Origin: a gamma proteobacterium symbiont of Ctena orbiculata
Lineage (GTDB): Bacteria; Pseudomonadota; Gammaproteobacteria; Chromatiales; Chromatiaceae
Length of the DNA: 64,000 nucleotides
Assembly: GCA_003094555.1 (NCBI GenBank)
Contig: NATW01000114.1
Location: 1-64,000 of the forward strand
Direction of reading: 5' to 3'
Position numbers and translations under genes: made by a program. The notes under the pieces are model-generated. The model had not been told where the DNA came from, did no database searches, and worked only from the letters and a program-made list of their open reading frames with translations. This document shows, piece after piece, positions 1-64,000 of this stretch. Position 1 is the first letter of the stretch, and each line of letters opens with the position of its first letter.

Positions 1-2
1 GG

Positions 3-1214
3 CGCCTTGAGACAGGCAAGCTCACCGATGTGATATCGGTCAAATTCACCGAACCCACCTTCGGTCCCGGAGGACGCCCCATCGATCTGCGCCTGATGGG
101 GTATGACCTGGAGCGCCTGAAACAGGCATCCAATGAACTGCAGCAGTGGCTCAATACCCATCAAGGGGTGAATGACCTGAGCGACGACCTGCGTCCCGGA
201 AAACGGGAGTATCGCCTCCATCTGAAACCGGGGGCGGGGGTGTTGGGGCTGAATGCCAGGCAGGTGGCGGAACAGGTACGCGCCGCCTATCAGGGCATCA
301 AGATCGATGAATTTCCAGTGGGACCCGAGACCTACGAAGTCAATCTCAAACTTGTCGCGGATGACCGTACCGATGCTGAAGATCTCTACAATCTCAGCAT
401 CACCGGTCCCGGGGGATCGCTGATCCCCCTCTCCGTGGTGGCGGATATTGAAGAGGTCAGAGGCTGGGCCCGCATCAACCGGGTCAACCGGCAACGGACG
501 GTGACCCTGCAAGGGGATGTGGATCGAAGCCAGGCCAATGCCCAGGAGCTGCTCGGAATCGCCAAAGCCAGTTTTATTCCTGAACTGCTCGAGCGCTATC
601 CCGACATCAGATTCGATATCCAGGGAGAGAGCAAAGAGTCGGCCAAGACCGGCCAGTCGATCATGGGCAATGTCCTGCTTGGCCTGATCGGTGTCTATAT
701 GCTGCTGGCGCTGCAGTTCAAGGGCTATCTCGCACCCTTGACGGTGATGATCGTCATTCCGGCGGCCCTGATCGGGGTGATTTTCGGCCATATGGCATTG
801 GGACTCGACCTGACCATGCCGAGTATCGTCGGCATGGCCTCCCTGTTTGGCGTGGTGGTCAACGATTCGATTCTGTTGGTGTTTTTCATCCGCGACAGTC
901 GTGCCTCAGGTACAGCTGTCATAACCGCAGCCAAGCAGGCGGGGCGCGCCCGTTTCAGACCGATCCTGTTGACCTCCATCAGTACCATTGCCGGATTGAT
1001 GCCCTTGCTGTTGGAGAAGAGCCTGCAGGCGCAGATCCTGATCCCGCTGGCAGCCAGCATCGCCTTCGGGCTCACCGCCGCCACCCTGGTAGCGTTGTTT
1101 CTGGTGCCCGCTGTCTACTGTATTCTTGATGACTTCAATCTGCTTGGAAAACTGCATGACGAGAGTGATGAGGAGATCGAGGAGCAAGTGGCGGAATCAT
1201 CGGGTATTGGATAG
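3..1214 (+). CDS. RND-family efflux permease, C-terminal part (5' truncated by window edge)
   Basis: The frame is already open at the first bases and runs to a TAG at 1212-1214, so this is the 3' third of a longer gene; the GTG near base 30 is an internal valine, not a start. The visible 400 or so residues show a periplasmic porter-like domain (roughly the first 200 residues) and then the second membrane half of an AcrB-type pump, with hydrophobic segments around GNVLLGLIGVYMLLALQF, PLTVMIVIPAALIGVIFGH and SIVGMASLFGVVVNDSILLV. The last of these is the typical RND segment that precedes the RARFRPILLTS loop, which is also present. The protein ends in an acidic cytoplasmic tail. RND pumps exchange protons for export of drugs, metals or lipids in a tripartite complex. 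The substrate cannot be told from this fragment; the HME and HAE branches are both possible. The family call is secure. Confidence 0.9.
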   Translation, partial: RLETGKLTDVISVKFTEPTFGPGGRPIDLRLMGYDLERLKQASNELQQWLNTHQGVNDLSDDLRPGKREYRLHLKPGAGVLGLNARQVAEQVRAAYQGIKIDEFPVGPETYEVNLKLVADDRTDAEDLYNLSITGPGGSLIPLSVVADIEEVRGWARINRVNRQRTVTLQGDVDRSQANAQELLGIAKASFIPELLERYPDIRFDIQGESKESAKTGQSIMGNVLLGLIGVYMLLALQFKGYLAPLTVMIVIPAALIGVIFGHMALGLDLTMPSIVGMASLFGVVVNDSILLVFFIRDSRASGTAVITAAKQAGRARFRPILLTSISTIAGLMPLLLEKSLQAQILIPLAASIAFGLTAATLVALFLVPAVYCILDDFNLLGKLHDESDEEIEEQVAESSGIG

Positions 1215-1553
1215 GCAGTAACCACCTTAATTATCGGCAATGGTGGGGCAGGGCCCCACCAGAATTAGGTTGAAAGGCCTTTTTATCCCTTATAGATTCT
1301 TGTTGCGTTTCCACGCGAGAAGATCAGACAGAGATGCAATTTCTCTCCACTCAAGAGTATTATTATCTGTTCCAGTTTATACTGTTTGTTCAGAATGACC
1401 GAAACCATCGACAAAAGAACACGCAACGGCACCTGAATTGTAAATATTACGACAGGCCGAAAAACGATCAAATAGTCACCACAACAATAGAAGCAACCAG
1501 GACTCTCCAGGGAGAGCTTGACGATAAACAACTGGGGGGAGGTATAAAAAAAG
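1215..1553. other. Intergenic region of about 340 bases
   Basis: The stretch between the RND gene and the small Cys-rich ORF holds the GC-rich palindrome at 1241-1261 and otherwise AT-rich DNA. Short open frames here, on both strands, have no good ribosome site and unlikely composition. A ribosome-binding sequence (GGGGAGG) near 1537-1543 serves the downstream ORF. I see no other feature. Confidence 0.5.
1241..1261. repeat. GC-rich palindrome (REP-like), copy 1
   Basis: A perfect 9-bp stem TGGTGGGGC / GCCCCACCA closes a 3-base AGG loop. The 17-base core is the exact reverse complement of the core of the palindrome at 13376-13400, and a diverged third copy lies at 48638-48656. It sits 27 bases after the RND stop codon. 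No T-tract follows, so it is not a standard Rho-independent terminator, although it could stabilise the mRNA 3' end. Confidence 0.65.
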
Positions 1554-1898
1554 ATGCGTATCAGTGAATACAAGATTCACTGTGAGATGTGTCACTTGCT
1601 GTCCGATGAGAGTGGCAACAGGGGTTTCACGATCCAGGTCCCCATCGATACTGCATCGCAAAAAGAGCACCTTTTAGCGACCATATTCTGCCGTATAGAC
1701 GCCCAATCTCACCAGCTCACTCTGCAACAGCTCACGAATTCTAAGGGAGAGAAGGTAACCCTCCCGGAGAGTGAAAACATCAAGCTAGCATCGGTACTGA
1801 GAAGCGTTGAAGAGAGACGTTTATGCGGCAATGCAAAAATCTGTCCGCAATGCATTGTGCAACTGGTGACTCAGCTGCACAACACCATGAAAGAGTGA
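1554..1898 (+). CDS. Small Cys-rich protein of unknown function
   Basis: I do not recognise this 114-residue protein. A strong ribosome site (GGGGAGG) lies about ten bases before the ATG. The protein is soluble and has two CxxC pairs, C10/C13 near the N-terminus and C97/C100 near the C-terminus, plus C46 and C91. Two widely separated CxxC knuckles are what a zinc-ribbon-like fold would need, so metal binding is a reasonable inference, though not shown. It stands alone between the RND gene and the SulP locus, about 340 bases from one and 260 from the other, so context gives no hint of its job. It is likely a real gene because of the ribosome site and the Cys pattern. Confidence 0.6.
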   Translation: MRISEYKIHCEMCHLLSDESGNRGFTIQVPIDTASQKEHLLATIFCRIDAQSHQLTLQQLTNSKGEKVTLPESENIKLASVLRSVEERRLCGNAKICPQCIVQLVTQLHNTMKE

Positions 1899-2130
1899 TT
1901 TCGCTTTCATTTCACTGGGATATCCATTAGTATTAGCATGTTTTAATATAGGCCTGCAAACGGTCTTGGGTGGAGCCTGAATCGATGATCCAGGTAAAAA
2001 AACATAGCTTACTAAGAAGTTCGATCATACGTCCGAAGACCAGCCAAGAAGTGGTCTCGGCGGCGTCCAAGCAGCTGTATTGCCGCATTTAAATTCGTCG
2101 CATAAAAAGTCGTAAAGAGCAACCAGTAAG

Positions 2131-2149
2131 CACCTAACTCCTTTAGGTG
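2131..2149 (+). promoter_or_regulatory. Hairpin that contains the SulP ribosome site
   Basis: The inverted repeat CACCTAA / TTAGGTG with a 5-base loop ends 9 bases before the ATG at 2159. Its 3' arm holds the AGGTG(A) ribosome-binding sequence, so folding would hide the site. This is read directly from the sequence; any control role is inference. Confidence 0.4.
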
Positions 2150-2158
2150 AAAACGATC

Positions 2159-3925
2159 ATGTGGGACCATATACAGAGTCTGATGGCGGGCTGGAAAGGG
2201 GCGTTCATCCCATTTCTGGATTGGATCGGTGAGATTAAGGACAAGGAGACGATAAGAGCCGATATCATTGCCGGTATCACCGTCGCTCTGGTGCTCGTGC
2301 CTCAATCCATGGCCTACGCCCAACTTGCCGGTCTACCTGTCTACTATGGCCTCTACGCCTCATTTCTGCCACCCATGGTGGCCGCCTTTTTCGGCTCATC
2401 GAGACAATTGGCCACCGGCCCGGTAGCGGTGGTGTCGCTGATGACAGCGGCGGCCCTGGAGCCCCTTGCCACCTCCCCCGACACCTATCTGGCCTACGCC
2501 CTGCTGCTGGCCTTCATGGTGGGTGTATTCCAGCTGTTTCTCGGTCTGTTCAAACTCGGCGTACTGGTGGACTTTCTCTCCCATCCCGTGGTGGTGGGTT
2601 TCACCAACGCCGGCGCCCTGATCATCGCCACCTCTCAATTGGGCAAGGTATTCGGGGTTTCGGTGGAGCGCGAGGCCCATCACTATGAAACCGTGTGGAA
2701 CACCATCCTGGCTGCCATCGACAGTACCCATGGATCGACCTTTGGCATGGCGGTTATCGCCTTTGCCATCATGTGGGGGCTCAAGCGTTATGCACCGAAT
2801 CTCCCCGGGGTACTGATCGCCGTTGTCGTCACCACCGTGATCGCATGGTTGACGGGATTCGGCGAGGCGGGGGGCAAAGTGGTCGGCGACATCCCGAAGG
2901 GCCTGCCTGCGCTGTCACTGCCCATGTTCGACTTCACCACCATCTGGCAACTGATACCCGCCGCCATCACCATCTCCCTGATCGGCTTCATGGAGGCCAT
3001 CTCTATCGCCAAGGCGATGGCCGCACGTACCCGTCAGCGTCTCAATGCCAACCAGGAACTGATCGGACAGGGGCTCTCCAACGTGGTGGCGAGTATGTTC
3101 TCCGGCTACCCGGTATCGGGCTCATTCTCCCGTTCGGCGGTGAATATCAATGCCGGCGCCATGACCGGATTCTCATCCATCGTGACGGGTATGGTGGTCA
3201 TGATCACATTGATCTTTCTGACCCCACTGCTCTACCACCTGCCCCAGGCCACCCTGGCGGCCGTGATCATCATGGCGGTCATCAACCTGATCAAGATCGA
3301 TCCGATCATCCATGCCTGGAAGGCTCAACCCCATGACGCCATCGTCGCCGTGATCACCTTTGTCCTGACCCTGGTATTCGCCCCCCATCTCGACAAAGGC
3401 ATCATCATCGGCGTGCTCCTCTCACTCGGACTGTTTCTGTGGCGCACCATGCGGCCCCGCTTTGCTCAGCTCTCCCGCTACAAGGACGGCACAATGCGCG
3501 ACATCCGGGTACGCCACTTACCCACCAGCCCGGTTATCTCCGTGGTACGTTTCGACGGTTCGCTCTATTTTGCCAGCGCTGGCTATTTCGAAACCAAAAT
3601 GCTCGGTGTGGTGGCTGCCAATCCGGAACTGAAATACATCATCCTGGATGGTGAAGGCATCAATCAGATTGACGCAACCGGTGAAGAGGTATTGCACCAT
3701 TTGTGGGAACGCCTGCAGGCGCAAGGCATAACCCTGGTCATCGCACGTATGAAGAAACAGTTCATGGATACGATTCGGCGTACAGGACTGAAGGATAAAA
3801 TGGGCGAAACCACCTTCCACTCCCGAATCGGTCTGGCACTGACCTATGTCTGGAACCAACTGGGTGATACCTACGACAGAGAGAATTGCCCACTGCGTTC
3901 CCCGATTGGCGTCAACAGGGACTGA
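2159..3925 (+). CDS. SulP-family anion permease with STAS domain (candidate bicarbonate transporter)
   Basis: This 588-residue protein has the SulP layout: about 12-14 hydrophobic segments in the first 430 residues, including the family signature region VPQSMAYAQLAGLPVYYGLY, followed by a C-terminal STAS domain (about residues 450-560; VVRFDGSLYFASAGYFE, IILDGEGINQIDATG). SulP proteins carry sulfate, chloride, dicarboxylates or bicarbonate; the cyanobacterial bicarbonate carrier BicA belongs here. The gene is the first of a same-strand run with DabA and four antiporter-like subunits, so bicarbonate is the best guess from context, while sulfate remains possible in a sulfur bacterium. I chose ATG 2159, which has AGGTGA at a good distance; a GTG at 2147 would add four residues but would overlap that ribosome site. 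The ribosome site lies in a hairpin (2131-2149). Confidence 0.9.
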   Translation: MWDHIQSLMAGWKGAFIPFLDWIGEIKDKETIRADIIAGITVALVLVPQSMAYAQLAGLPVYYGLYASFLPPMVAAFFGSSRQLATGPVAVVSLMTAAALEPLATSPDTYLAYALLLAFMVGVFQLFLGLFKLGVLVDFLSHPVVVGFTNAGALIIATSQLGKVFGVSVEREAHHYETVWNTILAAIDSTHGSTFGMAVIAFAIMWGLKRYAPNLPGVLIAVVVTTVIAWLTGFGEAGGKVVGDIPKGLPALSLPMFDFTTIWQLIPAAITISLIGFMEAISIAKAMAARTRQRLNANQELIGQGLSNVVASMFSGYPVSGSFSRSAVNINAGAMTGFSSIVTGMVVMITLIFLTPLLYHLPQATLAAVIIMAVINLIKIDPIIHAWKAQPHDAIVAVITFVLTLVFAPHLDKGIIIGVLLSLGLFLWRTMRPRFAQLSRYKDGTMRDIRVRHLPTSPVISVVRFDGSLYFASAGYFETKMLGVVAANPELKYIILDGEGINQIDATGEEVLHHLWERLQAQGITLVIARMKKQFMDTIRRTGLKDKMGETTFHSRIGLALTYVWNQLGDTYDRENCPLRSPIGVNRD

Positions 3926-3985
3926 ATAGGATGATGTGGCAGTCAGATACCCGGCCGACGTGGCGTACCGGGTGTGGGTAGTGAT

Positions 3986-5446
3986 ATGCCTGATCTGAGT
4001 TATCTTCTCCTAACCCCTTTCGTCGGCGCACTCGCGATCACTTTCCTGCCCAGGGAGGCGAGCTGGGCCATCCGCGCCACCGCCCTGTTTGCATCGGCGG
4101 CGACTTTCGCCCTTTCGTGGGTCTATATCAGCGGATTCGACTACAACCAGCCCGGCTTGCAGTTCATTCACCAAACCGAGTGGAATACCCGCCTCGGCAC
4201 CTCCTTTGCCCTGGGATTGGACGGTTTCTCCTATCCCATGGTGCTGTTGGCCACCCTGTTGAGTCTGGTTGCGCTCCTCGCCTCGAATACGATTAACCAG
4301 AGCGTCAAGGGCTACTACATCCTGGTACTCCTGCTGGAGTCTGCGATGCTCGGTGTCTTCATGGCGCAGGACTGGTCTCTGTTCTACGTATTCTGGGAAC
4401 TGACCCTGATTCCGCTGTTCTTCCTCATCGACCGCTGGGGAGGGAAAAACCGTCATGGCGCGGCGCTGAATTTCGTCCTCTACACCATGGGTGGTTCTGT
4501 TTTCATGCTGATCAGCCTGCTGGTACTTTTCGATGCCGTACCTGGCCACAGCTTCTCCATGTCCGCCATGGCGGAGAGCGGACGCACCCTGCCCCAACAT
4601 ACCCAGGTTTTGATCTTTCTCGGTTTTCTGATCGGCTTCGGGGTAAAGATGCCAATCTTCCCCCTCCACGGCTGGCTCCCCCTGGCCCACGTGGAGGCGC
4701 CGAGCCCAATCTCTATACTACTCTCGGGTGTATTATTGAAAATGGGTTCATACGGACTGATCCGTGCCGCGGGTATGCTGCCGGATGCGGTGCTTGCCTT
4801 GCAGGACATCCTCGCCGCGCTCGCCTTTGTCAGCCTGATCTACGGTGGCCTGCTCGCCTGGCGCCACAGCGATCTGAAGGCCATGATCGCCTACTCATCC
4901 GTGAGCCACATGGGGGTTGTGCTGCTGGGCATCGCCGCACTCAACCTGGCCGGACTGCACGGCGCCCTGATGCAGATGGTCGCCCATGGCCTGGTGGCGG
5001 GTTCACTGTTCCTGTTGATCGGCCTGCTCTACGAACGCACCCGCACCCGTGATGTGACCGACTACAGCTCTCTGGTCAGGGTGATGCCGCGGTTTGCATT
5101 CTTTACCACCCTCGCCTTTATTGCCGCCGTATCACTCCCTGGCACGGCCGGATTCGTGGCCGAGCTCAACGCCTTGATAGGCGGCTTCGCCCGCTGGGGT
5201 TGGGTCGCCGCCCTGTTGACCATCGGTGTTCTGCTGAGTGCCGCCTATGCCGTGCGCACCATCAGCCAGCTGTTTACCGGACCGGTTCGCCCGGGTATGC
5301 AGAACGTGGAGGACCTACGCCCAACCGAGCTGCTGGCGGCAGGCACCCTGGCAGCAGCCACACTCCTGCTCGGATTCATGCCTACCCCTGTACTCGATCT
5401 GGTGAATGCCTCCGCTGTACAACTCTCGAGTCTGTTCTCATCATAG
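3986..5446 (+). CDS. NuoM/MrpD-like proton-translocating membrane subunit (first of the DAB locus)
   Basis: This is a 486-residue polytopic protein of the proton_antipo_M family, with about 14 predicted membrane segments. The residues that relay protons in NuoL/M/N are kept: the glutamate in FWELTLIP (E138), the lysine in GFGVKMPIFPLHGWLP (K221) and the lysine in SDLKAMIAYSSVSHMG. No other complex I subunits are present, so it is not part of NADH dehydrogenase. It lies 60 bases after the SulP gene and ten bases before dabA. This points to a role as an ion-moving partner in inorganic carbon uptake. The start is uncertain: ATG 3986 was chosen over an in-frame GTG at 3974. The family is certain; the role in carbon uptake is inferred from position. 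Confidence 0.85.
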   Translation: MPDLSYLLLTPFVGALAITFLPREASWAIRATALFASAATFALSWVYISGFDYNQPGLQFIHQTEWNTRLGTSFALGLDGFSYPMVLLATLLSLVALLASNTINQSVKGYYILVLLLESAMLGVFMAQDWSLFYVFWELTLIPLFFLIDRWGGKNRHGAALNFVLYTMGGSVFMLISLLVLFDAVPGHSFSMSAMAESGRTLPQHTQVLIFLGFLIGFGVKMPIFPLHGWLPLAHVEAPSPISILLSGVLLKMGSYGLIRAAGMLPDAVLALQDILAALAFVSLIYGGLLAWRHSDLKAMIAYSSVSHMGVVLLGIAALNLAGLHGALMQMVAHGLVAGSLFLLIGLLYERTRTRDVTDYSSLVRVMPRFAFFTTLAFIAAVSLPGTAGFVAELNALIGGFARWGWVAALLTIGVLLSAAYAVRTISQLFTGPVRPGMQNVEDLRPTELLAAGTLAAATLLLGFMPTPVLDLVNASAVQLSSLFSS

Positions 5447-5456
5447 GATCAGTGGC

Positions 5457-8400
5457 ATGAATGAGAACCACAGCAAGAGCAGCGATATCCGGGAGCAGAT
5501 CAGAGAGACTATTGATCATCTGCAACATCTGCTCCCCAGCCAGGCACCCATCCGGGACTTCGTACACCACAATACCCTGCATGGTTTTCAGCATCTCCCC
5601 TTCCAGGAGGCCCTGGCCAGCGCCCGCCGCATTACCGGCGCCCGCGGCTTTTTGCCGTTGCAGCGGTATCGGGACTTTTATCACCAGGGCCGCATATCTC
5701 ACCTGGACCTGGTGAGTTGCGTGGCACAGGAGACGCAGCTCGAACCCCACACCCAATTGGCAGATACGGCCCATGCTTCGATTCGTCGCAGCGATATCAT
5801 CGTGGCGATCATGACCATGCCCTATCAACCTGTATCCGGCTGCCAACTCAATTGGCAGATCGAGGAGAATCGAGTGCTTGAACGACTCCGTCCCGATCTG
5901 CCCAAGGCAAGCCGGGATCGACTCTTGAAGCATGCCCAAAAGAGTGGTCAGACGACGGAGTCGAGTGCTGTCATGGACCTATGGAACGCCTGTCTCCAGG
6001 TGCTGCACCTGGAACACGATTCCACTCATCCGGAGGAGTTGCTCGATTTGGCGCCGCAACAGGCCGAGACCCTGTTGCATGAAATGCTCGATATCGCGAA
6101 CAGTGTGGAGGGCAATCCCAGCACAACCACCCAACTGATGCAGCAGGCCGCCAATGACCGCTTCGACAAGTTGCTCGAACGTCTGGGTGATGACATGACC
6201 ATGCGGGATCTCCTATTGGCCCTCACCGGCCACGACCTGCTGGACGATATACGCCCCCAGTTGATCAGGGATCTGGCAAATTTTCTCGATCAGGGGGTGG
6301 CCAGCTGGCGTCCGGTCTCCCGCTCCGCTGGTTTTTATCACTATTGGAGTAACAGGGCTGAGCAGGATCTCGACTGGCAACTACGCAATATCGAGGGATG
6401 GCAGCAACACCTGGAACTGCTCCTGAACGATCCTATGGAAACCATCATCAGCGAGCTGCATAGAATGGGCTTGCAACGGGATAACTGGAGCGGTTACCTG
6501 GAACGGTTGGCATTGGAACTGCCCGGTTGGTCCGGCATGGTTCTGTGGCGGCACAACCACCCTGACTATGAATCTCTCTCTGCCCGTGTCGACATGCTCG
6601 ACTATCTCGCAGTGCGACTGGTACTGGAGAGGATCTACGCCCACAATCTCTGTGCGCGCCTGTTCAATATCGAATCCAGTGTCGACATGCTGCGTTGGTA
6701 TTTCCACCATCAGGCAGATGAATTCACTGTCCGCGAGGCACTCTTCAACAGCCGTCTACCGGAATACCTGGCAAGCCGTGCACAACGGGCAGTGCACGCA
6801 CCCGCCAACAGGGATGGGGACGATAACTCGGCGCGTTGGCGGCATCTCGCCCAGTTGATCTGGACATGGCGTCAAAGCAGCGGCAGCTACGAAACCAACA
6901 CTCAACCGACCCTGTGCCAGGGTGCCTGGCCCCTGTTTCAGCTGATGCAGCAGCTTGGCTGGTCCGGTACAGAGGTGCGCGACCTCAGTTATGAGCAGAT
7001 CCAGGCCATATTCGAGACAGTCGACGCACTCGATGAAGACCGCTTGGGTTATATCTGGCTGCGCGCCTACGAAAAACACTATCGTGATCAGATCCTGACC
7101 GCGCTGTCCGAAAACCGTGGACGCGGTGCCTGGCCGGATCGACAACAGCGGCCAGCCGCGCAGGTGGTATTCTGCATGGATGACCGTGAGGAAGGGACCC
7201 GCCGCCATCTGGAGGAGATCTATCCAGAGGTAGAGACCCTGGGTACTGCCGCACACTTCAATGTCCCCCATAATTGGCGGGGACTGGATGACAGCTGTGC
7301 CGGACCTCAGGCACCGGTCATCCCGACCCCGGTGATCCCGGTGCATGAGGTTCGGGAGACACCAGCTGAAGCAGACCTTGAAAACGGCAGATACCATCAG
7401 CAGCGCCATCAACTGTTGAAGAAAGGCCACCAGCTGCTGTTACAAAACACCCGCCGAGGGACCCTCCTCCCCGGTTTGTTGGTGACTATTGCCGCACCCG
7501 CCACCTTGGGTGTATTGATCGGCAAGATCCTGGCACCCAGGCCCTTTGGGCGACTGCTGGCCCATCTGCGACAGCAGGTTGAAAGGCCGGTAACAACCCG
7601 GATTGAATACAAGGCGCCGAATGATAGTCCGGAGGCGAGCATTGAATCGCCCCGTCTGGGGTTCACCGATATGGAGCAGGCGGACCGGGTACAGGCAATG
7701 CTGAGAAGCATCGGTCTACTCAGTGGCTTCGCCCCAATCGTCAGCATCGTGGGTCATGGCTCACGCAATCAAAACAACCCCCATGCTTCGGCATACAACT
7801 GTGGTGCATGTTCAGGACGTTTCAGTGGACCGAATGCGCGTCTCGTGGCCGCGATGGCCAACCAGGATGAGGTTAGAGCGATCCTGGCAGAACGTGGCAT
7901 CAGCATACCCGAAGATACCTGGTTTATCGGTGCCGAGCACGATACCTGCGGTGAGACCATAGACTGGTACGATCTTGACCGGCTACCCGCTGAGTTTCGT
8001 CCGGCGCAGGAGCAACTGGTAAAGGCCTGCGAACAGGCCTGTCAACTGCACGCCCAGGAGCGCTGCAGACGTCTGGCCTCCGCGCCTCAGCAAGCTGATC
8101 CTGATCAGGCCTTTGACCATGTCTTCGGCCGTTCCCTCGATTTTTCCCAGGTGCGGCCAGAGCTCGGCCATGCCACCAATGCCTGTGCATTCTTCGGCAG
8201 GCGCTCTATCAGTCGCGGTACATTTTTGGACCGGCGGGCCTTCCTCATCTCCTATGACGCCTCCCAGGACCCGAGTGGGGAAATACTTGAGCGACATCTG
8301 TTGATCAATGGCGCGGTGGGTGCCGGAATCAATCTCGAATACTACTTCTCCACGGTGGACAACGAACACTATGGCTGTGGTTCCAAGGTCACCCACAATG

Positions 8401-8777
8401 TGGCCGGCTTTCTCGGGGTGATGGAAGGCACCAGCTCGGATCTGCGTACCGGGCTGCCACGGCAGATGATCGAAATCCATGAAGCGATGCGTCTTTTGGC
8501 CGTGGTGGAGGCCAGCACCGACAGATTGACCGAGATCTATCAGCGCCAACCCCCGCTGCAGGAGCTGGTGGGGAATGGCTGGGTGGTGCTGGTGTCCATG
8601 GATCCGGATAGCGGAACATTCCATCTGTTCGAACCTGGGGCAGGGTGGGTTCCCTGGCAACCTGACAATCGTGGGATAGCAAAGGTGGATCGTTCCGCCG
8701 AGTGGTATATGGGCTCGACGGAGCCGCTGCGGCCGGCATTGATCACAACCCCGCAGGAGGCGAACGCAGATGCTTGA
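5457..8777 (+). CDS. dabA: DabA, inorganic carbon accumulation subunit (DUF2309, beta-CA-like zinc site)
   Basis: This 1,106-residue protein matches the DUF2309/UPF0753 family named DabA in the DAB bicarbonate-accumulating complexes of chemolithoautotrophs. The carbonic-anhydrase-like metal site is visible: Cys and Asp in FCMDDRE (C573, D575), His in VGHGSRN (H767) and Cys in YNCGAC (C782). The 15-residue His-to-Cys spacing is that of the described zinc ligands. In the known model DabA hydrates CO2 to bicarbonate in one direction while the membrane partner DabB supplies ion-gradient energy. The ATG at 5457 has AGGA overlapping the upstream stop; a start further upstream would overlap the previous gene. 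It overlaps the next gene by 8 bases, so the two are translationally coupled. DabA is soluble apart from a hydrophobic patch near LLPGLLVTIAAPATLGVLIG. Confidence 0.93.
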   Translation: MNENHSKSSDIREQIRETIDHLQHLLPSQAPIRDFVHHNTLHGFQHLPFQEALASARRITGARGFLPLQRYRDFYHQGRISHLDLVSCVAQETQLEPHTQLADTAHASIRRSDIIVAIMTMPYQPVSGCQLNWQIEENRVLERLRPDLPKASRDRLLKHAQKSGQTTESSAVMDLWNACLQVLHLEHDSTHPEELLDLAPQQAETLLHEMLDIANSVEGNPSTTTQLMQQAANDRFDKLLERLGDDMTMRDLLLALTGHDLLDDIRPQLIRDLANFLDQGVASWRPVSRSAGFYHYWSNRAEQDLDWQLRNIEGWQQHLELLLNDPMETIISELHRMGLQRDNWSGYLERLALELPGWSGMVLWRHNHPDYESLSARVDMLDYLAVRLVLERIYAHNLCARLFNIESSVDMLRWYFHHQADEFTVREALFNSRLPEYLASRAQRAVHAPANRDGDDNSARWRHLAQLIWTWRQSSGSYETNTQPTLCQGAWPLFQLMQQLGWSGTEVRDLSYEQIQAIFETVDALDEDRLGYIWLRAYEKHYRDQILTALSENRGRGAWPDRQQRPAAQVVFCMDDREEGTRRHLEEIYPEVETLGTAAHFNVPHNWRGLDDSCAGPQAPVIPTPVIPVHEVRETPAEADLENGRYHQQRHQLLKKGHQLLLQNTRRGTLLPGLLVTIAAPATLGVLIGKILAPRPFGRLLAHLRQQVERPVTTRIEYKAPNDSPEASIESPRLGFTDMEQADRVQAMLRSIGLLSGFAPIVSIVGHGSRNQNNPHASAYNCGACSGRFSGPNARLVAAMANQDEVRAILAERGISIPEDTWFIGAEHDTCGETIDWYDLDRLPAEFRPAQEQLVKACEQACQLHAQERCRRLASAPQQADPDQAFDHVFGRSLDFSQVRPELGHATNACAFFGRRSISRGTFLDRRAFLISYDASQDPSGEILERHLLINGAVGAGINLEYYFSTVDNEHYGCGSKVTHNVAGFLGVMEGTSSDLRTGLPRQMIEIHEAMRLLAVVEASTDRLTEIYQRQPPLQELVGNGWVVLVSMDPDSGTFHLFEPGAGWVPWQPDNRGIAKVDRSAEWYMGSTEPLRPALITTPQEANADA

Positions 8778-10326
8778 ACGATTCGCATGGCTGGTTCCTC
8801 TCCTGCCCTGCCTGGCCGCCGGGTGGATCGGCCTCGGTTATATCCTCAAACTCAATCGCGGTGAAGCCGGTGAGCGCCAGACATCCCTGGTTGCCCTGGG
8901 CGCTGCGAGCGGGTCCCTGCTGTTGGCCCTGGCCCTGGCGGCTGAGGCAGTTCGACTAGGTGCGCCCGGACAGCTGGTGCTTGGTACCTGGTTCGATAGC
9001 GGGGATGTCCATCTGCCAATCAGTTTCAGCCTGGATGCGACCGGTCTTTCCCTGCTGGTGGTGGTGACCCTGATCGTCTTTCTGAGCATAAAATTTTCCA
9101 TTAACTACATGCACCGCGAGACAGGCTACCAGCGCATATTCATGCTCTTCTGTCTGTTTGCCAGTGGCATGGAACTGATCGTGCTGGCGGGGAATGCCCT
9201 GCTCGCTTTTGTGGGATGGGAGATCGTCGGTGTCACCTCATACCTGTTGATCGGTTATGCCATCGATCGGCAGACAGCCACAAAAAACGCTGTACGGGTG
9301 TTCATCACCAACCGGGTCGGCGACACCGGATTCATCATCGGCATCGCCCTCTCATTGTTCTGGCTCGGGGGGGTCGAATGGCCCCAAATCAATGCCGAGG
9401 CCGGTAACATCGGGACCCTCGCGGCCGGGGTGATCGCGGGCGGTTTCGTTATCGCCGCACTGGTCAAGTCGGCACAGCTGCCGTTTGCACCTTGGATCTC
9501 CCATGCATTGGAGGGGCCCACACCCTCTTCGGCCATCTTCTACAGTTCATTGATGGTACATGCCGGGGTCATCCTGTTGATACGTCTGGCACCGCTGTTG
9601 GAGCAAGCGCCTGCCATCATGATCACCATTGCCATCCTCGGGCTGCTGACCGTGATTTATGGCTGGCTGGTCGGGTTGACCCAGTCCGATATCAAAAGCT
9701 CGCTCATGTTCGCCACCACGACCCAGGTCGGTCTGATGTTCCTCTGGTGCGGCATGGGGTGGTTTACCCTGGCTGCCTGGCATCTGAGCCTGCATGCCGT
9801 GTGGCGGCTGTTTCAGTTCCTGGCATCGCCGGCATTGGTCAATCAGATAGATACCACCACTCCAGCGCCTCCCCCTTGGCTGACGCGTTGGCGCTGGCTG
9901 CATAATGCCTCCCTGCAGCGTTTCTGGCTCGACACCTTGTCCGACACGCTCCTTACACGCCCGACGGTATCCCTGGCGAAGGATGTGCAGTACTTTGACG
10001 AACAGGTAGTCACCCGGATCATCGGATTGCCTGTCTATACCCGCAGCGTCTCCTCCCTCACCCAGTGGGAGGCGTTGCAGAAACGCAGTTCGGAAGATCC
10101 GGCTGGCACGGTAGGTCAGGGCACCGGATTGGCCGGTAAATTCATGACATGGCTGGCCAATATTCTCTACTGGTTTGAATCCCGTCTTGTACTGCGCGGT
10201 GGTGGTGAAGGGTTACTGAAAAACCTGCATCGTGTGGGGGGTGTGCTGCAACGGGTTGAGCAGTTATTGTCCACGCCGCGCTACCTGATCGTGTTGGTGG
10301 TGGCAACCTTCGTGGTGATCCTGTGA
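8770..10326 (+). CDS. dabB: DabB-like NuoL/MrpA-type membrane subunit
   Basis: This 518-residue polytopic protein is related to NuoL and to DabB. It has the antiporter core with the glutamate in AFVGWEIVGVTSYL, the lysine in ALVKSAQLPFAPW and the lysine in SDIKSSLMFATTTQVG. The C-terminal part (about residues 390-518) has an amphipathic stretch and a last hydrophobic helix (YLIVLVVATFVVIL), which recalls the lateral helix region of NuoL-type proteins. The ATG lies inside the dabA 3' end with an 8-base overlap, the arrangement expected for a DabA-DabB pair. It is therefore the most likely direct partner of DabA, coupling cation flow to CO2 hydration. Of the four antiporter-like proteins in this locus this is the only NuoL-type one. 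The gene symbol is assigned by family and position. Confidence 0.85.
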   Translation: MLERFAWLVPLLPCLAAGWIGLGYILKLNRGEAGERQTSLVALGAASGSLLLALALAAEAVRLGAPGQLVLGTWFDSGDVHLPISFSLDATGLSLLVVVTLIVFLSIKFSINYMHRETGYQRIFMLFCLFASGMELIVLAGNALLAFVGWEIVGVTSYLLIGYAIDRQTATKNAVRVFITNRVGDTGFIIGIALSLFWLGGVEWPQINAEAGNIGTLAAGVIAGGFVIAALVKSAQLPFAPWISHALEGPTPSSAIFYSSLMVHAGVILLIRLAPLLEQAPAIMITIAILGLLTVIYGWLVGLTQSDIKSSLMFATTTQVGLMFLWCGMGWFTLAAWHLSLHAVWRLFQFLASPALVNQIDTTTPAPPPWLTRWRWLHNASLQRFWLDTLSDTLLTRPTVSLAKDVQYFDEQVVTRIIGLPVYTRSVSSLTQWEALQKRSSEDPAGTVGQGTGLAGKFMTWLANILYWFESRLVLRGGGEGLLKNLHRVGGVLQRVEQLLSTPRYLIVLVVATFVVIL

Positions 10327-10336
10327 GGGCCAAGAC

Positions 10337-11851
10337 GTGACAATCGAAACCTTCCACTGGTCGACCCAGATCTCGTACCCGATTCTGACCCTATTGCAAC
10401 TCCTGCCACTGGCCACCGTCGTGTTGCTGTGGTTATTGCGCCGCCACCCCTGGCTCGTGCCGACAGGTCTAGTCGCTGCGCTGCTGCAGCTGTTGCTGAG
10501 TATCGATCTGTGGCGCCACTACGACACCAATCTGGCAGGCTTTCAGTTTGTCGAAAAGGCTCAAATCATACCTCAATTGACCTACCATGCCGGCGTTGAC
10601 GGTATCTCGGTGATCTTTATTCTGCTGACGGGACTGCTGACCCTGCTGGTTGCCCTGTATGGCGTGGTACGGGAATTGAAACCCTTCAACCGCCTCTATA
10701 TGGCGATCTTCGCCGTGCAGGCCTGCCTGATGGGGCTGTTCGTCACCCTCAATCTACTCTGGTTCGTGCTGTTGTCGGCGGCCCAAATCGGCTTCATCGG
10801 TTATCTTCTGTGGCGTTGGGGCAACTCACCGGACAAGGAGCTGGCACTCAAGCGTTTTTACCAATTCATGTCGGTGAGTATCCTGCTATTGATTGCCGGT
10901 ACCCTGTTGATGGGCTGGAACTACTCCGACAGTCACGACGGCGTCTGGAGTTTCAATCTGCTGCAACTGGCACAAACACCCGTCTCCGATACCTTCCGCT
11001 CAGTCGCCTTCTTTCTGCTTTTTTATGGGCTGGCGATACGCACCCCGCTCTTCCCCCTGCACGGTTGGCTGCCGATGGTTGCTGAACATGGCAATGTAGC
11101 CGTCGCACCCACCTTACTCCTCGGGCTCAAGATCGGTATCTACGGTCTGCTGCGCTTTGTACTACCCTTGTTACCCACCGCGGTCACTGAATGGCACAGC
11201 TATGTGGTCACGTTCGCCCTAACCGGAATCTTCTACGCCGCGTTTCTCGCCATGATGCAGGATAATCTGCGCCGGCTGCTCGCCTATGCGGTGATCTCCC
11301 ATACCGGGATCCTGATATTGGGTATCTTCAGTCTGGAACATGCCGCCTTTATGGGCAGTGTGATTCTTTCGGCCACTTTTGGCCTGGCCCTGGCAGCCCT
11401 GGTATTTACCACCGGATTGCTGTTTCGGCGCACCCACACGACCCTGCTGCACAATCTGGGCGGCCTGTTCGATAGCCTGCCTTTCCTCGGCATCACCTTT
11501 CTCATCGGCGGGCTTGCCATCATCGGCATGCCAGGGACACCGGGATTCGATGCCGCGCATCTGATTCTTGAGTCAGCCATTCATAAATTCGGTGCATTGG
11601 TGACCATCGCATCCGCCCTGGGTAATGTGGTGGCGGCAGGCTTTCTCTTATGGGCCTTCCAGCGGGCCTTTCTGGCACCCCGTCCCAGTGGTAGACAGCC
11701 GTTTCAGGTGATCCCCATTTCAAAACCTGAAGTGTTCGTAGTCAGCGCCCTGATAGTGGTGCTGCTGAGTGCCGGTTTCTTCATAGAGCCCTGGCTAACC
11801 CTGATTGATAAGCCGCTCGCTGCATTGAGCGCTATTTACACCGCCCATTGA
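10337..11851 (+). CDS. NuoM-like subunit with altered proton-channel residues
   Basis: This 504-residue polytopic protein is of the proton_antipo_M family. It starts with GTG at 10337, ten bases after the preceding stop, with GAGGG just upstream. The fold is clear (LFPLHGWLPMV, LLAYAVISHTG), but key charges have changed. The transmembrane glutamate of the WEL motif is replaced in VLLSAAQIGFIGYLL (alanine 148 at the aligned place). The channel lysine is arginine (R235 in LAIRTPLFPLHGW), and the DLK motif reads NLRRLLAY. This suggests that the subunit does not pump like its neighbours and may have a structural or gating part. Position between the NuoL-like gene and another NuoM-like gene, with short gaps, places it in the same operon. 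Confidence 0.82.
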   Translation: MTIETFHWSTQISYPILTLLQLLPLATVVLLWLLRRHPWLVPTGLVAALLQLLLSIDLWRHYDTNLAGFQFVEKAQIIPQLTYHAGVDGISVIFILLTGLLTLLVALYGVVRELKPFNRLYMAIFAVQACLMGLFVTLNLLWFVLLSAAQIGFIGYLLWRWGNSPDKELALKRFYQFMSVSILLLIAGTLLMGWNYSDSHDGVWSFNLLQLAQTPVSDTFRSVAFFLLFYGLAIRTPLFPLHGWLPMVAEHGNVAVAPTLLLGLKIGIYGLLRFVLPLLPTAVTEWHSYVVTFALTGIFYAAFLAMMQDNLRRLLAYAVISHTGILILGIFSLEHAAFMGSVILSATFGLALAALVFTTGLLFRRTHTTLLHNLGGLFDSLPFLGITFLIGGLAIIGMPGTPGFDAAHLILESAIHKFGALVTIASALGNVVAAGFLLWAFQRAFLAPRPSGRQPFQVIPISKPEVFVVSALIVVLLSAGFFIEPWLTLIDKPLAALSAIYTAH

Positions 11852-13365
11852 GACGGCTGCAAATGGGACCATTCGACACCATGACTGATCTGCCACTGCT
11901 AACTATACTGCTGCTACTGCCACTTGTGGGTGCGGGAATGATCTGGCTTTTTCCAGTCCCCAAGGCGCGTCTGGTCACCCTCGCCACGCTGTTGGGCGCT
12001 CTGCTCCCCGCGTTGGCTGTTGTTGCCCTGCTGGAACTCGATAATCCTGGGTTTCAGTTCGTTGAACAATATCCCTGGATACCCGCGCTGGATGCCAACT
12101 TCAGATTTGGGGTCGACGGACTGTCCGCCCCATTCCTGCCCTTGACAATAGTGCTTTTTAGCGCCGTGACCCTCGCATCCTGGACCCATATTCAGAGCCT
12201 GCAAAGAGTCTACTACAGTCTTCTGCTGCTGTTCGCCACCGCCACCCTTGGCGTGTTTATGAGCATCGATGTGCTGGCCTTTTTTCTGTTTTGGGAACTG
12301 ACCCTGGCCCCCCTCTATTTCCTGATCAGCCTGTGGGGGATCGGCCCCCATCGACGTTACGCGGCGACGAAATATACCCTGTTCATGCTGGCGGGCGGGA
12401 TTCCACTGCTGCTTGCGATTGCGGTTCTGGCCTTCAATCATGCTGAGATCAGTGGCGCCGTACCCCCAGAAGGGCTCTCGTTCGACTACCAGACCCTCCT
12501 CGACACCCCCCTTCCCGCCGGGCTCGAAATCGTGGTATTTCTGTTTCTGTTGGTGGGCTTTGCGGTTAAGACCCCGCTGTTCCCCCTGCATACCTGGCTG
12601 CCCATCGTTGCCCTCGAGGGCCCGGCCCCCGTTGCTGCGCTCTTGGTGGGTCTCAAACTGGGCGCCTATGGCATCATCCGATTCGCCATACCGCTGGCAC
12701 CGACAGCAGCCCAGGAGCTGCATTGGCTGCTGGCTGGACTGGGTGTCATCGGCTTACTCTATGGGGCCCTGGCAGCCCTAAACCAAACCAATCTACGACG
12801 TATGCTGGCCTACTCCTCCATGAGCCACGTGGGACTGGTGGTTCTGGGCATCGCCTCTTTCAATCAACAAGGGTTGCAGGGGGCAATTTTTCAGCTGCTC
12901 AATTTCGTCATCATCGCCGGGGGACTGTTTCTCCTTAGCGGTTATCTGCATCATCGTCTGGGCTCCACCGATCTGATCCACCTTGGGGGCATAGCACAGA
13001 CGATGCCGTTACTCGCCGCTTTCTTCATGTTTCTGGGATTGGCCTCGCTGGGTATTCCCGGGACGAGTGGATTCCCGGCTGAGCTGCTGATCCTCATCAG
13101 TGCCCTTGAAACCCATACCGGTGCCGGACTCGCTGCCCTGTTCGGTCTCATCATCGGTACCGGTTATCTGTTGAACAGCTATCGCCAAAGCTTTTTCGGA
13201 CCGATCACTGACGGCCAGGTCAGGGCCAGTCAGGACCTGCGCCCCAGGGAGCTGACCACCATGCTGCTGTTCTCCCTGCTGGTGCTGGTGTTCGGCCTGT
13301 TTCCCGGCTTGGTTCTGGATTTGATGGAATCGACAGCGAAACTATGGCTGGAGCGTTTGCGGTAA
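11848..13365 (+). CDS. NuoM-like proton-translocating subunit (last of the DAB locus)
   Basis: This polytopic protein of up to 505 residues is of the NuoM family. It keeps the glutamate in FLFWELTLAPLYFL and the lysine in GFAVKTPLFPLHTWLP, but the DLK position reads NLRRMLAYSSMSHVG. The frame opens with ATG at 11848, overlapping the previous stop by four bases (ATGA); the later in-frame ATG at 11881 (MTDLPLL) would also give a natural N-terminus, so the start is uncertain. It ends the same-strand run that begins with SulP and is followed at once by the GC-rich palindrome at 13376. A role in the inorganic carbon complex is inferred from the operon. Confidence 0.83.
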   Translation: MRRLQMGPFDTMTDLPLLTILLLLPLVGAGMIWLFPVPKARLVTLATLLGALLPALAVVALLELDNPGFQFVEQYPWIPALDANFRFGVDGLSAPFLPLTIVLFSAVTLASWTHIQSLQRVYYSLLLLFATATLGVFMSIDVLAFFLFWELTLAPLYFLISLWGIGPHRRYAATKYTLFMLAGGIPLLLAIAVLAFNHAEISGAVPPEGLSFDYQTLLDTPLPAGLEIVVFLFLLVGFAVKTPLFPLHTWLPIVALEGPAPVAALLVGLKLGAYGIIRFAIPLAPTAAQELHWLLAGLGVIGLLYGALAALNQTNLRRMLAYSSMSHVGLVVLGIASFNQQGLQGAIFQLLNFVIIAGGLFLLSGYLHHRLGSTDLIHLGGIAQTMPLLAAFFMFLGLASLGIPGTSGFPAELLILISALETHTGAGLAALFGLIIGTGYLLNSYRQSFFGPITDGQVRASQDLRPRELTTMLLFSLLVLVFGLFPGLVLDLMESTAKLWLERLR

Positions 13366-13375
13366 AAATCAATGG

Positions 13376-13400
13376 TAGGGTGGGGCCCTGCCCCACCCTA
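13376..13400. repeat. GC-rich palindrome (REP-like), copy 2
   Basis: A perfect 11-bp stem TAGGGTGGGGC / GCCCCACCCTA encloses a 3-base CCT loop. The core is the reverse complement of copy 1 at 1241-1261. It lies between the convergent ends of the last NuoM-like gene and the carbonic-anhydrase-like gene. It may act as an end-of-transcript structure but has no T-tract. Confidence 0.65.
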
Positions 13401-13452
13401 TGGCTTAATCAAGCTCAACCACCCGCGACAGCCGTTCATGTGCGGACTCTTC

Positions 13453-14514
13453 TCATTCCCCATTCAGCATCTCCAAATGTCGGGAGTGCCAATTCAATAC
13501 GGCAGTCTTGACTCGCATCTTCTTCGCCAGCTCAGGGTGGGAGGTACGGATCCGATCGGCGGCAAAGTTGCATAGAAAATTCGACTTCACCTCTGCCCTC
13601 GCCCGATCCACGCCCACGTCGTGGTAGGGCACTGAGGCCAGGAGCAGGAAGCCATCGTCCGGAATGCGCCCAGCCTGCATGTTACTTTCGATTATCCCGG
13701 CAGCTTTGTCGATGGGGTCGGAAAGGTTCGGACTATAGGGCCCGATGATCAGCGCCAGATTGGGGGTATGCAGAAAATCGAAGCCACGACCTACGCAGAT
13801 CATCCATTCCCGATGCACAAGATCCAGCTCCCGTTGCATCTGGCGCGCCTCGAACACATGGTCGAGATTACCCGCCACCAAAGGCAATAGATCCTGCCTC
13901 ATCTGCGCAGACATATCCGGATAGAGCGCCTCCAGCCGCGGCAGCAGGGTATCTTTATCACTCAAGCTCAGATCCGCCGTGTTGAGTTGTTCTCCTGTCG
14001 AACCATGCAGGATCAATGCGTCATCATCAGTCTCAAACCCACACACGATCGGGTAGACCGTTTCATGATCAGGGCCGAACACCTCTTCCACCTGTCGCTT
14101 TATTTGATAGGTATGCGCTTTTGCCGCCTCGGTATCATAATTGAAACCGGCGCAGCCCCTTTGGGGATCCCCCTTGGAGTAGTGGTAAGTGATCAAGTTC
14201 AGCACCCGCCTGCCATCGGACACGACATTCTGCACATAACTCGCCAACACCTCCCCAAGATGTGGCCAACCTAGATTGAAGATACCGCCCAGGTTGCGAA
14301 ATGGCTGAATAATGCCCTGTGGTGTATTGGTGGCGAAGGGTATGTTGATACGGCCGTCCATGCACTTCATCACGGCGATCGCGGTGGGGTGTTCTGAAAG
14401 ATAGCGGGTACGCGCCAGCCAACTGCCCGGGGTACTGTAACTTTCAGAGTGGGTAGTGGCATGATTAATTAACCACTCGATACGTTCCTGAATGGGTTTG
14501 CTATGAATATCCAT
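13453..14514 (-). CDS. Beta-carbonic-anhydrase-like protein, CsoSCA-type metal motif
   Basis: The 353-residue protein carries the active-site pattern of beta-carbonic anhydrases: Cys-x-Asp-x-Arg in VMKCMDGRI (C51, D53, R55), an RNLGG loop (residues 73-77, RNAGN in standard enzymes), and a His and Cys as further zinc ligands (H111, C121). In ordinary beta-CAs the latter are HxxC; here nine residues separate them, which resembles the carboxysome enzyme CsoSCA. Length and lack of a signal peptide fit a cytoplasmic protein. No carboxysome shell gene lies in the window. The gene is convergent with the DAB locus, and AGGAAGG lies just before its ATG. It may interconvert CO2 and bicarbonate delivered by that locus. 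The catalytic motif is seen; the CsoSCA relation is from memory of the family, and activity is untested. Confidence 0.75.
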   Translation of the reverse strand: MDIHSKPIQERIEWLINHATTHSESYSTPGSWLARTRYLSEHPTAIAVMKCMDGRINIPFATNTPQGIIQPFRNLGGIFNLGWPHLGEVLASYVQNVVSDGRRVLNLITYHYSKGDPQRGCAGFNYDTEAAKAHTYQIKRQVEEVFGPDHETVYPIVCGFETDDDALILHGSTGEQLNTADLSLSDKDTLLPRLEALYPDMSAQMRQDLLPLVAGNLDHVFEARQMQRELDLVHREWMICVGRGFDFLHTPNLALIIGPYSPNLSDPIDKAAGIIESNMQAGRIPDDGFLLLASVPYHDVGVDRARAEVKSNFLCNFAADRIRTSHPELAKKMRVKTAVLNWHSRHLEMLNGE

Positions 14515-14831
14515 GAACCTTCCTGAAAAAACCGGATAGTATTTATGACATATTTTATTGCCGGGTTGATGACAACATGCCCCAACTGCTTAGTACTGTC
14601 AATCTTCCCCGCATAATCAATACCAAACATATAAAATCTTGTTATTACTTATCAAATCCGCCCTTAGCTGGTCATGCATTGAAAACAGTCCTAGAATGGA
14701 AGGTCACTAGAGTGGTGGCGCTCTTCGCCAAGCCAAGGCAATTCCACACAAACAAAGAATTAAATTTAAGCCTGGTTAGTGGAATGATGGGCGGTTACTT
14801 CTTAAAGCTCTCTTATTGGTATTAATTGCAT
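14515..14831. other. Divergent intergenic region between the CA-like and BolA-like genes
   Basis: About 317 AT-rich bases separate two divergent genes and must contain promoters for both. An 82-codon open frame here has no ribosome site and unlikely composition, so I do not call it. No repeat or clear -35/-10 pair stands out. Confidence 0.4.
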
Positions 14832-15062
14832 ATGAACGATCAAGATCTAATCAATCGAATCAAGCAGCTCTATCCGGATGCGGAGATCACTGTTGCCGGT
14901 GAAAGCTGCAGCTTTGAGGTCAATGTCACGACACCCGCGTTCGACAATATGAAGAGTCTGCAGAGACAACGCTCTATCCTGACCCTGTTCAACGATGAGA
15001 TCGCCAGTGGAGAACTGCACGCTTTGACAGTAAGAGCTAAAACACCGCAGGAGAATCAGTAG
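14832..15062 (+). CDS. BolA/IbaG-family protein
   Basis: This 76-residue protein has the BolA fold pattern of the IbaG type: an N-terminal helix, a strand with ITVAGESCSFEVNV, and the conserved C-terminal block GELHALTVRAKTP, whose histidine is the family's usual metal-cluster ligand. BolA proteins pair with monothiol glutaredoxins to carry or sense [2Fe-2S] clusters. No glutaredoxin is adjacent. In many Gammaproteobacteria ibaG sits near mla or murA genes; that context is missing here. ATG 14832 was chosen over an in-frame TTG two codons earlier; the ribosome site is weak. The demand for Fe-S proteins in this genome (Rnf, PFOR) would fit such a factor, but that is only inference. Confidence 0.8.
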   Translation: MNDQDLINRIKQLYPDAEITVAGESCSFEVNVTTPAFDNMKSLQRQRSILTLFNDEIASGELHALTVRAKTPQENQ

Positions 15063-15224
15063 CGAGCAGGATTGAAGATCTTTTCACTAATTACAATATG
15101 TTTTGAATATATCCAATTGTTTCGAATGGATATTAATTTATTTACAGATTACACAAGGATGAGAGAGCCAAGATTGACTGAGACTGACAACACCCAGTAT
15201 CGGTATGCGCAAACTGATTGGCTG

Positions 15225-15255
15225 ATCCCTGCAGAATTCTCCACAGGGATATAAT
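15225..15255 (+). promoter_or_regulatory. Dyad next to a TATAAT box upstream of malate dehydrogenase
   Basis: A 7-bp inverted repeat, ATCCCTG at 15225-15231 and CAGGGAT at 15244-15250, abuts and shares its last base with TATAAT at 15250-15255, about 95 bases before the mdh ATG. The dyad covers the region between -35 and -10, as a repressor site would. No clear -35 hexamer is visible. Operator function is inference. Confidence 0.35.
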
Positions 15256-15349
15256 ACTTTCTATTGAATTAAATAGACTATTCAAGAAAACATATATAAC
15301 TATACTTATCGATCCATCCAACGAACTTATAAGAGAGAGGATTATCCGC

Positions 15350-16333
15350 ATGAAATCCGCAGTAAAAGTCACAATCACCGGTGCCGCAGGGAATATCGGC
15401 TACGCACTGGTATTTCGCATTGCATCCGGCGCCATGTTCGGTCCGGATCAACCTGTGATTCTCAAACTGCTTGAGATCCCCCAATCCATGTCTTCAGTGA
15501 AGGGCGTGGGTATGGAGCTGGAAGATTGCGCCTTCCCGCTGCTGCACGACGTGGTTATGACGGATAATCCGGCGATCGGTTTTCGTGACACCGATTACGC
15601 CATCCTGATCGGGGCAAAACCCCGCGGCAAGGGCATGGAGCGCAAGGACCTGATTACCGAAAACGCCAAGATCTTCTCTGTGCAAGGCAAGGCGATCAAC
15701 GACCACGCCTCGCGGGATGTGAAGGTCCTGGTGGTGGGCAATCCAGCCAACACCAACGCACTGATCGCCGCTTCCAATGCACCTGACCTGGATAAGCGCC
15801 AATTCACCGCGATGACCCGCCTGGACCACAACCGCGCCATCGGCCAGCTGGCAAACAAGACCAATTCCCTGGTCGCGGATATCAAGCGGGTGACGGTCTG
15901 GGGCAACCATTCGAGCACCCAATTCCCCCACATAGACAACTGCGAGATCGCCGGCAGGCCCGTCTACGACCTAGTGTCGCAGGATTGGGCCATAGAACAC
16001 TTCATTCCCAGAGTCCAACGCCGCGGCGCCGAGATCATTGAGGCCCGCGGACTCTCCTCCGCCGCATCCGCGGCCGACGCCATCGTCGATCACATGCACG
16101 ACTGGGCCCTTGGCACCCCTGATGGCGACTGGGTGAGCATGGCCATTCCCTCCGACGGCAGTTACGGGATAGAGGAAGGCCTGGTCTACTCCTATCCGGT
16201 CACGTGCAAGGATGGAAGTTACGAAATCGTACAGGGCCTGGAACTGGACGAGTTCAGCGTCTCCCGCCTCAAGGCTACGCAGCAGGAGTTGCTCGAAGAG
16301 CGGGCGATCATCGCGGATCTGCTGGGCGGGTAG
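15350..16333 (+). CDS. mdh: Malate dehydrogenase
   Basis: This 327-residue enzyme oxidises malate to oxaloacetate with NAD(H). It is of the cytosolic-type/LDH-like MDH group (about 327 residues, as in Thermus and Chlamydia) rather than the 312-residue E. coli type. The nucleotide-binding loop GAAGNIGY is at residues 8-15, the [10 protein letters not shown] strand follows, the substrate region reads TRLDHNRA, and the catalytic histidine lies in [12 protein letters not shown] 15350 was chosen because AGAGAGG lies ten bases upstream and because it gives the family N-terminus; the frame is open for 44 codons further upstream. The gene stands alone, with a dyad and TATAAT-like box in front. It completes the TCA/glyoxylate set with aceA and aceB located 10 kb away. 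Confidence 0.95.
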
Positions 16334-16641
16334 TCAACACCCTCGAAGGCACCGATAACGGCCTGCATCTGCAGGCTGTTACAATACTTTTTAACTGCCG
16401 CATCACAGTGACTCGCATGGATTGAATCGAGGGCACTCTTCCACCCCCTTGAGCGGTAGCCATAGCGGTAACTTACCAGTCACTCAACGCTGACCGGGAT
16501 TGAGGGGTTGCTGTGAATAGCAGATCTCCGGCTCCCGCATTGATTCAAGCCTCTCCAGGGATGTATATTCTCTATTTTACCGGGTAGATGAATCTTTAAA
16601 CCGCCAATACGTTTTCCAACCACCTGCACGACAGTAGTCCA
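16334..16641. other. Intergenic region between mdh and ppnN
   Basis: About 308 bases with no supported gene. It contains only a short palindrome (GGTAACTTACC near 16467) and scattered weak inverted repeats, with no T-rich terminator that I can identify. Confidence 0.4.
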
Positions 16642-18015
16642 TTGAACTTTTCACCACCCAGACTCAGCGCATCGGTCCGACCGGAGGGTAGCCTGGAGGT
16701 CCTCTCCCAACTTGAGGTCAACGCCCTCCTCGATACCAGCGCCCGCGGCCTCTACAGTCTGTTTCGCCGTTGCGCCCTGGCGGTGCTCAACTGCGGAAGC
16801 GATACCGACAACGCCCGCGAGATTTTCGAGACCTACCGCGATTTCGGCATTCATCTGTTGCAGACCAACCGGGGCATTAAACTGCGCCTGGAAAATGCAC
16901 CCGCTAGCGCCTTTGTCGACAGCAGGATGATCCGGGGTATCCAAGAGCATCTCTTCGCCGTATTGCGGGACATCATCTATGTCTACAACGAGATCCAAAA
17001 CTCAAAGGCCTACGATCTCGCCAATTCCAGCCATATCACCTCCGCGGTCTTCCACATCCTACGCAATGCTCGCGTTCTGCATACCGGCATGGAGCCGAAT
17101 CTGGTGGTATGCTGGGGTGGGCACTCCATTGACCGTAAAGAATATGACTACACCAAGGAGGTCGGTTATCAGCTCGGATTGCGCGGGCTGAACGTCTGCA
17201 CCGGTTGCGGCCCCGGCGCCATGAAGGGCCCGATGAAAGGCGCCACCATCGGACATGCAAAACAGCGCATCGGCAGTGGCCGCTACCTCGGCATCACCGA
17301 GCCTGGAATCATCGCATCCGAACCGCCCAACCCCATCGTCAACGAACTCGTGATCATGCCCGACATCGAAAAGCGCCTGGAAGCCTTTGTCCGCGTTGGT
17401 CACGGTATCGTTATTTTTCCGGGCGGAGCAGGTACCATGGAGGAGTTGCTCTATCTTCTCGGTATACTCATGCATCCGCAAAACCGTGAGCATGTATTTC
17501 CTTTGATCCTGACCGGCCCCGCGGAAGCTGCGGACTATTTTGCAGAGATCGACCGCTTTGTTCACGCCACGCTGGGGCCTGAAGCACAGAATTTCTATTC
17601 AGTCATCATCGATGATCCTGATACCGTGGCGAGTAGCCTGGCCGTTGCCATGGAACAAGTAAGGGCATACCGCTACGATGGCAACGACGCCTTCTACTTC
17701 AACTGGCGGCTGTTCATCGAACAAACGCTGCAACAACCCTTCAAGCCCACTCATCATGCGATGGCCGAACTGAATTTGGCGCATGGTCAGGATGGTTATG
17801 CGATGGCTGCGAATCTGCGCCGCGCCTTTTCCGGCATCGTTGCTGGAAATGTGAAAGAGGATGGGATAAAGGCTGTTGAGAAAAACGGCCCTTTCATTAT
17901 CCATGGAGACGCGGAAATTGTCGTGGCCATGGATCGCCTGCTGATCTCTTTTGCCGAACAGAACAGGATGAAGCTGCAGGGGGACTACTCGCCCTGCTAT
18001 CAATTGGTATCTTGA
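16642..18015 (+). CDS. ppnN: PpnN-type nucleotide 5'-monophosphate nucleosidase (LOG family)
   Basis: This 457-residue protein matches E. coli PpnN (YgdH) in length and along its whole sequence, for example in LSQLEVNALL near the N-terminus and in FAVLRDIIYVY. The central LOG/Rossmann domain has the signature GPGAMKGPMKGA and the catalytic PGGAGTMEELLYLLG. The extra N- and C-terminal domains that distinguish PpnN from short cytokinin-type LOG proteins are present. The enzyme splits purine and pyrimidine nucleoside monophosphates to base and ribose 5-phosphate, and in E. coli it is controlled by (p)ppGpp. The start is a TTG at 16642, which gives the N-terminus expected from the family; no ATG fits better. 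It is a single-gene unit with large gaps on both sides. Confidence 0.92.
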   Translation: MNFSPPRLSASVRPEGSLEVLSQLEVNALLDTSARGLYSLFRRCALAVLNCGSDTDNAREIFETYRDFGIHLLQTNRGIKLRLENAPASAFVDSRMIRGIQEHLFAVLRDIIYVYNEIQNSKAYDLANSSHITSAVFHILRNARVLHTGMEPNLVVCWGGHSIDRKEYDYTKEVGYQLGLRGLNVCTGCGPGAMKGPMKGATIGHAKQRIGSGRYLGITEPGIIASEPPNPIVNELVIMPDIEKRLEAFVRVGHGIVIFPGGAGTMEELLYLLGILMHPQNREHVFPLILTGPAEAADYFAEIDRFVHATLGPEAQNFYSVIIDDPDTVASSLAVAMEQVRAYRYDGNDAFYFNWRLFIEQTLQQPFKPTHHAMAELNLAHGQDGYAMAANLRRAFSGIVAGNVKEDGIKAVEKNGPFIIHGDAEIVVAMDRLLISFAEQNRMKLQGDYSPCYQLVS

Positions 18016-18277
18016 TTGATAGCAAGTCAATTGTTAGCCAAATCAACTTACCATCTTCATTTAACTGTAATATCAACCCGGCTACCGACCCAGTCAGGAT
18101 ATTGAGATCAAGCAACATTATACATCGGTAATAAAAGTAACATCGCTGAAACAGCCCTTTCTTTTAAAACACACATCTTAACCTCAATTTAATAGATCTA
18201 TCTCAACGGTTTAAATTTAATTTAAAAAACCTGAGAGAGAATAGCCGGTCAGGGAAACGCTTGGATGGATTCTACTG

Positions 18278-20686
18278 ATGTTCACTCAGCTGTACCCACA
18301 ATCCATGCAGTACGCGACGACATCCTTACCCAGCACCAACGGCCTGAGACTGCTTTGGCTGTTAAGCCTACTCTTGGCATTCTTTTACAATATAGGCGCA
18401 TTTCCCCTATTCGATCTCGATGAAGGGGCTTTCAGTCAGGCAACCCGTGAGATGTTCCTGCGGGATAATTTCCTAACCACCTATCTGAATGGAGAGCCAC
18501 GTTACGATAAACCGATCCTGATTTACTGGTTGCAGGCGCTCAGCATCAAGATATTGGGAAGCAGCGAATTGGCATTCCGACTTCCCTCAGCAGTTGCAGC
18601 AACGCTTTGGAGTATCGCTGTAGTAGCCTTCACTTGGTCAATTTCCACACCACGCAATGCTTTCATTTCCGGCATTTTGATGGCCGGTGCTGCGGGTGTT
18701 GGCATCATCGGAAAGGCCGCTACGGCTGATGCCCTACTCAATTTTTGCCTTACCGGCACCATGTTCACACTTTATCTCCATTTCACAAAACGCAGTTTGG
18801 AATATCTGGTGGCTGCAGCAGTATTTGCCGGTGTAGGATTCATGACAAAGGGCCCGATCGCACTGATCATCCCTGCCATGGTCAGCCTTATATACTCGCT
18901 CTGGAGCGGTCGCTTCAAGCAGTGGTTACAACTTGTTACGAACCCGCTGGCCTGGCTGACCTTTCTCCTGGTCGGTATGCCCTGGTATATCGTGCACTAC
19001 TTTAAGGAGGGCCCGGTTTTTCTGGAAAATTTTATCGGTCAACATAATTTAGGCCGTTTTGCCAGTGAGATGGAGGGACACGGTGGCGCCTGGTGGTACT
19101 ATCTACCAGCCATCCTGCTGGTCGCTTTTCCTTTTGGTTTTCTGATCCTGCACTCTTGCTACCGTCTAAAATCAATCAGTGAAACTGAAGCCGGTCGTTT
19201 CCTGCTCAGCTGGTTCTTCTTTGTATTGGTTTTCTTCTCTTTCTCAGCAACCAAGCTGCCGCACTATATACTCTATGGCCTTACCCCTCTATTCGTATTG
19301 ACTTCCCTGCAGATGCATGAAAAACCGGGACTCAAATCCGTATTCATCCCGTTATTTCTATTCATCATCACATTGATTGCATTACCGGGTTTTCTTCAAT
19401 ACTTGATACCCAGTATCAAAGACCCTCTGCTAAGCATTGCGCTGACAAATACGATAAACAGTTTTAATTCCAACTATTTCCTGATACTTACGTTAGCCCT
19501 TGGAATAAGCATCTGGCTGTTCATGACCAAGCGGTGGCCGCAACAGGGCAGACTCCTCAGCGCAGGCTTGATAAGTATATTTGTCATCTCCGAATTTCTC
19601 CTTCCGCTAGTGGCGGAGATCCAGCAGGAGGCCATCAAGCAAGCAGGGCAGATTGCGGCAAAGCACGACAAACCTGCTGTGATATGGAGATTGAATACGC
19701 CAAGTTTCAGTGTCTATAGCGGAAAAATTACGCCAAGACGTAAACCCGGGCCAGGCGAGCTGGTATTGACAAAAGCCCATTATCTGGATGAGTTACAAAA
19801 TCATGAAATGCTGTTTGAGAAGAACGGTATTGCCCTCGCACTGATCAACCGGAAAGAGATCAACCATGTTTCAAGCATCTCCGCGCTCGATGAACCATCC
19901 CTACATGCTGCTAGTACCCCTGATATCGCTATCGGCAGCGTTGTTGATCTACCTGCTGAATCTGAACCTTCCATGGTTCCTGTTGATCAACTCCAAGGCA
20001 ACGATATTGATCGAACCGGCACTGTGGGAGGCGTTGACCATACTCGGGGACGGACTGGTGGCAAGCGCAATCCTGTTACCACTGCACAGAATCAATCCGA
20101 AAATAGCCATCACAGCCTTGACCTCATGTATAGTAGCGGCGCTCTGGGTACATCTACTGAAAGCCGGATTCGCAGTACCAAGGCCACCCCAGACAGTCGA
20201 CCCGGAGGCAATCACCATAATCGGTCCTGGGCTCAGGTATGGGAGTTTTCCTTCCGGCCACACCTCTACCCTATTCGCCCTTCTTGGATGTATGGCCATA
20301 TGGATGAATTCCACCCCGCTACGGCACCTCTTCCCTATCCTGTTTTTCCTAGCTTTGCTGGCGGCGCTTTCGAGAACTGTTGTCGGAGCACACTGGCCGC
20401 TCGACATTATGGCAGGCATGGCGGTCGGTTGGATATCGGCAATGGTCGTAAGCAGCCTCTACCGCACTTTTCCCATCGGCGATACCTTACAGATTTGGGT
20501 TGGACGTCTGCTATTACTCTGCACCCTCTATCTCCTTCTTGCCTACGACACAGGGTATGCAAATGCAAAGGCTCTGCAGCATGGTATAGCCCTGTTTGTG
20601 CTTGGATTGGCCTGCCTGGAAGACCTGAAATCAACAAGACCTATTTCGCTTCCAAGCGCCAGGTGAAACCTGGCAGAGATCTGTGA
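18278..20686 (+). CDS. ArnT-like GT-C glycosyltransferase with an out-of-frame 270-residue tail
   Basis: The first 530 or so residues are a GT83/PMT-type membrane glycosyltransferase. There are about a dozen hydrophobic segments and the family's first-loop acidic motif in PLFDLDEGAFSQATREM, followed by YLNGEPRYDKPILIYWL. ArnT-type enzymes move a sugar from undecaprenyl phosphate to lipid A or another envelope acceptor at the periplasmic face. Known members are about 550 residues long. Here the frame does not stop at that point but runs on for 820 bases through the whole PAP2 gene in another reading frame, ending just before the next start. The tail is polar and rich in Arg, His and Ser, as expected for a wrong-frame reading. 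A lost stop codon or a frameshift near 19,870 is likely. The first gene of the lipid cluster is therefore certain in family but uncertain in its true end. Confidence 0.7.
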   Translation: MFTQLYPQSMQYATTSLPSTNGLRLLWLLSLLLAFFYNIGAFPLFDLDEGAFSQATREMFLRDNFLTTYLNGEPRYDKPILIYWLQALSIKILGSSELAFRLPSAVAATLWSIAVVAFTWSISTPRNAFISGILMAGAAGVGIIGKAATADALLNFCLTGTMFTLYLHFTKRSLEYLVAAAVFAGVGFMTKGPIALIIPAMVSLIYSLWSGRFKQWLQLVTNPLAWLTFLLVGMPWYIVHYFKEGPVFLENFIGQHNLGRFASEMEGHGGAWWYYLPAILLVAFPFGFLILHSCYRLKSISETEAGRFLLSWFFFVLVFFSFSATKLPHYILYGLTPLFVLTSLQMHEKPGLKSVFIPLFLFIITLIALPGFLQYLIPSIKDPLLSIALTNTINSFNSNYFLILTLALGISIWLFMTKRWPQQGRLLSAGLISIFVISEFLLPLVAEIQQEAIKQAGQIAAKHDKPAVIWRLNTPSFSVYSGKITPRRKPGPGELVLTKAHYLDELQNHEMLFEKNGIALALINRKEINHVSSISALDEPSLHAASTPDIAIGSVVDLPAESEPSMVPVDQLQGNDIDRTGTVGGVDHTRGRTGGKRNPVTTAQNQSENSHHSLDLMYSSGALGTSTESRIRSTKATPDSRPGGNHHNRSWAQVWEFSFRPHLYPIRPSWMYGHMDEFHPATAPLPYPVFPSFAGGAFENCCRSTLAARHYGRHGGRLDIGNGRKQPLPHFSHRRYLTDLGWTSAITLHPLSPSCLRHRVCKCKGSAAWYSPVCAWIGLPGRPEINKTYFASKRQVKPGRDL
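19866..20666 (+). CDS. PAP2-family membrane phosphatase (first)
   Basis: This 266-residue protein is a PAP2/type 2 phosphatidic acid phosphatase with all three motifs: KAGFAVPRP (motif 1), FPSGHT (motif 2) and SRTVVGAHWPLD (motif 3, with the catalytic histidine). It has about six hydrophobic segments. Such enzymes remove phosphate from undecaprenyl pyrophosphate, lipid A or phosphatidyl lipids at the outer face of the inner membrane. GGAAAGAG precedes the ATG at 19866; a second ATG at 19890 is also possible. The whole gene lies inside the open frame of the preceding glycosyltransferase, in a different frame. The conserved motifs show that this frame is the coding one. Confidence 0.88.
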   Translation: MFQASPRSMNHPYMLLVPLISLSAALLIYLLNLNLPWFLLINSKATILIEPALWEALTILGDGLVASAILLPLHRINPKIAITALTSCIVAALWVHLLKAGFAVPRPPQTVDPEAITIIGPGLRYGSFPSGHTSTLFALLGCMAIWMNSTPLRHLFPILFFLALLAALSRTVVGAHWPLDIMAGMAVGWISAMVVSSLYRTFPIGDTLQIWVGRLLLLCTLYLLLAYDTGYANAKALQHGIALFVLGLACLEDLKSTRPISLPSAR

Positions 20687-20688
20687 CC

Positions 20689-21648
20689 ATGCTTACACCG
20701 CTGCATTCATCGGATCAATCAGACAACAGATTGCGCACGAATACGATTGTGCAACTATCACTATGGCTGCTGACCGCAGTCGTTCTAGTATTGCTTTTTG
20801 ATCATGGCCTGGGCTGGGATCGGACGCTGCAAGCCTGGTCAACGATGTCAGTCGGTCAGCTCACGATCTGTTTTATCCTGTTATCGGTAAGCTATCTTGC
20901 CCGCGCCGCCCGATTGCATAGCCATTTCTCCTCAGAGATTTCTGGTCACTTCTGCAGATGTCTTCGCATTGTTCTACATCACAATTTCTTCAACAATATC
21001 CTACCAATGAAAACAGGTGAAGTCGTTTTTCCCCTGTTAATTCATCGACATTTCGGCATCAAGATAAGTCGTGCTGCCGGTGCCCTTTTCAGCTTTCGCA
21101 TTGCCGACTTGGTGTTCTTATCTTTATTGTCACTACTCTTGGCCATGCTGAGTATGCATTTGTTAGAGTTGGCAGGATCTGCAGTTCTATTTTTCCTGAT
21201 TGTCATGGCTGCTGGATGTTTGTTGCTCTTAATTATTTTCAAGTTTCGTCGCTCTGTAACCTGGATCGATAAATATTGGGGCCAGTTTAAATCCGGCTTT
21301 CCTAGCAATCACGGAATGATGTGGACTATTTTTATCTGGACAACGCTTGCATGGTCCACAAAACTCATTGCCTATGCATTAATTCTGACGGTATTTGTAA
21401 AATCCCTTTTTTCTGTTTCTCTGCTTGCTGCGGCCAGTGGAGAATTGGCAAGCAGCATACCTATCCATACGCCAGCTGCATTCGGCACCTTCGAAAGTGG
21501 AATATTGGCGGTATTGATTCCTGTAGGCTTCGATACCAAAACCGCACTGACAGCAGCGTTAAATCTACACCTTTTCATCCTAGCGAACACGGTGTTGCTT
21601 GCCGCTCTCGGCCTGTTGATTGGGAGACACTCAGATGACTCCGGATAA
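20689..21648 (+). CDS. LPG-synthase-type membrane protein (UPF0104/AglD-like)
   Basis: This 319-residue polytopic protein belongs to the lysylphosphatidylglycerol-synthase transmembrane family (COG0392). It has the typical SYLARAARLHSHF loop, the HHNFFNNILPMKTGEV motif and SFRIADLVFLSLLSLLL, plus a C-terminal IHTPAAFGTFESG. There is no aminoacyl-transferase domain, so it is not a complete MprF. Members of this membrane-only group act as lipid flippases or are linked to glycolipid synthesis. ATG 20689 lies just after the end of the preceding frame; an in-frame GTG at 20683 is an alternative. It overlaps the next gene by 14 bases. Role in moving a lipid-linked intermediate for the flanking glycosyltransferases is inferred from context. 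Confidence 0.8.
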   Translation: MLTPLHSSDQSDNRLRTNTIVQLSLWLLTAVVLVLLFDHGLGWDRTLQAWSTMSVGQLTICFILLSVSYLARAARLHSHFSSEISGHFCRCLRIVLHHNFFNNILPMKTGEVVFPLLIHRHFGIKISRAAGALFSFRIADLVFLSLLSLLLAMLSMHLLELAGSAVLFFLIVMAAGCLLLLIIFKFRRSVTWIDKYWGQFKSGFPSNHGMMWTIFIWTTLAWSTKLIAYALILTVFVKSLFSVSLLAAASGELASSIPIHTPAAFGTFESGILAVLIPVGFDTKTALTAALNLHLFILANTVLLAALGLLIGRHSDDSG

Positions 21649-22228
21649 CTTGATTCTTACCTGGTTTCATGTCGACATGGCATCTGCATTTTCCGATATG
21701 CTGTTTCGTTGGTTCTCTAGCAAGTATTACTTCTCATTCCCTATTCTGCTGACTCTATTGTTGTATGTCGCGCAAAAACAGGGGTGGCGCGGAGTATTTT
21801 GGTGGTTCTCCCTGATATTAGTGATTGGTCTGGGAGATCAGCTTGGGAATCAATTGAAAGAGTTGTTCAGTGAAGTCCGACCCTGTACCTCTCACGAAGC
21901 ATTTCAGGGGTTACGGGCAGATGATATCTGTAATTACTCCACAAAGGGAATGCCATCCAATCACGCTATAAATTTCTTCACCGCGACACTTTTTGTAATC
22001 TTGACTCGCCCACAGTGGCATGTCTGGCATAGCTTTTTACTTATCTGCTCGATACTGGCAGGTCTCTCCCGAATATACCTGGCAAAACACTTCCCAAGCC
22101 AGGTAATTGCCGGATCATTCATTGGCACCTACATTGGCACCTTAACAGCCCTTTTCTATCATCACAGAAAGTGGTCAAGCACACTTTTACATATTAAAAA
22201 TATACCCATATTGCGAAAGGAACCATGA
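21635..22228 (+). CDS. PAP2-family membrane phosphatase (second)
   Basis: This 197-residue membrane protein has the PAP2 motifs in the form KELFSEVRP, MPSNH and SRIYLAKHFPSQV. The second motif has Asn where the first PAP2 protein has Gly, and the third has the catalytic His followed by FPSQV. This form is typical of short undecaprenyl-pyrophosphate or lipid A phosphatases of the LpxE/LpxT/BacA-unrelated type. ATG 21635 follows GGGAGA at a good distance and lies inside the 3' end of the preceding gene (14-base overlap). Two PAP2 proteins only 1 kb apart suggest two different substrates in one pathway. Confidence 0.85.
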   Translation: MTPDNLILTWFHVDMASAFSDMLFRWFSSKYYFSFPILLTLLLYVAQKQGWRGVFWWFSLILVIGLGDQLGNQLKELFSEVRPCTSHEAFQGLRADDICNYSTKGMPSNHAINFFTATLFVILTRPQWHVWHSFLLICSILAGLSRIYLAKHFPSQVIAGSFIGTYIGTLTALFYHHRKWSSTLLHIKNIPILRKEP

Positions 22229-22229
22229 G

Positions 22230-23267
22230 ATGAGTCATGAAGACGAAATGAACATAGATCTCTCTATCATTGTTCCTCTATATAACGAGGAGGAAAACAT
22301 TCAACCACTTATTGAAGAGATCGATGCGGCACTTCTTGACTATGATAAAAATTGGGAAGTCATATTGGTTGATGATGGCAGTTCTGACGAAACCAACAGC
22401 AAGTTGAAAGCAATTTTAAAGTATCGCAGCACTGTATACCGGATGTTGACACTACAACGAAACTACGGACAGACCGCGGCAATGCAGGCGGGATTCGACC
22501 ATTCGCGGGGAAGGTATATTGTCACTTTGGACGGGGACCTACAGAATGACCCGGCAGACATACCAAAGTTTGTCCAACTCCTTGAACAGGACGATCTGGA
22601 TCTTGTCGTTGGCTGGAGAAGAAACCGAAAAGACGATTTTTGGCTACGGAAGCTTCCGTCGAGAATTGCAAACTTCCTTATCGGACGCGTCACTGGCGTT
22701 CGCTTACACGACTATGGTTGCAGTTTAAAGGCATACCGTGGAAGTGTGTTACGCAATATGCAACTTTACGGCGACATGCACCGATTCATACCTGCGTTGA
22801 TGTCTATGTATACCTCCCCTAAGCGCATCCGTGAAGTGGAGGCCAACCATCGCCCACGGGTGAATGGCACATCTAAATACGGTATAGGCAGAACATTCAA
22901 GGTAGTGATTGACCTCCTATCAGTCTATTTCTTTGTTCGATTCCTATCGAGACCCGGACACTTCTTTGGTCGCATAGGCTTGTTCCTCGGAGGCAGCGGT
23001 TCGTTAATGTTGATACATCTCGGGATTACTAAATTCTTGTTGCATGAAAATATAGGCTCAAGACCGATGTTGTTTGTTGCCATCATGCTCGTCCTCATGG
23101 GCGTGCAAACATTTACAACAGGTATTCTCAGCGAACTTAGCTCCAGAACATACTATGCATCGAAGAAAAGCAGGCCCTATATCCTGCGAAACGACCAGGA
23201 ATCCTCAAGTCATACATGCGAAGATGGTCAAACAACAATCTATCAAGACAAATCAAACCTGGCATGA
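22230..23267 (+). CDS. DPM1/ArnC-like polyprenyl-phosphate glycosyltransferase (GT2)
   Basis: This 345-residue GT2 enzyme has the usual opening LSIIVPLYNEEENIQPL, the VILVDDGSSDETN strand, and TLDGDLQNDP with the metal-binding DGD. Two C-terminal hydrophobic helices (about residues 235-295) anchor it to the membrane, as in ArnC, GtrB and yeast-type DPM1. These enzymes load a sugar on undecaprenyl phosphate at the cytoplasmic face; the two GT-C enzymes flanking it (18278 and 23224) are the natural users of the product. The start has AGGAACC before it and lies 1 base after the PAP2 stop. Sugar type cannot be told from sequence. Confidence 0.88.
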   Translation: MSHEDEMNIDLSIIVPLYNEEENIQPLIEEIDAALLDYDKNWEVILVDDGSSDETNSKLKAILKYRSTVYRMLTLQRNYGQTAAMQAGFDHSRGRYIVTLDGDLQNDPADIPKFVQLLEQDDLDLVVGWRRNRKDDFWLRKLPSRIANFLIGRVTGVRLHDYGCSLKAYRGSVLRNMQLYGDMHRFIPALMSMYTSPKRIREVEANHRPRVNGTSKYGIGRTFKVVIDLLSVYFFVRFLSRPGHFFGRIGLFLGGSGSLMLIHLGITKFLLHENIGSRPMLFVAIMLVLMGVQTFTTGILSELSSRTYYASKKSRPYILRNDQESSSHTCEDGQTTIYQDKSNLA

Positions 23268-24693
23268 GTCACTACTGCTATTCAGTATTGCCTGCCTGTT
23301 AATTCCTTTTCATGCAATCATACTGTATTTCGCAGGCCTGGAACTTCATTTCGATGAAGCCCAATATTGGAACTGGTCACGTCATCTCGATTGGAGCTAC
23401 TATTCCAAGGGACCATTGATCGCCTGGTTGATCGCTCTCGCTGACAAGCTGTTTGGTCATGGTGAATGGCAAGTAAGGTTTTTTGCCTGGTTGCTCCATG
23501 GTCTTTTTCTCATCACGCTTTATCAATTTGCGAACCAACTCTGGGGAAATCACTTAGCCGGACGGTGGGCGCTGGTTATAGGATTGACGACACCGATCTA
23601 TTTCATCCTCGGCTCTTTCATGACAACCGATATAATTCTGCTTCTTTTTTGGACCGCTGGTCTTTGGTCTGCCTATCGGTTTTTTGTAGTTAAAGACGAT
23701 TTTGCCCTCTACTTGTTCGCCATTGCGACTGGTCTTGGGATCCTAACCAAGATGACGATCCTGTTGCTGCCCATTGCTGTTATTTGTGTTGGCCTAACCT
23801 CAGCAGAATGGCGAAACAGAATCCAGCCCAAGCTGTTTATTGGACCGGTTCTGGCCACAGTTATTGTTGCAATGCCTGTCGTCATATGGAATCTGCAACA
23901 TGATTTCGTTCAATTCAGACATGATATAGGCCATGTCGCGAAGGCTGATGGAAACACCCTGGAATTCCTAGCGGGCTCACTAATAGCTGTATCACCGGTT
24001 GTCGGAATTCTTATGCTGCTGTCTATTTCCTCCCGAGCTCTTGCCCCTGATGTTGTTTTCATTAAACAGATTACGCTATTCCTTTTATTGTTCTTTCTGC
24101 TCAAGTCCGTTCACGGCAAAGTGCAGATAAACTGGGCATCACCTGTTTATGTAGGCCTGATTGTGATTTTCGCTGGTCAGTTACTGACGTTTGGACGTAT
24201 CAAACAAGTTGTTTTATCTATTGGCATCGTGCTTTCGATAATGATCAACGCTATTGTATTCTTCCCGGATCTTATAAATATCGACCCCAGGCAAAGTCAC
24301 CTGAAAAAGATGATCGATTGGAAATTGCCGGTCGAGTCACTGGCCAAAAAACTACCTGATACTGAATTCATAATTACAGAAAACTATCATCTCGCCTCTG
24401 AACTCGCCTTCTATTGGCCGGCCAAACTTCCTATCTACAATCTTCCCGGACGCCATAGACGTTATAATCAATTCGACCTTTGGCCTGGTCCAGAGGAGGT
24501 TGTAGGGAAAAACGGTGTGTTCATCTCCCAGGGCGGCCCCCCACCTCTTGAACTCGAATCTGCTTGCAGCAAAATGGAAACCTTGTATGGAATTGAATCT
24601 TCGATAAAGGACGGACAATCTTCCCGGAAGCTGAGCGCATGGCGATGTTTCAACTATCAGCACATGAATTGGCAACAACCCTCTCGGTATTGA
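23224..24693 (+). CDS. GT39/PMT-type membrane glycosyltransferase
   Basis: This 489-residue polytopic protein belongs to the GT-C superfamily (dolichyl-phosphate-mannose mannosyltransferase-like, PMT_2). The acidic first-loop motif ELHFDEAQYWNWSRHLDWSY and the nearby YYSKGPLIAWLIAL are those of bacterial PMT/ArnT homologues. About ten hydrophobic segments follow, then a C-terminal periplasmic domain from about residue 360. ATG 23224 overlaps the GT2 gene by 44 bases; the ribosome site is poor and the frame stays open further upstream (an ATG at 23155), so the start is not firm. It ends the lipid cluster. It is the second GT-C enzyme here and is not a close duplicate of the first, so the two probably act in successive steps or on different acceptors. 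Confidence 0.82.
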   Translation: MVKQQSIKTNQTWHESLLLFSIACLLIPFHAIILYFAGLELHFDEAQYWNWSRHLDWSYYSKGPLIAWLIALADKLFGHGEWQVRFFAWLLHGLFLITLYQFANQLWGNHLAGRWALVIGLTTPIYFILGSFMTTDIILLLFWTAGLWSAYRFFVVKDDFALYLFAIATGLGILTKMTILLLPIAVICVGLTSAEWRNRIQPKLFIGPVLATVIVAMPVVIWNLQHDFVQFRHDIGHVAKADGNTLEFLAGSLIAVSPVVGILMLLSISSRALAPDVVFIKQITLFLLLFFLLKSVHGKVQINWASPVYVGLIVIFAGQLLTFGRIKQVVLSIGIVLSIMINAIVFFPDLINIDPRQSHLKKMIDWKLPVESLAKKLPDTEFIITENYHLASELAFYWPAKLPIYNLPGRHRRYNQFDLWPGPEEVVGKNGVFISQGGPPPLELESACSKMETLYGIESSIKDGQSSRKLSAWRCFNYQHMNWQQPSRY

Positions 24694-24767
24694 GCCGCCA
24701 AAATCCCCTTTTCACACTGAATGTAAGAAGATCCTATTGTAACGGGCATAGCCAGGTAATAGTGGTA

Positions 24768-25826
24768 TCACTCATCCCATTCGTCGACTTCCAGCCCCAT
24801 CCTGTCTGCCCGCTTTCTCCAAAGCCGCCTGGCCAGTTTACGCATATCGTCAATACGATCACCCTCATCGACGATTTCGATACCCAGAATAGTCTCGAGT
24901 ATATCCTCCAGGGTGATTATCCCGGACATGCTACCATACTCATCCACAACCAGCATGATATGGCTGCGTTTTTCGATGAACAGTTCAAACGCTGTCTGTA
25001 GAGAGCTGTTGTCCGGCAGTGCCGTCATATCACGACGATATACATCCAGACGGGTTTCAGAATTCCCCCGGGCGTGGGAGAGCAGCAGATCGCTGCGCAA
25101 TACAAAGCCGGTCACATGATCACGATTTTCTTTGTATACAGGTATACGGGAAAATCGGCTGCCGTGGTGTTTATCGAAATAGTCCTGGACCAGGAGCGTC
25201 TCATCCAGTGAAAACACAACTGTGCGCGGCGTCATTACATCCGTTACCCGGGTTTCACTAAGGAGAAACAGATTCTTCAATATCAATGATTCATGCAGAT
25301 CGAGTTTTCCCTCCTCCTCGCCGGCCTTCGCCATGGCGGTAAACTCCTCTCTGCGAAAATGGCCATGGGAGCCTTCCCGGGATAGCAGTCGCGTCAGTAG
25401 CGCCGACATCACCACGAATGGATAGAGTATCCAGATCAAAAACCTGAGCGTATAGGCAGTGACAGGTGCAAGTTGACGCCAATAATTGGCACCCAGTGTC
25501 TTGGGAATGATCTCTGAAAAAATCAGTATCATTAAAGTAAGAATGGCTGATGCAACACCCACATAGGCGTTGCCAAATACCGCCGCCGCCTGGGCCCCGG
25601 CTCCCGCGGCACCTATGGTATGCGCCGTGGTATTCAAGGTGAGAATCGCTGCTAGGGGGTCGTTAATATCCAGCTTCATCTTTCGCAGTATGGGCGCGGC
25701 ACGGCTACCCTGCTGATCCATCACAGAGATATAGGGATGGGTGATGCTGAGAATCACCGCCTCAGCAATAGAACAGAGAAATGAAAAGCCTAAGGCTATG
25801 AGTACATAGACAATGAGTAACAGCAT
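24768..25826 (-). CDS. CNNM/CorC-type membrane protein with CBS domains
   Basis: This 352-residue protein has an N-terminal DUF21 membrane domain (about residues 1-140, with SEIIPKTLGANYW, the family signature) and then a pair of CBS domains (about residues 190-320: VTDVMTPRTVVFSLDE, LVVDEYGSMSGIITLEDILE). The C-terminal CorC/HlyC domain found in many family members is missing, since the protein ends soon after the CBS pair. Family members take part in magnesium or cobalt homeostasis; earlier haemolysin labels should be ignored. The gene is convergent with the lipid cluster and lies downstream of the RraA-like gene on the same strand, 107 bases away. Confidence 0.88.
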   Translation of the reverse strand: MLLLIVYVLIALGFSFLCSIAEAVILSITHPYISVMDQQGSRAAPILRKMKLDINDPLAAILTLNTTAHTIGAAGAGAQAAAVFGNAYVGVASAILTLMILIFSEIIPKTLGANYWRQLAPVTAYTLRFLIWILYPFVVMSALLTRLLSREGSHGHFRREEFTAMAKAGEEEGKLDLHESLILKNLFLLSETRVTDVMTPRTVVFSLDETLLVQDYFDKHHGSRFSRIPVYKENRDHVTGFVLRSDLLLSHARGNSETRLDVYRRDMTALPDNSSLQTAFELFIEKRSHIMLVVDEYGSMSGIITLEDILETILGIEIVDEGDRIDDMRKLARRLWRKRADRMGLEVDEWDE

Positions 25827-25933
25827 CGTAAAACCACGGGTTCAGATTGTGTCAATCATTGTTTATACAGACATTTCGGCCGCTTTTCATCAATAGGGTA
25901 AGAATCCAGTGGTAAGCGGAACCAAGCCCGCAT

Positions 25934-26428
25934 TCAAGTCGCAGCCCGGGCAAGCACCACGATGCCATCCTCATCGGCGTAGAGCCACTCTCCAGGCCTG
26001 AAAGTGACGCCACTGAAATTGACTTCCACACCTTTATCCCCTTTACCTTGCTTCACACTTTTGCGGGGATTGGTGGCCAACGCCATGACCCCGAGCGACA
26101 TCTCACCGATCTCCGCGGCATCGCGGATACATCCATTCACCAGGACACCGGCCCAACCATTGTCAACCGCCTTCTGCGCCAGGATGTCACCCAACATGGC
26201 ACAACGCAACGACCCTCCACCATCTATAACCAGCACCCTGCCCTGTCCCGCTTGATCCAATTCTTCACGCACCAGCGAGTTGTCCTCAAAACACTTCAGG
26301 GTTGCGATGGGGCCATGGAACCCCCTATCCCCTCCATAGTGACGAAAACCGGGGTTACAGATCTGCAATTTCTCTTCATGGAGATCGTAGAGATCGGCAG
26401 TCTTCATTCCAGCTTTTTCTTGATACAT
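25934..26428 (-). CDS. RraA-like / HMG-CHA aldolase family protein
   Basis: This 164-residue protein matches the RraA family along its length: the block [16 protein letters not shown], the core [19 protein letters not shown], the GCIRDAAEI segment and [19 protein letters not shown]. coli RraA inhibits RNase E. Related proteins with the conserved Arg-Asp pair (R and D in GCIRD) are metal-dependent 4-hydroxy-4-methyl-2-oxoglutarate or oxaloacetate-decarboxylating aldolases. That R-D pair is present here, so an enzyme role is at least as likely as RNase control. ATG 26428 has AGAGGTG upstream at a good distance; a GTG at 26437 lies inside that site. The gene lies downstream of aceA but is separated from it by a terminator. 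Confidence 0.85.
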
Positions 26429-26578
26429 GGTGTTCACCTCTTTAGATATTCAAGCCGCAAATGAATGCACATCACCGCAAATCTACACGAATATATTGAT
26501 GTTACTTGTAGCCATTCAACCTCATGGATCAAATATTCAATTTGCGAATATTAGCGCTGTTTAGCGTCCACTCGCGGT

Positions 26579-26606
26579 TAAAAAAAGCCGCGCCAAAGGG
26601 CGCGGC
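26579..26606 (-). terminator. Rho-independent terminator of aceBA
   Basis: On the minus strand a perfect 8-bp stem GCCGCGCC / GGCGCGGC with a 4-base loop is followed directly by a run of T (A-run 26581-26586 on the plus strand). It lies about 95 bases after the aceA stop codon. Confidence 0.88.
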
Positions 26607-26698
26607 CAAAGGGCAGATAATGATAATACACACGCAGCAGCACAGCCTCGGAGGGGTATGAGTGCTGATGCGAACTCAGCTGCGTGTGAAAAGTGAGC

Positions 26699-28021
26699 CT
26701 ACATTCCAGCCGCGCTGTCGAACTGCTCCTCTTCCGTGGAACCGGTCAAGGCGGTAACCGACGAAGCACCACCCTGGATAACCGTTGTTACATCGTCGAA
26801 ATAACCGGCACCCACCTCTTGTTGATGTGAGACAAAGGTATAACCCTTGTCGCGTGCCGCAAATTCCGGCTCCTGAACCTTTTCAACATAGTGCTTCATA
26901 CCCTCACCGCGGGCATACTCATAAGCGAGATCGAACATGTTGAACCACATGTTGTGGATACCGGCCAAGGTGATGAACTGGTATTTGTAACCCATGTCGG
27001 AGAGTTCATCCTGGAACTTGGCGATGGTCTTGTCATCCAGGTTCTTTTTCCAGTTGAATGAGGGTGAGCAGTTGTAGGCCAGCAGTTTGTTGGGATTTTC
27101 AGCCAATACAGCCTGGGCGAACTCGCGGGCAAAGCCCAGGTCCGGGGTGCCTGTCTCGCACCACACCAGATCCGCGTAGGGGGCATACGCCAATCCACGG
27201 GATATGGCCTGTTCCAAGCCATTCTTTACACAGTAGAAACCCTCGCTGGTACGCTCACCGGTAAGGAACGGCTGATCATTGGCATCCACGTCGGAGGTCA
27301 GCAGGTTGGCCGCCTCGGAATCGGTACGTGCCAACACCAGGGTAGGCACGCCCATCACATCCGCCGCCAGGCGCGCGGCAATCAGCTTTTGTACCGCCTC
27401 CTGGGTCGGTACCAATACCTTGCCCCCCATGTGCCCACACTTCTTGACCGCTGCCAGTTGATCCTCGAAGTGCACACCCGCCGCACCTGCAGAGATCATA
27501 TTCTTCATCAGTTCGAAGGCATTCAGTACACCTCCGAAACCAGCCTCGGCATCCGCAACGATGGGCAGGAAGTAATCGATATAGCCTTCATCTTGCGTAC
27601 CCACATCCCGTGACCACTGGATCTCGTCGGCACGTTTAAAGGCGCTGTTGATTCGGCGCACCATGGTGGGTACCGAGTCGTAGGCATACAGGGACTGATC
27701 CGGATACATGGTCTCGGAGGTATTGCCATCCGCCGCCACCTGCCAGCCGGAGAGATAGATTGCCTCGATGCCGGCCTTGGCCTGCTGCATTGCCTGACCA
27801 CCGGTGATCGCGCCCATGCAGTTCACATATCCCTTTTTGGCGTCGCCACGCACCAGGTTCCAGAGCTTATCAGCACCGCGCTTGGCATAGGTGTACTCGG
27901 GTTGTACCGAGCCTCGAAGACGTACCACGTCTTCTGCACTGTAACCGCGCTTGACATCGGTCCAGCGGGGGTTTTCCGACCAATCCTTCTCCAGGGCTTC
28001 GATCTGTTCTCTACGTGTCAT
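26699..28021 (-). CDS. aceA: Isocitrate lyase
   Basis: This 440-residue enzyme splits isocitrate to glyoxylate and succinate, the first step of the glyoxylate shunt. The catalytic signature KKCGH is present in [17 protein letters not shown], along with [24 protein letters not shown] and [10 protein letters not shown]. Length matches the short bacterial (E. coli type) enzymes. ATG 28021 has GGAG seven bases upstream; the frame is open for 22 codons before it and that part overlaps aceB. It lies 49 bases after aceB on the same strand and is followed by a strong terminator. Together with aceB it lets the cell grow on acetate or other C2 units, or assimilate C2 units while also fixing CO2. Confidence 0.97.
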
Positions 28022-28070
28022 CTGTTTCTCCAGTGGTATCTTTGGTTTGGTTTTATGCGTGCCCCGGCAC

Positions 28071-29684
28071 TCAGTCGAGTTGCTCATAGGCGGGAAGAGT
28101 CAGGAACTCCTGAAATTCATCAGCAGCGACAATCTGTCTCAAAAGGGATGCCGCCTGTTCGTAATGCCCTGACTCATACGCCAGTTCACCGGTCTCATTT
28201 CGGATCAACTCCAGTTCATCACTGACTGCACGATCGAATAGTTGATAGGTGACCTTACGACCATCATTGAGCACCCCCTTGGGGTAGCGGATCCATTGCC
28301 AAATCTGTGAGCGGGCAATCTCCGCGGTTGCCGCATCCTCCATCAGATGGTGAATTGGCACGGCCCCACGTCCACCCATCCAGGCAGCCATATAGCGCAG
28401 TGCCGCGCTGATATTGTTGCGCAGACCCGCTTCGGTAATCTCTCCTTCAGGCACCATCAGTAGGTCGCTGCTGGTGACATTCAATCCATCCACCCTATGC
28501 TCGAGTTGGTTGGGACCCGGCATATGTTTATCGAAAACGGCCATGGCAATGGGTACCAGCCCGGGATGGGCTACCCACGTGCCATCATGACCATCCCCAG
28601 CCTCCCGCTCCTTATCCAGTCGCACCTTCTCCTTTGCTTCGGCATCGGCCTTTGCATCGTCACGGATCGGGATTTGCGCCGCCATGCCGCCCATGGCATG
28701 GGCGCCACGTCGGTGACAGGTGTTGATTAACAGCTGTGAATAGGCACGTAAAAAGGGAACTGTCATGGTGACCTGGCTGCGATCGGGGAGCACGCATTCC
28801 GGATGGGCGTGAAAACGTTTGATAAAACTGAAGATATAGTCCCAGCGCCCACAGTTGAGACCACAGATGGAGTCACGCAACTCGTACAGGATCTCATCCA
28901 TCTCAAATACCGCGGGAATGGTTTCGATCAACACTGTGCAGCGGATAGTGCCATGCTCCAGGTCCAGCTGTCTCTCGCTCCAGGAAAAGACATCCCGCCA
29001 CAATTGGGCCTCCAGATGACTCTCCATTTTTGGCAGATAGAGATAGGGTCCTGTGCCTAGATCGATGAGCGCCTTAGCGTTATGAAACAGATAGAGACCG
29101 AAATCAAACAAGGCTGCTGACAGCCGGCGCCCATCCACCAGTACATGTTTTTCTTCCAGATGCCAGCCCCTGGGTCGAACGATCAGCGTCGCCAACTCAT
29201 CGTTCAGGGTATAGGCCTTGCCTTCCGGGCTGGTATAGGTCAAGGTCCGGTTGACGGCTTGTTTAAGGTTTATCTGGCCCTCGACACTGGCTTTCCAGGT
29301 TGGCGCATGGGCATCTTCCAAGTCAGCCATGAAACATTTGGCGCCTGAGTTCAATGCATTGATCAACATCTTGCGATCAACCGGACCAGTGATCTCTACA
29401 CGCCGATCCTGAAGATCTGCCGGCGCCGGCCTGACCTTCCACTCGGACTGCCTGATTCCGCTGGTTCGCTCCAGAAAATCGGGTAGCTCACCACGATTCA
29501 ATCGCGCCTGCCTCTCTTCCCTGAGCTTCAGTAACTCCCGTCGCCTGTTGCCGAAATGGCGCTCAAGCTCGGCAACGAAATGGAGTGCCTCAGCCGAGAG
29601 GATGGTCTCGAAACCAGGGTCCATGGTCCCGGTTATTCGTACCTCATGCGGCTGTTGCCTGAGACTTGAAGGTGTACTGGACAT
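28071..29684 (-). CDS. aceB: Malate synthase A
   Basis: This 537-residue enzyme condenses glyoxylate with acetyl-CoA to malate. It is of the A type, with [13 protein letters not shown], the [14 protein letters not shown] segment, the [20 protein letters not shown] block and the C-terminal [22 protein letters not shown] 29684 was chosen because GGAGAG lies nine bases upstream and because it gives the expected N-terminus; an earlier in-frame start would add 11 residues. It is the first gene of aceBA. The 258 bases between it and the divergent aceK hold a pair of inverted 14-base sites that may control both directions. Confidence 0.96.
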
Positions 29685-29781
29685 AATCTTTGCTCTCCTC
29701 ATCTTCACTCTTGCCACGCACCTTTCGTGTGCGTGGATGTCGTTTTCTGTCGGTCATGCCCCAAAGTTGAGATACATGCCG

Positions 29782-29882
29782 TTTTTGTGCACTGCGTTAA
29801 AGCATAGTGAAAAGGTCAAGATTATTGTCAAAAAAATATCAATAGTTAGGTTTGATAAAAAAAATAGTGCAGTGCAAAAAAA
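29782..29882. promoter_or_regulatory. Paired inverted sites in the aceB-aceK control region
   Basis: TTTTTGTGCACTGC at 29782-29795 and, on the opposite strand, TTTTTTTGCACTGC at 29869-29882 differ at one base of 14. They are 87 bases apart and face each other between the divergent aceB and aceK starts. The match is seen directly; that a shared regulator binds them is inference. Confidence 0.45.
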
Positions 29883-29942
29883 TCAGCTAAACCTTAGTAA
29901 ATAGCTCAAGCTTTATGACACAGACCAAAGAAACGCACCAAA

Positions 29943-31706
29943 ATGATGCAAATTCATCCACAACAGATCGCCCAATCGATCCTTACCGGGTTCGAACGAC
30001 ACTTCTCCTTTTTTCAGGAGATCAGCAGTGCCGCGCGCCAACGCTTCGAGCATGCGGATTGGGAGGCAGTACGGGAGGCTTCTGCAAAACGCATCAGTTT
30101 CTATGATCTACGGGTGCAGGAAGCCATCAACAGGCTGAATGCGAACTTCGACATCGACCAACTGGACGAGGGCTTGTGGCAACAGGTCAAACAGACCTAC
30201 GCCAACATGCTCAAGACCCATAGCCGACCAGAGCTGGCAGAGACTTTTTACAATTCCGTATTCTGCCGCTTGTTCGATCGCAAGTATTATGACAACGACA
30301 AGATCTTTATCGAATCCCAGGTGGATCGTGGGGAGTTATCTGAGCGTTACCGCGTATATATGTCTTTCCATGTGGCCGAAGGGGGATTGACCGGGACGCT
30401 GTGGGATATTCTCTCCGCCTTCTACTTCTCACTCCCCTATCAAGATATCAAGCGGGACTGCGACCGTGTCGCTCAATCCCTGCTTGATCAGACCGGCTTT
30501 GATCAGCTTCCGGCAGATTTACGCTTTGATCTATTGGAATCACCCTTTTATCGGAATAAAGCCGCCTACATCATAGGACGTATGGTATATGGCGATACTG
30601 TCCGTCCCTTCATCCTGCCGCTCATCAACAACGAACAGGGTGGTCTGTATGTGGACACCCTGCTGATCCGGGGGCGCCATGTGGAAGCTGTTTTCAGTTT
30701 CGCCCGGGCCTATTTCATGGCAAAGACGCCGGTTCCGACAGCAACGGTGGAATTTCTCCAGAGCATCATGCCCTACAACACCCTGGCCGAACTCTACAAC
30801 AGCATCGGTTTTCATAAGCAGGCCAAGAATGAGTTCTATAGAGATCTGCTGAATCACCTTGATGGAAGCAAGGATTTGTTCGTGACCGCCGCCGGCACCC
30901 CCGGCTTGGTCATGCAGGTATTTACACTCCCTTCTTTTCCCTATGTCTTCAAGGTGATCAGAGACGTCTTTCCGCCACAGAAAGAGGTCACTCACAAGCT
31001 GGTCAAAGAGCGTTACCTTCAGGTTAAAAAACATGATCGGATTGGACGCATGGCGGATACCCTTGACTTTATGGATGTCGCCCTGCCAATCAATCGCATA
31101 GAACCCAAACTATTGAAAGAGCTGCAGGAGACCGTGGCTTCCCAGCTCGAATACGACGGTGACATGCTGGTAATCAGACATCTCTATATCGAGCGTCGAA
31201 TGGTGCCACTCAATCTCTATCTACAGGATGCGGATCAGGCAAAGACCAGAGAGATACTGGATGATTGGGGACTGGCTTTAAAGCAATTGATGGGCGTGAA
31301 TATCTTTCCCGGTGACCTGTTGTTCAAGAACTTTGGTGTCAATTGCCAGGGTAAAGTCGTGTTCTATGACTATGACGAGGTCTGTTATCTGAGTGAAGTT
31401 AACTTCCGCAGGATACCTCCACCCAGAAGCTCCCTGGACCTCTACCGTGACGAACCCTGGTATAGCATCAATCCCAACGATGTTTTTCCGGAAGAGTTCA
31501 TCACCTTCGTAACCACCGACGCACAAACTCGAAAAATGCTGATGGAACTGCATCCGGAACTTTTTGACTATCGCTATTGGCAAAAGGCACAGCAGAATCT
31601 TGCGGCGGGGATCCAGGCAGATGTTTTTCCCTATTCCCAAAAACTACGCTTCGAGCGCCCCCAAGCGGAGCAGAAAGAAATCATGAAAATCGCAAGTACG
31701 GCATAG
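29943..31706 (+). CDS. aceK: Isocitrate dehydrogenase kinase/phosphatase
   Basis: This 587-residue bifunctional enzyme phosphorylates and dephosphorylates isocitrate dehydrogenase and so splits carbon between the TCA cycle and the glyoxylate shunt. The length is close to the 578 residues of E. coli AceK. The nucleotide-binding region shows AGTPGLVMQVFTLPSFP followed by VFKVIRDVFPPQKEV, and the conserved C-terminal block includes VFYDYDEVCYLSEVNFR. In E. coli the gene is the third of aceBAK; here it is divergent from aceBA, which breaks co-transcription and may allow separate control. Two adjacent ATG codons begin the frame; the first is used here. It is convergent with the sugar transferase gene 21 bases away. 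Confidence 0.96.
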   Translation: MMQIHPQQIAQSILTGFERHFSFFQEISSAARQRFEHADWEAVREASAKRISFYDLRVQEAINRLNANFDIDQLDEGLWQQVKQTYANMLKTHSRPELAETFYNSVFCRLFDRKYYDNDKIFIESQVDRGELSERYRVYMSFHVAEGGLTGTLWDILSAFYFSLPYQDIKRDCDRVAQSLLDQTGFDQLPADLRFDLLESPFYRNKAAYIIGRMVYGDTVRPFILPLINNEQGGLYVDTLLIRGRHVEAVFSFARAYFMAKTPVPTATVEFLQSIMPYNTLAELYNSIGFHKQAKNEFYRDLLNHLDGSKDLFVTAAGTPGLVMQVFTLPSFPYVFKVIRDVFPPQKEVTHKLVKERYLQVKKHDRIGRMADTLDFMDVALPINRIEPKLLKELQETVASQLEYDGDMLVIRHLYIERRMVPLNLYLQDADQAKTREILDDWGLALKQLMGVNIFPGDLLFKNFGVNCQGKVVFYDYDEVCYLSEVNFRRIPPPRSSLDLYRDEPWYSINPNDVFPEEFITFVTTDAQTRKMLMELHPELFDYRYWQKAQQNLAAGIQADVFPYSQKLRFERPQAEQKEIMKIASTA

Positions 31707-31727
31707 GCAGGCCCTGGTTTTGACGTA

Positions 31728-33128
31728 CTATTGCGCACCCTTGCCTAGCAATACCACTTCGATGGTCTGCAACAGAATGATGAAATCGAGCATGGTGCTG
31801 GCGTTCTTCACATAGTAGAGATCATACTCCAGCTTGCGCTTGGCATCCTCTTCTGAAGCACCATAGGGATAGAGCAACTGTGCCCAACCTGTCAATCCAG
31901 GCTTTACCCAGTGGCGCTGCAAATAGTAGGGAATATCGTTGGAAAGCTGCAGCACGAACTCAGGACGTTCCGGGCGCGGGCCTACCAGGCTCATATCCCC
32001 ATTCAAAATATTGTAGATCTGTGGTAATTCGTCGAGTCGGGTTTTTCGCAGAAAACCACCCAGTTTAGTAATGCGTGCGTCATTCTTGCTTGCCCACCTT
32101 GCCACACCATCGGCTTCTGCATCGGTACGCATACTTCTGAATTTAAATACCTTGAACAATTTTCCATTTTTCCCCACACGAACCTGGCTATACAGGATAG
32201 GATCCCTGCCACCGGATTCGATCAGGCTGGCCAACGCAACCAGTATCATTAACGGGGCGGCAACAATGAATATCACAATGCCCACCGTCATATCGAAAGT
32301 CTTCTTGAAAGTACGGTTTAGCGCCTTCTGACGATAACCATCTGTGTATAGCATCCAACTCGGGTAGAGCAGATCGATGTTGATAATCGAGAGCTCCTTC
32401 TCAAAGAAGGTCAATAGATCGAGTATTTGAATCCCCCTGATCTTGCACTCCAGGAGTTCATGGTTCGGCAATTTCTTGCGTCTGTCATCCACCGCCACAA
32501 CGATCTCGTCAACTGCAAAACGGTTTGATATTTCAAGCAGTGTCTGATCCTTTACTACTTGCCGGGACTCATCGATCAACTCAATTCTGTCACCCAAATT
32601 GACATAACCGACAACAACTATACCCACGGTATCCTTGCTTTTGACCGATTCTTCAATACGGTCAGCGTTGATTCCTACACCCAGCACCAATACGCGGCGC
32701 TTAAGTGTCTTGTCTGAGGTAACCCTGACGAACAGGGTTCTGGCAATAAGAATACCCAGAATAGACAGGGTAAAACCGTGGGTGAATAGAGAGCGATCAG
32801 TGTTGGGAAACAGTTGCAGACTGAAGAACAAAAAGGCCATGATCAAACCACCGACCAGAAACCCCAGTAACAGCCGGAGGAGAAATCCCGATGAGGAGGC
32901 CATCGACCCCTTTTGATAAAGACCCAATGCCGTCATGGACGAAAACATGATTACAGCGTAGATGGTCGGCAGGTTTTGCAGGGTATCGCTATCGATTGGG
33001 ACTAAGTCGGTGCCGAATTTGTGGCGTAAATAGATCGCGCCAAACATCGATGAAAAAAAGATCAGGATCTCTATCACAGCAAGCAGTACAACCGCCTTGG
33101 AAATATATATGCCAAAAAGCTTGATCAT
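31728..33128 (-). CDS. Polyprenyl-phosphate sugar-1-phosphate transferase (EpsB/WbaP-like)
   Basis: This 466-residue protein starts an exopolysaccharide or O-antigen repeat by placing a sugar phosphate on undecaprenyl phosphate. It has an N-terminal four-helix membrane part, a soluble Rossmann-like domain (about residues 140-250, RRVLVLGVGINADRIEES), a further hydrophobic helix and the bacterial sugar transferase domain with YSQVRVGKNGKLFKVFKF, TRLDELPQIYNILNGDMSLV and GPRPERPEFV. The N-terminus IKLFGIYISK resembles the EpsB-like group linked to exosortase systems. ATG 33128 was chosen on that basis; the frame is open 21 codons further. No other polysaccharide gene adjoins it, so the pathway lies elsewhere. 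Confidence 0.9.
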   Translation of the reverse strand: MIKLFGIYISKAVVLLAVIEILIFFSSMFGAIYLRHKFGTDLVPIDSDTLQNLPTIYAVIMFSSMTALGLYQKGSMASSSGFLLRLLLGFLVGGLIMAFLFFSLQLFPNTDRSLFTHGFTLSILGILIARTLFVRVTSDKTLKRRVLVLGVGINADRIEESVKSKDTVGIVVVGYVNLGDRIELIDESRQVVKDQTLLEISNRFAVDEIVVAVDDRRKKLPNHELLECKIRGIQILDLLTFFEKELSIINIDLLYPSWMLYTDGYRQKALNRTFKKTFDMTVGIVIFIVAAPLMILVALASLIESGGRDPILYSQVRVGKNGKLFKVFKFRSMRTDAEADGVARWASKNDARITKLGGFLRKTRLDELPQIYNILNGDMSLVGPRPERPEFVLQLSNDIPYYLQRHWVKPGLTGWAQLLYPYGASEEDAKRKLEYDLYYVKNASTMLDFIILLQTIEVVLLGKGAQ

Positions 33129-33384
33129 GACTGTGCTGTTTCTATCCTTCAACCGGGTAATTCGTAGAAATCCGACTATCCAGATCCCCATAATCCAAAT
33201 AGTCGATCCAGCTTACCCGTAACTAGCGTCCGAATTCTAACAAATTTAAAAAAAAATAACCGTTTGGATTCTGTTTCTTGGATTGGACACAACATTTCAG
33301 TCATGGAAAACCAATCCTGGAAAGAGGTTAGTTATATAATTGATTGCATATCCATCAGCCTGTACCAATCAAGAGGGGATCAGC

Positions 33385-33588
33385 GTGCCGTATGTCAATA
33401 TCAAGATCACAAGGGAAGAGGTCAGCAAGGAGCAGAAACAGCAACTCATTGCCGGCGCGACCCAGTTGCTGGCCGATATACTGGGAAAAAACCCGGCTAC
33501 CACCTTCGTAATTATTGAGGAGGTCGAAACGGACAACTGGGGGATAGCCGGTGAACAGGTCACCGAACGGCGTAAAAAGGGTCTCTGA
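33385..33588 (+). CDS. 4-oxalocrotonate tautomerase family protein
   Basis: This 67-residue protein is of the 4-OT family. It starts with GTG at 33385, so that after removal of the initiator Met the catalytic proline is residue 1 (PYVNIKITREEV), as the mechanism needs. The family C-terminal block TFVIIEEVETDNWGIAG is intact. GAGGGG precedes the start. Family members tautomerise 2-hydroxymuconate, but many short homologues act on other enol/keto acids, and no aromatic degradation genes are nearby. It is therefore best left as family level. It ends at the shared terminator with adk. Confidence 0.88.
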   Translation: MPYVNIKITREEVSKEQKQQLIAGATQLLADILGKNPATTFVIIEEVETDNWGIAGEQVTERRKKGL

Positions 33589-33612
33589 CTCGCACTAGAT
33601 ATGCGCACAAAA

Positions 33613-33640
33613 AACCCGCTCATTGGAGCGGGTTATTTTT
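33613..33640. terminator. Bidirectional terminator between the tautomerase gene and adk
   Basis: A perfect 9-bp stem AACCCGCTC / GAGCGGGTT with a 4-base loop (33613-33634) is flanked by ATTTTT on the plus side and by an A-run that reads as T on the minus side. It lies 24 bases after the tautomerase stop and about 38 bases after the adk stop in the other direction. Confidence 0.88.
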
Positions 33641-33671
33641 CCTTCACCCTGGAATCAGGCGATCTTTCAAA

Positions 33672-34313
33672 TCAGCCGCCAAGTCTCTCCTGGATTGCAT
33701 TGACCACCACGTCACTGGCAGTGGCGCTAACGGTCAACAGCATATTTTCGTTTTTGTAGAAATCGACAAGTGGCGCTGTCTTGTCATTATAGACATCAAG
33801 ACGGTTGGAGATCGCCGCTTCAGTCTCATCATCTCGCTGGACAACACTACCACCACATTTGTCACATACACCCTCAACCTTGGTGGGCATACTCTTAACG
33901 TTATAGATGGCGCCGCAATCGACACAGGTACGACGAGTGGTAAGCCGGTCCAGGATCACCTCACGGGGTACATCAATCTCTACTGCAAAATCGAGATCGA
34001 CACCGATATTTTTCAGCAACTCCTTGAGTGCTTCAGCCTGAGGAATCGTACGGGGAAATCCATCCAGAAGAAAACCCTTTGCACAATCAGGCTCTTGCAG
34101 GCGTTGTTCCATAATCCCCATGATGAGCTCATCAGGCACCAGATCACCGGCCTTCATGAAGGCCTCTGCCTGCTTGCCCAGCTCACTGCCGGCCTGAACG
34201 GCGCCGCGCAAGATATCACCAGTGGAGATTTGCACCGAACCGTCAAGCTGAGTCAGCAGTTTTGCCACAGTCCCTTTACCCGCACCGGGTGCACCCAACA
34301 GAATCAGTTTCAT
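33672..34313 (-). CDS. adk: Adenylate kinase (zinc-type LID)
   Basis: This 213-residue enzyme interconverts ATP + AMP and 2 ADP. It has the P-loop GAPGAGKGT at residues 7-15, the AMP-binding STGDILR and the DGFPRT motif. The LID domain is long and has four cysteines (TCVDCGAIYN and CDKCGGS), so it should bind zinc, like the enzymes of Gram-positives and some proteobacteria; the E. coli enzyme lacks these. It is a single-gene unit, sharing a terminator with the convergent tautomerase gene. Confidence 0.97.
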   Translation of the reverse strand: MKLILLGAPGAGKGTVAKLLTQLDGSVQISTGDILRGAVQAGSELGKQAEAFMKAGDLVPDELIMGIMEQRLQEPDCAKGFLLDGFPRTIPQAEALKELLKNIGVDLDFAVEIDVPREVILDRLTTRRTCVDCGAIYNVKSMPTKVEGVCDKCGGSVVQRDDETEAAISNRLDVYNDKTAPLVDFYKNENMLLTVSATASDVVVNAIQERLGG

Positions 34314-34473
34314 TGATCGCTCCTATACTTTCTGCTTTTAATTTATTGTGGTGCCGAGTGCTTAGGTTGAATCAATCGCCCCGGCATAATGTCAAAACCG
34401 GCGTTATTATACTGATTTCGGGCTTTTGGTCGCTGCCTGATGATTTATTAACCCATAGATTTAATTATTGGAC

Positions 34474-35142
34474 ATGCAGAAACTGATCGGATCCCATCTG
34501 AAAACGGATAACCATGCATCCAAATCCATCGGGCTCGCCCTGGTACATGCCGCTGCCCTGCTCTGCCTGACAGTGATTTATGGCTGCTCCAGCTCGCCTC
34601 CCAGAAACATGGCGGATGCCTGTGAGATATTCGATGAGAAGGATGATTGGTATGAGGCATCCCAGGAAGCCTTCGACAAGTGGGGTGTACCGGTGCATGT
34701 GCAGCTGGCCATCATTCATCAGGAATCCCGTTTCGAGCACGATGCCAAACCCCCAAGAGAGAAGCTTTTTTGGTTCATTCCCTGGTTTCGCAAATCATCC
34801 GCCTACGGCTATGCCCAGGCTCAGGACAGCACCTGGGAGTGGTATCGGCGTGAAACAGGAAATGGCTGGGCTGACCGGGACGACTACGAGGATGCGGTGG
34901 ATTTTATCGGCTGGTATGGAAGTGTCTCACACCGCAAGCTGGGTATCTCAAAGTGGGATACCTACCGGCAGTACCTTGCCTACCATGAAGGCCATGGCGG
35001 CTACCAGCGCGCCAGTTACAAAAAAAAGCCCTGGCTGATGAAGGTGGCCCGCAAGGTGGAAGGCAATGCCAAGCGCTACCGTTCCCAGATCGCCAGTTGC
35101 AAAGAGCGACTTGAACGGGGTTGGAGCCTGTGGCCTTTCTGA
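34474..35142 (+). CDS. Lytic transglycosylase lipoprotein (SLT domain)
   Basis: This 222-residue protein has an N-terminal hydrophobic segment ending in a lipobox (VIYGC, Cys about residue 38), so it is probably anchored to a membrane by lipid. The rest is an SLT/GEWL lysozyme-like domain: the catalytic glutamate lies in QLAIIHQESRFEHDA, followed by AYGYAQAQDSTWEWY and the YHEGHGGY segment. Such enzymes cut peptidoglycan between MurNAc and GlcNAc with 1,6-anhydro bond formation. ATG 34474 was chosen over a TTG two codons upstream. It is smaller than MltC or MltF and has no further domain. It stands alone between adk and the Rnf/PFOR block. Confidence 0.85.
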   Translation: MQKLIGSHLKTDNHASKSIGLALVHAAALLCLTVIYGCSSSPPRNMADACEIFDEKDDWYEASQEAFDKWGVPVHVQLAIIHQESRFEHDAKPPREKLFWFIPWFRKSSAYGYAQAQDSTWEWYRRETGNGWADRDDYEDAVDFIGWYGSVSHRKLGISKWDTYRQYLAYHEGHGGYQRASYKKKPWLMKVARKVEGNAKRYRSQIASCKERLERGWSLWPF

Positions 35143-35609
35143 ACGACTCCCATACCACAAGGCCAGTCCCTGCATCTGTTTATTAAGCCTATTTCCAGGA
35201 TAAATGCTAAATAAATATCGGGAGTCAGCTAAATCAGCGATCATGGAGGATCTATACTCACAGGTAGACCGCACTCGGTACTCGATAGGGTTACATAAAA
35301 ACTAAGATGGGAATGCTTTCCTAACTTTTCTGCAGGGTAAATAACCCTGCATGACCTGCCGCTAAAGCTGATACCCGGATAGGCCAACATGGTTGAAATT
35401 CGAGTTGTTGGATATAGAGTTGACTAAGGAGCAATGAGTAAAATACGACTCAATTTTCAATAGTGAATATTGACAGAATCAATTCAGAATGATGTTTAAA
35501 AAACACAATACTATCTATTGAAACCATTCCATGGACCAATACTAAAGCCAACACTACACTATGTAAGGTTTCTCTTGGCTTACCTATTTATGACATTCGA
35601 GTAAAGGCT
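35143..35609. other. Long intergenic region upstream of the Rnf/PFOR block
   Basis: About 467 bases without a supported gene. It holds a hairpin TGCAGGGT / ACCCTGCA (35331-35351) without T-tract and a possible promoter at 35470-35498. This long leader in front of a large metabolic operon is the likely place for its control sites. Confidence 0.45.
35470..35498 (+). promoter_or_regulatory. Candidate sigma-70 promoter for rnfB-PFOR
   Basis: A perfect TTGACA (35470-35475) is followed after 17 bases by TGTTTA (35493-35498), about 110 bases before the rnfB start. The -35 is ideal, while the -10 is weak. Confidence 0.3.
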
Positions 35610-36491
35610 ATGGATACAGACATTGCACTCAACGTGACAACCGCAATCCTCTTCATGGGGATACTGGGTCTGTTGCTCTCCGCCATGCTGGCCTTTGCGA
35701 ATAAAAAACTCTGGGTCTTCGAGGATCCGCGTATCGATGAGATCGAGAGTATGCTGCCCGCCACCAATTGCGGTGCCTGCGGCAATGCCGGGTGCCGTCC
35801 ATTTGCCGAGGCCCTTATCTCAGGTGACGTCGCCCCCGCTCAGTGTACGGTCAGCAGTGCCGAAGCCATCGATGAGATAGCGGACTATCTGGGTGTTGAG
35901 AGCGGCGATGTCGTCAAACGGGTGGCTCGCCTGGCCTGCGCCGGCGGCTCCCATGTGGCGCGCATGCGCGCCCACTACGACGGGCTGGAGAGTTGCCGTG
36001 CCGCATCGGTGGTCGCCGGCGGTCCCAAGAGCTGTACCTGGGGCTGCATCGGTCTGGCCGATTGTGCCGATGTCTGTGACCTTGACGCCATCACCATGGA
36101 TAGCCATGGCCTGCCGGTGGTGGATGGGGAAAAGTGCACTGCCTGCGAGGATTGTGTGGAGATCTGCCCCAAGGGCCTGTTTTCCATTCAACCGGTGGAT
36201 CGCAGACTCTGGGTGGCCTGTAAGAACCTGGAACATGATGGCGATACCGCTGAGAATGAGTGCGAGGTCGCCTGCACCGCCTGTGAGCGTTGTGTGAAGG
36301 ATTCCCCGGAAGGACTGATAACGATTCAAAATAATCTGGCCGTGGTCGATTACAGTAACAACAGTCTTGCCTCACCAGTGGCCACGGAGAGGTGCCCAAC
36401 GGGAGCCATCGTATGGCTCGACGATGACAAAGGAGCAGTCAAAGGTATCTACGCCAAGCGTATCGTTCGAAGTGAAGCCCTCCCCCTCTGA
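35610..36491 (+). CDS. rnfB: RnfB, ferredoxin-binding iron-sulfur subunit (long form)
   Basis: This 293-residue protein has an N-terminal membrane helix (about residues 8-30), then the RnfB-specific cluster motif in NCGACGNAGCRPFAEAL, and then several ferredoxin-like motifs: CTWGCIGLADCADVC, CTACEDCVEICPKG and CTACERCVKD, the last with Asp at the fourth place and a further Cys in ATERCPTGAIVW. It is much longer than the 192-residue E. coli RsxB and resembles the multi-cluster RnfB of clostridia and Bacteroidetes. It takes electrons from, or gives them to, ferredoxin at the membrane. It is the first gene of the block, 47 bases before the PFOR gene and away from the other rnf genes. Confidence 0.92.
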   Translation: MDTDIALNVTTAILFMGILGLLLSAMLAFANKKLWVFEDPRIDEIESMLPATNCGACGNAGCRPFAEALISGDVAPAQCTVSSAEAIDEIADYLGVESGDVVKRVARLACAGGSHVARMRAHYDGLESCRAASVVAGGPKSCTWGCIGLADCADVCDLDAITMDSHGLPVVDGEKCTACEDCVEICPKGLFSIQPVDRRLWVACKNLEHDGDTAENECEVACTACERCVKDSPEGLITIQNNLAVVDYSNNSLASPVATERCPTGAIVWLDDDKGAVKGIYAKRIVRSEALPL

Positions 36492-36538
36492 GAGAAGGCT
36501 GTTGACCCTGAAACTCATACCCCTTAACTAGACTAGAG

Positions 36539-39500
36539 ATGTGTTCAATGTTTGGTAAAAAAGACGAGAAGACCTTCAAGTATCCCGGTATCCGCATGGC
36601 GATGGATGGCAATGGTGCGGTGATCATGTGTGAACGGGAGGCCTCGGATGCGGCGGGAGCATACCCGATTACACCATCCACCCAGATGGGTGAGTATTGG
36701 GCGGAAGAGACTGCCAAAGGTCATGTCAATATCTCTGACCGCGCATTAGTCTTCATCGAACCCGAATCTGAACACGCCGCGGCGGCGGTTACCGCCGGTA
36801 TGTCGATGACCGGCCTGCGTGCCACCAACTTCTCCTCGGCCCAGGGCATCGCTTTCATGCATGAATCCCTGTATGCGGCGGTGGGAAAACGTCTACCCTA
36901 TGTGCTGAATATCGGTTGCCGTGCCATTACCAAGGCCTCGTTGAATGTGCATTGCGGTCATGACGACTTTCACTGTATCGACGACACCGGTTTTTTCCAG
37001 GTGTTTGCCAATAATGCCCAGGGCGCTGCCGATCTCAACCTGATCGGACGTAAGATTGCCGAACTCTCTCTGACCCCTGCCGCAGTGGCCCAGGATGGCT
37101 TTCTCACCACCCACCTGATCGAACCGCTGATGGTGCCGGAACGGGAGCTGATCAATGAGTTTCTGGGACTACCTGAGGATGAAATAGAGTGTCCTACACC
37201 GGCGCAAAAACTCCTTTACGGTGAAACCCGACGCCGGGTCCCCATGGTCTGGGATGTGGACAATCCCATGCTCGCCGGCTCGGTACAGAACCAGGATGCC
37301 TATATGCAGACCACCGCTGCACAGCGTCCCTACTTCTTCCAGCATATCCCTGAGATCACCGACCAGGTGATGGAGGAGTACTACCAGCTCACCGGCCGTC
37401 GCTACGAGCGCATCGGCTGTTACAACATCGAGAAGGCCGATTATGTGATCGTCGGCATGGGATCGATGATCGTGCAGGCCCATGGGGTTGCCGACTATCT
37501 GCAGAAAACCCGCAAACTGAAGGTTGGTGTTGTCGACATCACCATGTTCCGCCCCTTCCCCGGTGATCTGTTGGGGAGTGTGCTGAAGGGCAAAAAGGGA
37601 GTCTGTGTCCTGGAGCGTACCGACCAGCCGCTGGCGGAGGACCTGCCCCTGATGCGTGAAGTACGTTCAGCGATCTCCAAGTGTATCGAGAACGGTCAGG
37701 CCGCTGCCGCCAAACAAACGCTGCCCTATCCCGGCTATGACAGCTATTCCAGTTTCAGTGACGCGCCCTATCTCTACTCCGGCGCCTACGGTCTTGGATC
37801 GAGGGACCTGCAGCCCGAGGCATTGATTGCGGCGATTGAAAATATGCTACCGCAAGGCGGGCTGCGCAAATTCTTCTATCTGGGTATTGATTTCATTCGC
37901 GAGGCGGACAATCCCAAACAGGAGATCCATATTCAGCGCCTGTTGGAGGCCTATCCCGATATCGGCAAGATGGCCCTGCGCGGTTCTGAGAATCCCAATC
38001 TGATGCCGGAGGGATCGATAACGGTGCGTATGCACTCCGTGGGTGGCTGGGGCGCCATCACCACCGGCAAGAACCTGGTCATGACCCTCTACGATCTGCT
38101 TGGTTACGAGATCAAGGCCAACCCGAAATACGGCTCCGAGAAGAAGGGACAACCCACTACCTACTACCTCTCCGCGGCACCGACACCGATCCCGCTGAAT
38201 TGTGAGTACCACTATGTGGACGTGGTGTTGAGCCCCGATCCGAATGTGTTTGCCCACTCCAACCCCCTCGCCGGATTGAAACAGGGCGGCACCCTGATCA
38301 TTCAGTCCAACCTGGCAAGTACCGACGAGGTGTGGCAGACCTTCCCTCGCTGGATGCAGCAGCAGATCGTCGACAATGAGATCCAAGTCTTCTACGTGGA
38401 TGGTTTCAAGATCGCCCGTGAAGAGGCCTCCGATGCCGAGCTGCAACTGCGCATGCAGGGTAATGCCTTCCAGGGTGCCTTCTTCGCCGGTTCGCCGTTG
38501 ATGGAGATGGCGGGTCTGGACGAAAAGAAGCTGTTCACTGCCATCGAGGACCAACTGGAACATAAATTTGGCAGCAAGGGACGCCGGGTGGTGGAAGACA
38601 ACCTGCGCGTGGTGCGCCGCGGCTTCGATGAAATCCACGAAATCACCAATAAGGTGGTCGGTGCCACAGCCCAGATGCCGGTCAAGCAGGAACTCGGCCT
38701 GCCGGTGATGCTGAAACAGCTTCCCCAGGCGGACGGCGGCATCTCCGATGTACACCGTTTCTGGGAACAGACCGGCAGTTTCTATGCCACCGGCAAGGGC
38801 AGCGACAACCTGGCAGACCCCTATCAGGCACTCTCGCTGATTCCGGCTTCAACCGGTGTGTTTCGTGATATGACCCAGATCCGTTTCGACTATCCCAAGT
38901 GGGTGGCTGAGAACTGTACCGCTTGTGGTGACTGTTACGTGGTCTGTCCCGATAGCGCGATTCCGGGTCTGGTCAACACCCTTGGGGATATCTTCAATAC
39001 CGCCATCAACCGTATCGAAACCAGTGGCAACCCAACTCAATACCTCAGGCGGGAGAGCCGCAATGTTGAGAAAAGACTGCGTGAACTCCTGAATGAGGCC
39101 GGCGAAGCCGCCAATGTCAGAGAGTGCCTGGATCAGGCGGTACTCGAGTCCATTGGGGCCGCCGAGATTGAAGAGGAGTCCAGGCCCAAACTGGAAGAGG
39201 AGTTTGGACTCTTCCTGCAGGCACTGGGTGAGTTCGACTTCTCCATAACCAAGCCCTATTGGAACAATATGGAGAAGAAGAACAAAAACAGCGGCGGACT
39301 CTTCTCCATCACCGTCAATCCCTACACCTGTAAAGGGTGTATGGAGTGTGTCGAGATCTGTGAAGACGACGCCCTGGTCGCCACCCACCAGGATGAAGCG
39401 GCCATTCAACGCATGCGCGACGACTGGGATATCTGGCTCGATCTTCCCACCAGCCATACATCGTTCAACCGCATCGACGACCTGGAAGAGAAGATCGGCG

Positions 39501-41485
39501 CCCTGCACACCCTGCTGTTGGACAAGGAGAACTACAACTCCATGTCCTGTGGTGACGGGGCCTGCTTCGGTTGTGGTGAAAAGACCATTATTCACCTGTT
39601 CACCAGTACCGTCACCGCCTTGATGCAGCCCCGGGTCAAGCAACATCTGGAGAAGATCGACAGCCTGATCGGGGACTTGGAACAGCATGTACGCCTGAAA
39701 CTGGCAGCTGGGGTTGACCTCAGCGATTCGAGTGCCATCGCTGATGCTGTCTCCAGTAATGGGGAGGGAGACCTTACCCTTTCCAACCTGAGCGACAATC
39801 TCGACACCGGCCATGAGAAGACGGTGATCGACCGTGAATGGCTGCAGTGGGCGACCCAGTTACTGGATCAGCTGCGGGAATTGAAATGGCGCTATGTTGA
39901 AGGGACCACCAAGCGCGGCCGTGCCGAGATGGGCATAGTGAATGCGACTGGATGTACCTCTGTGTGGGGCTCCACCTACCCCTTCAATCCCTACCCCTTT
40001 CCCTGGGCCAGCCACCTGTTCCAGGACAGCCCGTCGGTTGCGATGGGCCTGTTTGAAGGACATATGCGCAAGATGGCGGATGGCTTCGCCGCGATCCGCA
40101 AGGCCGAGTTGGAGTTGGCCGGAAAATACAATCCGACCGAACATGGCGACTACTTCCAGCAGTTCAGCTGGAGTGACTTCAGTGACGAGGAGTGGAAGCT
40201 CTGTCCACCGGTAGTCTCCGTGGGCGGCGATGGTGCGATGTACGATATCGGCTTCCAGAATCTCTCCCGGGCACTCGCCTCCGGCATGCCGATCAAGGTT
40301 CTGGTGCTCGACACCCAGGTCTACTCCAATACCGGTGGCCAGGCCTGTACCTCCGGCTACATCGGTCAGGTTGCCGATATGAGTCCTTACGGCAAGGCCT
40401 GGAAGGGCAAGGAGGAGATCCGCAAAGAGGTATCTTTGATCGGTATCGCCCACCGCACCACCTATGTATTGCAGGGCACCATCAGCAATACCACTCACTT
40501 GATCGAAGGCTATATCGACGGCCTCAACAGCCGCCGTCCGGCACTGTTCAATATCTATGCCGTCTGTCCGCCGGAACATGGAATCGGTGACGATATTGCA
40601 TTCCGGCAATCGAAAATGGCCGTTGAATCACGTGCCTATCCGTTAGTGAAATATGATCCGGATGCGGGTATCACCATAGAAGAGTGCATCGACCTGGACG
40701 GCAATCCCGGCATGGATGACGATTGGCCCATGTACAGCATCGACTATGAGGATGAAAAGGGCGAAGCGTGCAAGCTCGAGGTACCGATGACCTTTGCCGA
40801 CTTTGCCGTTACCGAGGGTCGCTTCCGTAAGCAGTTCCGCATGGCGCCGCCGGAAACCTGGAACGACAATATGCTGCCGATGCATGAGTTTATCGAGCTG
40901 GACGAAGATGATCGTGAGGGTCAGTTTCCCTATATCTGGGGCGTGGACAGCAAGAATCGCCTGATGAGGATCATCTGTGCGGAAGAGATCGCCCGCTCCT
41001 GTGATGAACGTCGCCAGTTCTGGCGCCAACTCAAGGGTATCGCCGGTGAACTCGACAAGGTGGATGTGAACGCCCTGGTGAATCAGGCCAAAGTGGATAT
41101 GGCCAACCGTCTCAGTTCCACCCTGCTTTCGATGGCCGCCACCGGCAATGCCGAGGCATTGGCAGGATCGATTTCTGCCAACACCCCCGGGAATGGCGCG
41201 GGGGCAGCTTCCGGTGCAGGCGAAGTCTTGGGTGATTATGAACCGGTGTGGATCGAGACCCCTGAATGCACGGCCTGTGACGAGTGCATCGAGATCAATC
41301 CGGGCATCTTCGCCTACAACGATGAGAAGAAGGCCGTGATCGTTGATCCCCAGGGGGGAAAGTTCAAGGATATCGTCAAGGCGGCGGAAAAGTGCACCGC
41401 TGAATGCATCCATCCCGGCACCCCCTGGAACCAAGCGGAAAAGGACTTGGAAAAACTGCTCAAGCGCGCTGCGAAATATCAATAG
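36539..41485 (+). CDS. Giant pyruvate:ferredoxin (flavodoxin) oxidoreductase with C-terminal ferredoxin domain
   Basis: This single-chain 2-oxoacid oxidoreductase converts pyruvate + CoA and acetyl-CoA + CO2, with ferredoxin as carrier. N-terminal POR domain: ASDAAGAYPITPSTQMGEYW. Middle gamma domain: MHSVGGWGAITTGKNLVM. Two [4Fe-4S] motifs lie about residues 792 (CTACGDCYVVCP) and 929 (CKGCMECVEIC). The TPP domain has GACFGCGEK (about 1003) and GGDGAMYDIGFQN with YSNTGGQ (about 1226-1260). Usual NifJ/PFOR chains have about 1,170-1,200 residues; this one has 1,648. The excess comes from an insert of about 100 residues between the two clusters, additional length around the TPP domain, and a separate C-terminal ferredoxin-like domain (1568-1648; C1577, C1580, C1583, then C1619/C1623). 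It is encoded between rnfB and rnfC, so electron exchange with Rnf is likely. ATG 36539 is used; an ATG three codons on is possible. Confidence 0.92.
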   Translation: MCSMFGKKDEKTFKYPGIRMAMDGNGAVIMCEREASDAAGAYPITPSTQMGEYWAEETAKGHVNISDRALVFIEPESEHAAAAVTAGMSMTGLRATNFSSAQGIAFMHESLYAAVGKRLPYVLNIGCRAITKASLNVHCGHDDFHCIDDTGFFQVFANNAQGAADLNLIGRKIAELSLTPAAVAQDGFLTTHLIEPLMVPERELINEFLGLPEDEIECPTPAQKLLYGETRRRVPMVWDVDNPMLAGSVQNQDAYMQTTAAQRPYFFQHIPEITDQVMEEYYQLTGRRYERIGCYNIEKADYVIVGMGSMIVQAHGVADYLQKTRKLKVGVVDITMFRPFPGDLLGSVLKGKKGVCVLERTDQPLAEDLPLMREVRSAISKCIENGQAAAAKQTLPYPGYDSYSSFSDAPYLYSGAYGLGSRDLQPEALIAAIENMLPQGGLRKFFYLGIDFIREADNPKQEIHIQRLLEAYPDIGKMALRGSENPNLMPEGSITVRMHSVGGWGAITTGKNLVMTLYDLLGYEIKANPKYGSEKKGQPTTYYLSAAPTPIPLNCEYHYVDVVLSPDPNVFAHSNPLAGLKQGGTLIIQSNLASTDEVWQTFPRWMQQQIVDNEIQVFYVDGFKIAREEASDAELQLRMQGNAFQGAFFAGSPLMEMAGLDEKKLFTAIEDQLEHKFGSKGRRVVEDNLRVVRRGFDEIHEITNKVVGATAQMPVKQELGLPVMLKQLPQADGGISDVHRFWEQTGSFYATGKGSDNLADPYQALSLIPASTGVFRDMTQIRFDYPKWVAENCTACGDCYVVCPDSAIPGLVNTLGDIFNTAINRIETSGNPTQYLRRESRNVEKRLRELLNEAGEAANVRECLDQAVLESIGAAEIEEESRPKLEEEFGLFLQALGEFDFSITKPYWNNMEKKNKNSGGLFSITVNPYTCKGCMECVEICEDDALVATHQDEAAIQRMRDDWDIWLDLPTSHTSFNRIDDLEEKIGALHTLLLDKENYNSMSCGDGACFGCGEKTIIHLFTSTVTALMQPRVKQHLEKIDSLIGDLEQHVRLKLAAGVDLSDSSAIADAVSSNGEGDLTLSNLSDNLDTGHEKTVIDREWLQWATQLLDQLRELKWRYVEGTTKRGRAEMGIVNATGCTSVWGSTYPFNPYPFPWASHLFQDSPSVAMGLFEGHMRKMADGFAAIRKAELELAGKYNPTEHGDYFQQFSWSDFSDEEWKLCPPVVSVGGDGAMYDIGFQNLSRALASGMPIKVLVLDTQVYSNTGGQACTSGYIGQVADMSPYGKAWKGKEEIRKEVSLIGIAHRTTYVLQGTISNTTHLIEGYIDGLNSRRPALFNIYAVCPPEHGIGDDIAFRQSKMAVESRAYPLVKYDPDAGITIEECIDLDGNPGMDDDWPMYSIDYEDEKGEACKLEVPMTFADFAVTEGRFRKQFRMAPPETWNDNMLPMHEFIELDEDDREGQFPYIWGVDSKNRLMRIICAEEIARSCDERRQFWRQLKGIAGELDKVDVNALVNQAKVDMANRLSSTLLSMAATGNAEALAGSISANTPGNGAGAASGAGEVLGDYEPVWIETPECTACDECIEINPGIFAYNDEKKAVIVDPQGGKFKDIVKAAEKCTAECIHPGTPWNQAEKDLEKLLKRAAKYQ

Positions 41486-41578
41486 ACCCGCAGACGATAG
41501 CAATAATGGCAAACAGAAAATGCTTCTTTACAAATAGGCGGATCGCCAGATCCGCCTACTGACCGAGTCTGACACGAT

Positions 41579-42919
41579 ATGGGACTTCTCAACCTGCTGT
41601 TTGGGCTGAAAAGCTTCACCCACGGTATCCATCCGCCCTATCACAAAGATACGGCGGGCAAGCCTATACGGCGGCTTGCCTTCCCGTCGCAACTGGTGCT
41701 GCCCCTGGATCAACATATCGGGAAACCGGCCATCCCGCTGGTGAAAAAGGGCCAGGAAGTGGTGCGTGGCGAGCCGATTGCCAAGGCCGACGGCAACTTC
41801 TCGGTGCCCCTGCATGCCCCGGCCACCGGGCGGATTCGGGATATCGAGCTGATGCCGACTCCGAAAGGACCTAAATCCAATGGGATCGTGCTGGATGTCT
41901 ACGAAGGCTCAACCCAGGAGGTATTGTGGGGACACACCCGGGAGATGAGCGAGCTCAATCAGGGGGAGATCATCCAGGCAATCCAGGACAGCGGCATGGT
42001 GGGACTCGGCGGCGCAGCCTTCCCATCGCATATGAAGCTGACGATTCCAAAGGACAAGCAGGTCGATACCCTGATTATCAACGGCTGTGAATGCGAGCCC
42101 TATTTAACCTGTGACCATCGCATCATGCTGGAATACCCGAAAGCACTGATTCGTGGTATACGCTATGCGATGCAGGCATCGGGAACCAGTCAGGCCATCA
42201 TCGGCATCGAAGACAACAAAATGGATGCCGCCGAGGTGTTGCGTGCCAATCTCTCCAAGGGCAGCCCTATCCGGGTCGAGGTGGTTGAGACCAAGTACCC
42301 GCAAGGATCGGAGAAGATGCTGATCAAGTCCCTGCTTGACCGGGAGGTACCCACTGGCGGATTACCGGCCGATGTGGGGGTCGTGGTCAACAACGTAGGC
42401 ACCCTGGCATTTCTCGGCGTGTTGCTGCCATTGGGGCAAGGATTGATAGAACGGGTGATCACCGTCGCCGGGCCCGGCATTGTCAAACCGGGTAACTATA
42501 TGGTGCCTCTAGGGACACCGATACGCCATATCCTGGAACAGACGGGTTACGAGGGATCACGTACCGAATTCATTCTTGGCGGGCCGATGATGGGCCCGGC
42601 CGTCTCCGCCATGGATACCCCCATCACCAAGGGCACCTCCGGTCTGTTGGTGTTGAACGAGCCTTCGATTGAGGATGAGAGTCAAAGAATCTGGCCCTGT
42701 ATCCGCTGTGCGCGCTGCGTCAGTGCCTGTCCCATGCATCTCAATCCCTCTATGCTTGGTCAGATGGCGGCAAAACGTAAATATGAAGAGATGGCCCTGG
42801 ACTATCATCTCAGTGACTGTTTCGAATGCGGTTGCTGTTCCTATGTCTGTCCCTCCAACATTCCGCTTGTACAATATTTCCGCATCGCAAAGGCGATCAA
42901 CAGAGAACAGGCCGCATGA
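41579..42919 (+). CDS. rnfC: RnfC, electron transport complex subunit C
   Basis: This 446-residue subunit is the NADH-side component of Rnf. It has an N-terminal RnfC barrel-sandwich region, a NuoF-like Rossmann part with SGMVGLGGAAFPSHMKL (FMN/NADH site) and two [4Fe-4S] motifs, CIRCARCVSACP and CFECGCCSYVCP. It lacks the long Ala/Lys-rich C-terminal tail of the 740-residue E. coli RsxC and so has the clostridial/Bacteroidetes size. It is 93 bases after the PFOR stop and overlaps rnfD by four bases (ATGA). Confidence 0.95.
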   Translation: MGLLNLLFGLKSFTHGIHPPYHKDTAGKPIRRLAFPSQLVLPLDQHIGKPAIPLVKKGQEVVRGEPIAKADGNFSVPLHAPATGRIRDIELMPTPKGPKSNGIVLDVYEGSTQEVLWGHTREMSELNQGEIIQAIQDSGMVGLGGAAFPSHMKLTIPKDKQVDTLIINGCECEPYLTCDHRIMLEYPKALIRGIRYAMQASGTSQAIIGIEDNKMDAAEVLRANLSKGSPIRVEVVETKYPQGSEKMLIKSLLDREVPTGGLPADVGVVVNNVGTLAFLGVLLPLGQGLIERVITVAGPGIVKPGNYMVPLGTPIRHILEQTGYEGSRTEFILGGPMMGPAVSAMDTPITKGTSGLLVLNEPSIEDESQRIWPCIRCARCVSACPMHLNPSMLGQMAAKRKYEEMALDYHLSDCFECGCCSYVCPSNIPLVQYFRIAKAINREQAA

Positions 42920-43962
42920 GTAAGAAACCCACCATTGAGCTGCGCACCTCACCCCATGCCCATGCGGGGGGTGACGTGGTTCGGATCATGCGTAACGTGG
43001 TCTATGCCCTGCTCCCGATCTGTGTTTTCACCGTCTGGCAATTTGGACTCAGTGCCCTGGCCCTGATCGTCGTGGTGACCATCACCTGTCTGTTGAGCGA
43101 ACGCCTTTTCAACCGTCTCAATGACCAACCCAACAGCCTGGGTGACTGGTCCGCCACCATCACCGGCCTGCTGCTGGCATTGACCCTGCCCCCGGGTTTC
43201 CCCCTCTGGATGGGTGTTGTGGCGGGCATCATCGCCATTGCCCTGGGAAAGGCCCTGTTCGGCGGCCTTGGTATGAATGCCATGAACCCGGCACTGATCG
43301 GTCGCGCCTTTGTCCAGGCGGCGTTTCCAGTGGCGATCACCACCTGGACCCCCGCCTTCTTCGAAGGACGCTTCAGCCAATTCATTCCCACCACACTGAC
43401 ACCTCCTTTCCTGCAGCCCCCGGCACTCGGCGATTGGGTGGCCGAGGTCAAGGTGGATGCCTTCAGCGGCGCCACGCCGCTGGCACTGCAGAAATTCGAA
43501 GCGGTACAGACTGACATCATGGATATGCTGCTGGGTACCACGGCCGGATCGGCAGGAGAGACTTCGGCACTCCTGATTCTGCTCTGCGGGCTCTACCTGG
43601 CAGCACGAAAGATGCTCGACTGGCGTATCCCGGTACTGGTGATGCTGGGCGCCGCGGTTACCGCCGGGATCTTCTATCTCATCGATCCGGCGCGCTATCC
43701 GGATCCCCTGTTCGTGCTCTGTTCAGGCGGATTGATGCTGGGTGCATGGTTCATGGCGAGTGATATGGTCGGCTCTCCGGTCACCCCGCTCGGGGTCGTT
43801 ATCTATGCCTTGATGATCGGCGTGATTACAGTGATCATCCGTCTATTCGGCGGCCTCACCGAGGGTGTGATGTATGCCATTCTGCTTGGCAATGCGGCCA
43901 CTCCACTGATCGACCAGATAACCCAGCCCCGCGTATTCGGCGAGCAGAAGGCAAGCAAATGA
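42916..43962 (+). CDS. rnfD: RnfD, electron transport complex subunit D
   Basis: This 348-residue polytopic subunit is related to NqrB. It carries the FMN attachment motif SGATPL (in DAFSGATPLALQ), whose threonine binds flavin covalently in the family, and eight to nine membrane segments. The ATG at 42916 overlaps the rnfC stop by four bases, and the stop overlaps the rnfG start in the same way, so C, D and G are translationally coupled. Confidence 0.95.
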   Translation: MSKKPTIELRTSPHAHAGGDVVRIMRNVVYALLPICVFTVWQFGLSALALIVVVTITCLLSERLFNRLNDQPNSLGDWSATITGLLLALTLPPGFPLWMGVVAGIIAIALGKALFGGLGMNAMNPALIGRAFVQAAFPVAITTWTPAFFEGRFSQFIPTTLTPPFLQPPALGDWVAEVKVDAFSGATPLALQKFEAVQTDIMDMLLGTTAGSAGETSALLILLCGLYLAARKMLDWRIPVLVMLGAAVTAGIFYLIDPARYPDPLFVLCSGGLMLGAWFMASDMVGSPVTPLGVVIYALMIGVITVIIRLFGGLTEGVMYAILLGNAATPLIDQITQPRVFGEQKASK

Positions 43963-44678
43963 GTACCCCTGAAGCAGAAGTCATGCAGCCATCAACCCCC
44001 GCCGGACCCATGATCCGGACCTTGATGGGCATCGCCATGCTGTCCGGGTTTCTGGTGGTGCTCACCTACCAGCTGACCAAGCCGATTATCGCTGAAAATC
44101 AACGCCGAGCCATAGAAGCGGCGGTTTTCAAGGTCATTCCCGGGGCTGTTTCGCGTAAGGATTTTGTAGTCAATGGAGGTGAAGTAGAGCCTGTCACAGC
44201 CGACAAACCCGCCGAGGGGGTTCTGGTCTACGCGGGATATGACGCGGAAGGCGCGTTGAAGGGCGTAGCGGCGAAGGCAGCTGCCCAGGGCTATGCGGAC
44301 CTGATCCATCTCCTGTATGGCTACGACCCTGCCTGTGAATGTATCCGCGGCATCAAAGTGCTGAAACTGGCTGAAACACCCGGTTTGGGGGATAAGATCA
44401 TCACCGACGCCAATTTCGTCGCCAACTTCGATGCACTGGATGTCAGGCTCAGCAGCGACGGCCGGAGTTTGGCCAATGAGATCGTCACGGTGAAGCCGGG
44501 CAGTAAACAGAATCCCTGGGAGATCGACGCTATCTCCGGCGCCACCATCTCATCCAAGGCGGTAGGCAAGGCGATCAATCAGTCGGCGAAGCAGCTGCTG
44601 CCTGGTCTTGTGCCACACCTGGACAAGCTGACAGCGGCCGGCGAGCCTCTGCAGCAGCCCGAGGTCACCGATGAATAA
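43959..44678 (+). CDS. rnfG: RnfG, electron transport complex subunit G
   Basis: This 239-residue subunit has one N-terminal membrane helix (about residues 20-42) and a periplasmic FMN-binding domain with the attachment motif SGATIS in DAISGATISSKAV. The PGLGDKI segment is the usual companion motif. It is related to NqrC. Four-base overlap with rnfD; 19 bases before rnfE. Confidence 0.95.
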   Translation: MSTPEAEVMQPSTPAGPMIRTLMGIAMLSGFLVVLTYQLTKPIIAENQRRAIEAAVFKVIPGAVSRKDFVVNGGEVEPVTADKPAEGVLVYAGYDAEGALKGVAAKAAAQGYADLIHLLYGYDPACECIRGIKVLKLAETPGLGDKIITDANFVANFDALDVRLSSDGRSLANEIVTVKPGSKQNPWEIDAISGATISSKAVGKAINQSAKQLLPGLVPHLDKLTAAGEPLQQPEVTDE

Positions 44679-44697
44679 ACCGGAAGCGAATTGAGCA

Positions 44698-45342
44698 ATG
44701 GCTAAAGACAACCCCACTATCACCTGGGAGACATTCACTGAAGGACTGTGGCGGGACAACCCGGTGTTTGTCATGTTGCTCGGCATGTGTCCCGTACTGG
44801 CTGTCACCAACTCGGCGATCAATGCCTTGGCAATGGGCCTCGCCACCACCTTCGTGCTGCTGGCCTCCGGTACCCTGATATCGCTGCTGCGCAAGAGCAT
44901 CCCGAAACAGGTAAGGATCGCCACCTATATCGTCATCATCGCCACCTTCGTCACCATCGTCGACTACACCATCCAGGCCATCTCCCTCGACCTCTATAAT
45001 GCCCTGGGCGCCTTTATTCAACTGATTGTGGTGAATTGCATGATCCTCGGCCGTGCCGAGGCCTACGCCTCGAGAAACCGGCCGCTAAAGGCCATCGTCA
45101 ATGGTCTGGGAATGGGTATCGGCTTCACCTTCGCCCTGCTCTGCCTCGGCGTGGTACGGGAGATCCTGGGCGCCGGCAGCCTGTTCGGTGTCGATCTGTT
45201 CGGGCCCCGTTTCGAACCCTGGGTGGTGATGGTGCTGCCGGCCGGTGGTTTTCTCGTACTCGGGGCATGGCTGCTGCTGTTCGAGTGGCTGAAGCAGCGC
45301 AAAGAGCGTGCGGAGCTGGAAACGGCAACGGAAACACGATGA
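44698..45342 (+). CDS. rnfE: RnfE, electron transport complex subunit E
   Basis: This 214-residue subunit has about six membrane segments, is related to NqrD, and has the conserved LGMCPVLAVTNSAINALAMG and IVVNCMILGRAEAYAS. The cysteines in LGMCP and VVNCM are the ones that share an iron-sulfur centre with RnfA within the membrane. The C-terminal tail is charged and cytoplasmic. Confidence 0.95.
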   Translation: MAKDNPTITWETFTEGLWRDNPVFVMLLGMCPVLAVTNSAINALAMGLATTFVLLASGTLISLLRKSIPKQVRIATYIVIIATFVTIVDYTIQAISLDLYNALGAFIQLIVVNCMILGRAEAYASRNRPLKAIVNGLGMGIGFTFALLCLGVVREILGAGSLFGVDLFGPRFEPWVVMVLPAGGFLVLGAWLLLFEWLKQRKERAELETATETR

Positions 45343-45393
45343 TTAATTTTGAATTGTTAATTCATAATTCACCAGCCCGGAGGGCGCCAAGCA

Positions 45394-45975
45394 ATGGGCA
45401 CTGAATCACTCAGCTTTATCTTTCTCAACGCGGTACTGGCAAATAACTTCGTATTGGCGCTGTTTCTCGGGCTATGCCCGTTTCTTGGTGTTTCCGGGAA
45501 ACTCAACACCGCCCTGCCCATGGGACTGGCTACCATGTTCGTAATGCTGGTCAGTTCTGTCTGCGCTTATATGATCAATATTGTCCTGGTGACATTTGAG
45601 ATCGAATTTCTGCGTCTGATTGCCTATATCGCTGTGATCGCCAGCGCGGTACAGCTGGTGGAGATGACCTTGAAGAAATTCTCACCCGGTCTGTTCCGCT
45701 CCCTGGGTATATTTCTGCCACTGATCACGACCAATTGCGCGATCCTGGGTCTGGCACTATTTCAAACCTTCAAGGAGTATGACTTCCTGCAATCCCTGGT
45801 CTACGCCCTGGGTGCCGGCACCGGTTTTATCCTGGCAATTCTGCTGATGGCGGGTCTGCGGGAAAAACTGGAGCTTTCCACCATGCCCAGCATCACCCAG
45901 GGAGCCGCAGTCAGCCTGGTGCTCGGTGGGTTGCTGTCACTTTCGTTCATGGGTTTTGCAGGTCTCGGGGGCTAA
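45394..45975 (+). CDS. rnfA: RnfA, electron transport complex subunit A
   Basis: This 193-residue subunit has six membrane segments, is related to NqrE, and has NFVLALFLGLCPFLGVSGK and LITTNCAILGLALF. The cysteines in GLCPF and TTNCA pair with those of RnfE. The order rnfC-D-G-E-A is the one known from clostridia and Bacteroidetes; in E. coli the order is A-B-C-D-G-E. rnfB, which would follow rnfA in that order, is instead in front of the PFOR gene. Confidence 0.95.
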   Translation: MGTESLSFIFLNAVLANNFVLALFLGLCPFLGVSGKLNTALPMGLATMFVMLVSSVCAYMINIVLVTFEIEFLRLIAYIAVIASAVQLVEMTLKKFSPGLFRSLGIFLPLITTNCAILGLALFQTFKEYDFLQSLVYALGAGTGFILAILLMAGLREKLELSTMPSITQGAAVSLVLGGLLSLSFMGFAGLGG

Positions 45976-45977
45976 CT

Positions 45978-46187
45978 TTGATAGACTATCTCATTGCCAT
46001 GACAATAATTCCTATTCTGCTGCTCGGTTGGTTGATAGTGCAATCGATCGCGCGGCGCTTCGCCAAGCTGCATCCAGAATTCGGCCCTCCCAGGGAAGAG
46101 GGTACGGGTTGCGGAAAGAGCTGTTTATGTAGCGGCAGCAGCTGCCAACGTCAAGGAGACAACCCCAGAGGTTACAACAATGAATGA
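45978..46187 (+). CDS. Small Cys-rich single-helix membrane protein at the end of the rnf run
   Basis: I do not recognise this 69-residue protein. It has one N-terminal membrane helix ([19 protein letters not shown]) and a soluble tail with four cysteines ([13 protein letters not shown]). It starts 2 bases after the rnfA stop (a TTG; an ATG seven codons on is an alternative) and overlaps the ppsA start by 8 bases, so it is part of the same transcript. A small membrane protein with a Cys cluster recalls NqrM, the maturation factor of the related Nqr complex, which supplies iron to its membrane centre. A like role for the RnfA/E centre is a guess from form and position, not from sequence identity. 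Confidence 0.6.
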
Positions 46188-48588
46188 GCAGTCCAATCAA
46201 TCCAATAGCAGAGGTCAAGCGGTGAATGAGCAAATCATCTGGTTCCAACATCTGAAGATGCAGAATGTGGATCAGGTGGGCGGAAAGAACGCTTCCTTGG
46301 GAGAGATGATCAGCGGCCTTGCCGATGCGGGCGTCAGTGTCCCCGGTGGCTTCGCCACTACGGCTCATGCATATCGTGAATTCCTGCGCCACAATGGCCT
46401 CGCGGAGCGGATTGATCCGTTGCTGAAAGCCCTGGACGTGGAGGATGTCACCGCCCTGGCCGAGGCCGGCAAGACGATACGCCAATGGGTGGTGGATGCG
46501 CCTTTCCCGGAATCCCTGCAGGTTGCGGTAACCGAGGCCTACAAACAGCTTACCGGTGATACGGATACGCCCCCTGCTGTCGCGGTCCGCTCCTCGGCAA
46601 CCGCCGAAGACCTGCCGGATGCCTCATTCGCCGGCCAACAGGAGACCTTCCTCAATGTGCAGGGCCTGGATGACGTAATGGTCGCCATCAAGGAGGTATT
46701 CGCCTCCCTCTACAACGACCGTGCGATCTCCTATCGGGTACATCAGGGATTCGCCCATGAAGATGTGGCCCTCTCCGCCGGCATCCAGCGTATGGTGCGT
46801 TCCGACATCGGCTCCTCCGGGGTGATGTTCACCCTGGATACAGAGTCCGGCTTCAAGGATGCCGTCTTTATCACCAGCTCCTATGGCTTGGGCGAGACGG
46901 TGGTACAGGGTTCGGTGAACCCGGATGAATTCTACGTCCATAAGGGCAACGTGGAAGCAGGACGCCCGGCTATCCTGCGTCGCAATCTGGGCGGCAAGGC
47001 AATCAAGATGGTCTATGGTCAGGCGGATGAAGAGCGTGTCGTGACCGTGGCTGTACCCGAGCAGCAGCGGCGTCAGTTTTCTCTCACAAATGAACAGGTG
47101 GAGAGCCTGGCGCAGATGGCGATTACCATCGAAAAGCACTATCAGCGCCCGATGGATATCGAATGGGGCCTGGATGGCAGTGATGGTCAGCTGTATATCC
47201 TCCAGGCCCGGCCGGAGACGGTGGAGAGCCGGGTCGATGCCTCCACGGTGGAGCGATTCAAGCTGGAGGAGAAAGGCCAGGTATTGGCCCAGGGCCGCGC
47301 CATCGGTCAGCGCATCGGCTCAGGTGTGGCGAAGGTCATCCACAATGCCAGCGAAATGGCGAAGGTCGAGCCCGGTGATGTGCTGATCACCGATATGACC
47401 GATCCGGATTGGGAGCCGGTGATGAAACGGGCCTCCGCCATCGTCACCAACCGGGGTGGGCGAACCTGTCATGCGGCGATCATTGCCCGCGAACTGGGTA
47501 TCCCCGCCGTGGTGGGCTGTAACGACGCCACCGAAACCCTGCAAGAGGGACAGGAGGTTACCGTATCCTGCGCCGAGGGCGATGACGGTTTTATCTACAA
47601 GGGTCTGTTGAAATTCTCCATCAGTCGTGGCGACGTTACCTCGCTCCCGGAACCCCCCGCCAAGATCATGATGAATGTGGCCAATCCGAGTCGTGCCTTC
47701 GCCTTCAGCCGTATCCCCAATTCGGGCATAGGCCTGGCCCGCCTGGAATTCATCATCAACACCACTATTGGAGTACATCCCCGGGCCCTGATGGAGTTTG
47801 ACAATCTACCCAGCGATATCAAATCCAGTGTGCAGAAACAGATCGACGGCTATTCCGCTCCGGTGGAGTTCTATGTGGATAAACTGGTTGAGGGTATCTC
47901 CACCCTCGCTGCCGCCTTCAATGGAAAACCGGTGATCGTGCGCATGTCCGATTTTAAATCGAACGAATATGCAAACCTGATCGGCGGCAAGCTCTATGAA
48001 CCCGAAGAAGAGAACCCGATGATCGGCTTTCGCGGGGCATCCCGCTACATTTCACAGAGTTTCCGCCCCTGCTTCGAGCTGGAGTGCCGGGCCCTGAAAC
48101 GGGTAAGGGAAGAGATGGGGTTTGACAATGTGGAGATCATGATCCCCTTTGTGCGTACCCTGGACGAGGCAGCAGCCGTTATCCAACTGCTGGAAGAGAA
48201 CGGCCTGAAACGGGGTGAAAACGGGCTGAAGGTCATCATGATGTGCGAGTTGCCATCGAATGCCGTCCTGGCCAAGGATTTCCTTGAATATTTCGACGGT
48301 TTCTCCATCGGTTCCAACGACATGACCCAGTTGACCCTAGGATTGGACCGTGATTCCGGCCTGGTGGCCAACAGCTTTGATGAAAGGGATCCGGCGGTTA
48401 AACGCATGCTCGGCATGGCGATCCGGGCCTGTAACGAGGCAGGGAAATATGTGGGCATATGCGGTCAGGGCCCATCTGACTACCCTGACCTGGCGGAATG
48501 GCTGGTGGAACAGGGTATCCAAAGCATGTCCCTGAATCCGGATACGGTTATCGACACCTGGCGTCTCCTGGCCGGTCTGGAAAGCTGA
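46180..48588 (+). CDS. ppsA: Phosphoenolpyruvate synthase
   Basis: This 802-residue enzyme makes PEP, AMP and Pi from pyruvate and ATP. It has the ATP-grasp N-terminal domain ([34 protein letters not shown]), the phosphohistidine domain with the catalytic His in [14 protein letters not shown], and the C-terminal PEP/pyruvate-binding barrel ([30 protein letters not shown]). Length is close to the 792 residues of E. coli PpsA. It directly follows the rnf genes and so lies one step downstream of the PFOR product pyruvate. This supports a carboxylating, gluconeogenic use of the PFOR. It is followed by its own regulator gene, ppsR. Confidence 0.97.
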
Positions 48589-48637
48589 TCAAGCAACCTG
48601 GATGCAGGGAGGCACCAAGGGCTGCCTGGCACCCTTG

Positions 48638-48656
48638 GGTGCGGCCCTGCCGCACC
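48638..48656. repeat. GC-rich palindrome (REP-like), copy 3
   Basis: A perfect 8-bp stem GGTGCGGC / GCCGCACC with a CCT loop lies between ppsA and ppsR. It has the same loop and the same GGTG-GGC-loop-GCC-CACC plan as copy 2 (13376-13400), with one changed base pair position. Another inverted repeat (CACCAAGGG with CCCTTGGGTG) lies just before it. Confidence 0.55.
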
Positions 48657-48703
48657 TGCTTGAATCGAATCGACTTTAGCCTAACAACCCTGCAGCCAAT
48701 CCT

Positions 48704-49528
48704 ATGAAACGTACCATCTTCTTTCTCGCCGATCATACCGGTATCACGGTAGAGGCCATGGGACGTTCGTTACTGAGTCAATTTGAGGGCTTCACTTACG
48801 AGACAGTTCACTGGCCTTTTATTGACAGCCTGGACAAGGCCAGGCGGGTTGCAGAGCGGATCAATCAGACAACCATCGAGTCCAATCAGAAGCCGATTGT
48901 CTTCACCACCCTGGTGGACCCTCAAATCCGAGACTATTTCAAACAGCTGGATGTCCCGGTAATGGATTTTTTTGAAACATTCACCGCGCGTCTTGAACAA
49001 GAGCTGCAACTCCCCTCATCCCATGCCCTGGGCCGCTTTCATACAACAGACAATAACCGGGCCTACGATCAGCGTATCCACGCAGTCAATTTCGCCTTGA
49101 ACAACGATGATGGGGCCATCACCAAGAACTACACCACTGCCGATCTGATCCTGATTGGGGTATCGCGCGTCGGTAAGACCCCCACCTGCCTCTTTCTCGG
49201 TCTGCAACATAGTGTCCTGGCGGCTAACTACCCCATCACGGAAGATGATCTTGAGAATGATCTGCTGCCAAAGGTCTTGAACACCTACAGGAACAAGCTC
49301 TATGGACTGACCATCGACCCACACCAACTGCAACGGATTCGGCAGGAACGGCGACCCGATCGCCGCTACTCATCCCTCGAACAGTGTAGAACGGAGATCA
49401 AGCTGTCTGAAGATCTCTACAAGCACTACAGTATCCCCTATCTGGATACCACATCTATGTCCATCGAGGAGATATCTGCCAGGCTATTACAACATATCAA
49501 CCGGGCCGCCAAGATTACCAATGATTGA
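48704..49528 (+). CDS. ppsR: PEP synthase regulatory kinase/pyrophosphorylase
   Basis: This 274-residue protein is of the DUF299/PpsR family. It phosphorylates PpsA at a threonine with ADP to switch it off and removes the phosphate with Pi to switch it on. The family P-loop is present in GVSRVGKTPTCLFLGLQ, and the N-terminus FFLADHTGITVEAMGRSLLSQF is typical. It is 115 bases after ppsA, the usual place, and gives post-translational control at the pyruvate/PEP step of this block. Confidence 0.96.
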   Translation: MKRTIFFLADHTGITVEAMGRSLLSQFEGFTYETVHWPFIDSLDKARRVAERINQTTIESNQKPIVFTTLVDPQIRDYFKQLDVPVMDFFETFTARLEQELQLPSSHALGRFHTTDNNRAYDQRIHAVNFALNNDDGAITKNYTTADLILIGVSRVGKTPTCLFLGLQHSVLAANYPITEDDLENDLLPKVLNTYRNKLYGLTIDPHQLQRIRQERRPDRRYSSLEQCRTEIKLSEDLYKHYSIPYLDTTSMSIEEISARLLQHINRAAKITND

Positions 49529-49846
49529 GTCTCGGTATATTCATTACCGTTTCAATTGATAGTCAACAGACCCATTGGATGGTGTTTTATGTTGTTATTT
49601 TTCATGAAAGCTTTCAACTATCTAAATATACTATGCACCTATCTGCCCCAACCCCATTTAACATGGGCCAAGGGTTGTAGTAGAGATACGATAGAGACTG
49701 CCAAAGCCCTAGAATGATAGGAACGGCTCCGTGTAAGCTGAGGCTGCGGGAGCAGTCACTCAATCTGTTCCGAACGGTACTAAAACACTATTTAAAGCAA
49801 GTTACTAAATTACTTTAATATCTAACTGATTTATAAGATTATATCC
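49529..49846. other. Intergenic region between ppsR and the adenylate cyclase gene
   Basis: About 318 AT-rich bases with no supported gene, terminator with T-tract or repeat. Short weak dyads only (for example CCCAT / ATGGG near 49651). Confidence 0.4.
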
Positions 49847-51292
49847 GTGATAAACTGGCTTATACGACTGTTTCGCAAGGCACCCGTTCCCATCGCCATC
49901 AAGTGGACGATCTACATCGGCACATTGATAACGCTGGTTATGGGTGTTCTCGGCTGGTTTCTCATCACCCAGCAAACCAGCTTCCACATGCGTGAGGTGA
50001 AAGGGTTTGGTGAAGTCCTTGTGGAACAACTGGCTCACTCCGCCAGTGAACCCATGCTCGCAGATGACCAGTTCAATCTACAGGGACTGGTAAGCCGTCA
50101 GACCCAAAATGAGAAGGTGGTCGGCGCTGCGATCGTGCCTAGCGAAAAGCCCTGGATCACATCCGGCAGCGTGCCCCATCAGTTGCCCGGTTCTGAAGAG
50201 CTGTTACCGATGATCTGGTCTTGGCGCGACGAAGATAATATCAGGCACCCGGCGATCACATTCTTCAGCACCATAAAATTCCGCGATGTCATCGCCGGCC
50301 ACGCCATGATCACCCTGGACCGGCAATTTCTCGACCGCAATCAGCAGCGCACCATCGGTATCATCGGTTACGCCACATTTGGCCTGATTCTGATCGCCGG
50401 CATACTCTCCTATGTCTTGAGCAAGCGCCTGAGCAGACCGATCACCCTCCTAGCCCAGGCAGGGCAAAAGCCTGGAGCGGGCCTGCTGGTCAGTCCTACG
50501 GAGACAGACCGCCATGACGAGATCGGCCAGGTGTATGCCCATTTTGACCGCATGACCAAAGGACTACTGGAAAAACGCCAGGTTGAAGATGCCCTCTCCC
50601 GCTATGTCTCTCCTGTGGTGGCGGAGAAAATCCTCTCAAACTTGTCCCAACCACGCCTCGCCAACCAGGAGATGGAGGGGAGTATCCTATTTTGCGATAT
50701 TGTTGGTTTCACCCGGCTCTCAGAGGATCTTCCCGCCGATGAAGTGGCTTCCCTGCTGAATCTCTATCTGGGTGCAATTGCCAACTCGGCACACCGCTGT
50801 CGAGGCGTTGTGGATAAATTCATCGGCGACAGTGCCATGATCCTGTTTGGGGTTCCCGAGGCGGATGAGGAACACGGACAGCAGGCGATTCGCTGCGCCT
50901 GGCTGATTCAGGCCATGGTGCGCCATATCAATAAAAAACGGCACCAATCAGGCAAACAACCGATCATGCTACGGATCGGCATAAATAGCGGTACAATGCT
51001 GGCGGGTAATATCGGAATTCCCGACCGACTAGAATATACTGTCGTAGGCGATACTGTTAATCTCGCCTCCCGCCTATGTGGCGCTTCTCCGGCTGACGGC
51101 ATCATGATGAGCCAGGCAACGGCTGAGTTTCCCGGGGTGGCTGAAATGGTTGAGCTGCACAAACAACCTACACTGAAGATTCGGGGTAAGAAAAATCTCG
51201 TTACACCCTATATTGCGGGAACACCGTCACGGGAATTTGGTCAATGGTTGATGCGTACCATGGCCTATATATTGAACAAACAGGTTAGATGA
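49847..51292 (+). CDS. Membrane-bound class III adenylate cyclase
   Basis: This 481-residue protein has two membrane helices (about residues 20-42 and 170-190) around a 125-residue extracytoplasmic sensor region, then a HAMP linker (RLSRPITLLAQAG to the following segment) and a class III cyclase domain (about 275-455). Metal-binding aspartates are in FCDIVGFTRLSEDL and KFIGDSAMILFG, and the TVVGDTVNLASRL block is kept. The lysine in KFIGD suggests ATP and so cAMP as product. The start is GTG 49847. The next gene, a TPR lipoprotein, overlaps it by four bases, so the pair probably acts together. The sensor region has no similarity that I can name. Confidence 0.9.
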   Translation: MINWLIRLFRKAPVPIAIKWTIYIGTLITLVMGVLGWFLITQQTSFHMREVKGFGEVLVEQLAHSASEPMLADDQFNLQGLVSRQTQNEKVVGAAIVPSEKPWITSGSVPHQLPGSEELLPMIWSWRDEDNIRHPAITFFSTIKFRDVIAGHAMITLDRQFLDRNQQRTIGIIGYATFGLILIAGILSYVLSKRLSRPITLLAQAGQKPGAGLLVSPTETDRHDEIGQVYAHFDRMTKGLLEKRQVEDALSRYVSPVVAEKILSNLSQPRLANQEMEGSILFCDIVGFTRLSEDLPADEVASLLNLYLGAIANSAHRCRGVVDKFIGDSAMILFGVPEADEEHGQQAIRCAWLIQAMVRHINKKRHQSGKQPIMLRIGINSGTMLAGNIGIPDRLEYTVVGDTVNLASRLCGASPADGIMMSQATAEFPGVAEMVELHKQPTLKIRGKKNLVTPYIAGTPSREFGQWLMRTMAYILNKQVR

Positions 51293-52245
51293 AACTGCTT
51301 TTAAAACTATTCATAGCCTATCTATCACTCACGATAATTACAGGCTGTCAGTTGATAGAAAGCAAGAAAACCACACCTGCCCCAGTTGAAGACAATGCCC
51401 TCGACAAGAGCCGGCAATTAGCGGCCAAGGGACGCTATGGCGAGGCAATCACACTCCTTGACCGTGCCAGTGCCAACAGAAATCTCAGCACCGCCTATTC
51501 AAAGGAGCTCGAGAGCTTCAGAGACCAACAAAAGACCCTGGAAGAGGAGCTGAACGATCAACTGCTGATCAGCAATACCTCAGCATTGAAGAATCAGTTG
51601 CCGATTCTTACCAAGCTGACCCAAGCCAGTCCCGATAAACCCCACTACTACGAGCTCCTGCAGGAGACCCAGGAAACCCTGCTGAGTATGCAAAAGGCGC
51701 TATCTGAGTGCGCATGGCGCCATTTTAAGCGAAACAATGCCTTGTCCAAGGACTGCCTGACCCTCGCCCTTTCATTGAAACAGGATAAGGCCGACCAAAA
51801 CCTGATGGAACACCTTCTGAAAGAGCAGATCCAGTATAAAAAAGCAGTTGCAAAGGAGGAGTTGGCCACGCGAGAGCAGAAGTGGAAAAAACGCATCGAC
51901 AAAAACCTTGCGGAAGCCAAACGACTGGTTGAGAGCGGCCAGCTCAAGGAAGCCAGACTCGCACTCAATCTCGTATTGAAGGAGTCACCCAAGAACGAAA
52001 CGGCAAAAAAACTACTCGCCGACGTCAAGCGAACACTGAAAAAATATATTGAGAACCTGCTGCTGGCCGGTGACCGGCTCTATCGGGATGGTGAAATCGA
52101 GAGTGCCAAGGCAACCTGGCGGGCAGCCCTGACCCTCGACCCCCTCGATCTACGGGCTCGGGAGAAGATCCAGCGTGCCCAGCGGGTACTGGACAATCTG
52201 GAAAACCTGCGAAAAACCAACGAGGATGGTACGAAGAATCCATAA
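51289..52245 (+). CDS. TPR-type lipoprotein coupled to the adenylate cyclase
   Basis: This 318-residue protein has a signal peptide with lipobox (LTIITGC, Cys 20), so it is likely a lipoprotein. The body is helical and charged, with TPR-like segments at about residues 38-60 (AAKGRYGEAITLLDRA), 205-240 (AKRLVESGQLKEARLALNLV) and 255-290 (GDRLYRDGEIESAKATWRAAL). It starts inside the last codon of the cyclase gene (ATGA overlap). A periplasmic TPR lipoprotein could report an envelope signal to the extracytoplasmic domain of the cyclase; this is inference from the operon. Confidence 0.8.
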   Translation: MKLLLKLFIAYLSLTIITGCQLIESKKTTPAPVEDNALDKSRQLAAKGRYGEAITLLDRASANRNLSTAYSKELESFRDQQKTLEEELNDQLLISNTSALKNQLPILTKLTQASPDKPHYYELLQETQETLLSMQKALSECAWRHFKRNNALSKDCLTLALSLKQDKADQNLMEHLLKEQIQYKKAVAKEELATREQKWKKRIDKNLAEAKRLVESGQLKEARLALNLVLKESPKNETAKKLLADVKRTLKKYIENLLLAGDRLYRDGEIESAKATWRAALTLDPLDLRAREKIQRAQRVLDNLENLRKTNEDGTKNP

Positions 52246-52370
52246 CCCTCTGTTTTTCATTCATTTAAACCTCCCTCACCAATAACTTCATTGACCTGCA
52301 AAAGGCCCCATGTCTACGGCCATTGGGCTGAGGTCTCCCTGTGGGAGTTCAAGAATCTCACGAAAAGTGG

Positions 52371-52398
52371 TGGTTCCAGATTTACGATCCGCTATAAT
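52371..52398 (+). promoter_or_regulatory. Candidate promoter upstream of the DUF3943 gene
   Basis: A perfect TATAAT at 52393-52398 is preceded at 16 bases by TGGTTC (weak -35) and followed by the GC-rich stretch CGCGGCCGGCG. It lies about 95 bases before the start at 52492. Confidence 0.3.
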
Positions 52399-52491
52399 CG
52401 CGGCCGGCGATCCCCGTCTACCAAGAATCCAGGGTTGAAGAGTCAGACTCGTCTGTCGCCACAGTCCAAGCCAGGCAACAGATAGCTGCGC

Positions 52492-53442
52492 ATGATCAGA
52501 GATACGAAACATAGCAACACTCAGACAGGGAGCCATCTGGGACGGCTCCTCTGCTGTCTCATCCTGTTGACCTTGACGGGCCAAGCCCAGTCCACCGACT
52601 GGCTACCGGTAAGCCCGGTCTCTTTCTATGAATCCAGCTCTAGGCAAACGCTTTTCCCATACCAACTCCCTGATCGCTATCTCGGCATTTCCGACTCCCT
52701 GGAGACCGTTGTCCCTATCAACCATGCTGAGAGGCCATACGGCTTCGGCAGGGAGCTGAATGACACCAGCCCGGTCGACTACCCTGGGTTGAGGCGTGAT
52801 GCAACCTATTTTTTCGGTTATCAGTTCTTTATCGTGGGACTGCTTTATGTCATGCCGGAAGATATCTCCTCCTGGTCTGAGGAGGACAAGGAGGAGTACA
52901 CCTTCGAGAAGTGGTGGGACAATGTCTCCCACCCTCGATGGGACCCTGACGAGTGGTATATCAACTATATACTGCACCCCTATTGGGGTATGACCTACTA
53001 CACCCGGGGCAGGGAGCGGGGACTTTCCGAGACAGGCGCCTTCTGGTTCTCCTTCACCCTATCCTCGATCTATGAGTTCGGGCTGGAGGCCCTATTTGAA
53101 CCCGTTTCCGTGCAGGATGTCATTTTTACACCGACCCTTGGTGCCTGGCTGGGCTGGTACTTCGAAGATACCCGTCGCAGCATCAAACAGCAGTCGAGTT
53201 TCAGCACCTGGGACAAGACCATTCTCATCGCCACCGACCCCCTGGGCACATTGAATACCATGGTTGACAATCTGTTTGGCGTCGGGGTTGAGAGCGAGCT
53301 GGCATTGCGCACCTTTTACCAGAGCCCGAACCTGAGTCACATTGAATCGGCACAACCCCGCTGGAGCGATCCTCACCGGGCCCACACCGATCCGATGGTA
53401 ACTGACTATATCGGCATCCAACTTACCTTGCATTGGCACTAA
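52492..53442 (+). CDS. DUF3943-type envelope protein
   Basis: This 316-residue protein has an N-terminal signal-like helix (about residues 17-34, ending TGQAQS), so it is exported. The body is rich in aromatic residues and has the family-like segments VSHPRWDPDEWYINYILHPYWG and SSIYEFGLEALFEPVS, with TPTLGAWLGWYFED. This is the pattern that I associate with DUF3943. No function is known for the family. It stands alone, with its own possible promoter, convergent with lptG. Confidence 0.75.
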   Translation: MIRDTKHSNTQTGSHLGRLLCCLILLTLTGQAQSTDWLPVSPVSFYESSSRQTLFPYQLPDRYLGISDSLETVVPINHAERPYGFGRELNDTSPVDYPGLRRDATYFFGYQFFIVGLLYVMPEDISSWSEEDKEEYTFEKWWDNVSHPRWDPDEWYINYILHPYWGMTYYTRGRERGLSETGAFWFSFTLSSIYEFGLEALFEPVSVQDVIFTPTLGAWLGWYFEDTRRSIKQQSSFSTWDKTILIATDPLGTLNTMVDNLFGVGVESELALRTFYQSPNLSHIESAQPRWSDPHRAHTDPMVTDYIGIQLTLHWH

Positions 53443-53486
53443 GGGTAGTGAGACCGGCACGCGGCGAATGCCCTCCGCCGCACGAA

Positions 53487-54551
53487 TCAGTAAACACGTC
53501 GCAACAGCCATATCGCCAGTGCGAGGAACAGCAACAGAGGAAAGAAGGCGGCAAACAATCCATTCAGGGAGTAGACCACCGCCATATATGAGAAGGTTCG
53601 ATTTAAAAGGTAGAACACTATGCCCAGCATGGCTCCGACAAAGATTCTCTGCCCCACCCCGACACTGCGCAGTGAGCCAAACACAAAGGGAATACTCAGA
53701 AACAGCATCACCATGGTCACCAGCGGAGCGGCCAGTTTACCCCAGAAGGCCACTTCATAATTGATTGAGGCTTGACCATTCTTCTGCAGATAGTCGATAT
53801 ATCGCCACAAATCCCAGGCAGCCAGCATGTGGGGTTTTACTGTCAGCACATCCAGTGCCGATGGATCCAATTCCGCCTGCCAAGCTTGTTCTGGGCTGCT
53901 TGAGACCGATACAGCGGATTCGGTGAAATCACTCTGCTCCACCCCCTGTATGACCCAGCCGCCTGACTGAAAACTGGCACGTTGCGCATGTATCGCCCGA
54001 CGCAGTCGGGCATCCTCGCCATATTCATAGATTGAAATATCCGCCAATTGGGCATCGGGAAGAATCTGTCGGATATTAATGAACGTATTACCGTCGCGGG
54101 ACCAAAAACCATAGCGGGTCTTCAGGCTGATCTGTCCGGACAGGGCCTCATTTTTCATGCGCTGTGCCTGCTGCTCAGCAGCGGGCGCCAAATACTCACC
54201 CATGATCACCACCACCAGTAGCACCAAAAGCCCCGTCTTGAGCACAGAAAGTACAATCCTGGCAATCGAGATTCCCGCGGCACGCATGGCAAGCAGTTCC
54301 GAATTTCCCGCCAGCACACCCAAGCCGATCAGGCTTCCCAGCAGGGTCGCCAATGGAAAGAGTTCATAACTGTAGCGAGGCATACCCAAAAGCACATAGG
54401 TGTATGCCATGGATGTTGTATAACCGCGTTTCACCTCTTCCAGTTCAGCCACCAGTTCAAAGAATCCTATCAACACCAGCAGCAAGGCCATTACAGAGAC
54501 GATTCCGATCAACACTGTGCCACCTATGTAGCGGTCAAACAGGGTAATCAT
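53487..54551 (-). CDS. lptG: LptG, LPS export permease subunit
   Basis: This 354-residue protein has six membrane helices, three at each end, with a periplasmic beta-jellyroll between (about residues 100-260). With LptF and the ATPase LptB it forms the LptB2FG transporter, which lifts LPS from the inner membrane to the LptC-A-D bridge. The N-terminus ITLFDRYIGGTVLIG is typical of LptG. It overlaps the lptF stop by four bases, so the two are coupled. It ends convergent with the DUF3943 gene. Confidence 0.95.
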   Translation of the reverse strand: MITLFDRYIGGTVLIGIVSVMALLLVLIGFFELVAELEEVKRGYTTSMAYTYVLLGMPRYSYELFPLATLLGSLIGLGVLAGNSELLAMRAAGISIARIVLSVLKTGLLVLLVVVIMGEYLAPAAEQQAQRMKNEALSGQISLKTRYGFWSRDGNTFINIRQILPDAQLADISIYEYGEDARLRRAIHAQRASFQSGGWVIQGVEQSDFTESAVSVSSSPEQAWQAELDPSALDVLTVKPHMLAAWDLWRYIDYLQKNGQASINYEVAFWGKLAAPLVTMVMLFLSIPFVFGSLRSVGVGQRIFVGAMLGIVFYLLNRTFSYMAVVYSLNGLFAAFFPLLLFLALAIWLLRRVY

Positions 54552-55654
54552 ATCTCACCCCCCAACAGTCTCCGGTGTATTCTGCGATAGGAGTGGGTTT
54601 CGGGTAGCAAGAGTAAAAGACCTATTAGCGCCAGCATCAAATGCACCCACCAGATACCCAGCCACTCCGCTGTCGTGCCGTCGATCATCCAGTTCTCCGC
54701 CACCCCCTGCAGGCTCAGATAGAGGGTGTAGAGGATAAATGCCAATACCAAGCGGCCAAAGGGTCCTTGGCGAGGCATGGATCGGCTGAGTGGCAGGCTG
54801 AGTAAGGCAAACACCAGCAGCCCGAATATTTGTGCGATTCGGACCTGAAACTCGGCTCTATCTCGGATCGACTTGGAATTCAGCAGCGCTTGATTCGAGA
54901 GAGATCTCCGGTTGATCTTGGCAACCACACCTTCGGCACCCTTAATCCTGAATCCATAGCGTTCAAACTCACTGATCCGATAGTTCGCCTCCCCCGGGGA
55001 ACCCTCATATCTGGCCCCGTCTTCCAATACCAGGTATCGCTCACCCGACTCATCATCAATATATTGGTAACCCTGCCTTGCCGTCACCAGGCTAAGGACA
55101 CCCGCTTTTCGCTGTTGCACGAAGACATTGCGCATGCGTCTCTCTTCACTGGCTATCGATTCCACATACAGCACCAGGTCACCCTGACTGTACTCGTTGA
55201 AGCGCCCTGCGCTGATACCCGCCAATTCTGTCGCCTGCCCTCGCTGGGTGCTGATCAGCTCGGCACTGAGCCGACTCGCCCAGGGTTGTGCATAGAGTGA
55301 TAACCAGCCAGTCAACAGTGCAATTGGAGTGACAACAAATATCAAGGATCGGTAGAGTCTAAGATCACCGACTCCGCAGGAGGCCAAGGCTACCATTTCA
55401 CTGTCACGATACATCCTGCCGATCACATACAGCACGGCAAAGAAAAAGGCGGGTGGAATCAGGCGTGGGATGTAGACCACCATCTGTAAACCGAGCAGCT
55501 GGAATAGCAGATTGCTGCTAAGTTCACCGGAAGCCACCTCTTTCAGCAGCTTGATGAAGCTATTCGCAAGCATGATCAAGGCAAGCACCAACAGAATCGC
55601 TAACAGCGCCTTGAGCACATCTCTCAATAGGTAGCGATCTATCAGTGTGATCAA
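54548..55654 (-). CDS. lptF: LptF, LPS export permease subunit
   Basis: This 368-residue partner of LptG has the same layout: three membrane helices, a periplasmic jellyroll and three more helices. The N-terminus ITLIDRYLLRDVLKALL and the IPRLIPPAFFFAVLYVIGRMYRDSEM coupling region toward LptB are clear. It is the first gene of lptFG and is divergent from pepA, as in E. coli and most Gammaproteobacteria. Confidence 0.95.
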   Translation of the reverse strand: MITLIDRYLLRDVLKALLAILLVLALIMLANSFIKLLKEVASGELSSNLLFQLLGLQMVVYIPRLIPPAFFFAVLYVIGRMYRDSEMVALASCGVGDLRLYRSLIFVVTPIALLTGWLSLYAQPWASRLSAELISTQRGQATELAGISAGRFNEYSQGDLVLYVESIASEERRMRNVFVQQRKAGVLSLVTARQGYQYIDDESGERYLVLEDGARYEGSPGEANYRISEFERYGFRIKGAEGVVAKINRRSLSNQALLNSKSIRDRAEFQVRIAQIFGLLVFALLSLPLSRSMPRQGPFGRLVLAFILYTLYLSLQGVAENWMIDGTTAEWLGIWWVHLMLALIGLLLLLPETHSYRRIHRRLLGGEI

Positions 55655-55921
55655 TTATCTGGTCCTGTCTGTGCTAAGCCGGTCGATCAGGTTGGAAGCT
55701 TAAGGTTAACGGCATTCACATGTCCACATGGTGTTTAAGGTTGAGTTGATTAAGATTACACCACACAAGGTGTCAAATGACCGATGATTGGTTAGACTTT
55801 AGGCAACTGTCACATCGCCCTGATCCTGACATTTGCGCATCCGTAGTGTATAAAAAACACTGCATCGGCTGTCTATTCTAATCATTAACCTGTAACAAGA
55901 AACAGTGAGGCCATCCATTCC

Positions 55922-57415
55922 ATGGAATACAGTATTAAAACCGGAGACCCCGCCAAGCTAAGCACCGCCTGCCTGGTAGTGGGAATCTTCTCCAAGCGCC
56001 AACTCACCCCGCTGGCGCAACTGCTGGATAAATCCAGCAAGGGTGCTCTGCAAAGCATCCTGAAACGCGGCGACATGAATGGGGAGAGTGGACAGCAGTT
56101 ATTACTCTATGATCTGCCTGGTATCCAGGCAGAGCGTGTACTCTTAATCGGACTGGGTAAACAGCGTGATTTCAACAGAAAGCAGTATGCAAAATGCGTC
56201 ACCTCCGTTATCAAGAGTCTGAATCGGAAGCATGCAATGGAGGCAATTTGGGGGCTCAGCGAGCTCAATAACGACGATTTCACCCTGCCACAGGCAGTTA
56301 CAGAGACAGTTGTAAGCGCTGAGGCCGGCCTATACCAATTCAATGACACCAAGAGCGAAGTAAAAAAAATCCAACGCCCGCTGAAGCGACTCGCGCTCCT
56401 GCTTCACGACCGCCGCCACTTGAAAGTCGCGCAAAAAGCCCTTTCCCAGGCACGCGCCATAGCGAGTGGTATCGAGCTGTCCAAGAATCTGGCCAATCTG
56501 CCAGGCAATGTCTGCACACCCAGTTACCTTGCCGATCAGGCACGCAAACTGGGACGGGATGAGGACCGTCTAAAAGTCAGAATATTGGATGAGAAGCAGA
56601 TGACCAAATTGGGTATGGGTGCCCTGCTATCTGTCTCACGTGGCAGCCGCCAACCGGCAAAACTCATCATTATGGAGTATTCAGGGGGTAAACCCGATGC
56701 CAAACCCGTGGTCCTGGTAGGTAAGGGTCTGACCTTTGATGCAGGCGGTATATCCCTCAAACCCGCCGCGGCAATGGATGAAATGAAATATGACATGTGT
56801 GGCGGCGCCTCTGTCATCGGCAGCGTGAAGGCCGCCATTGGCATGGATTTGCCAATCAATCTGATCGGCGTAGTACCTGCATCAGAAAATTTACCTGATG
56901 GCGATGCCAATAAACCGGGGGATATTGTCACCAGTATGTCTGGTCAAACCGTTGAGGTTCTCAACACCGATGCCGAAGGCCGGCTTATACTCTGCGATGC
57001 CCTCACCTACTGTGAGCGTTTTAATCCAGCGGTAGTGATTGACATCGCCACCCTGACCGGTGCCTGTATCGTGGCCTTGGGCAATCAAGCCTCTGGTTTA
57101 ATGGCAAATAACGACTCCCTGGCAAATGAACTGCTAGCCGCTGGCACTGATTCGGGAGACCGGGCCTGGCAACTCCCCCTGTGGGATGACTACCAGGAAC
57201 AACTGGATAGCAATTTTGCCGATATGGCCAATATCGGTGGCAAGGGCGCTGGTACAATCACAGCGGCTTGTTTTCTCTCCCGCTATACAAAGAAGTTCAA
57301 ATGGGCACACCTGGATATCGCAGGAACTGCCTGGCGCAGTGGCGCGAGTAAAGGTGCCACTGGCCGGCCGGTAGGACTGCTCACACAGTTTCTGATAAAG
57401 CGTAGTGGCGTATGA
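55922..57415 (+). CDS. pepA: Leucyl aminopeptidase PepA
   Basis: This 497-residue M17 metallo-aminopeptidase has the di-metal site signature NTDAEGRL and the upstream GKGLTFDAGGISLKPA, with the catalytic lysine and arginine regions in place. E. coli PepA also acts as a DNA-binding protein in site-specific recombination and carAB control. Gene order lptF<->pepA-holC is the conserved gammaproteobacterial one. The 267 bases between lptF and pepA must hold both promoters. Confidence 0.96.
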   Translation: MEYSIKTGDPAKLSTACLVVGIFSKRQLTPLAQLLDKSSKGALQSILKRGDMNGESGQQLLLYDLPGIQAERVLLIGLGKQRDFNRKQYAKCVTSVIKSLNRKHAMEAIWGLSELNNDDFTLPQAVTETVVSAEAGLYQFNDTKSEVKKIQRPLKRLALLLHDRRHLKVAQKALSQARAIASGIELSKNLANLPGNVCTPSYLADQARKLGRDEDRLKVRILDEKQMTKLGMGALLSVSRGSRQPAKLIIMEYSGGKPDAKPVVLVGKGLTFDAGGISLKPAAAMDEMKYDMCGGASVIGSVKAAIGMDLPINLIGVVPASENLPDGDANKPGDIVTSMSGQTVEVLNTDAEGRLILCDALTYCERFNPAVVIDIATLTGACIVALGNQASGLMANNDSLANELLAAGTDSGDRAWQLPLWDDYQEQLDSNFADMANIGGKGAGTITAACFLSRYTKKFKWAHLDIAGTAWRSGASKGATGRPVGLLTQFLIKRSGV

Positions 57416-57491
57416 GTATATCCCTACAGGCCTGGTTGCTGGTTGATTTACCTTCGACGATCACCATCAGCAACTGTCTCTCGGAGTTGTT

Positions 57492-57920
57492 ATGACACAA
57501 GTCGATTTTTATGTACTGGATGACCGGGCAATGGGAAATCGCTTTTCCCTGGCCTGCCGTCTGTGTGAGAAGATCTATCATCAGCAACGTAGGATTTTTA
57601 TTCATACTGGCTCCGAAGAAGAGTCACGACATATGAATAGATTACTCTGGACCTTTCGTCAGGGCAGTTTCGTACCCCATGGAATGGCTAATGAGTGTGA
57701 TCCTTTGACCACACCGGTTATTATCAGCCATGATAGGGAGAGCGGTGAAGAAAAGGATGTTCTGATCAATCTTGCGAGTGAGGTTCCCAGCTTTTTCAGC
57801 CGTTTTGAGCGTGTTGCGGAGATCGTCGATAAGGAGCCGCAGGTCGTAACTGCAGGGCGAGAGCGCTTCCGATTCTACCGTGACAGGGGCTATCCGCTAA
57901 ACAAACATGATATTAAGTAG
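57492..57920 (+). CDS. holC: DNA polymerase III subunit chi
   Basis: This 142-residue protein matches HolC: MTQVDFYVLDD at the start, the RLCEKIYHQQRRIFIHT block, LLWTFRQGSFVPHG and the end RFYRDRGYPL. Chi links the clamp loader to single-strand DNA-binding protein. The family N-terminus fixes the ATG at 57492, 76 bases after pepA. Confidence 0.93.
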   Translation: MTQVDFYVLDDRAMGNRFSLACRLCEKIYHQQRRIFIHTGSEEESRHMNRLLWTFRQGSFVPHGMANECDPLTTPVIISHDRESGEEKDVLINLASEVPSFFSRFERVAEIVDKEPQVVTAGRERFRFYRDRGYPLNKHDIK

Positions 57921-58337
57921 ATGAATAGAGACGACAAATCACACCACTCGGATTCAGCCATTCCGCTACTGGAAGATGTGGTTTCAATGGAAGAAATCGA
58001 ATCAGAATACATCGAATTCGCCAACGACGAAGTCGATATTGAGGATAGTGGCCTCCCTGAGTATGATGAAGAACTGCTGAGCATGCGGGATGATATCGCC
58101 AAGCAACTCGAGGATGATCTTCAAACGATCGTTACTGAGGCGGTGAATATTGTTATCGATGAAACTACAGCCCGTATTGGCCAGATTCTTCACGATGAAC
58201 TTGACAATACTTTGATCCACCGAATTCGTAATCTAATCGAACAGCGACTGGAAAACGAATTTGGGCCGCGCCAGCAGCATGCAAGAGATGATGTCTCACA
58301 GGATCCTATCGACATCTATCGCGACGATAACCTCTAA
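57921..58337 (+). CDS. Acidic small protein after holC
   Basis: I cannot name this 138-residue protein. It starts directly after the holC stop, is very acidic in its first 70 residues, and continues as a long amphipathic helix region (about 70-125; DIAKQLEDDLQTIVTEAV). Proteins of this shape often lie between holC and valS in related bacteria. Here valS is absent: the next gene is an unrelated membrane protein on the other strand. Translational coupling to holC suggests a real gene; function is unknown. Confidence 0.65.
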   Translation: MNRDDKSHHSDSAIPLLEDVVSMEEIESEYIEFANDEVDIEDSGLPEYDEELLSMRDDIAKQLEDDLQTIVTEAVNIVIDETTARIGQILHDELDNTLIHRIRNLIEQRLENEFGPRQQHARDDVSQDPIDIYRDDNL

Positions 58338-58426
58338 ATATGAGTTTGTCTCACGTTCGCAATGAGAATTTACTAGAAATCGCAAATCAGCTGTAAGCTC
58401 GAAAAAAAACTTGACCACATACTGTT

Positions 58427-58906
58427 CTAACTTTGTAGCAGACGTTTCTTCTTACTGACATACAGCCATGCACCCAAATAGACACAGCATAACGTCAATA
58501 GACTTAAAAATATGTTTTCACTCACTGAGTAATATGACAATCCCATAGCCAATCCGAAAATGATCAGAATGGTTGCAAATATTGCAACAACCTTGTATTC
58601 GGAATGATTAACTAATTTTGCGCATAAATACCCGGCATATGTAGTTATAAGTGAAGCGGGTATTAGAGTTAACAGTGAAACCTTTGATGTTAGTTCCATG
58701 TTGGAAAGCTTTGATGTTATCACCTCTAGCGAGTCACCATTCGAAGCAAGCAGAACACCATAAACAACTGATATTACGATCCCAACAAAAACGGTGGCTG
58801 TTATATCTACGATAGTTGCAACAAGGATGGCTTTTACTGCAGAGCCTCTATTCTCTAGTTGATTGTTTAATTCCGATTTTGGTGTCCTATAGACATCTTC
58901 GTCCAT
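58427..58906 (-). CDS. Membrane protein of unknown function
   Basis: This 159-residue protein has a short polar N-terminus (DEDVYRTPKSEL) and four hydrophobic segments at about residues 27-52, 72-97, 103-123 and 128-150. The N-terminal 'DE.P(Y)..P.S.L' form is common to several families of small four-helix membrane proteins. There are no catalytic motifs. It is more AT-rich than the genes to its left. Convergent with the holC-side gene and 265 bases from the next gene. Confidence 0.6.
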   Translation of the reverse strand: MDEDVYRTPKSELNNQLENRGSAVKAILVATIVDITATVFVGIVISVVYGVLLASNGDSLEVITSKLSNMELTSKVSLLTLIPASLITTYAGYLCAKLVNHSEYKVVAIFATILIIFGLAMGLSYYSVSENIFLSLLTLCCVYLGAWLYVSKKKRLLQS

Positions 58907-59171
58907 CGATACTATTCCTGTCTCTTACGCGGATCATACAGTAATACTACATGACCATCCATATTAAGAGTGATTCTTGTCTGGTTACTACGAGTAAATC
59001 TCTAACCAAGATTTACTCATCCCATATGATCTTTGCAAAATGCTGTGACTGGAGTATATCCCGTGTAAATTAAATTATCCCGCAATTATCCACGTCAATA
59101 GCATACGCGAATTGACCAGCTTCGACTCTTCGTATGATTAACAAGATATTCTTGTAAACAGATATATTGTA

Positions 59172-61763
59172 TTAGACTTTGTTAGATAGCCAAATCACGT
59201 TACTCTCATCAGTTTCAGATAAAAAGTCCTTGAATGGTTTTGGTTCTGCTATACCAAACCCTTGACCAAGATTGATACCCAACTCATTTAATTCCTCAAT
59301 AATCACATCATTTTCAACGAATTTTGCTATGGTCGTCAACCTTATTGAGTCCGCGACGGTTTGTATCGCTTCTACCATCCCTTTATCCAGGTTATTGGTA
59401 TCAATACCCTTTATGAACATGCCATCGATTTTGAGATAGTCAATGGGCAGGTTTTTTAAATAGCCAAATGAGGATAATCCTGATCCAAAATCGTCCAGCG
59501 CAAATCGGCATCCCAGCTCACGTATCTTTCGAAACACTCTGAATGCACTCGAGAGATTTTGAATGGCTGCTATTTCCGTAACCTCGAAGGTGATCTTTTC
59601 AGGGTCAATTGCATATTTTTGCAATAACTCATTTACCAAATATGGAATTTGAGCATGACTCAGTGTTGCTCCTGATATATTGATAAAACAATCTGGGTAA
59701 TTAGTATTGCATTTCGTAAGTAAGCGCATGACTTCTTCAATAACCCAAAGATCAATGCGGTGTATCAAATCATATCTCTCGGCTGCAGGCAGGAAGGCAC
59801 CGGGAGGTATCAGATCACCATCATCCGCATGCATCCTGAGCAGGATTTCTATTGCAACGATTAACTTATTATCACTGTTTAGGTCTACAATTGGCTGGGC
59901 ATAGAGAACCAGACGACCTTCGTCCAAGGCACCGTTAATGCGGGACACCCACTGCATTTCTCCCAGTCTATGCTTTGTTTTCGCACTGTCTTTTTCATAA
60001 ACAATGATGCGGTTGCGGCCTGAGTCCTTTGCTGAATAGCAGGCAGCATCTGCGGTGCTCATCAACTGCGCAAGATTCTCACTATACAGATTTATCGGTG
60101 ACACCCCTATACTGACGCTGATCCTGAAACTATGAGTATTCCAAGTAAAGTGATGCTGTTCTATATCCTTGCGCAACGAGTCAATTCTCTCTATGGCCTG
60201 AGGCAGCGGACAATCAATCATTATTGCACTGAATTCATCACCCCCAACCCGAGCAAGAACGTCACTCCCTCTAATGTGTTTGCGCATAAGGCGCGCCAGT
60301 TGACGCAAAAGTTCATCCCCTGCAACATGGCCACAGGTATCATTCACCACCTTGAATTGATCCAAATCCATAAAACAAAGAATATGCTCATGGCCCCGTT
60401 GTCTTGCTGATTCCAAGGCGTTCTCTAAATGGGTTTCAAATGCACTGCGATTCATCAAACCGGTGAGGCTGTCATGATTTGCTTGACGGTGGAGCTCTGC
60501 TTGTAACCGGTACTCACGAGTAATGTCTCGTAATACGATAACCACCCCATCAGCCTCTATATCTTCGCTGTATATTTGCGTCGCCGTAACCTGAACTTGC
60601 AGCATTTCACTATCAGGTAACAACAGCGATGCCTGTTTGTTGACCACCTGATTGGGCTCACTCATACGACACTGTGATATCAGTTTTTCTATGTTCCACT
60701 CCTCACCATCATCAAGGAGACTTAGCAGCTTTGAAAAATGCTGACCTATTGGCATCTCTGCATCAGTCTTTAACATTTTCATTGCCTGATTATTCAGATA
60801 AGTAATCTGCCCATTCATATCGACGGTAAGTACACTATCGCCAATCGATGCTAACGTTGTATGCGCCTGATTGCGCTCCTTTCGTAATTCCTTCTCTGCA
60901 GTGCGTTGAGCGGTAATATCCTGGATATAGACATAAACCTCGCTTGCCATATCAATCATTTGATAGTGTGCGAGCATATTCATATTACCAACTTCTTTTT
61001 CTGCAAATATCTGGCGTTCTCCACTAGCAATACGCTGAATGAATGCTTCATGATCATCCGGCAGAATGTAGACTGGATCGGTAACATTGAACCTACTCAT
61101 CAATCTGGATAGAGCAGGGTTTTTAAATGTTATTATTCCATCCATGTTAAATGCTATAATCGGATTGGGGTTATGGCGCGGATATGCAGCTAATTGAAGA
61201 TTACGGGATTCAGTATCCTTTAGCTCTTCAACCATCAGTGAAAGAAGATTTGCCTCATAGCGACGTGCCAGAAAAAGATGCATCAACAGTGCAAACAGGC
61301 CAGTAAGTAAAAGCACAGCCACTGCTGCCTTAAGCCCCTGATCCAGGGTATGCTCAAAGGCACCTTCAAGGCTCATAGCCAACATTAATTTTGCGTCTCC
61401 CCGATAGGAGTATGGAATGTTCTTTTCGACAATATATCTGCGTGCAGAGGGTTGAAATGGGCCGTAACCTGCTAGAATAAAGCCGTTCCTTGACACCAAC
61501 TTTATCTCATCGATCTCACTATATTTGGTGGCCCATTGGTTGATCAAATTTGATAGTGATGCATAGTTACCTTTCTCAAGTTCAGTCTCTGCAACCAAGG
61601 AAACAATCTCCATCTGACCCGCAGTCAATTCCTTGATGAACTGCACATGCCGGTCATATTCACTCCTTAACACAGTAACGGCTACAAGCGATAAAATCAG
61701 TAGAAAAATAGAGCTTGCCAGAACAACCCATGTAAAGGTTGGTCGATCTACTTTGGTGCTCAT
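59172..61763 (-). CDS. PAS-GGDEF-EAL membrane sensor protein with a variant EAL site
   Basis: This 863-residue protein has two membrane helices (about residues 12-30 and 146-166) around an extracytoplasmic sensor region, two PAS domains (about 190-300 and 310-420), a GGDEF domain and an EAL domain. The cyclase site is intact (RVGGDEFSA) and has a product-inhibition site RGSD five residues before it. In the EAL domain the signature reads EIL (VAIEILLRM), DDFGSG and LKID are kept, but the usual AE.VE segment is IAKFVEN. So c-di-GMP synthesis is likely and hydrolysis doubtful. It overlaps the stop of the PhnD-type gene by four bases, so the two form a sensor pair. Confidence 0.88.
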   Translation of the reverse strand: MSTKVDRPTFTWVVLASSIFLLILSLVAVTVLRSEYDRHVQFIKELTAGQMEIVSLVAETELEKGNYASLSNLINQWATKYSEIDEIKLVSRNGFILAGYGPFQPSARRYIVEKNIPYSYRGDAKLMLAMSLEGAFEHTLDQGLKAAVAVLLLTGLFALLMHLFLARRYEANLLSLMVEELKDTESRNLQLAAYPRHNPNPIIAFNMDGIITFKNPALSRLMSRFNVTDPVYILPDDHEAFIQRIASGERQIFAEKEVGNMNMLAHYQMIDMASEVYVYIQDITAQRTAEKELRKERNQAHTTLASIGDSVLTVDMNGQITYLNNQAMKMLKTDAEMPIGQHFSKLLSLLDDGEEWNIEKLISQCRMSEPNQVVNKQASLLLPDSEMLQVQVTATQIYSEDIEADGVVIVLRDITREYRLQAELHRQANHDSLTGLMNRSAFETHLENALESARQRGHEHILCFMDLDQFKVVNDTCGHVAGDELLRQLARLMRKHIRGSDVLARVGGDEFSAIMIDCPLPQAIERIDSLRKDIEQHHFTWNTHSFRISVSIGVSPINLYSENLAQLMSTADAACYSAKDSGRNRIIVYEKDSAKTKHRLGEMQWVSRINGALDEGRLVLYAQPIVDLNSDNKLIVAIEILLRMHADDGDLIPPGAFLPAAERYDLIHRIDLWVIEEVMRLLTKCNTNYPDCFINISGATLSHAQIPYLVNELLQKYAIDPEKITFEVTEIAAIQNLSSAFRVFRKIRELGCRFALDDFGSGLSSFGYLKNLPIDYLKIDGMFIKGIDTNNLDKGMVEAIQTVADSIRLTTIAKFVENDVIIEELNELGINLGQGFGIAEPKPFKDFLSETDESNVIWLSNKV

Positions 61764-62638
61764 TTGACCACACCCCTGGCTCGCAAGTCTTTAATGATGT
61801 TCTGTAGTTGTTGATAATCCCTGGAATCCACTCCAACCAGGGCTGTCGCTGATTCTTTGATCGGAGAGAGTACTTGATTAATTTCTGACTTGTCTGCGGA
61901 CAGGCTCAGTAGATTTTGCCGTAGCAAACTTACCCTATCCGGGTGCGTGTTAGCTGGTGCAATAAAAAGATGTTCAGATATTTCTGGGGTGGTAGCAATC
62001 GAGACAATCCCTTTACTACGATATTTCTCATATACCGCTTCTTTAACAGCTCCTGCATCGGCGTCGCCAGCGAGCACGGCAAGCGCCACATTGTCATGAC
62101 TATCAAAGTGGTGGTAACTTGCAAAATCTTCGACATCGATACCTGCTTCATACATCGTCTGCCGCGGTACAAGGTGGCTCATTGTGGATGAGTAACTGCC
62201 AAAAGCGAAATGGCGTCCCTTGAGATCTTTAAGGGTACGTATGTCACTACCTTCCCTGGTGAAGATTTTTCCGGTAAAGGTTGGTCTCCCATTGATCTCG
62301 AGTCTAGCCAACAGATTGGGAACAACACCCTTGTCGATTAATTGTACGAATAGCGCGGGGCCGATAAACGCAAGATCCACCTGCCCATGAATAATCGCAT
62401 TGAAATGAGAATCGTAGGAATTACCAATCCGCACCTCTACTGGTATACCAGTGCGTCGACTCAGAAATTCCGCTAACGGCGTAAACATACTGCGGATTTC
62501 CTGATGGGAACGATAAGGATGGATGCCGAGGATCAGTGAATCAGCAGTGTGAGCTGATGTGGGGATAGAGACAAACAATATTGCGACTATTCCTACTAGC
62601 CGCTTAAGCCTAAGACTGCTCCATAGTACCTTTTGCAT
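61760..62638 (-). CDS. PhnD-type periplasmic binding protein
   Basis: This 292-residue protein has a signal peptide (residues 1-31, ending TSAHTADS) and a type 2 periplasmic binding fold of the phosphate/phosphite/phosphonate group: LILGIHPYRSHQEIRSMFTP at the start, and DLAFIGPALFVQL and HFAFGSYSSTMSHLVPRQT lining the site. There are no ABC permease or ATPase genes beside it. Instead it is coupled to the c-di-GMP protein (four-base overlap), so it probably acts as the ligand-binding part of a signalling pair. The ligand need not be a phosphonate. Confidence 0.85.
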   Translation of the reverse strand: MQKVLWSSLRLKRLVGIVAILFVSIPTSAHTADSLILGIHPYRSHQEIRSMFTPLAEFLSRRTGIPVEVRIGNSYDSHFNAIIHGQVDLAFIGPALFVQLIDKGVVPNLLARLEINGRPTFTGKIFTREGSDIRTLKDLKGRHFAFGSYSSTMSHLVPRQTMYEAGIDVEDFASYHHFDSHDNVALAVLAGDADAGAVKEAVYEKYRSKGIVSIATTPEISEHLFIAPANTHPDRVSLLRQNLLSLSADKSEINQVLSPIKESATALVGVDSRDYQQLQNIIKDLRARGVVK

Positions 62639-62770
62639 AGGTTCCCAATCCCGGGTTCAGGGTTTCTCCTTGCGTTACTCCATAACCCCTATCCAGTTTC
62701 TACTGAAGAGAATATAAGCATAGCTTAGTCTCATCTTGTTAATCCACAATTTTTAACCCGTTACTGAAAA

Positions 62771-63049
62771 TCAGCAAGATCCGATGTGAAGCATCTTTTG
62801 CTCTTTTCTGCTCCGTTTTATAATTTTTCGGCAGATTTTCTTATCCAAAATCGCCATGATCTCCCTATCGACCTCGTCGGCTCTGTTTATCTCACCCCCC
62901 CGCCGAAGGTCCGCTGCAATGAGTTCAAGCTCACGGATGCTGCCTTTCGCCCGTCCACCCTTTCGATGTGTGACTACCCTGCCCATTCTAATCTGATGCT
63001 TGTGATCATCGACTGTAGTCGGAAAAGGAATTTCATTCTCATTCAGCAT
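62771..63049 (-). CDS. Small basic protein of unknown function
   Basis: A 92-residue soluble, basic protein of unknown kind with no membrane segment. It has charged helical segments (IRELELIAADLRRGGEINRAD) that look like natural protein. ATG 63049 has GGTG six bases upstream; the frame is open four codons further to a TTG. A 108-codon frame on the other strand over the same bases looks less natural. It lies next to the tRNA-linked repeat, where stray ORFs are common, so the call is tentative. Confidence 0.4.
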   Translation of the reverse strand: MLNENEIPFPTTVDDHKHQIRMGRVVTHRKGGRAKGSIRELELIAADLRRGGEINRADEVDREIMAILDKKICRKIIKRSRKEQKMLHIGSC

Positions 63050-63359
63050 ATCGTTCACCAATTATGGTTATTGTTAATAACATTTTTCATCGATACTACT
63101 GCATTTGCCTGAAGCGACTCTTTAATTTAACTATAACCCTATAATTTCACACGAAAAGTGACAAACGACGCTGCTAGATTGTGGAATATTGCACAATCTG
63201 TTCATCTATCTCCTATCTGGGGGGTACGGGGGTGCGGGGCTGAGGGACTCCTTGGCTTGGGTGCCGACTGAGGGGAGGGATTGATTCGCCTACGGCTCAC
63301 CCCTTCGGGGCGCTTTCGCTGCGCTACAGCGTCCTGCGGCGCTTTACGCCTGGTCGAAC
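63050..63359. other. Intergenic region with GC-rich hairpin-dense DNA
   Basis: The left half is AT-rich and empty. From about 63220 the DNA is suddenly GC-rich and full of small dyads (CCCCTTCGGGG, GCTGCGCTACAGCG), leading into the tRNA-like inverted repeat. Such sequence looks like a dispersed intergenic element or mobile element relic. No supported gene is present. Confidence 0.4.
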
Positions 63360-63454
63360 GAAGGGTTCGAATCAAATCCTCGCTCACCGCCATATAAAAA
63401 GGGGCCCTGTTGGGCCCCTTTTTATATGGCGGAGAGAGAGGGATTCGAACCCTC
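63360..63454. repeat. Inverted copy of the tRNA-Ser 3' end
   Basis: On the plus strand 63360-63407 (starting GAAGGGTTCGAATC and containing CCGCCATATAAAAAGGGG) mirrors the 3' end of the tRNA-Ser gene read on the minus strand (63454 down to 63412, starting GAGGGTTCGAATCC). The match covers the T-loop, CCA end and terminator arm, with a few changed bases between them. The two copies face each other across a 4-base loop. Confidence 0.6.
63387..63432 (-). terminator. Terminator of tRNA-Ser with a 21-bp perfect stem
   Basis: A perfect 21-bp inverted repeat with a 4-base loop; the inner part is GGGGCCC / GGGCCCC followed by TTTTT on either strand. On the minus strand its outer arm starts inside the acceptor end of the tRNA (the CCGCCA), so hairpin and mature 3' end overlap. 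Confidence 0.82.
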
Positions 63455-63519
63455 GATGGAGCTATTAACCCCATACTCCCTTAGCAGGGGAGCGCCTTCA
63501 GCCGCTCGGCCATCTCTCC
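63427..63519 (-). tRNA. tRNA-Ser(GCU), CCA encoded
   Basis: On the minus strand the 93-base sequence folds as a class II tRNA: acceptor GGAGAGA / TCTCTCC, discriminator G and encoded CCA, anticodon stem CTCCC / GGGAG with loop CTGCTAA (anticodon GCT), a long variable arm, and T-loop GGTTCGAATCC. The long variable arm and anticodon give serine, reading AGC/AGU. It lies downstream of csrA on the same strand, which is the conserved gammaproteobacterial order. Confidence 0.97.
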
Positions 63520-63666
63520 GGGTGTGTTTGATTTTGGATTCAGTCAAACCCTGTGCGGGTGACCTTTAATCTCATCTCGGGATTGGGGTAATCTCAAGGT
63601 TTTAGGACCCTGGTTCCCCACACCCTTCTAAGGTGTCGAGATTGTACAGATTTCTGCTTCTACAAA

Positions 63667-63697
63667 CAAAAAAAACTTTACCTTCCGTGGCAAAGTT
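63667..63697 (-). terminator. Probable terminator of csrA
   Basis: On the minus strand the stem AACTTTGCC / GGTAAAGTT (one G-T pair) with a 6-base loop is followed by a run of eight T, about 45 bases after the csrA stop. T-rich sequence on the other side might make it work both ways. Confidence 0.75.
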
Positions 63698-63742
63698 ATT
63701 TTTTGAGGTTAAATCTTGTCGTTTTACGTTGACTTGACTCCT

Positions 63743-63925
63743 CTAGGAGGACTCTTCCGACTGTTCTCTTTTTATACGCTCGTAGATCTCTTCCCGGTGC
63801 ACGGTCACATCCCGTGGTGCATTCACGCCAATGCGTACTTGATTACCTTTAACGCCTAGTACAGTAACCGTAACCTCATCTCCAATCATCAGGGTTTCGC
63901 CAACACGGCGAGTCAGTATTAACAT
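63743..63925 (-). CDS. csrA: CsrA, carbon storage regulator
   Basis: This 60-residue RNA-binding protein matches CsrA/RsmA over its whole length ([40 protein letters not shown]). The conserved Arg in RVGE and the VHREEIY stretch that contact GGA motifs are present. GGAG precedes the ATG, which itself could be a CsrA target. It binds GGA hairpins in mRNA leaders and controls glycolysis/gluconeogenesis, motility and biofilm; it may affect the carbon genes in this window, though that is not shown. Confidence 0.97.
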
Positions 63926-64000
63926 GTCCAGTCTCCATGTAGTTCCTTGAGTTTGTGGTGGGCTTCGATTTGGTAACTACTAAATCTCAGCGCCACCATT

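Follow-up and report, generated by a model that had tools for sequence, protein, structure and literature searches.

A symbiont locus that appears to encode an enlarged form of a known CO2 pump of bacteria

Introduction

The closest system described in structural terms is DAB2 of Halothiobacillus neapolitanus, which consists of DabA2 and DabB2 (9rd0, 9rd8 and 9rd9; PMC13144422). In DabA2 the active-site residue Leu658, which replaces the canonical Gln or His of beta-carbonic anhydrases (beta-CAs), was reported to be strictly conserved in 150 homologues and is dispensable for DAB2 (PMC13144422). DabB2 carries Ile151 at the position of the TM5 glutamate, a substitution that the authors tied to its working alone, and restoring Glu at this position halved growth yield (PMC13144422). 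In the literature that we searched for a structural study, only this two-subunit form was found. A search of the literature for multi-subunit DABs returned only the COGNAT study of 2017, in which 'clade C' ybcC operons have COG3002 upstream of a nuoL-like gene, together with COG0659 (SulP) and COG1008 (NuoM) (PMC5700660). That study suggested that the number of membrane subunits sets the number of ions moved, in the framework of an outward, exergonic pump (PMC5700660). A preliminary description of the locus analysed here took known DAB systems to be two-part, a premise that was already superseded by the three-subunit DAB1 and by clade C (PMC5700660). Here, we compare this locus with its relatives across bacterial phyla and ask what its additional membrane subunits may contribute.

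Results

Reading the open reading frames of the window (the whole stretch of 64,000 nucleotides analysed) reveals six genes on the plus strand, all open and intact, in the order SulP-M1-DabA-DabB-M2-M3 (2147-13365). The first encodes a SulP protein of 588 residues with a STAS domain (2159..3925, with an ORF opening at a GTG at 2147; TIGR00815, 471.6 bits). M1 (3974..5446), M2 (10337..11851) and M3 (11848..13365) are NuoM-like antiporter subunits with PF00361 domains, and their TIGR01972 (NuoM) scores of 492, 303 and 442 bits each exceed the family cut-off. DabA is of the long form (5457..8777; PF10070, 773.8 bits at a cut-off of 25), and its residues are numbered here from the start of its ORF at 5406. 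DabB (8770..10326) is NuoL-like and matches PF00361 and PF00662 over its first ~360 residues only. The joints measure 48, 10, -8, 10 and -4 bases from SulP to M3, and the last four suggest that M1-DabA-DabB-M2-M3 are likely coupled in translation. Intact frames, protein families and joints thus bear out the tight same-strand run of the preliminary description. Scans of the run for promoters and terminators gave matches at the level of shuffled sequence (8 versus 8.2 and 11 versus 10.4).

Among the genes of the run there are none for the electron input of complex I (NADH, FeS and quinone modules, NuoH/J/K), as the preliminary description had stated for NADH-binding and quinone-site subunits. 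The genome's own NuoL/M/N set lies on a separate contig (C139), and M1, M2, M3, DabB and DabA have orthologues in matching tree groups across phyla, separate from the complex I of this genome; this rules out that the run is a fragment of complex I. Antiporter-like sets beyond complex I also occur in this genome outside the window, with three PF00361 proteins on one contig (G000:C84:15334-19276) and two on another (C154:1489-3884). Elsewhere in the window, a gene for a 1648-residue pyruvate:ferredoxin oxidoreductase-like protein is followed by one for a protein with Nuo51 FMN-binding and RnfC domains (36539-42919), possibly a ferredoxin-linked redox complex, and isocitrate lyase and malate synthase genes adjoin AceK in a glyoxylate bypass set (26699-31706).

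To place the run among its relatives, loci were gathered by a DabA-alignment scan of genome contigs, taking the best 80 of at least 586 relatives plus further relatives, and neighbourhoods were read for ~100 loci; because the best-scoring 80 were taken, this sample is biased towards the DabA type of the window. As a unit, M1-DabA-DabB-M2-M3 is conserved in Pseudomonadota, and it is seen again in other phyla. The full five-gene order is present in ~37 distinct loci (39 counted in the main classes, two pairs being the same contig), among others from the genus of the window, Methylococcales, Thiothrix, Nitrosomonas, Nitrotoga, Sulfurimicrobium, Dechloromonas, Magnetococcales and Polyangium. Copies from Chloroflexota, Actinomycetota and Roseovarius have an extra antiporter-like gene, M4, while the clusters of Myxobacteria and Planctomycetota are limited to DabA-DabB-M2, often with SulP alongside. 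The NuoM-like genes are therefore strongly conserved beside DabA, as expected if the preliminary description, which had proposed looking for the same gene set in relatives, was correct on this point.

An evenly drawn sample of 398 Pseudomonadota genomes gave the same picture. DabA scored above cut-off in 68 of these genomes and M2 in 36, the latter called at bit scores above 550 (save one fragment at 351), with other NuoM-like proteins at 324 or below. DabA is present in all 36 M2-bearing genomes, and in 34/34 cases on the same contig M2 lies 1.7-2.4 kb downstream of DabA on the same strand, a gap that leaves room for DabB (Fisher p ~1e-32 for the co-occurrence, the genomes not being independent). 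This co-occurrence and the order kept across phyla exclude a chance run of similar genes. A plasmid search for M2 returned no match.

Several variants of the cassette were also seen. Two Thiothrix relatives (L086:7538-21494 and L056:8439-23117) carry two tandem DabA-DabB pairs inside one M1...M2-M3 cassette. In the six-gene clusters L087, L099, L101 and L107, M4 has Glu in TM5, Lys in TM7, Asn in TM8 and Lys in TM12, and it groups with a protein of the cluster on contig C84 of the window's genome. DabAs of the Nitrospirales/Nitrospina type (L109:9950-22134, L110, L113, L117 and L119) have a NuoN-like/NuoL/NuoM trio ~2.5-3.5 kb downstream, the NuoL of which has a long tail (105-133 aa); these DabAs differ from the window type in having Leu in the 658 column.

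The three NuoM-like subunits differ in their proton-path residues, which were scored in columns set by the genome's own NuoM (a few loci being one contig counted twice). M1 and M3 of the window have all four residues (TM5 Glu, TM7 Lys, TM8 Lys and TM12 Glu), and the first three are kept in 63/63 M1 and 48/48 M3 copies, TM12 Glu in 62/63 and 47/48. In M2 of the window TM5 Glu is lost, TM7 Lys is replaced by Arg235 and TM12 Glu by Ala, with TM8 Lys265 kept. The same pattern holds across M2 copies, with TM5 Glu in 0/61, Arg at the TM7 position in 57/61, TM12 Glu in 10/61 and TM8 Lys in 49/61. Judged by these residues, M1 and M3 look fully proton-competent, whereas M2, having lost its path, most probably does not carry protons in the manner of complex I. 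A row of four equal pumps is ruled out by the degeneration of M2.

The zinc site of DabA (C590, H784 and C799) and the D592-R594 dyad are invariant in 72/72 sequences, and the transmembrane finger hairpin is kept (655-681/687-709). An AlphaFold2 model of DabA (pLDDT 86) finds its best folds among beta-CAs (CsoSCA 2fgy with Z 10.9, 8thm with 10.5 and a red-alga CA with 8.4); 9rd0 is not among the top-listed Foldseek matches, and kinship to DAB2 shows in the sequence. The column of DabA2 Glu444, in the finger, holds Glu in 5/5 two-gene DabAs and in 0/67 of the multi-subunit and Nitrospira-type DabAs, of which 21 have Asp and that of the window has Thr. As this residue is essential in DAB2, the DAB2 proton path is not simply transferable. 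The Leu658 column holds His in all 62 members of the multi-subunit clade (His922 in the window) and Leu in five two-gene and five Nitrospira-type DabAs; the His-bearing DabAs form one clade with 100% SH-aLRT.

DabB of the window is NuoL-like up to about TM11 and keeps Glu151, Arg182, Asp185 and Lys233. Its TM5 Glu, an inter-subunit ion-pair residue, is present in 67/68 copies from multi-subunit systems versus 0/5 two-gene copies. An AlphaFold2 model (pLDDT 83) superposes on E. coli NuoL over 398 residues at 2.4 A, such that residues 3-408 of the model span 1-561 of the chain; ~150 NuoL residues, the TM12-14 region, have no counterpart, and about half of the second NuoL channel is lost. From residue ~383 to 518 follows a lateral-helix-like tail with a terminal TM helix, modelled at low confidence (block means of 46-67 over 411-518). 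A looser match to 7p7l_L aligns this tail with the NuoL lateral helix and last TM (model 3-500, chain 1-612, rmsd 7.5). The tail measures 26-27 aa in the two-gene class; 38-67 aa without a terminal TM in the DabA-DabB-M2 class; 112-138 aa with a TM in the five-gene class; and 127-237 aa in the six-gene class, the Roseovarius tail of 127 aa falling inside the five-gene range. This pattern, with about four lineages behind it, fits a strut whose length tracks the number of subunits.

SulP is recurrent near the cassettes, yet it is missing from many. Bicarbonate is a plausible substrate of the window protein. It scores far below the cut-off of the BicA model NF050096 (147 versus 880), and among solved structures its best matches are SLC26/SulP proteins from plants, animals and bacteria with several different substrates.

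On the minus strand, a gene for a 353-residue CsoSCA-type beta-CA homologue (13453..14514) converges on the 3' end of the run. It was initially described as a beta-CA-like gene facing the end of the run; its orientation and its five beta-CA active-site residues agree (C51, D53, R55, H111 and C121; residues 12/12), but its match is to the CsoSCA family (PF20686, 25.7 bits at a cut-off of 21.5) rather than to an ordinary beta-CA. It is not a full-length CsoSCA either (TIGR02701, 34 bits at a cut-off of 241). The gene shares a contig with DabA in 17 of the 18 genomes of the window's genus that have both, 14 times within ~6 kb, and in three Nitrosomonas loci (L066, L067 and L069) it directly follows M3 on the same strand. 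Because it also occurs in two genomes without DabA (G048 and G013), the protein is a partner at most; it is likely a functional neighbour of the run. The genome has two RuBisCO large-subunit matches and one alpha-CA, and neither a BMC shell protein (PF00936) nor a canonical beta-CA (PF00484) was found in it. It would be wasteful to keep a cytoplasmic CA beside a pump that traps bicarbonate, unless CO2 has to be released for RuBisCO without a carboxysome, which we offer as a conjecture. The window also encodes a class III adenylate/guanylate cyclase catalytic domain (49847-51292); some class III cyclases sense bicarbonate.

Discussion

What purpose might three additional antiporter-like subunits serve in a CO2-capturing system? 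We think it probable, with some reservation, that M1-DabA-DabB-M2-M3 form one membrane complex, a vectorial carbonic anhydrase that is driven by the proton motive force (pmf) and sits on a complex-I-like arm. DabA would be a cytoplasmic zinc enzyme that hydrates CO2, and DabB, as a NuoL minus the TM12-14 region, would provide its membrane dock, with the DabA finger probably occupying the vacant place. The lengthened tail of DabB would hold the row of NuoM-like subunits together, like that of NuoL in complex I. The proton-conducting units would be M1 and M3, and M2 would be a non-conducting spacer or adapter beside DabB; this arrangement gives no particular place to M1, whose gene lies upstream of DabA. 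Protons flowing inward through the intact subunits would deliver energy that the arm passes on to DabA, and DabA would make bicarbonate and keep it in the cytoplasm, perhaps in parallel with bicarbonate import by SulP where the latter is present. We infer the physical assembly, direction, coupling, a stoichiometry of more than one H+ per CO2 and the role of SulP as the best explanation of gene conservation, residue patterns, the predicted folds of DabA and DabB and the tail-length pattern. The larger ion-driven pump acting on one DabA that was originally envisaged thus survives as the best reading, in keeping with the conserved NuoM-like genes. However, its four translocating subunits are too many, since TM5 Glu is missing from all 61 M2 copies and TM7 Lys is replaced by Arg in 57 of them, and DabB has lost about half of the second NuoL channel.

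It is possible, if unlikely, that DabA and DabB alone couple protons to CO2 hydration and that the NuoM-like proteins are bound accessories for stability, assembly or regulation that add no coupled ions. Indeed, DAB2 works with DabA and DabB alone, so CO2 uptake in itself does not require the extra subunits, and M2, which is kept most constantly among the extra partners and is the sole one in the myxobacterial and planctomycete clusters, has no proton path. However, M1 and M3 keep their proton-path residues across phyla with hardly an exception, a pattern that passive parts would not readily account for, and the inter-subunit Glu of DabB is retained only in multi-subunit systems. Less probable still is that M1-M3 constitute an Na+/H+ antiporter-like module of their own, with SulP as an Na+-HCO3- symporter drawing on its sodium gradient and DabAB independent of it. 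PF00361 proteins are known from Mrp antiporters, SulP adjoins many cassettes and SulP-type bicarbonate uptake has been linked to sodium, but DabA and DabB sit between M1 and M2, overlapping or nearly touching, the run has no further genes for Mrp-type subunits and many cassettes have no neighbouring SulP. Moreover, M2 is kept beside DabB in other phyla even without M1 or M3.

The array could also run in reverse, such that an exergonic reaction at the DabA head drives ions out, as the 2017 study proposed (PMC5700660), and antiporter-like arms are reversible in principle. We regard this as highly improbable: the measured relatives accumulate carbon and require membrane energy, and the beta-CA fold and zinc site of DabA indicate a reaction near equilibrium.

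Returning to the inward-driven complex, by our estimate maintaining bicarbonate at ~3000-fold above equilibrium would cost ~20 kJ/mol, and a proton at 150 mV would yield 14.5 kJ/mol and two protons 29. A cell with a low pmf would thus gain from having more than one conducting unit. It is tempting to go further and propose a graded family, in which CA machines of two, three, five or six subunits sit on complex-I-like arms, the force available for trapping bicarbonate follows from how many subunits conduct protons, the DabB tail is sized to the row and M2 is a dead coupling element, though this extension is speculative and somewhat more likely to fail than to hold. If the array is real, it would represent the machinery by which many nitrifiers, methanotrophs and sulfur oxidisers take up carbon, and it would offer a simple non-redox system in which to study energy transfer along a complex I arm and the relation of subunit number to stoichiometry.

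The central idea is not new, since a clade with SulP and NuoM and the ion-number proposal were published in 2017 (PMC5700660). Clade C has the same gene set and type of order as the run; the main text of that study does not analyse residues subunit by subunit, compare DabB tails or assign a function in CO2 handling (PMC5700660). What is apparently new here is the intact proton path of M1 and M3 versus the degenerate one of M2, a DabB that keeps TM5 Glu, has lost TM12-14 and has a tail scaling with the antiporter-like genes, and a DabA without the DAB2 finger glutamate and with His for Leu658. In the papers that could be searched, no mention turned up of the residue split and the degenerate M2, nor of the deletion in DabB and the scaling of its tail.

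With a PF10070 DabA, a zinc site with an Asp-Arg dyad and an adjacent NuoL-like DabB, the run would by its sequence belong to the DAB/DAC systems (DabA-DabB complexes that accumulate inorganic carbon), but Thr in the Glu444 column, His922 and DabB Glu151 place it outside the DAB2 subtype. The two share a zinc beta-CA head with a Cys-Asp-Arg/His/Cys site, the finger hairpin in DabA and a NuoL-like DabB (PMC13144422). DAB2 differs in having two subunits, Glu444 in its finger, Leu658 in its active site and Ile151 in TM5 of DabB (PMC13144422); the run adds three NuoM-like subunits, its DabA has His922 and lacks the finger Glu, and its DabB retains Glu151 in TM5, has a long tail and has no TM12-14 region.

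With the membrane arm of complex I (NuoL/M/N) the run shares homologous subunits, ion-pair Glu and Lys residues and a lateral-helix-like tail; it differs by its DabA head, one degenerate NuoM-like subunit and the lack of NADH, FeS and quinone modules and NuoH/J/K. Cyanobacterial NDH-1MS (NdhD3/NdhF3/CupA) likewise sets a CO2-hydrating head on antiporter-like subunits, but it is driven by electron transfer, for which the run has no input genes, and its CupA/CupS head is not known to be related in sequence. If the array is real, the same energy-transmitting arm would have been built with a redox head, as in complex I, or with a CA head, and with varying numbers of pump units.
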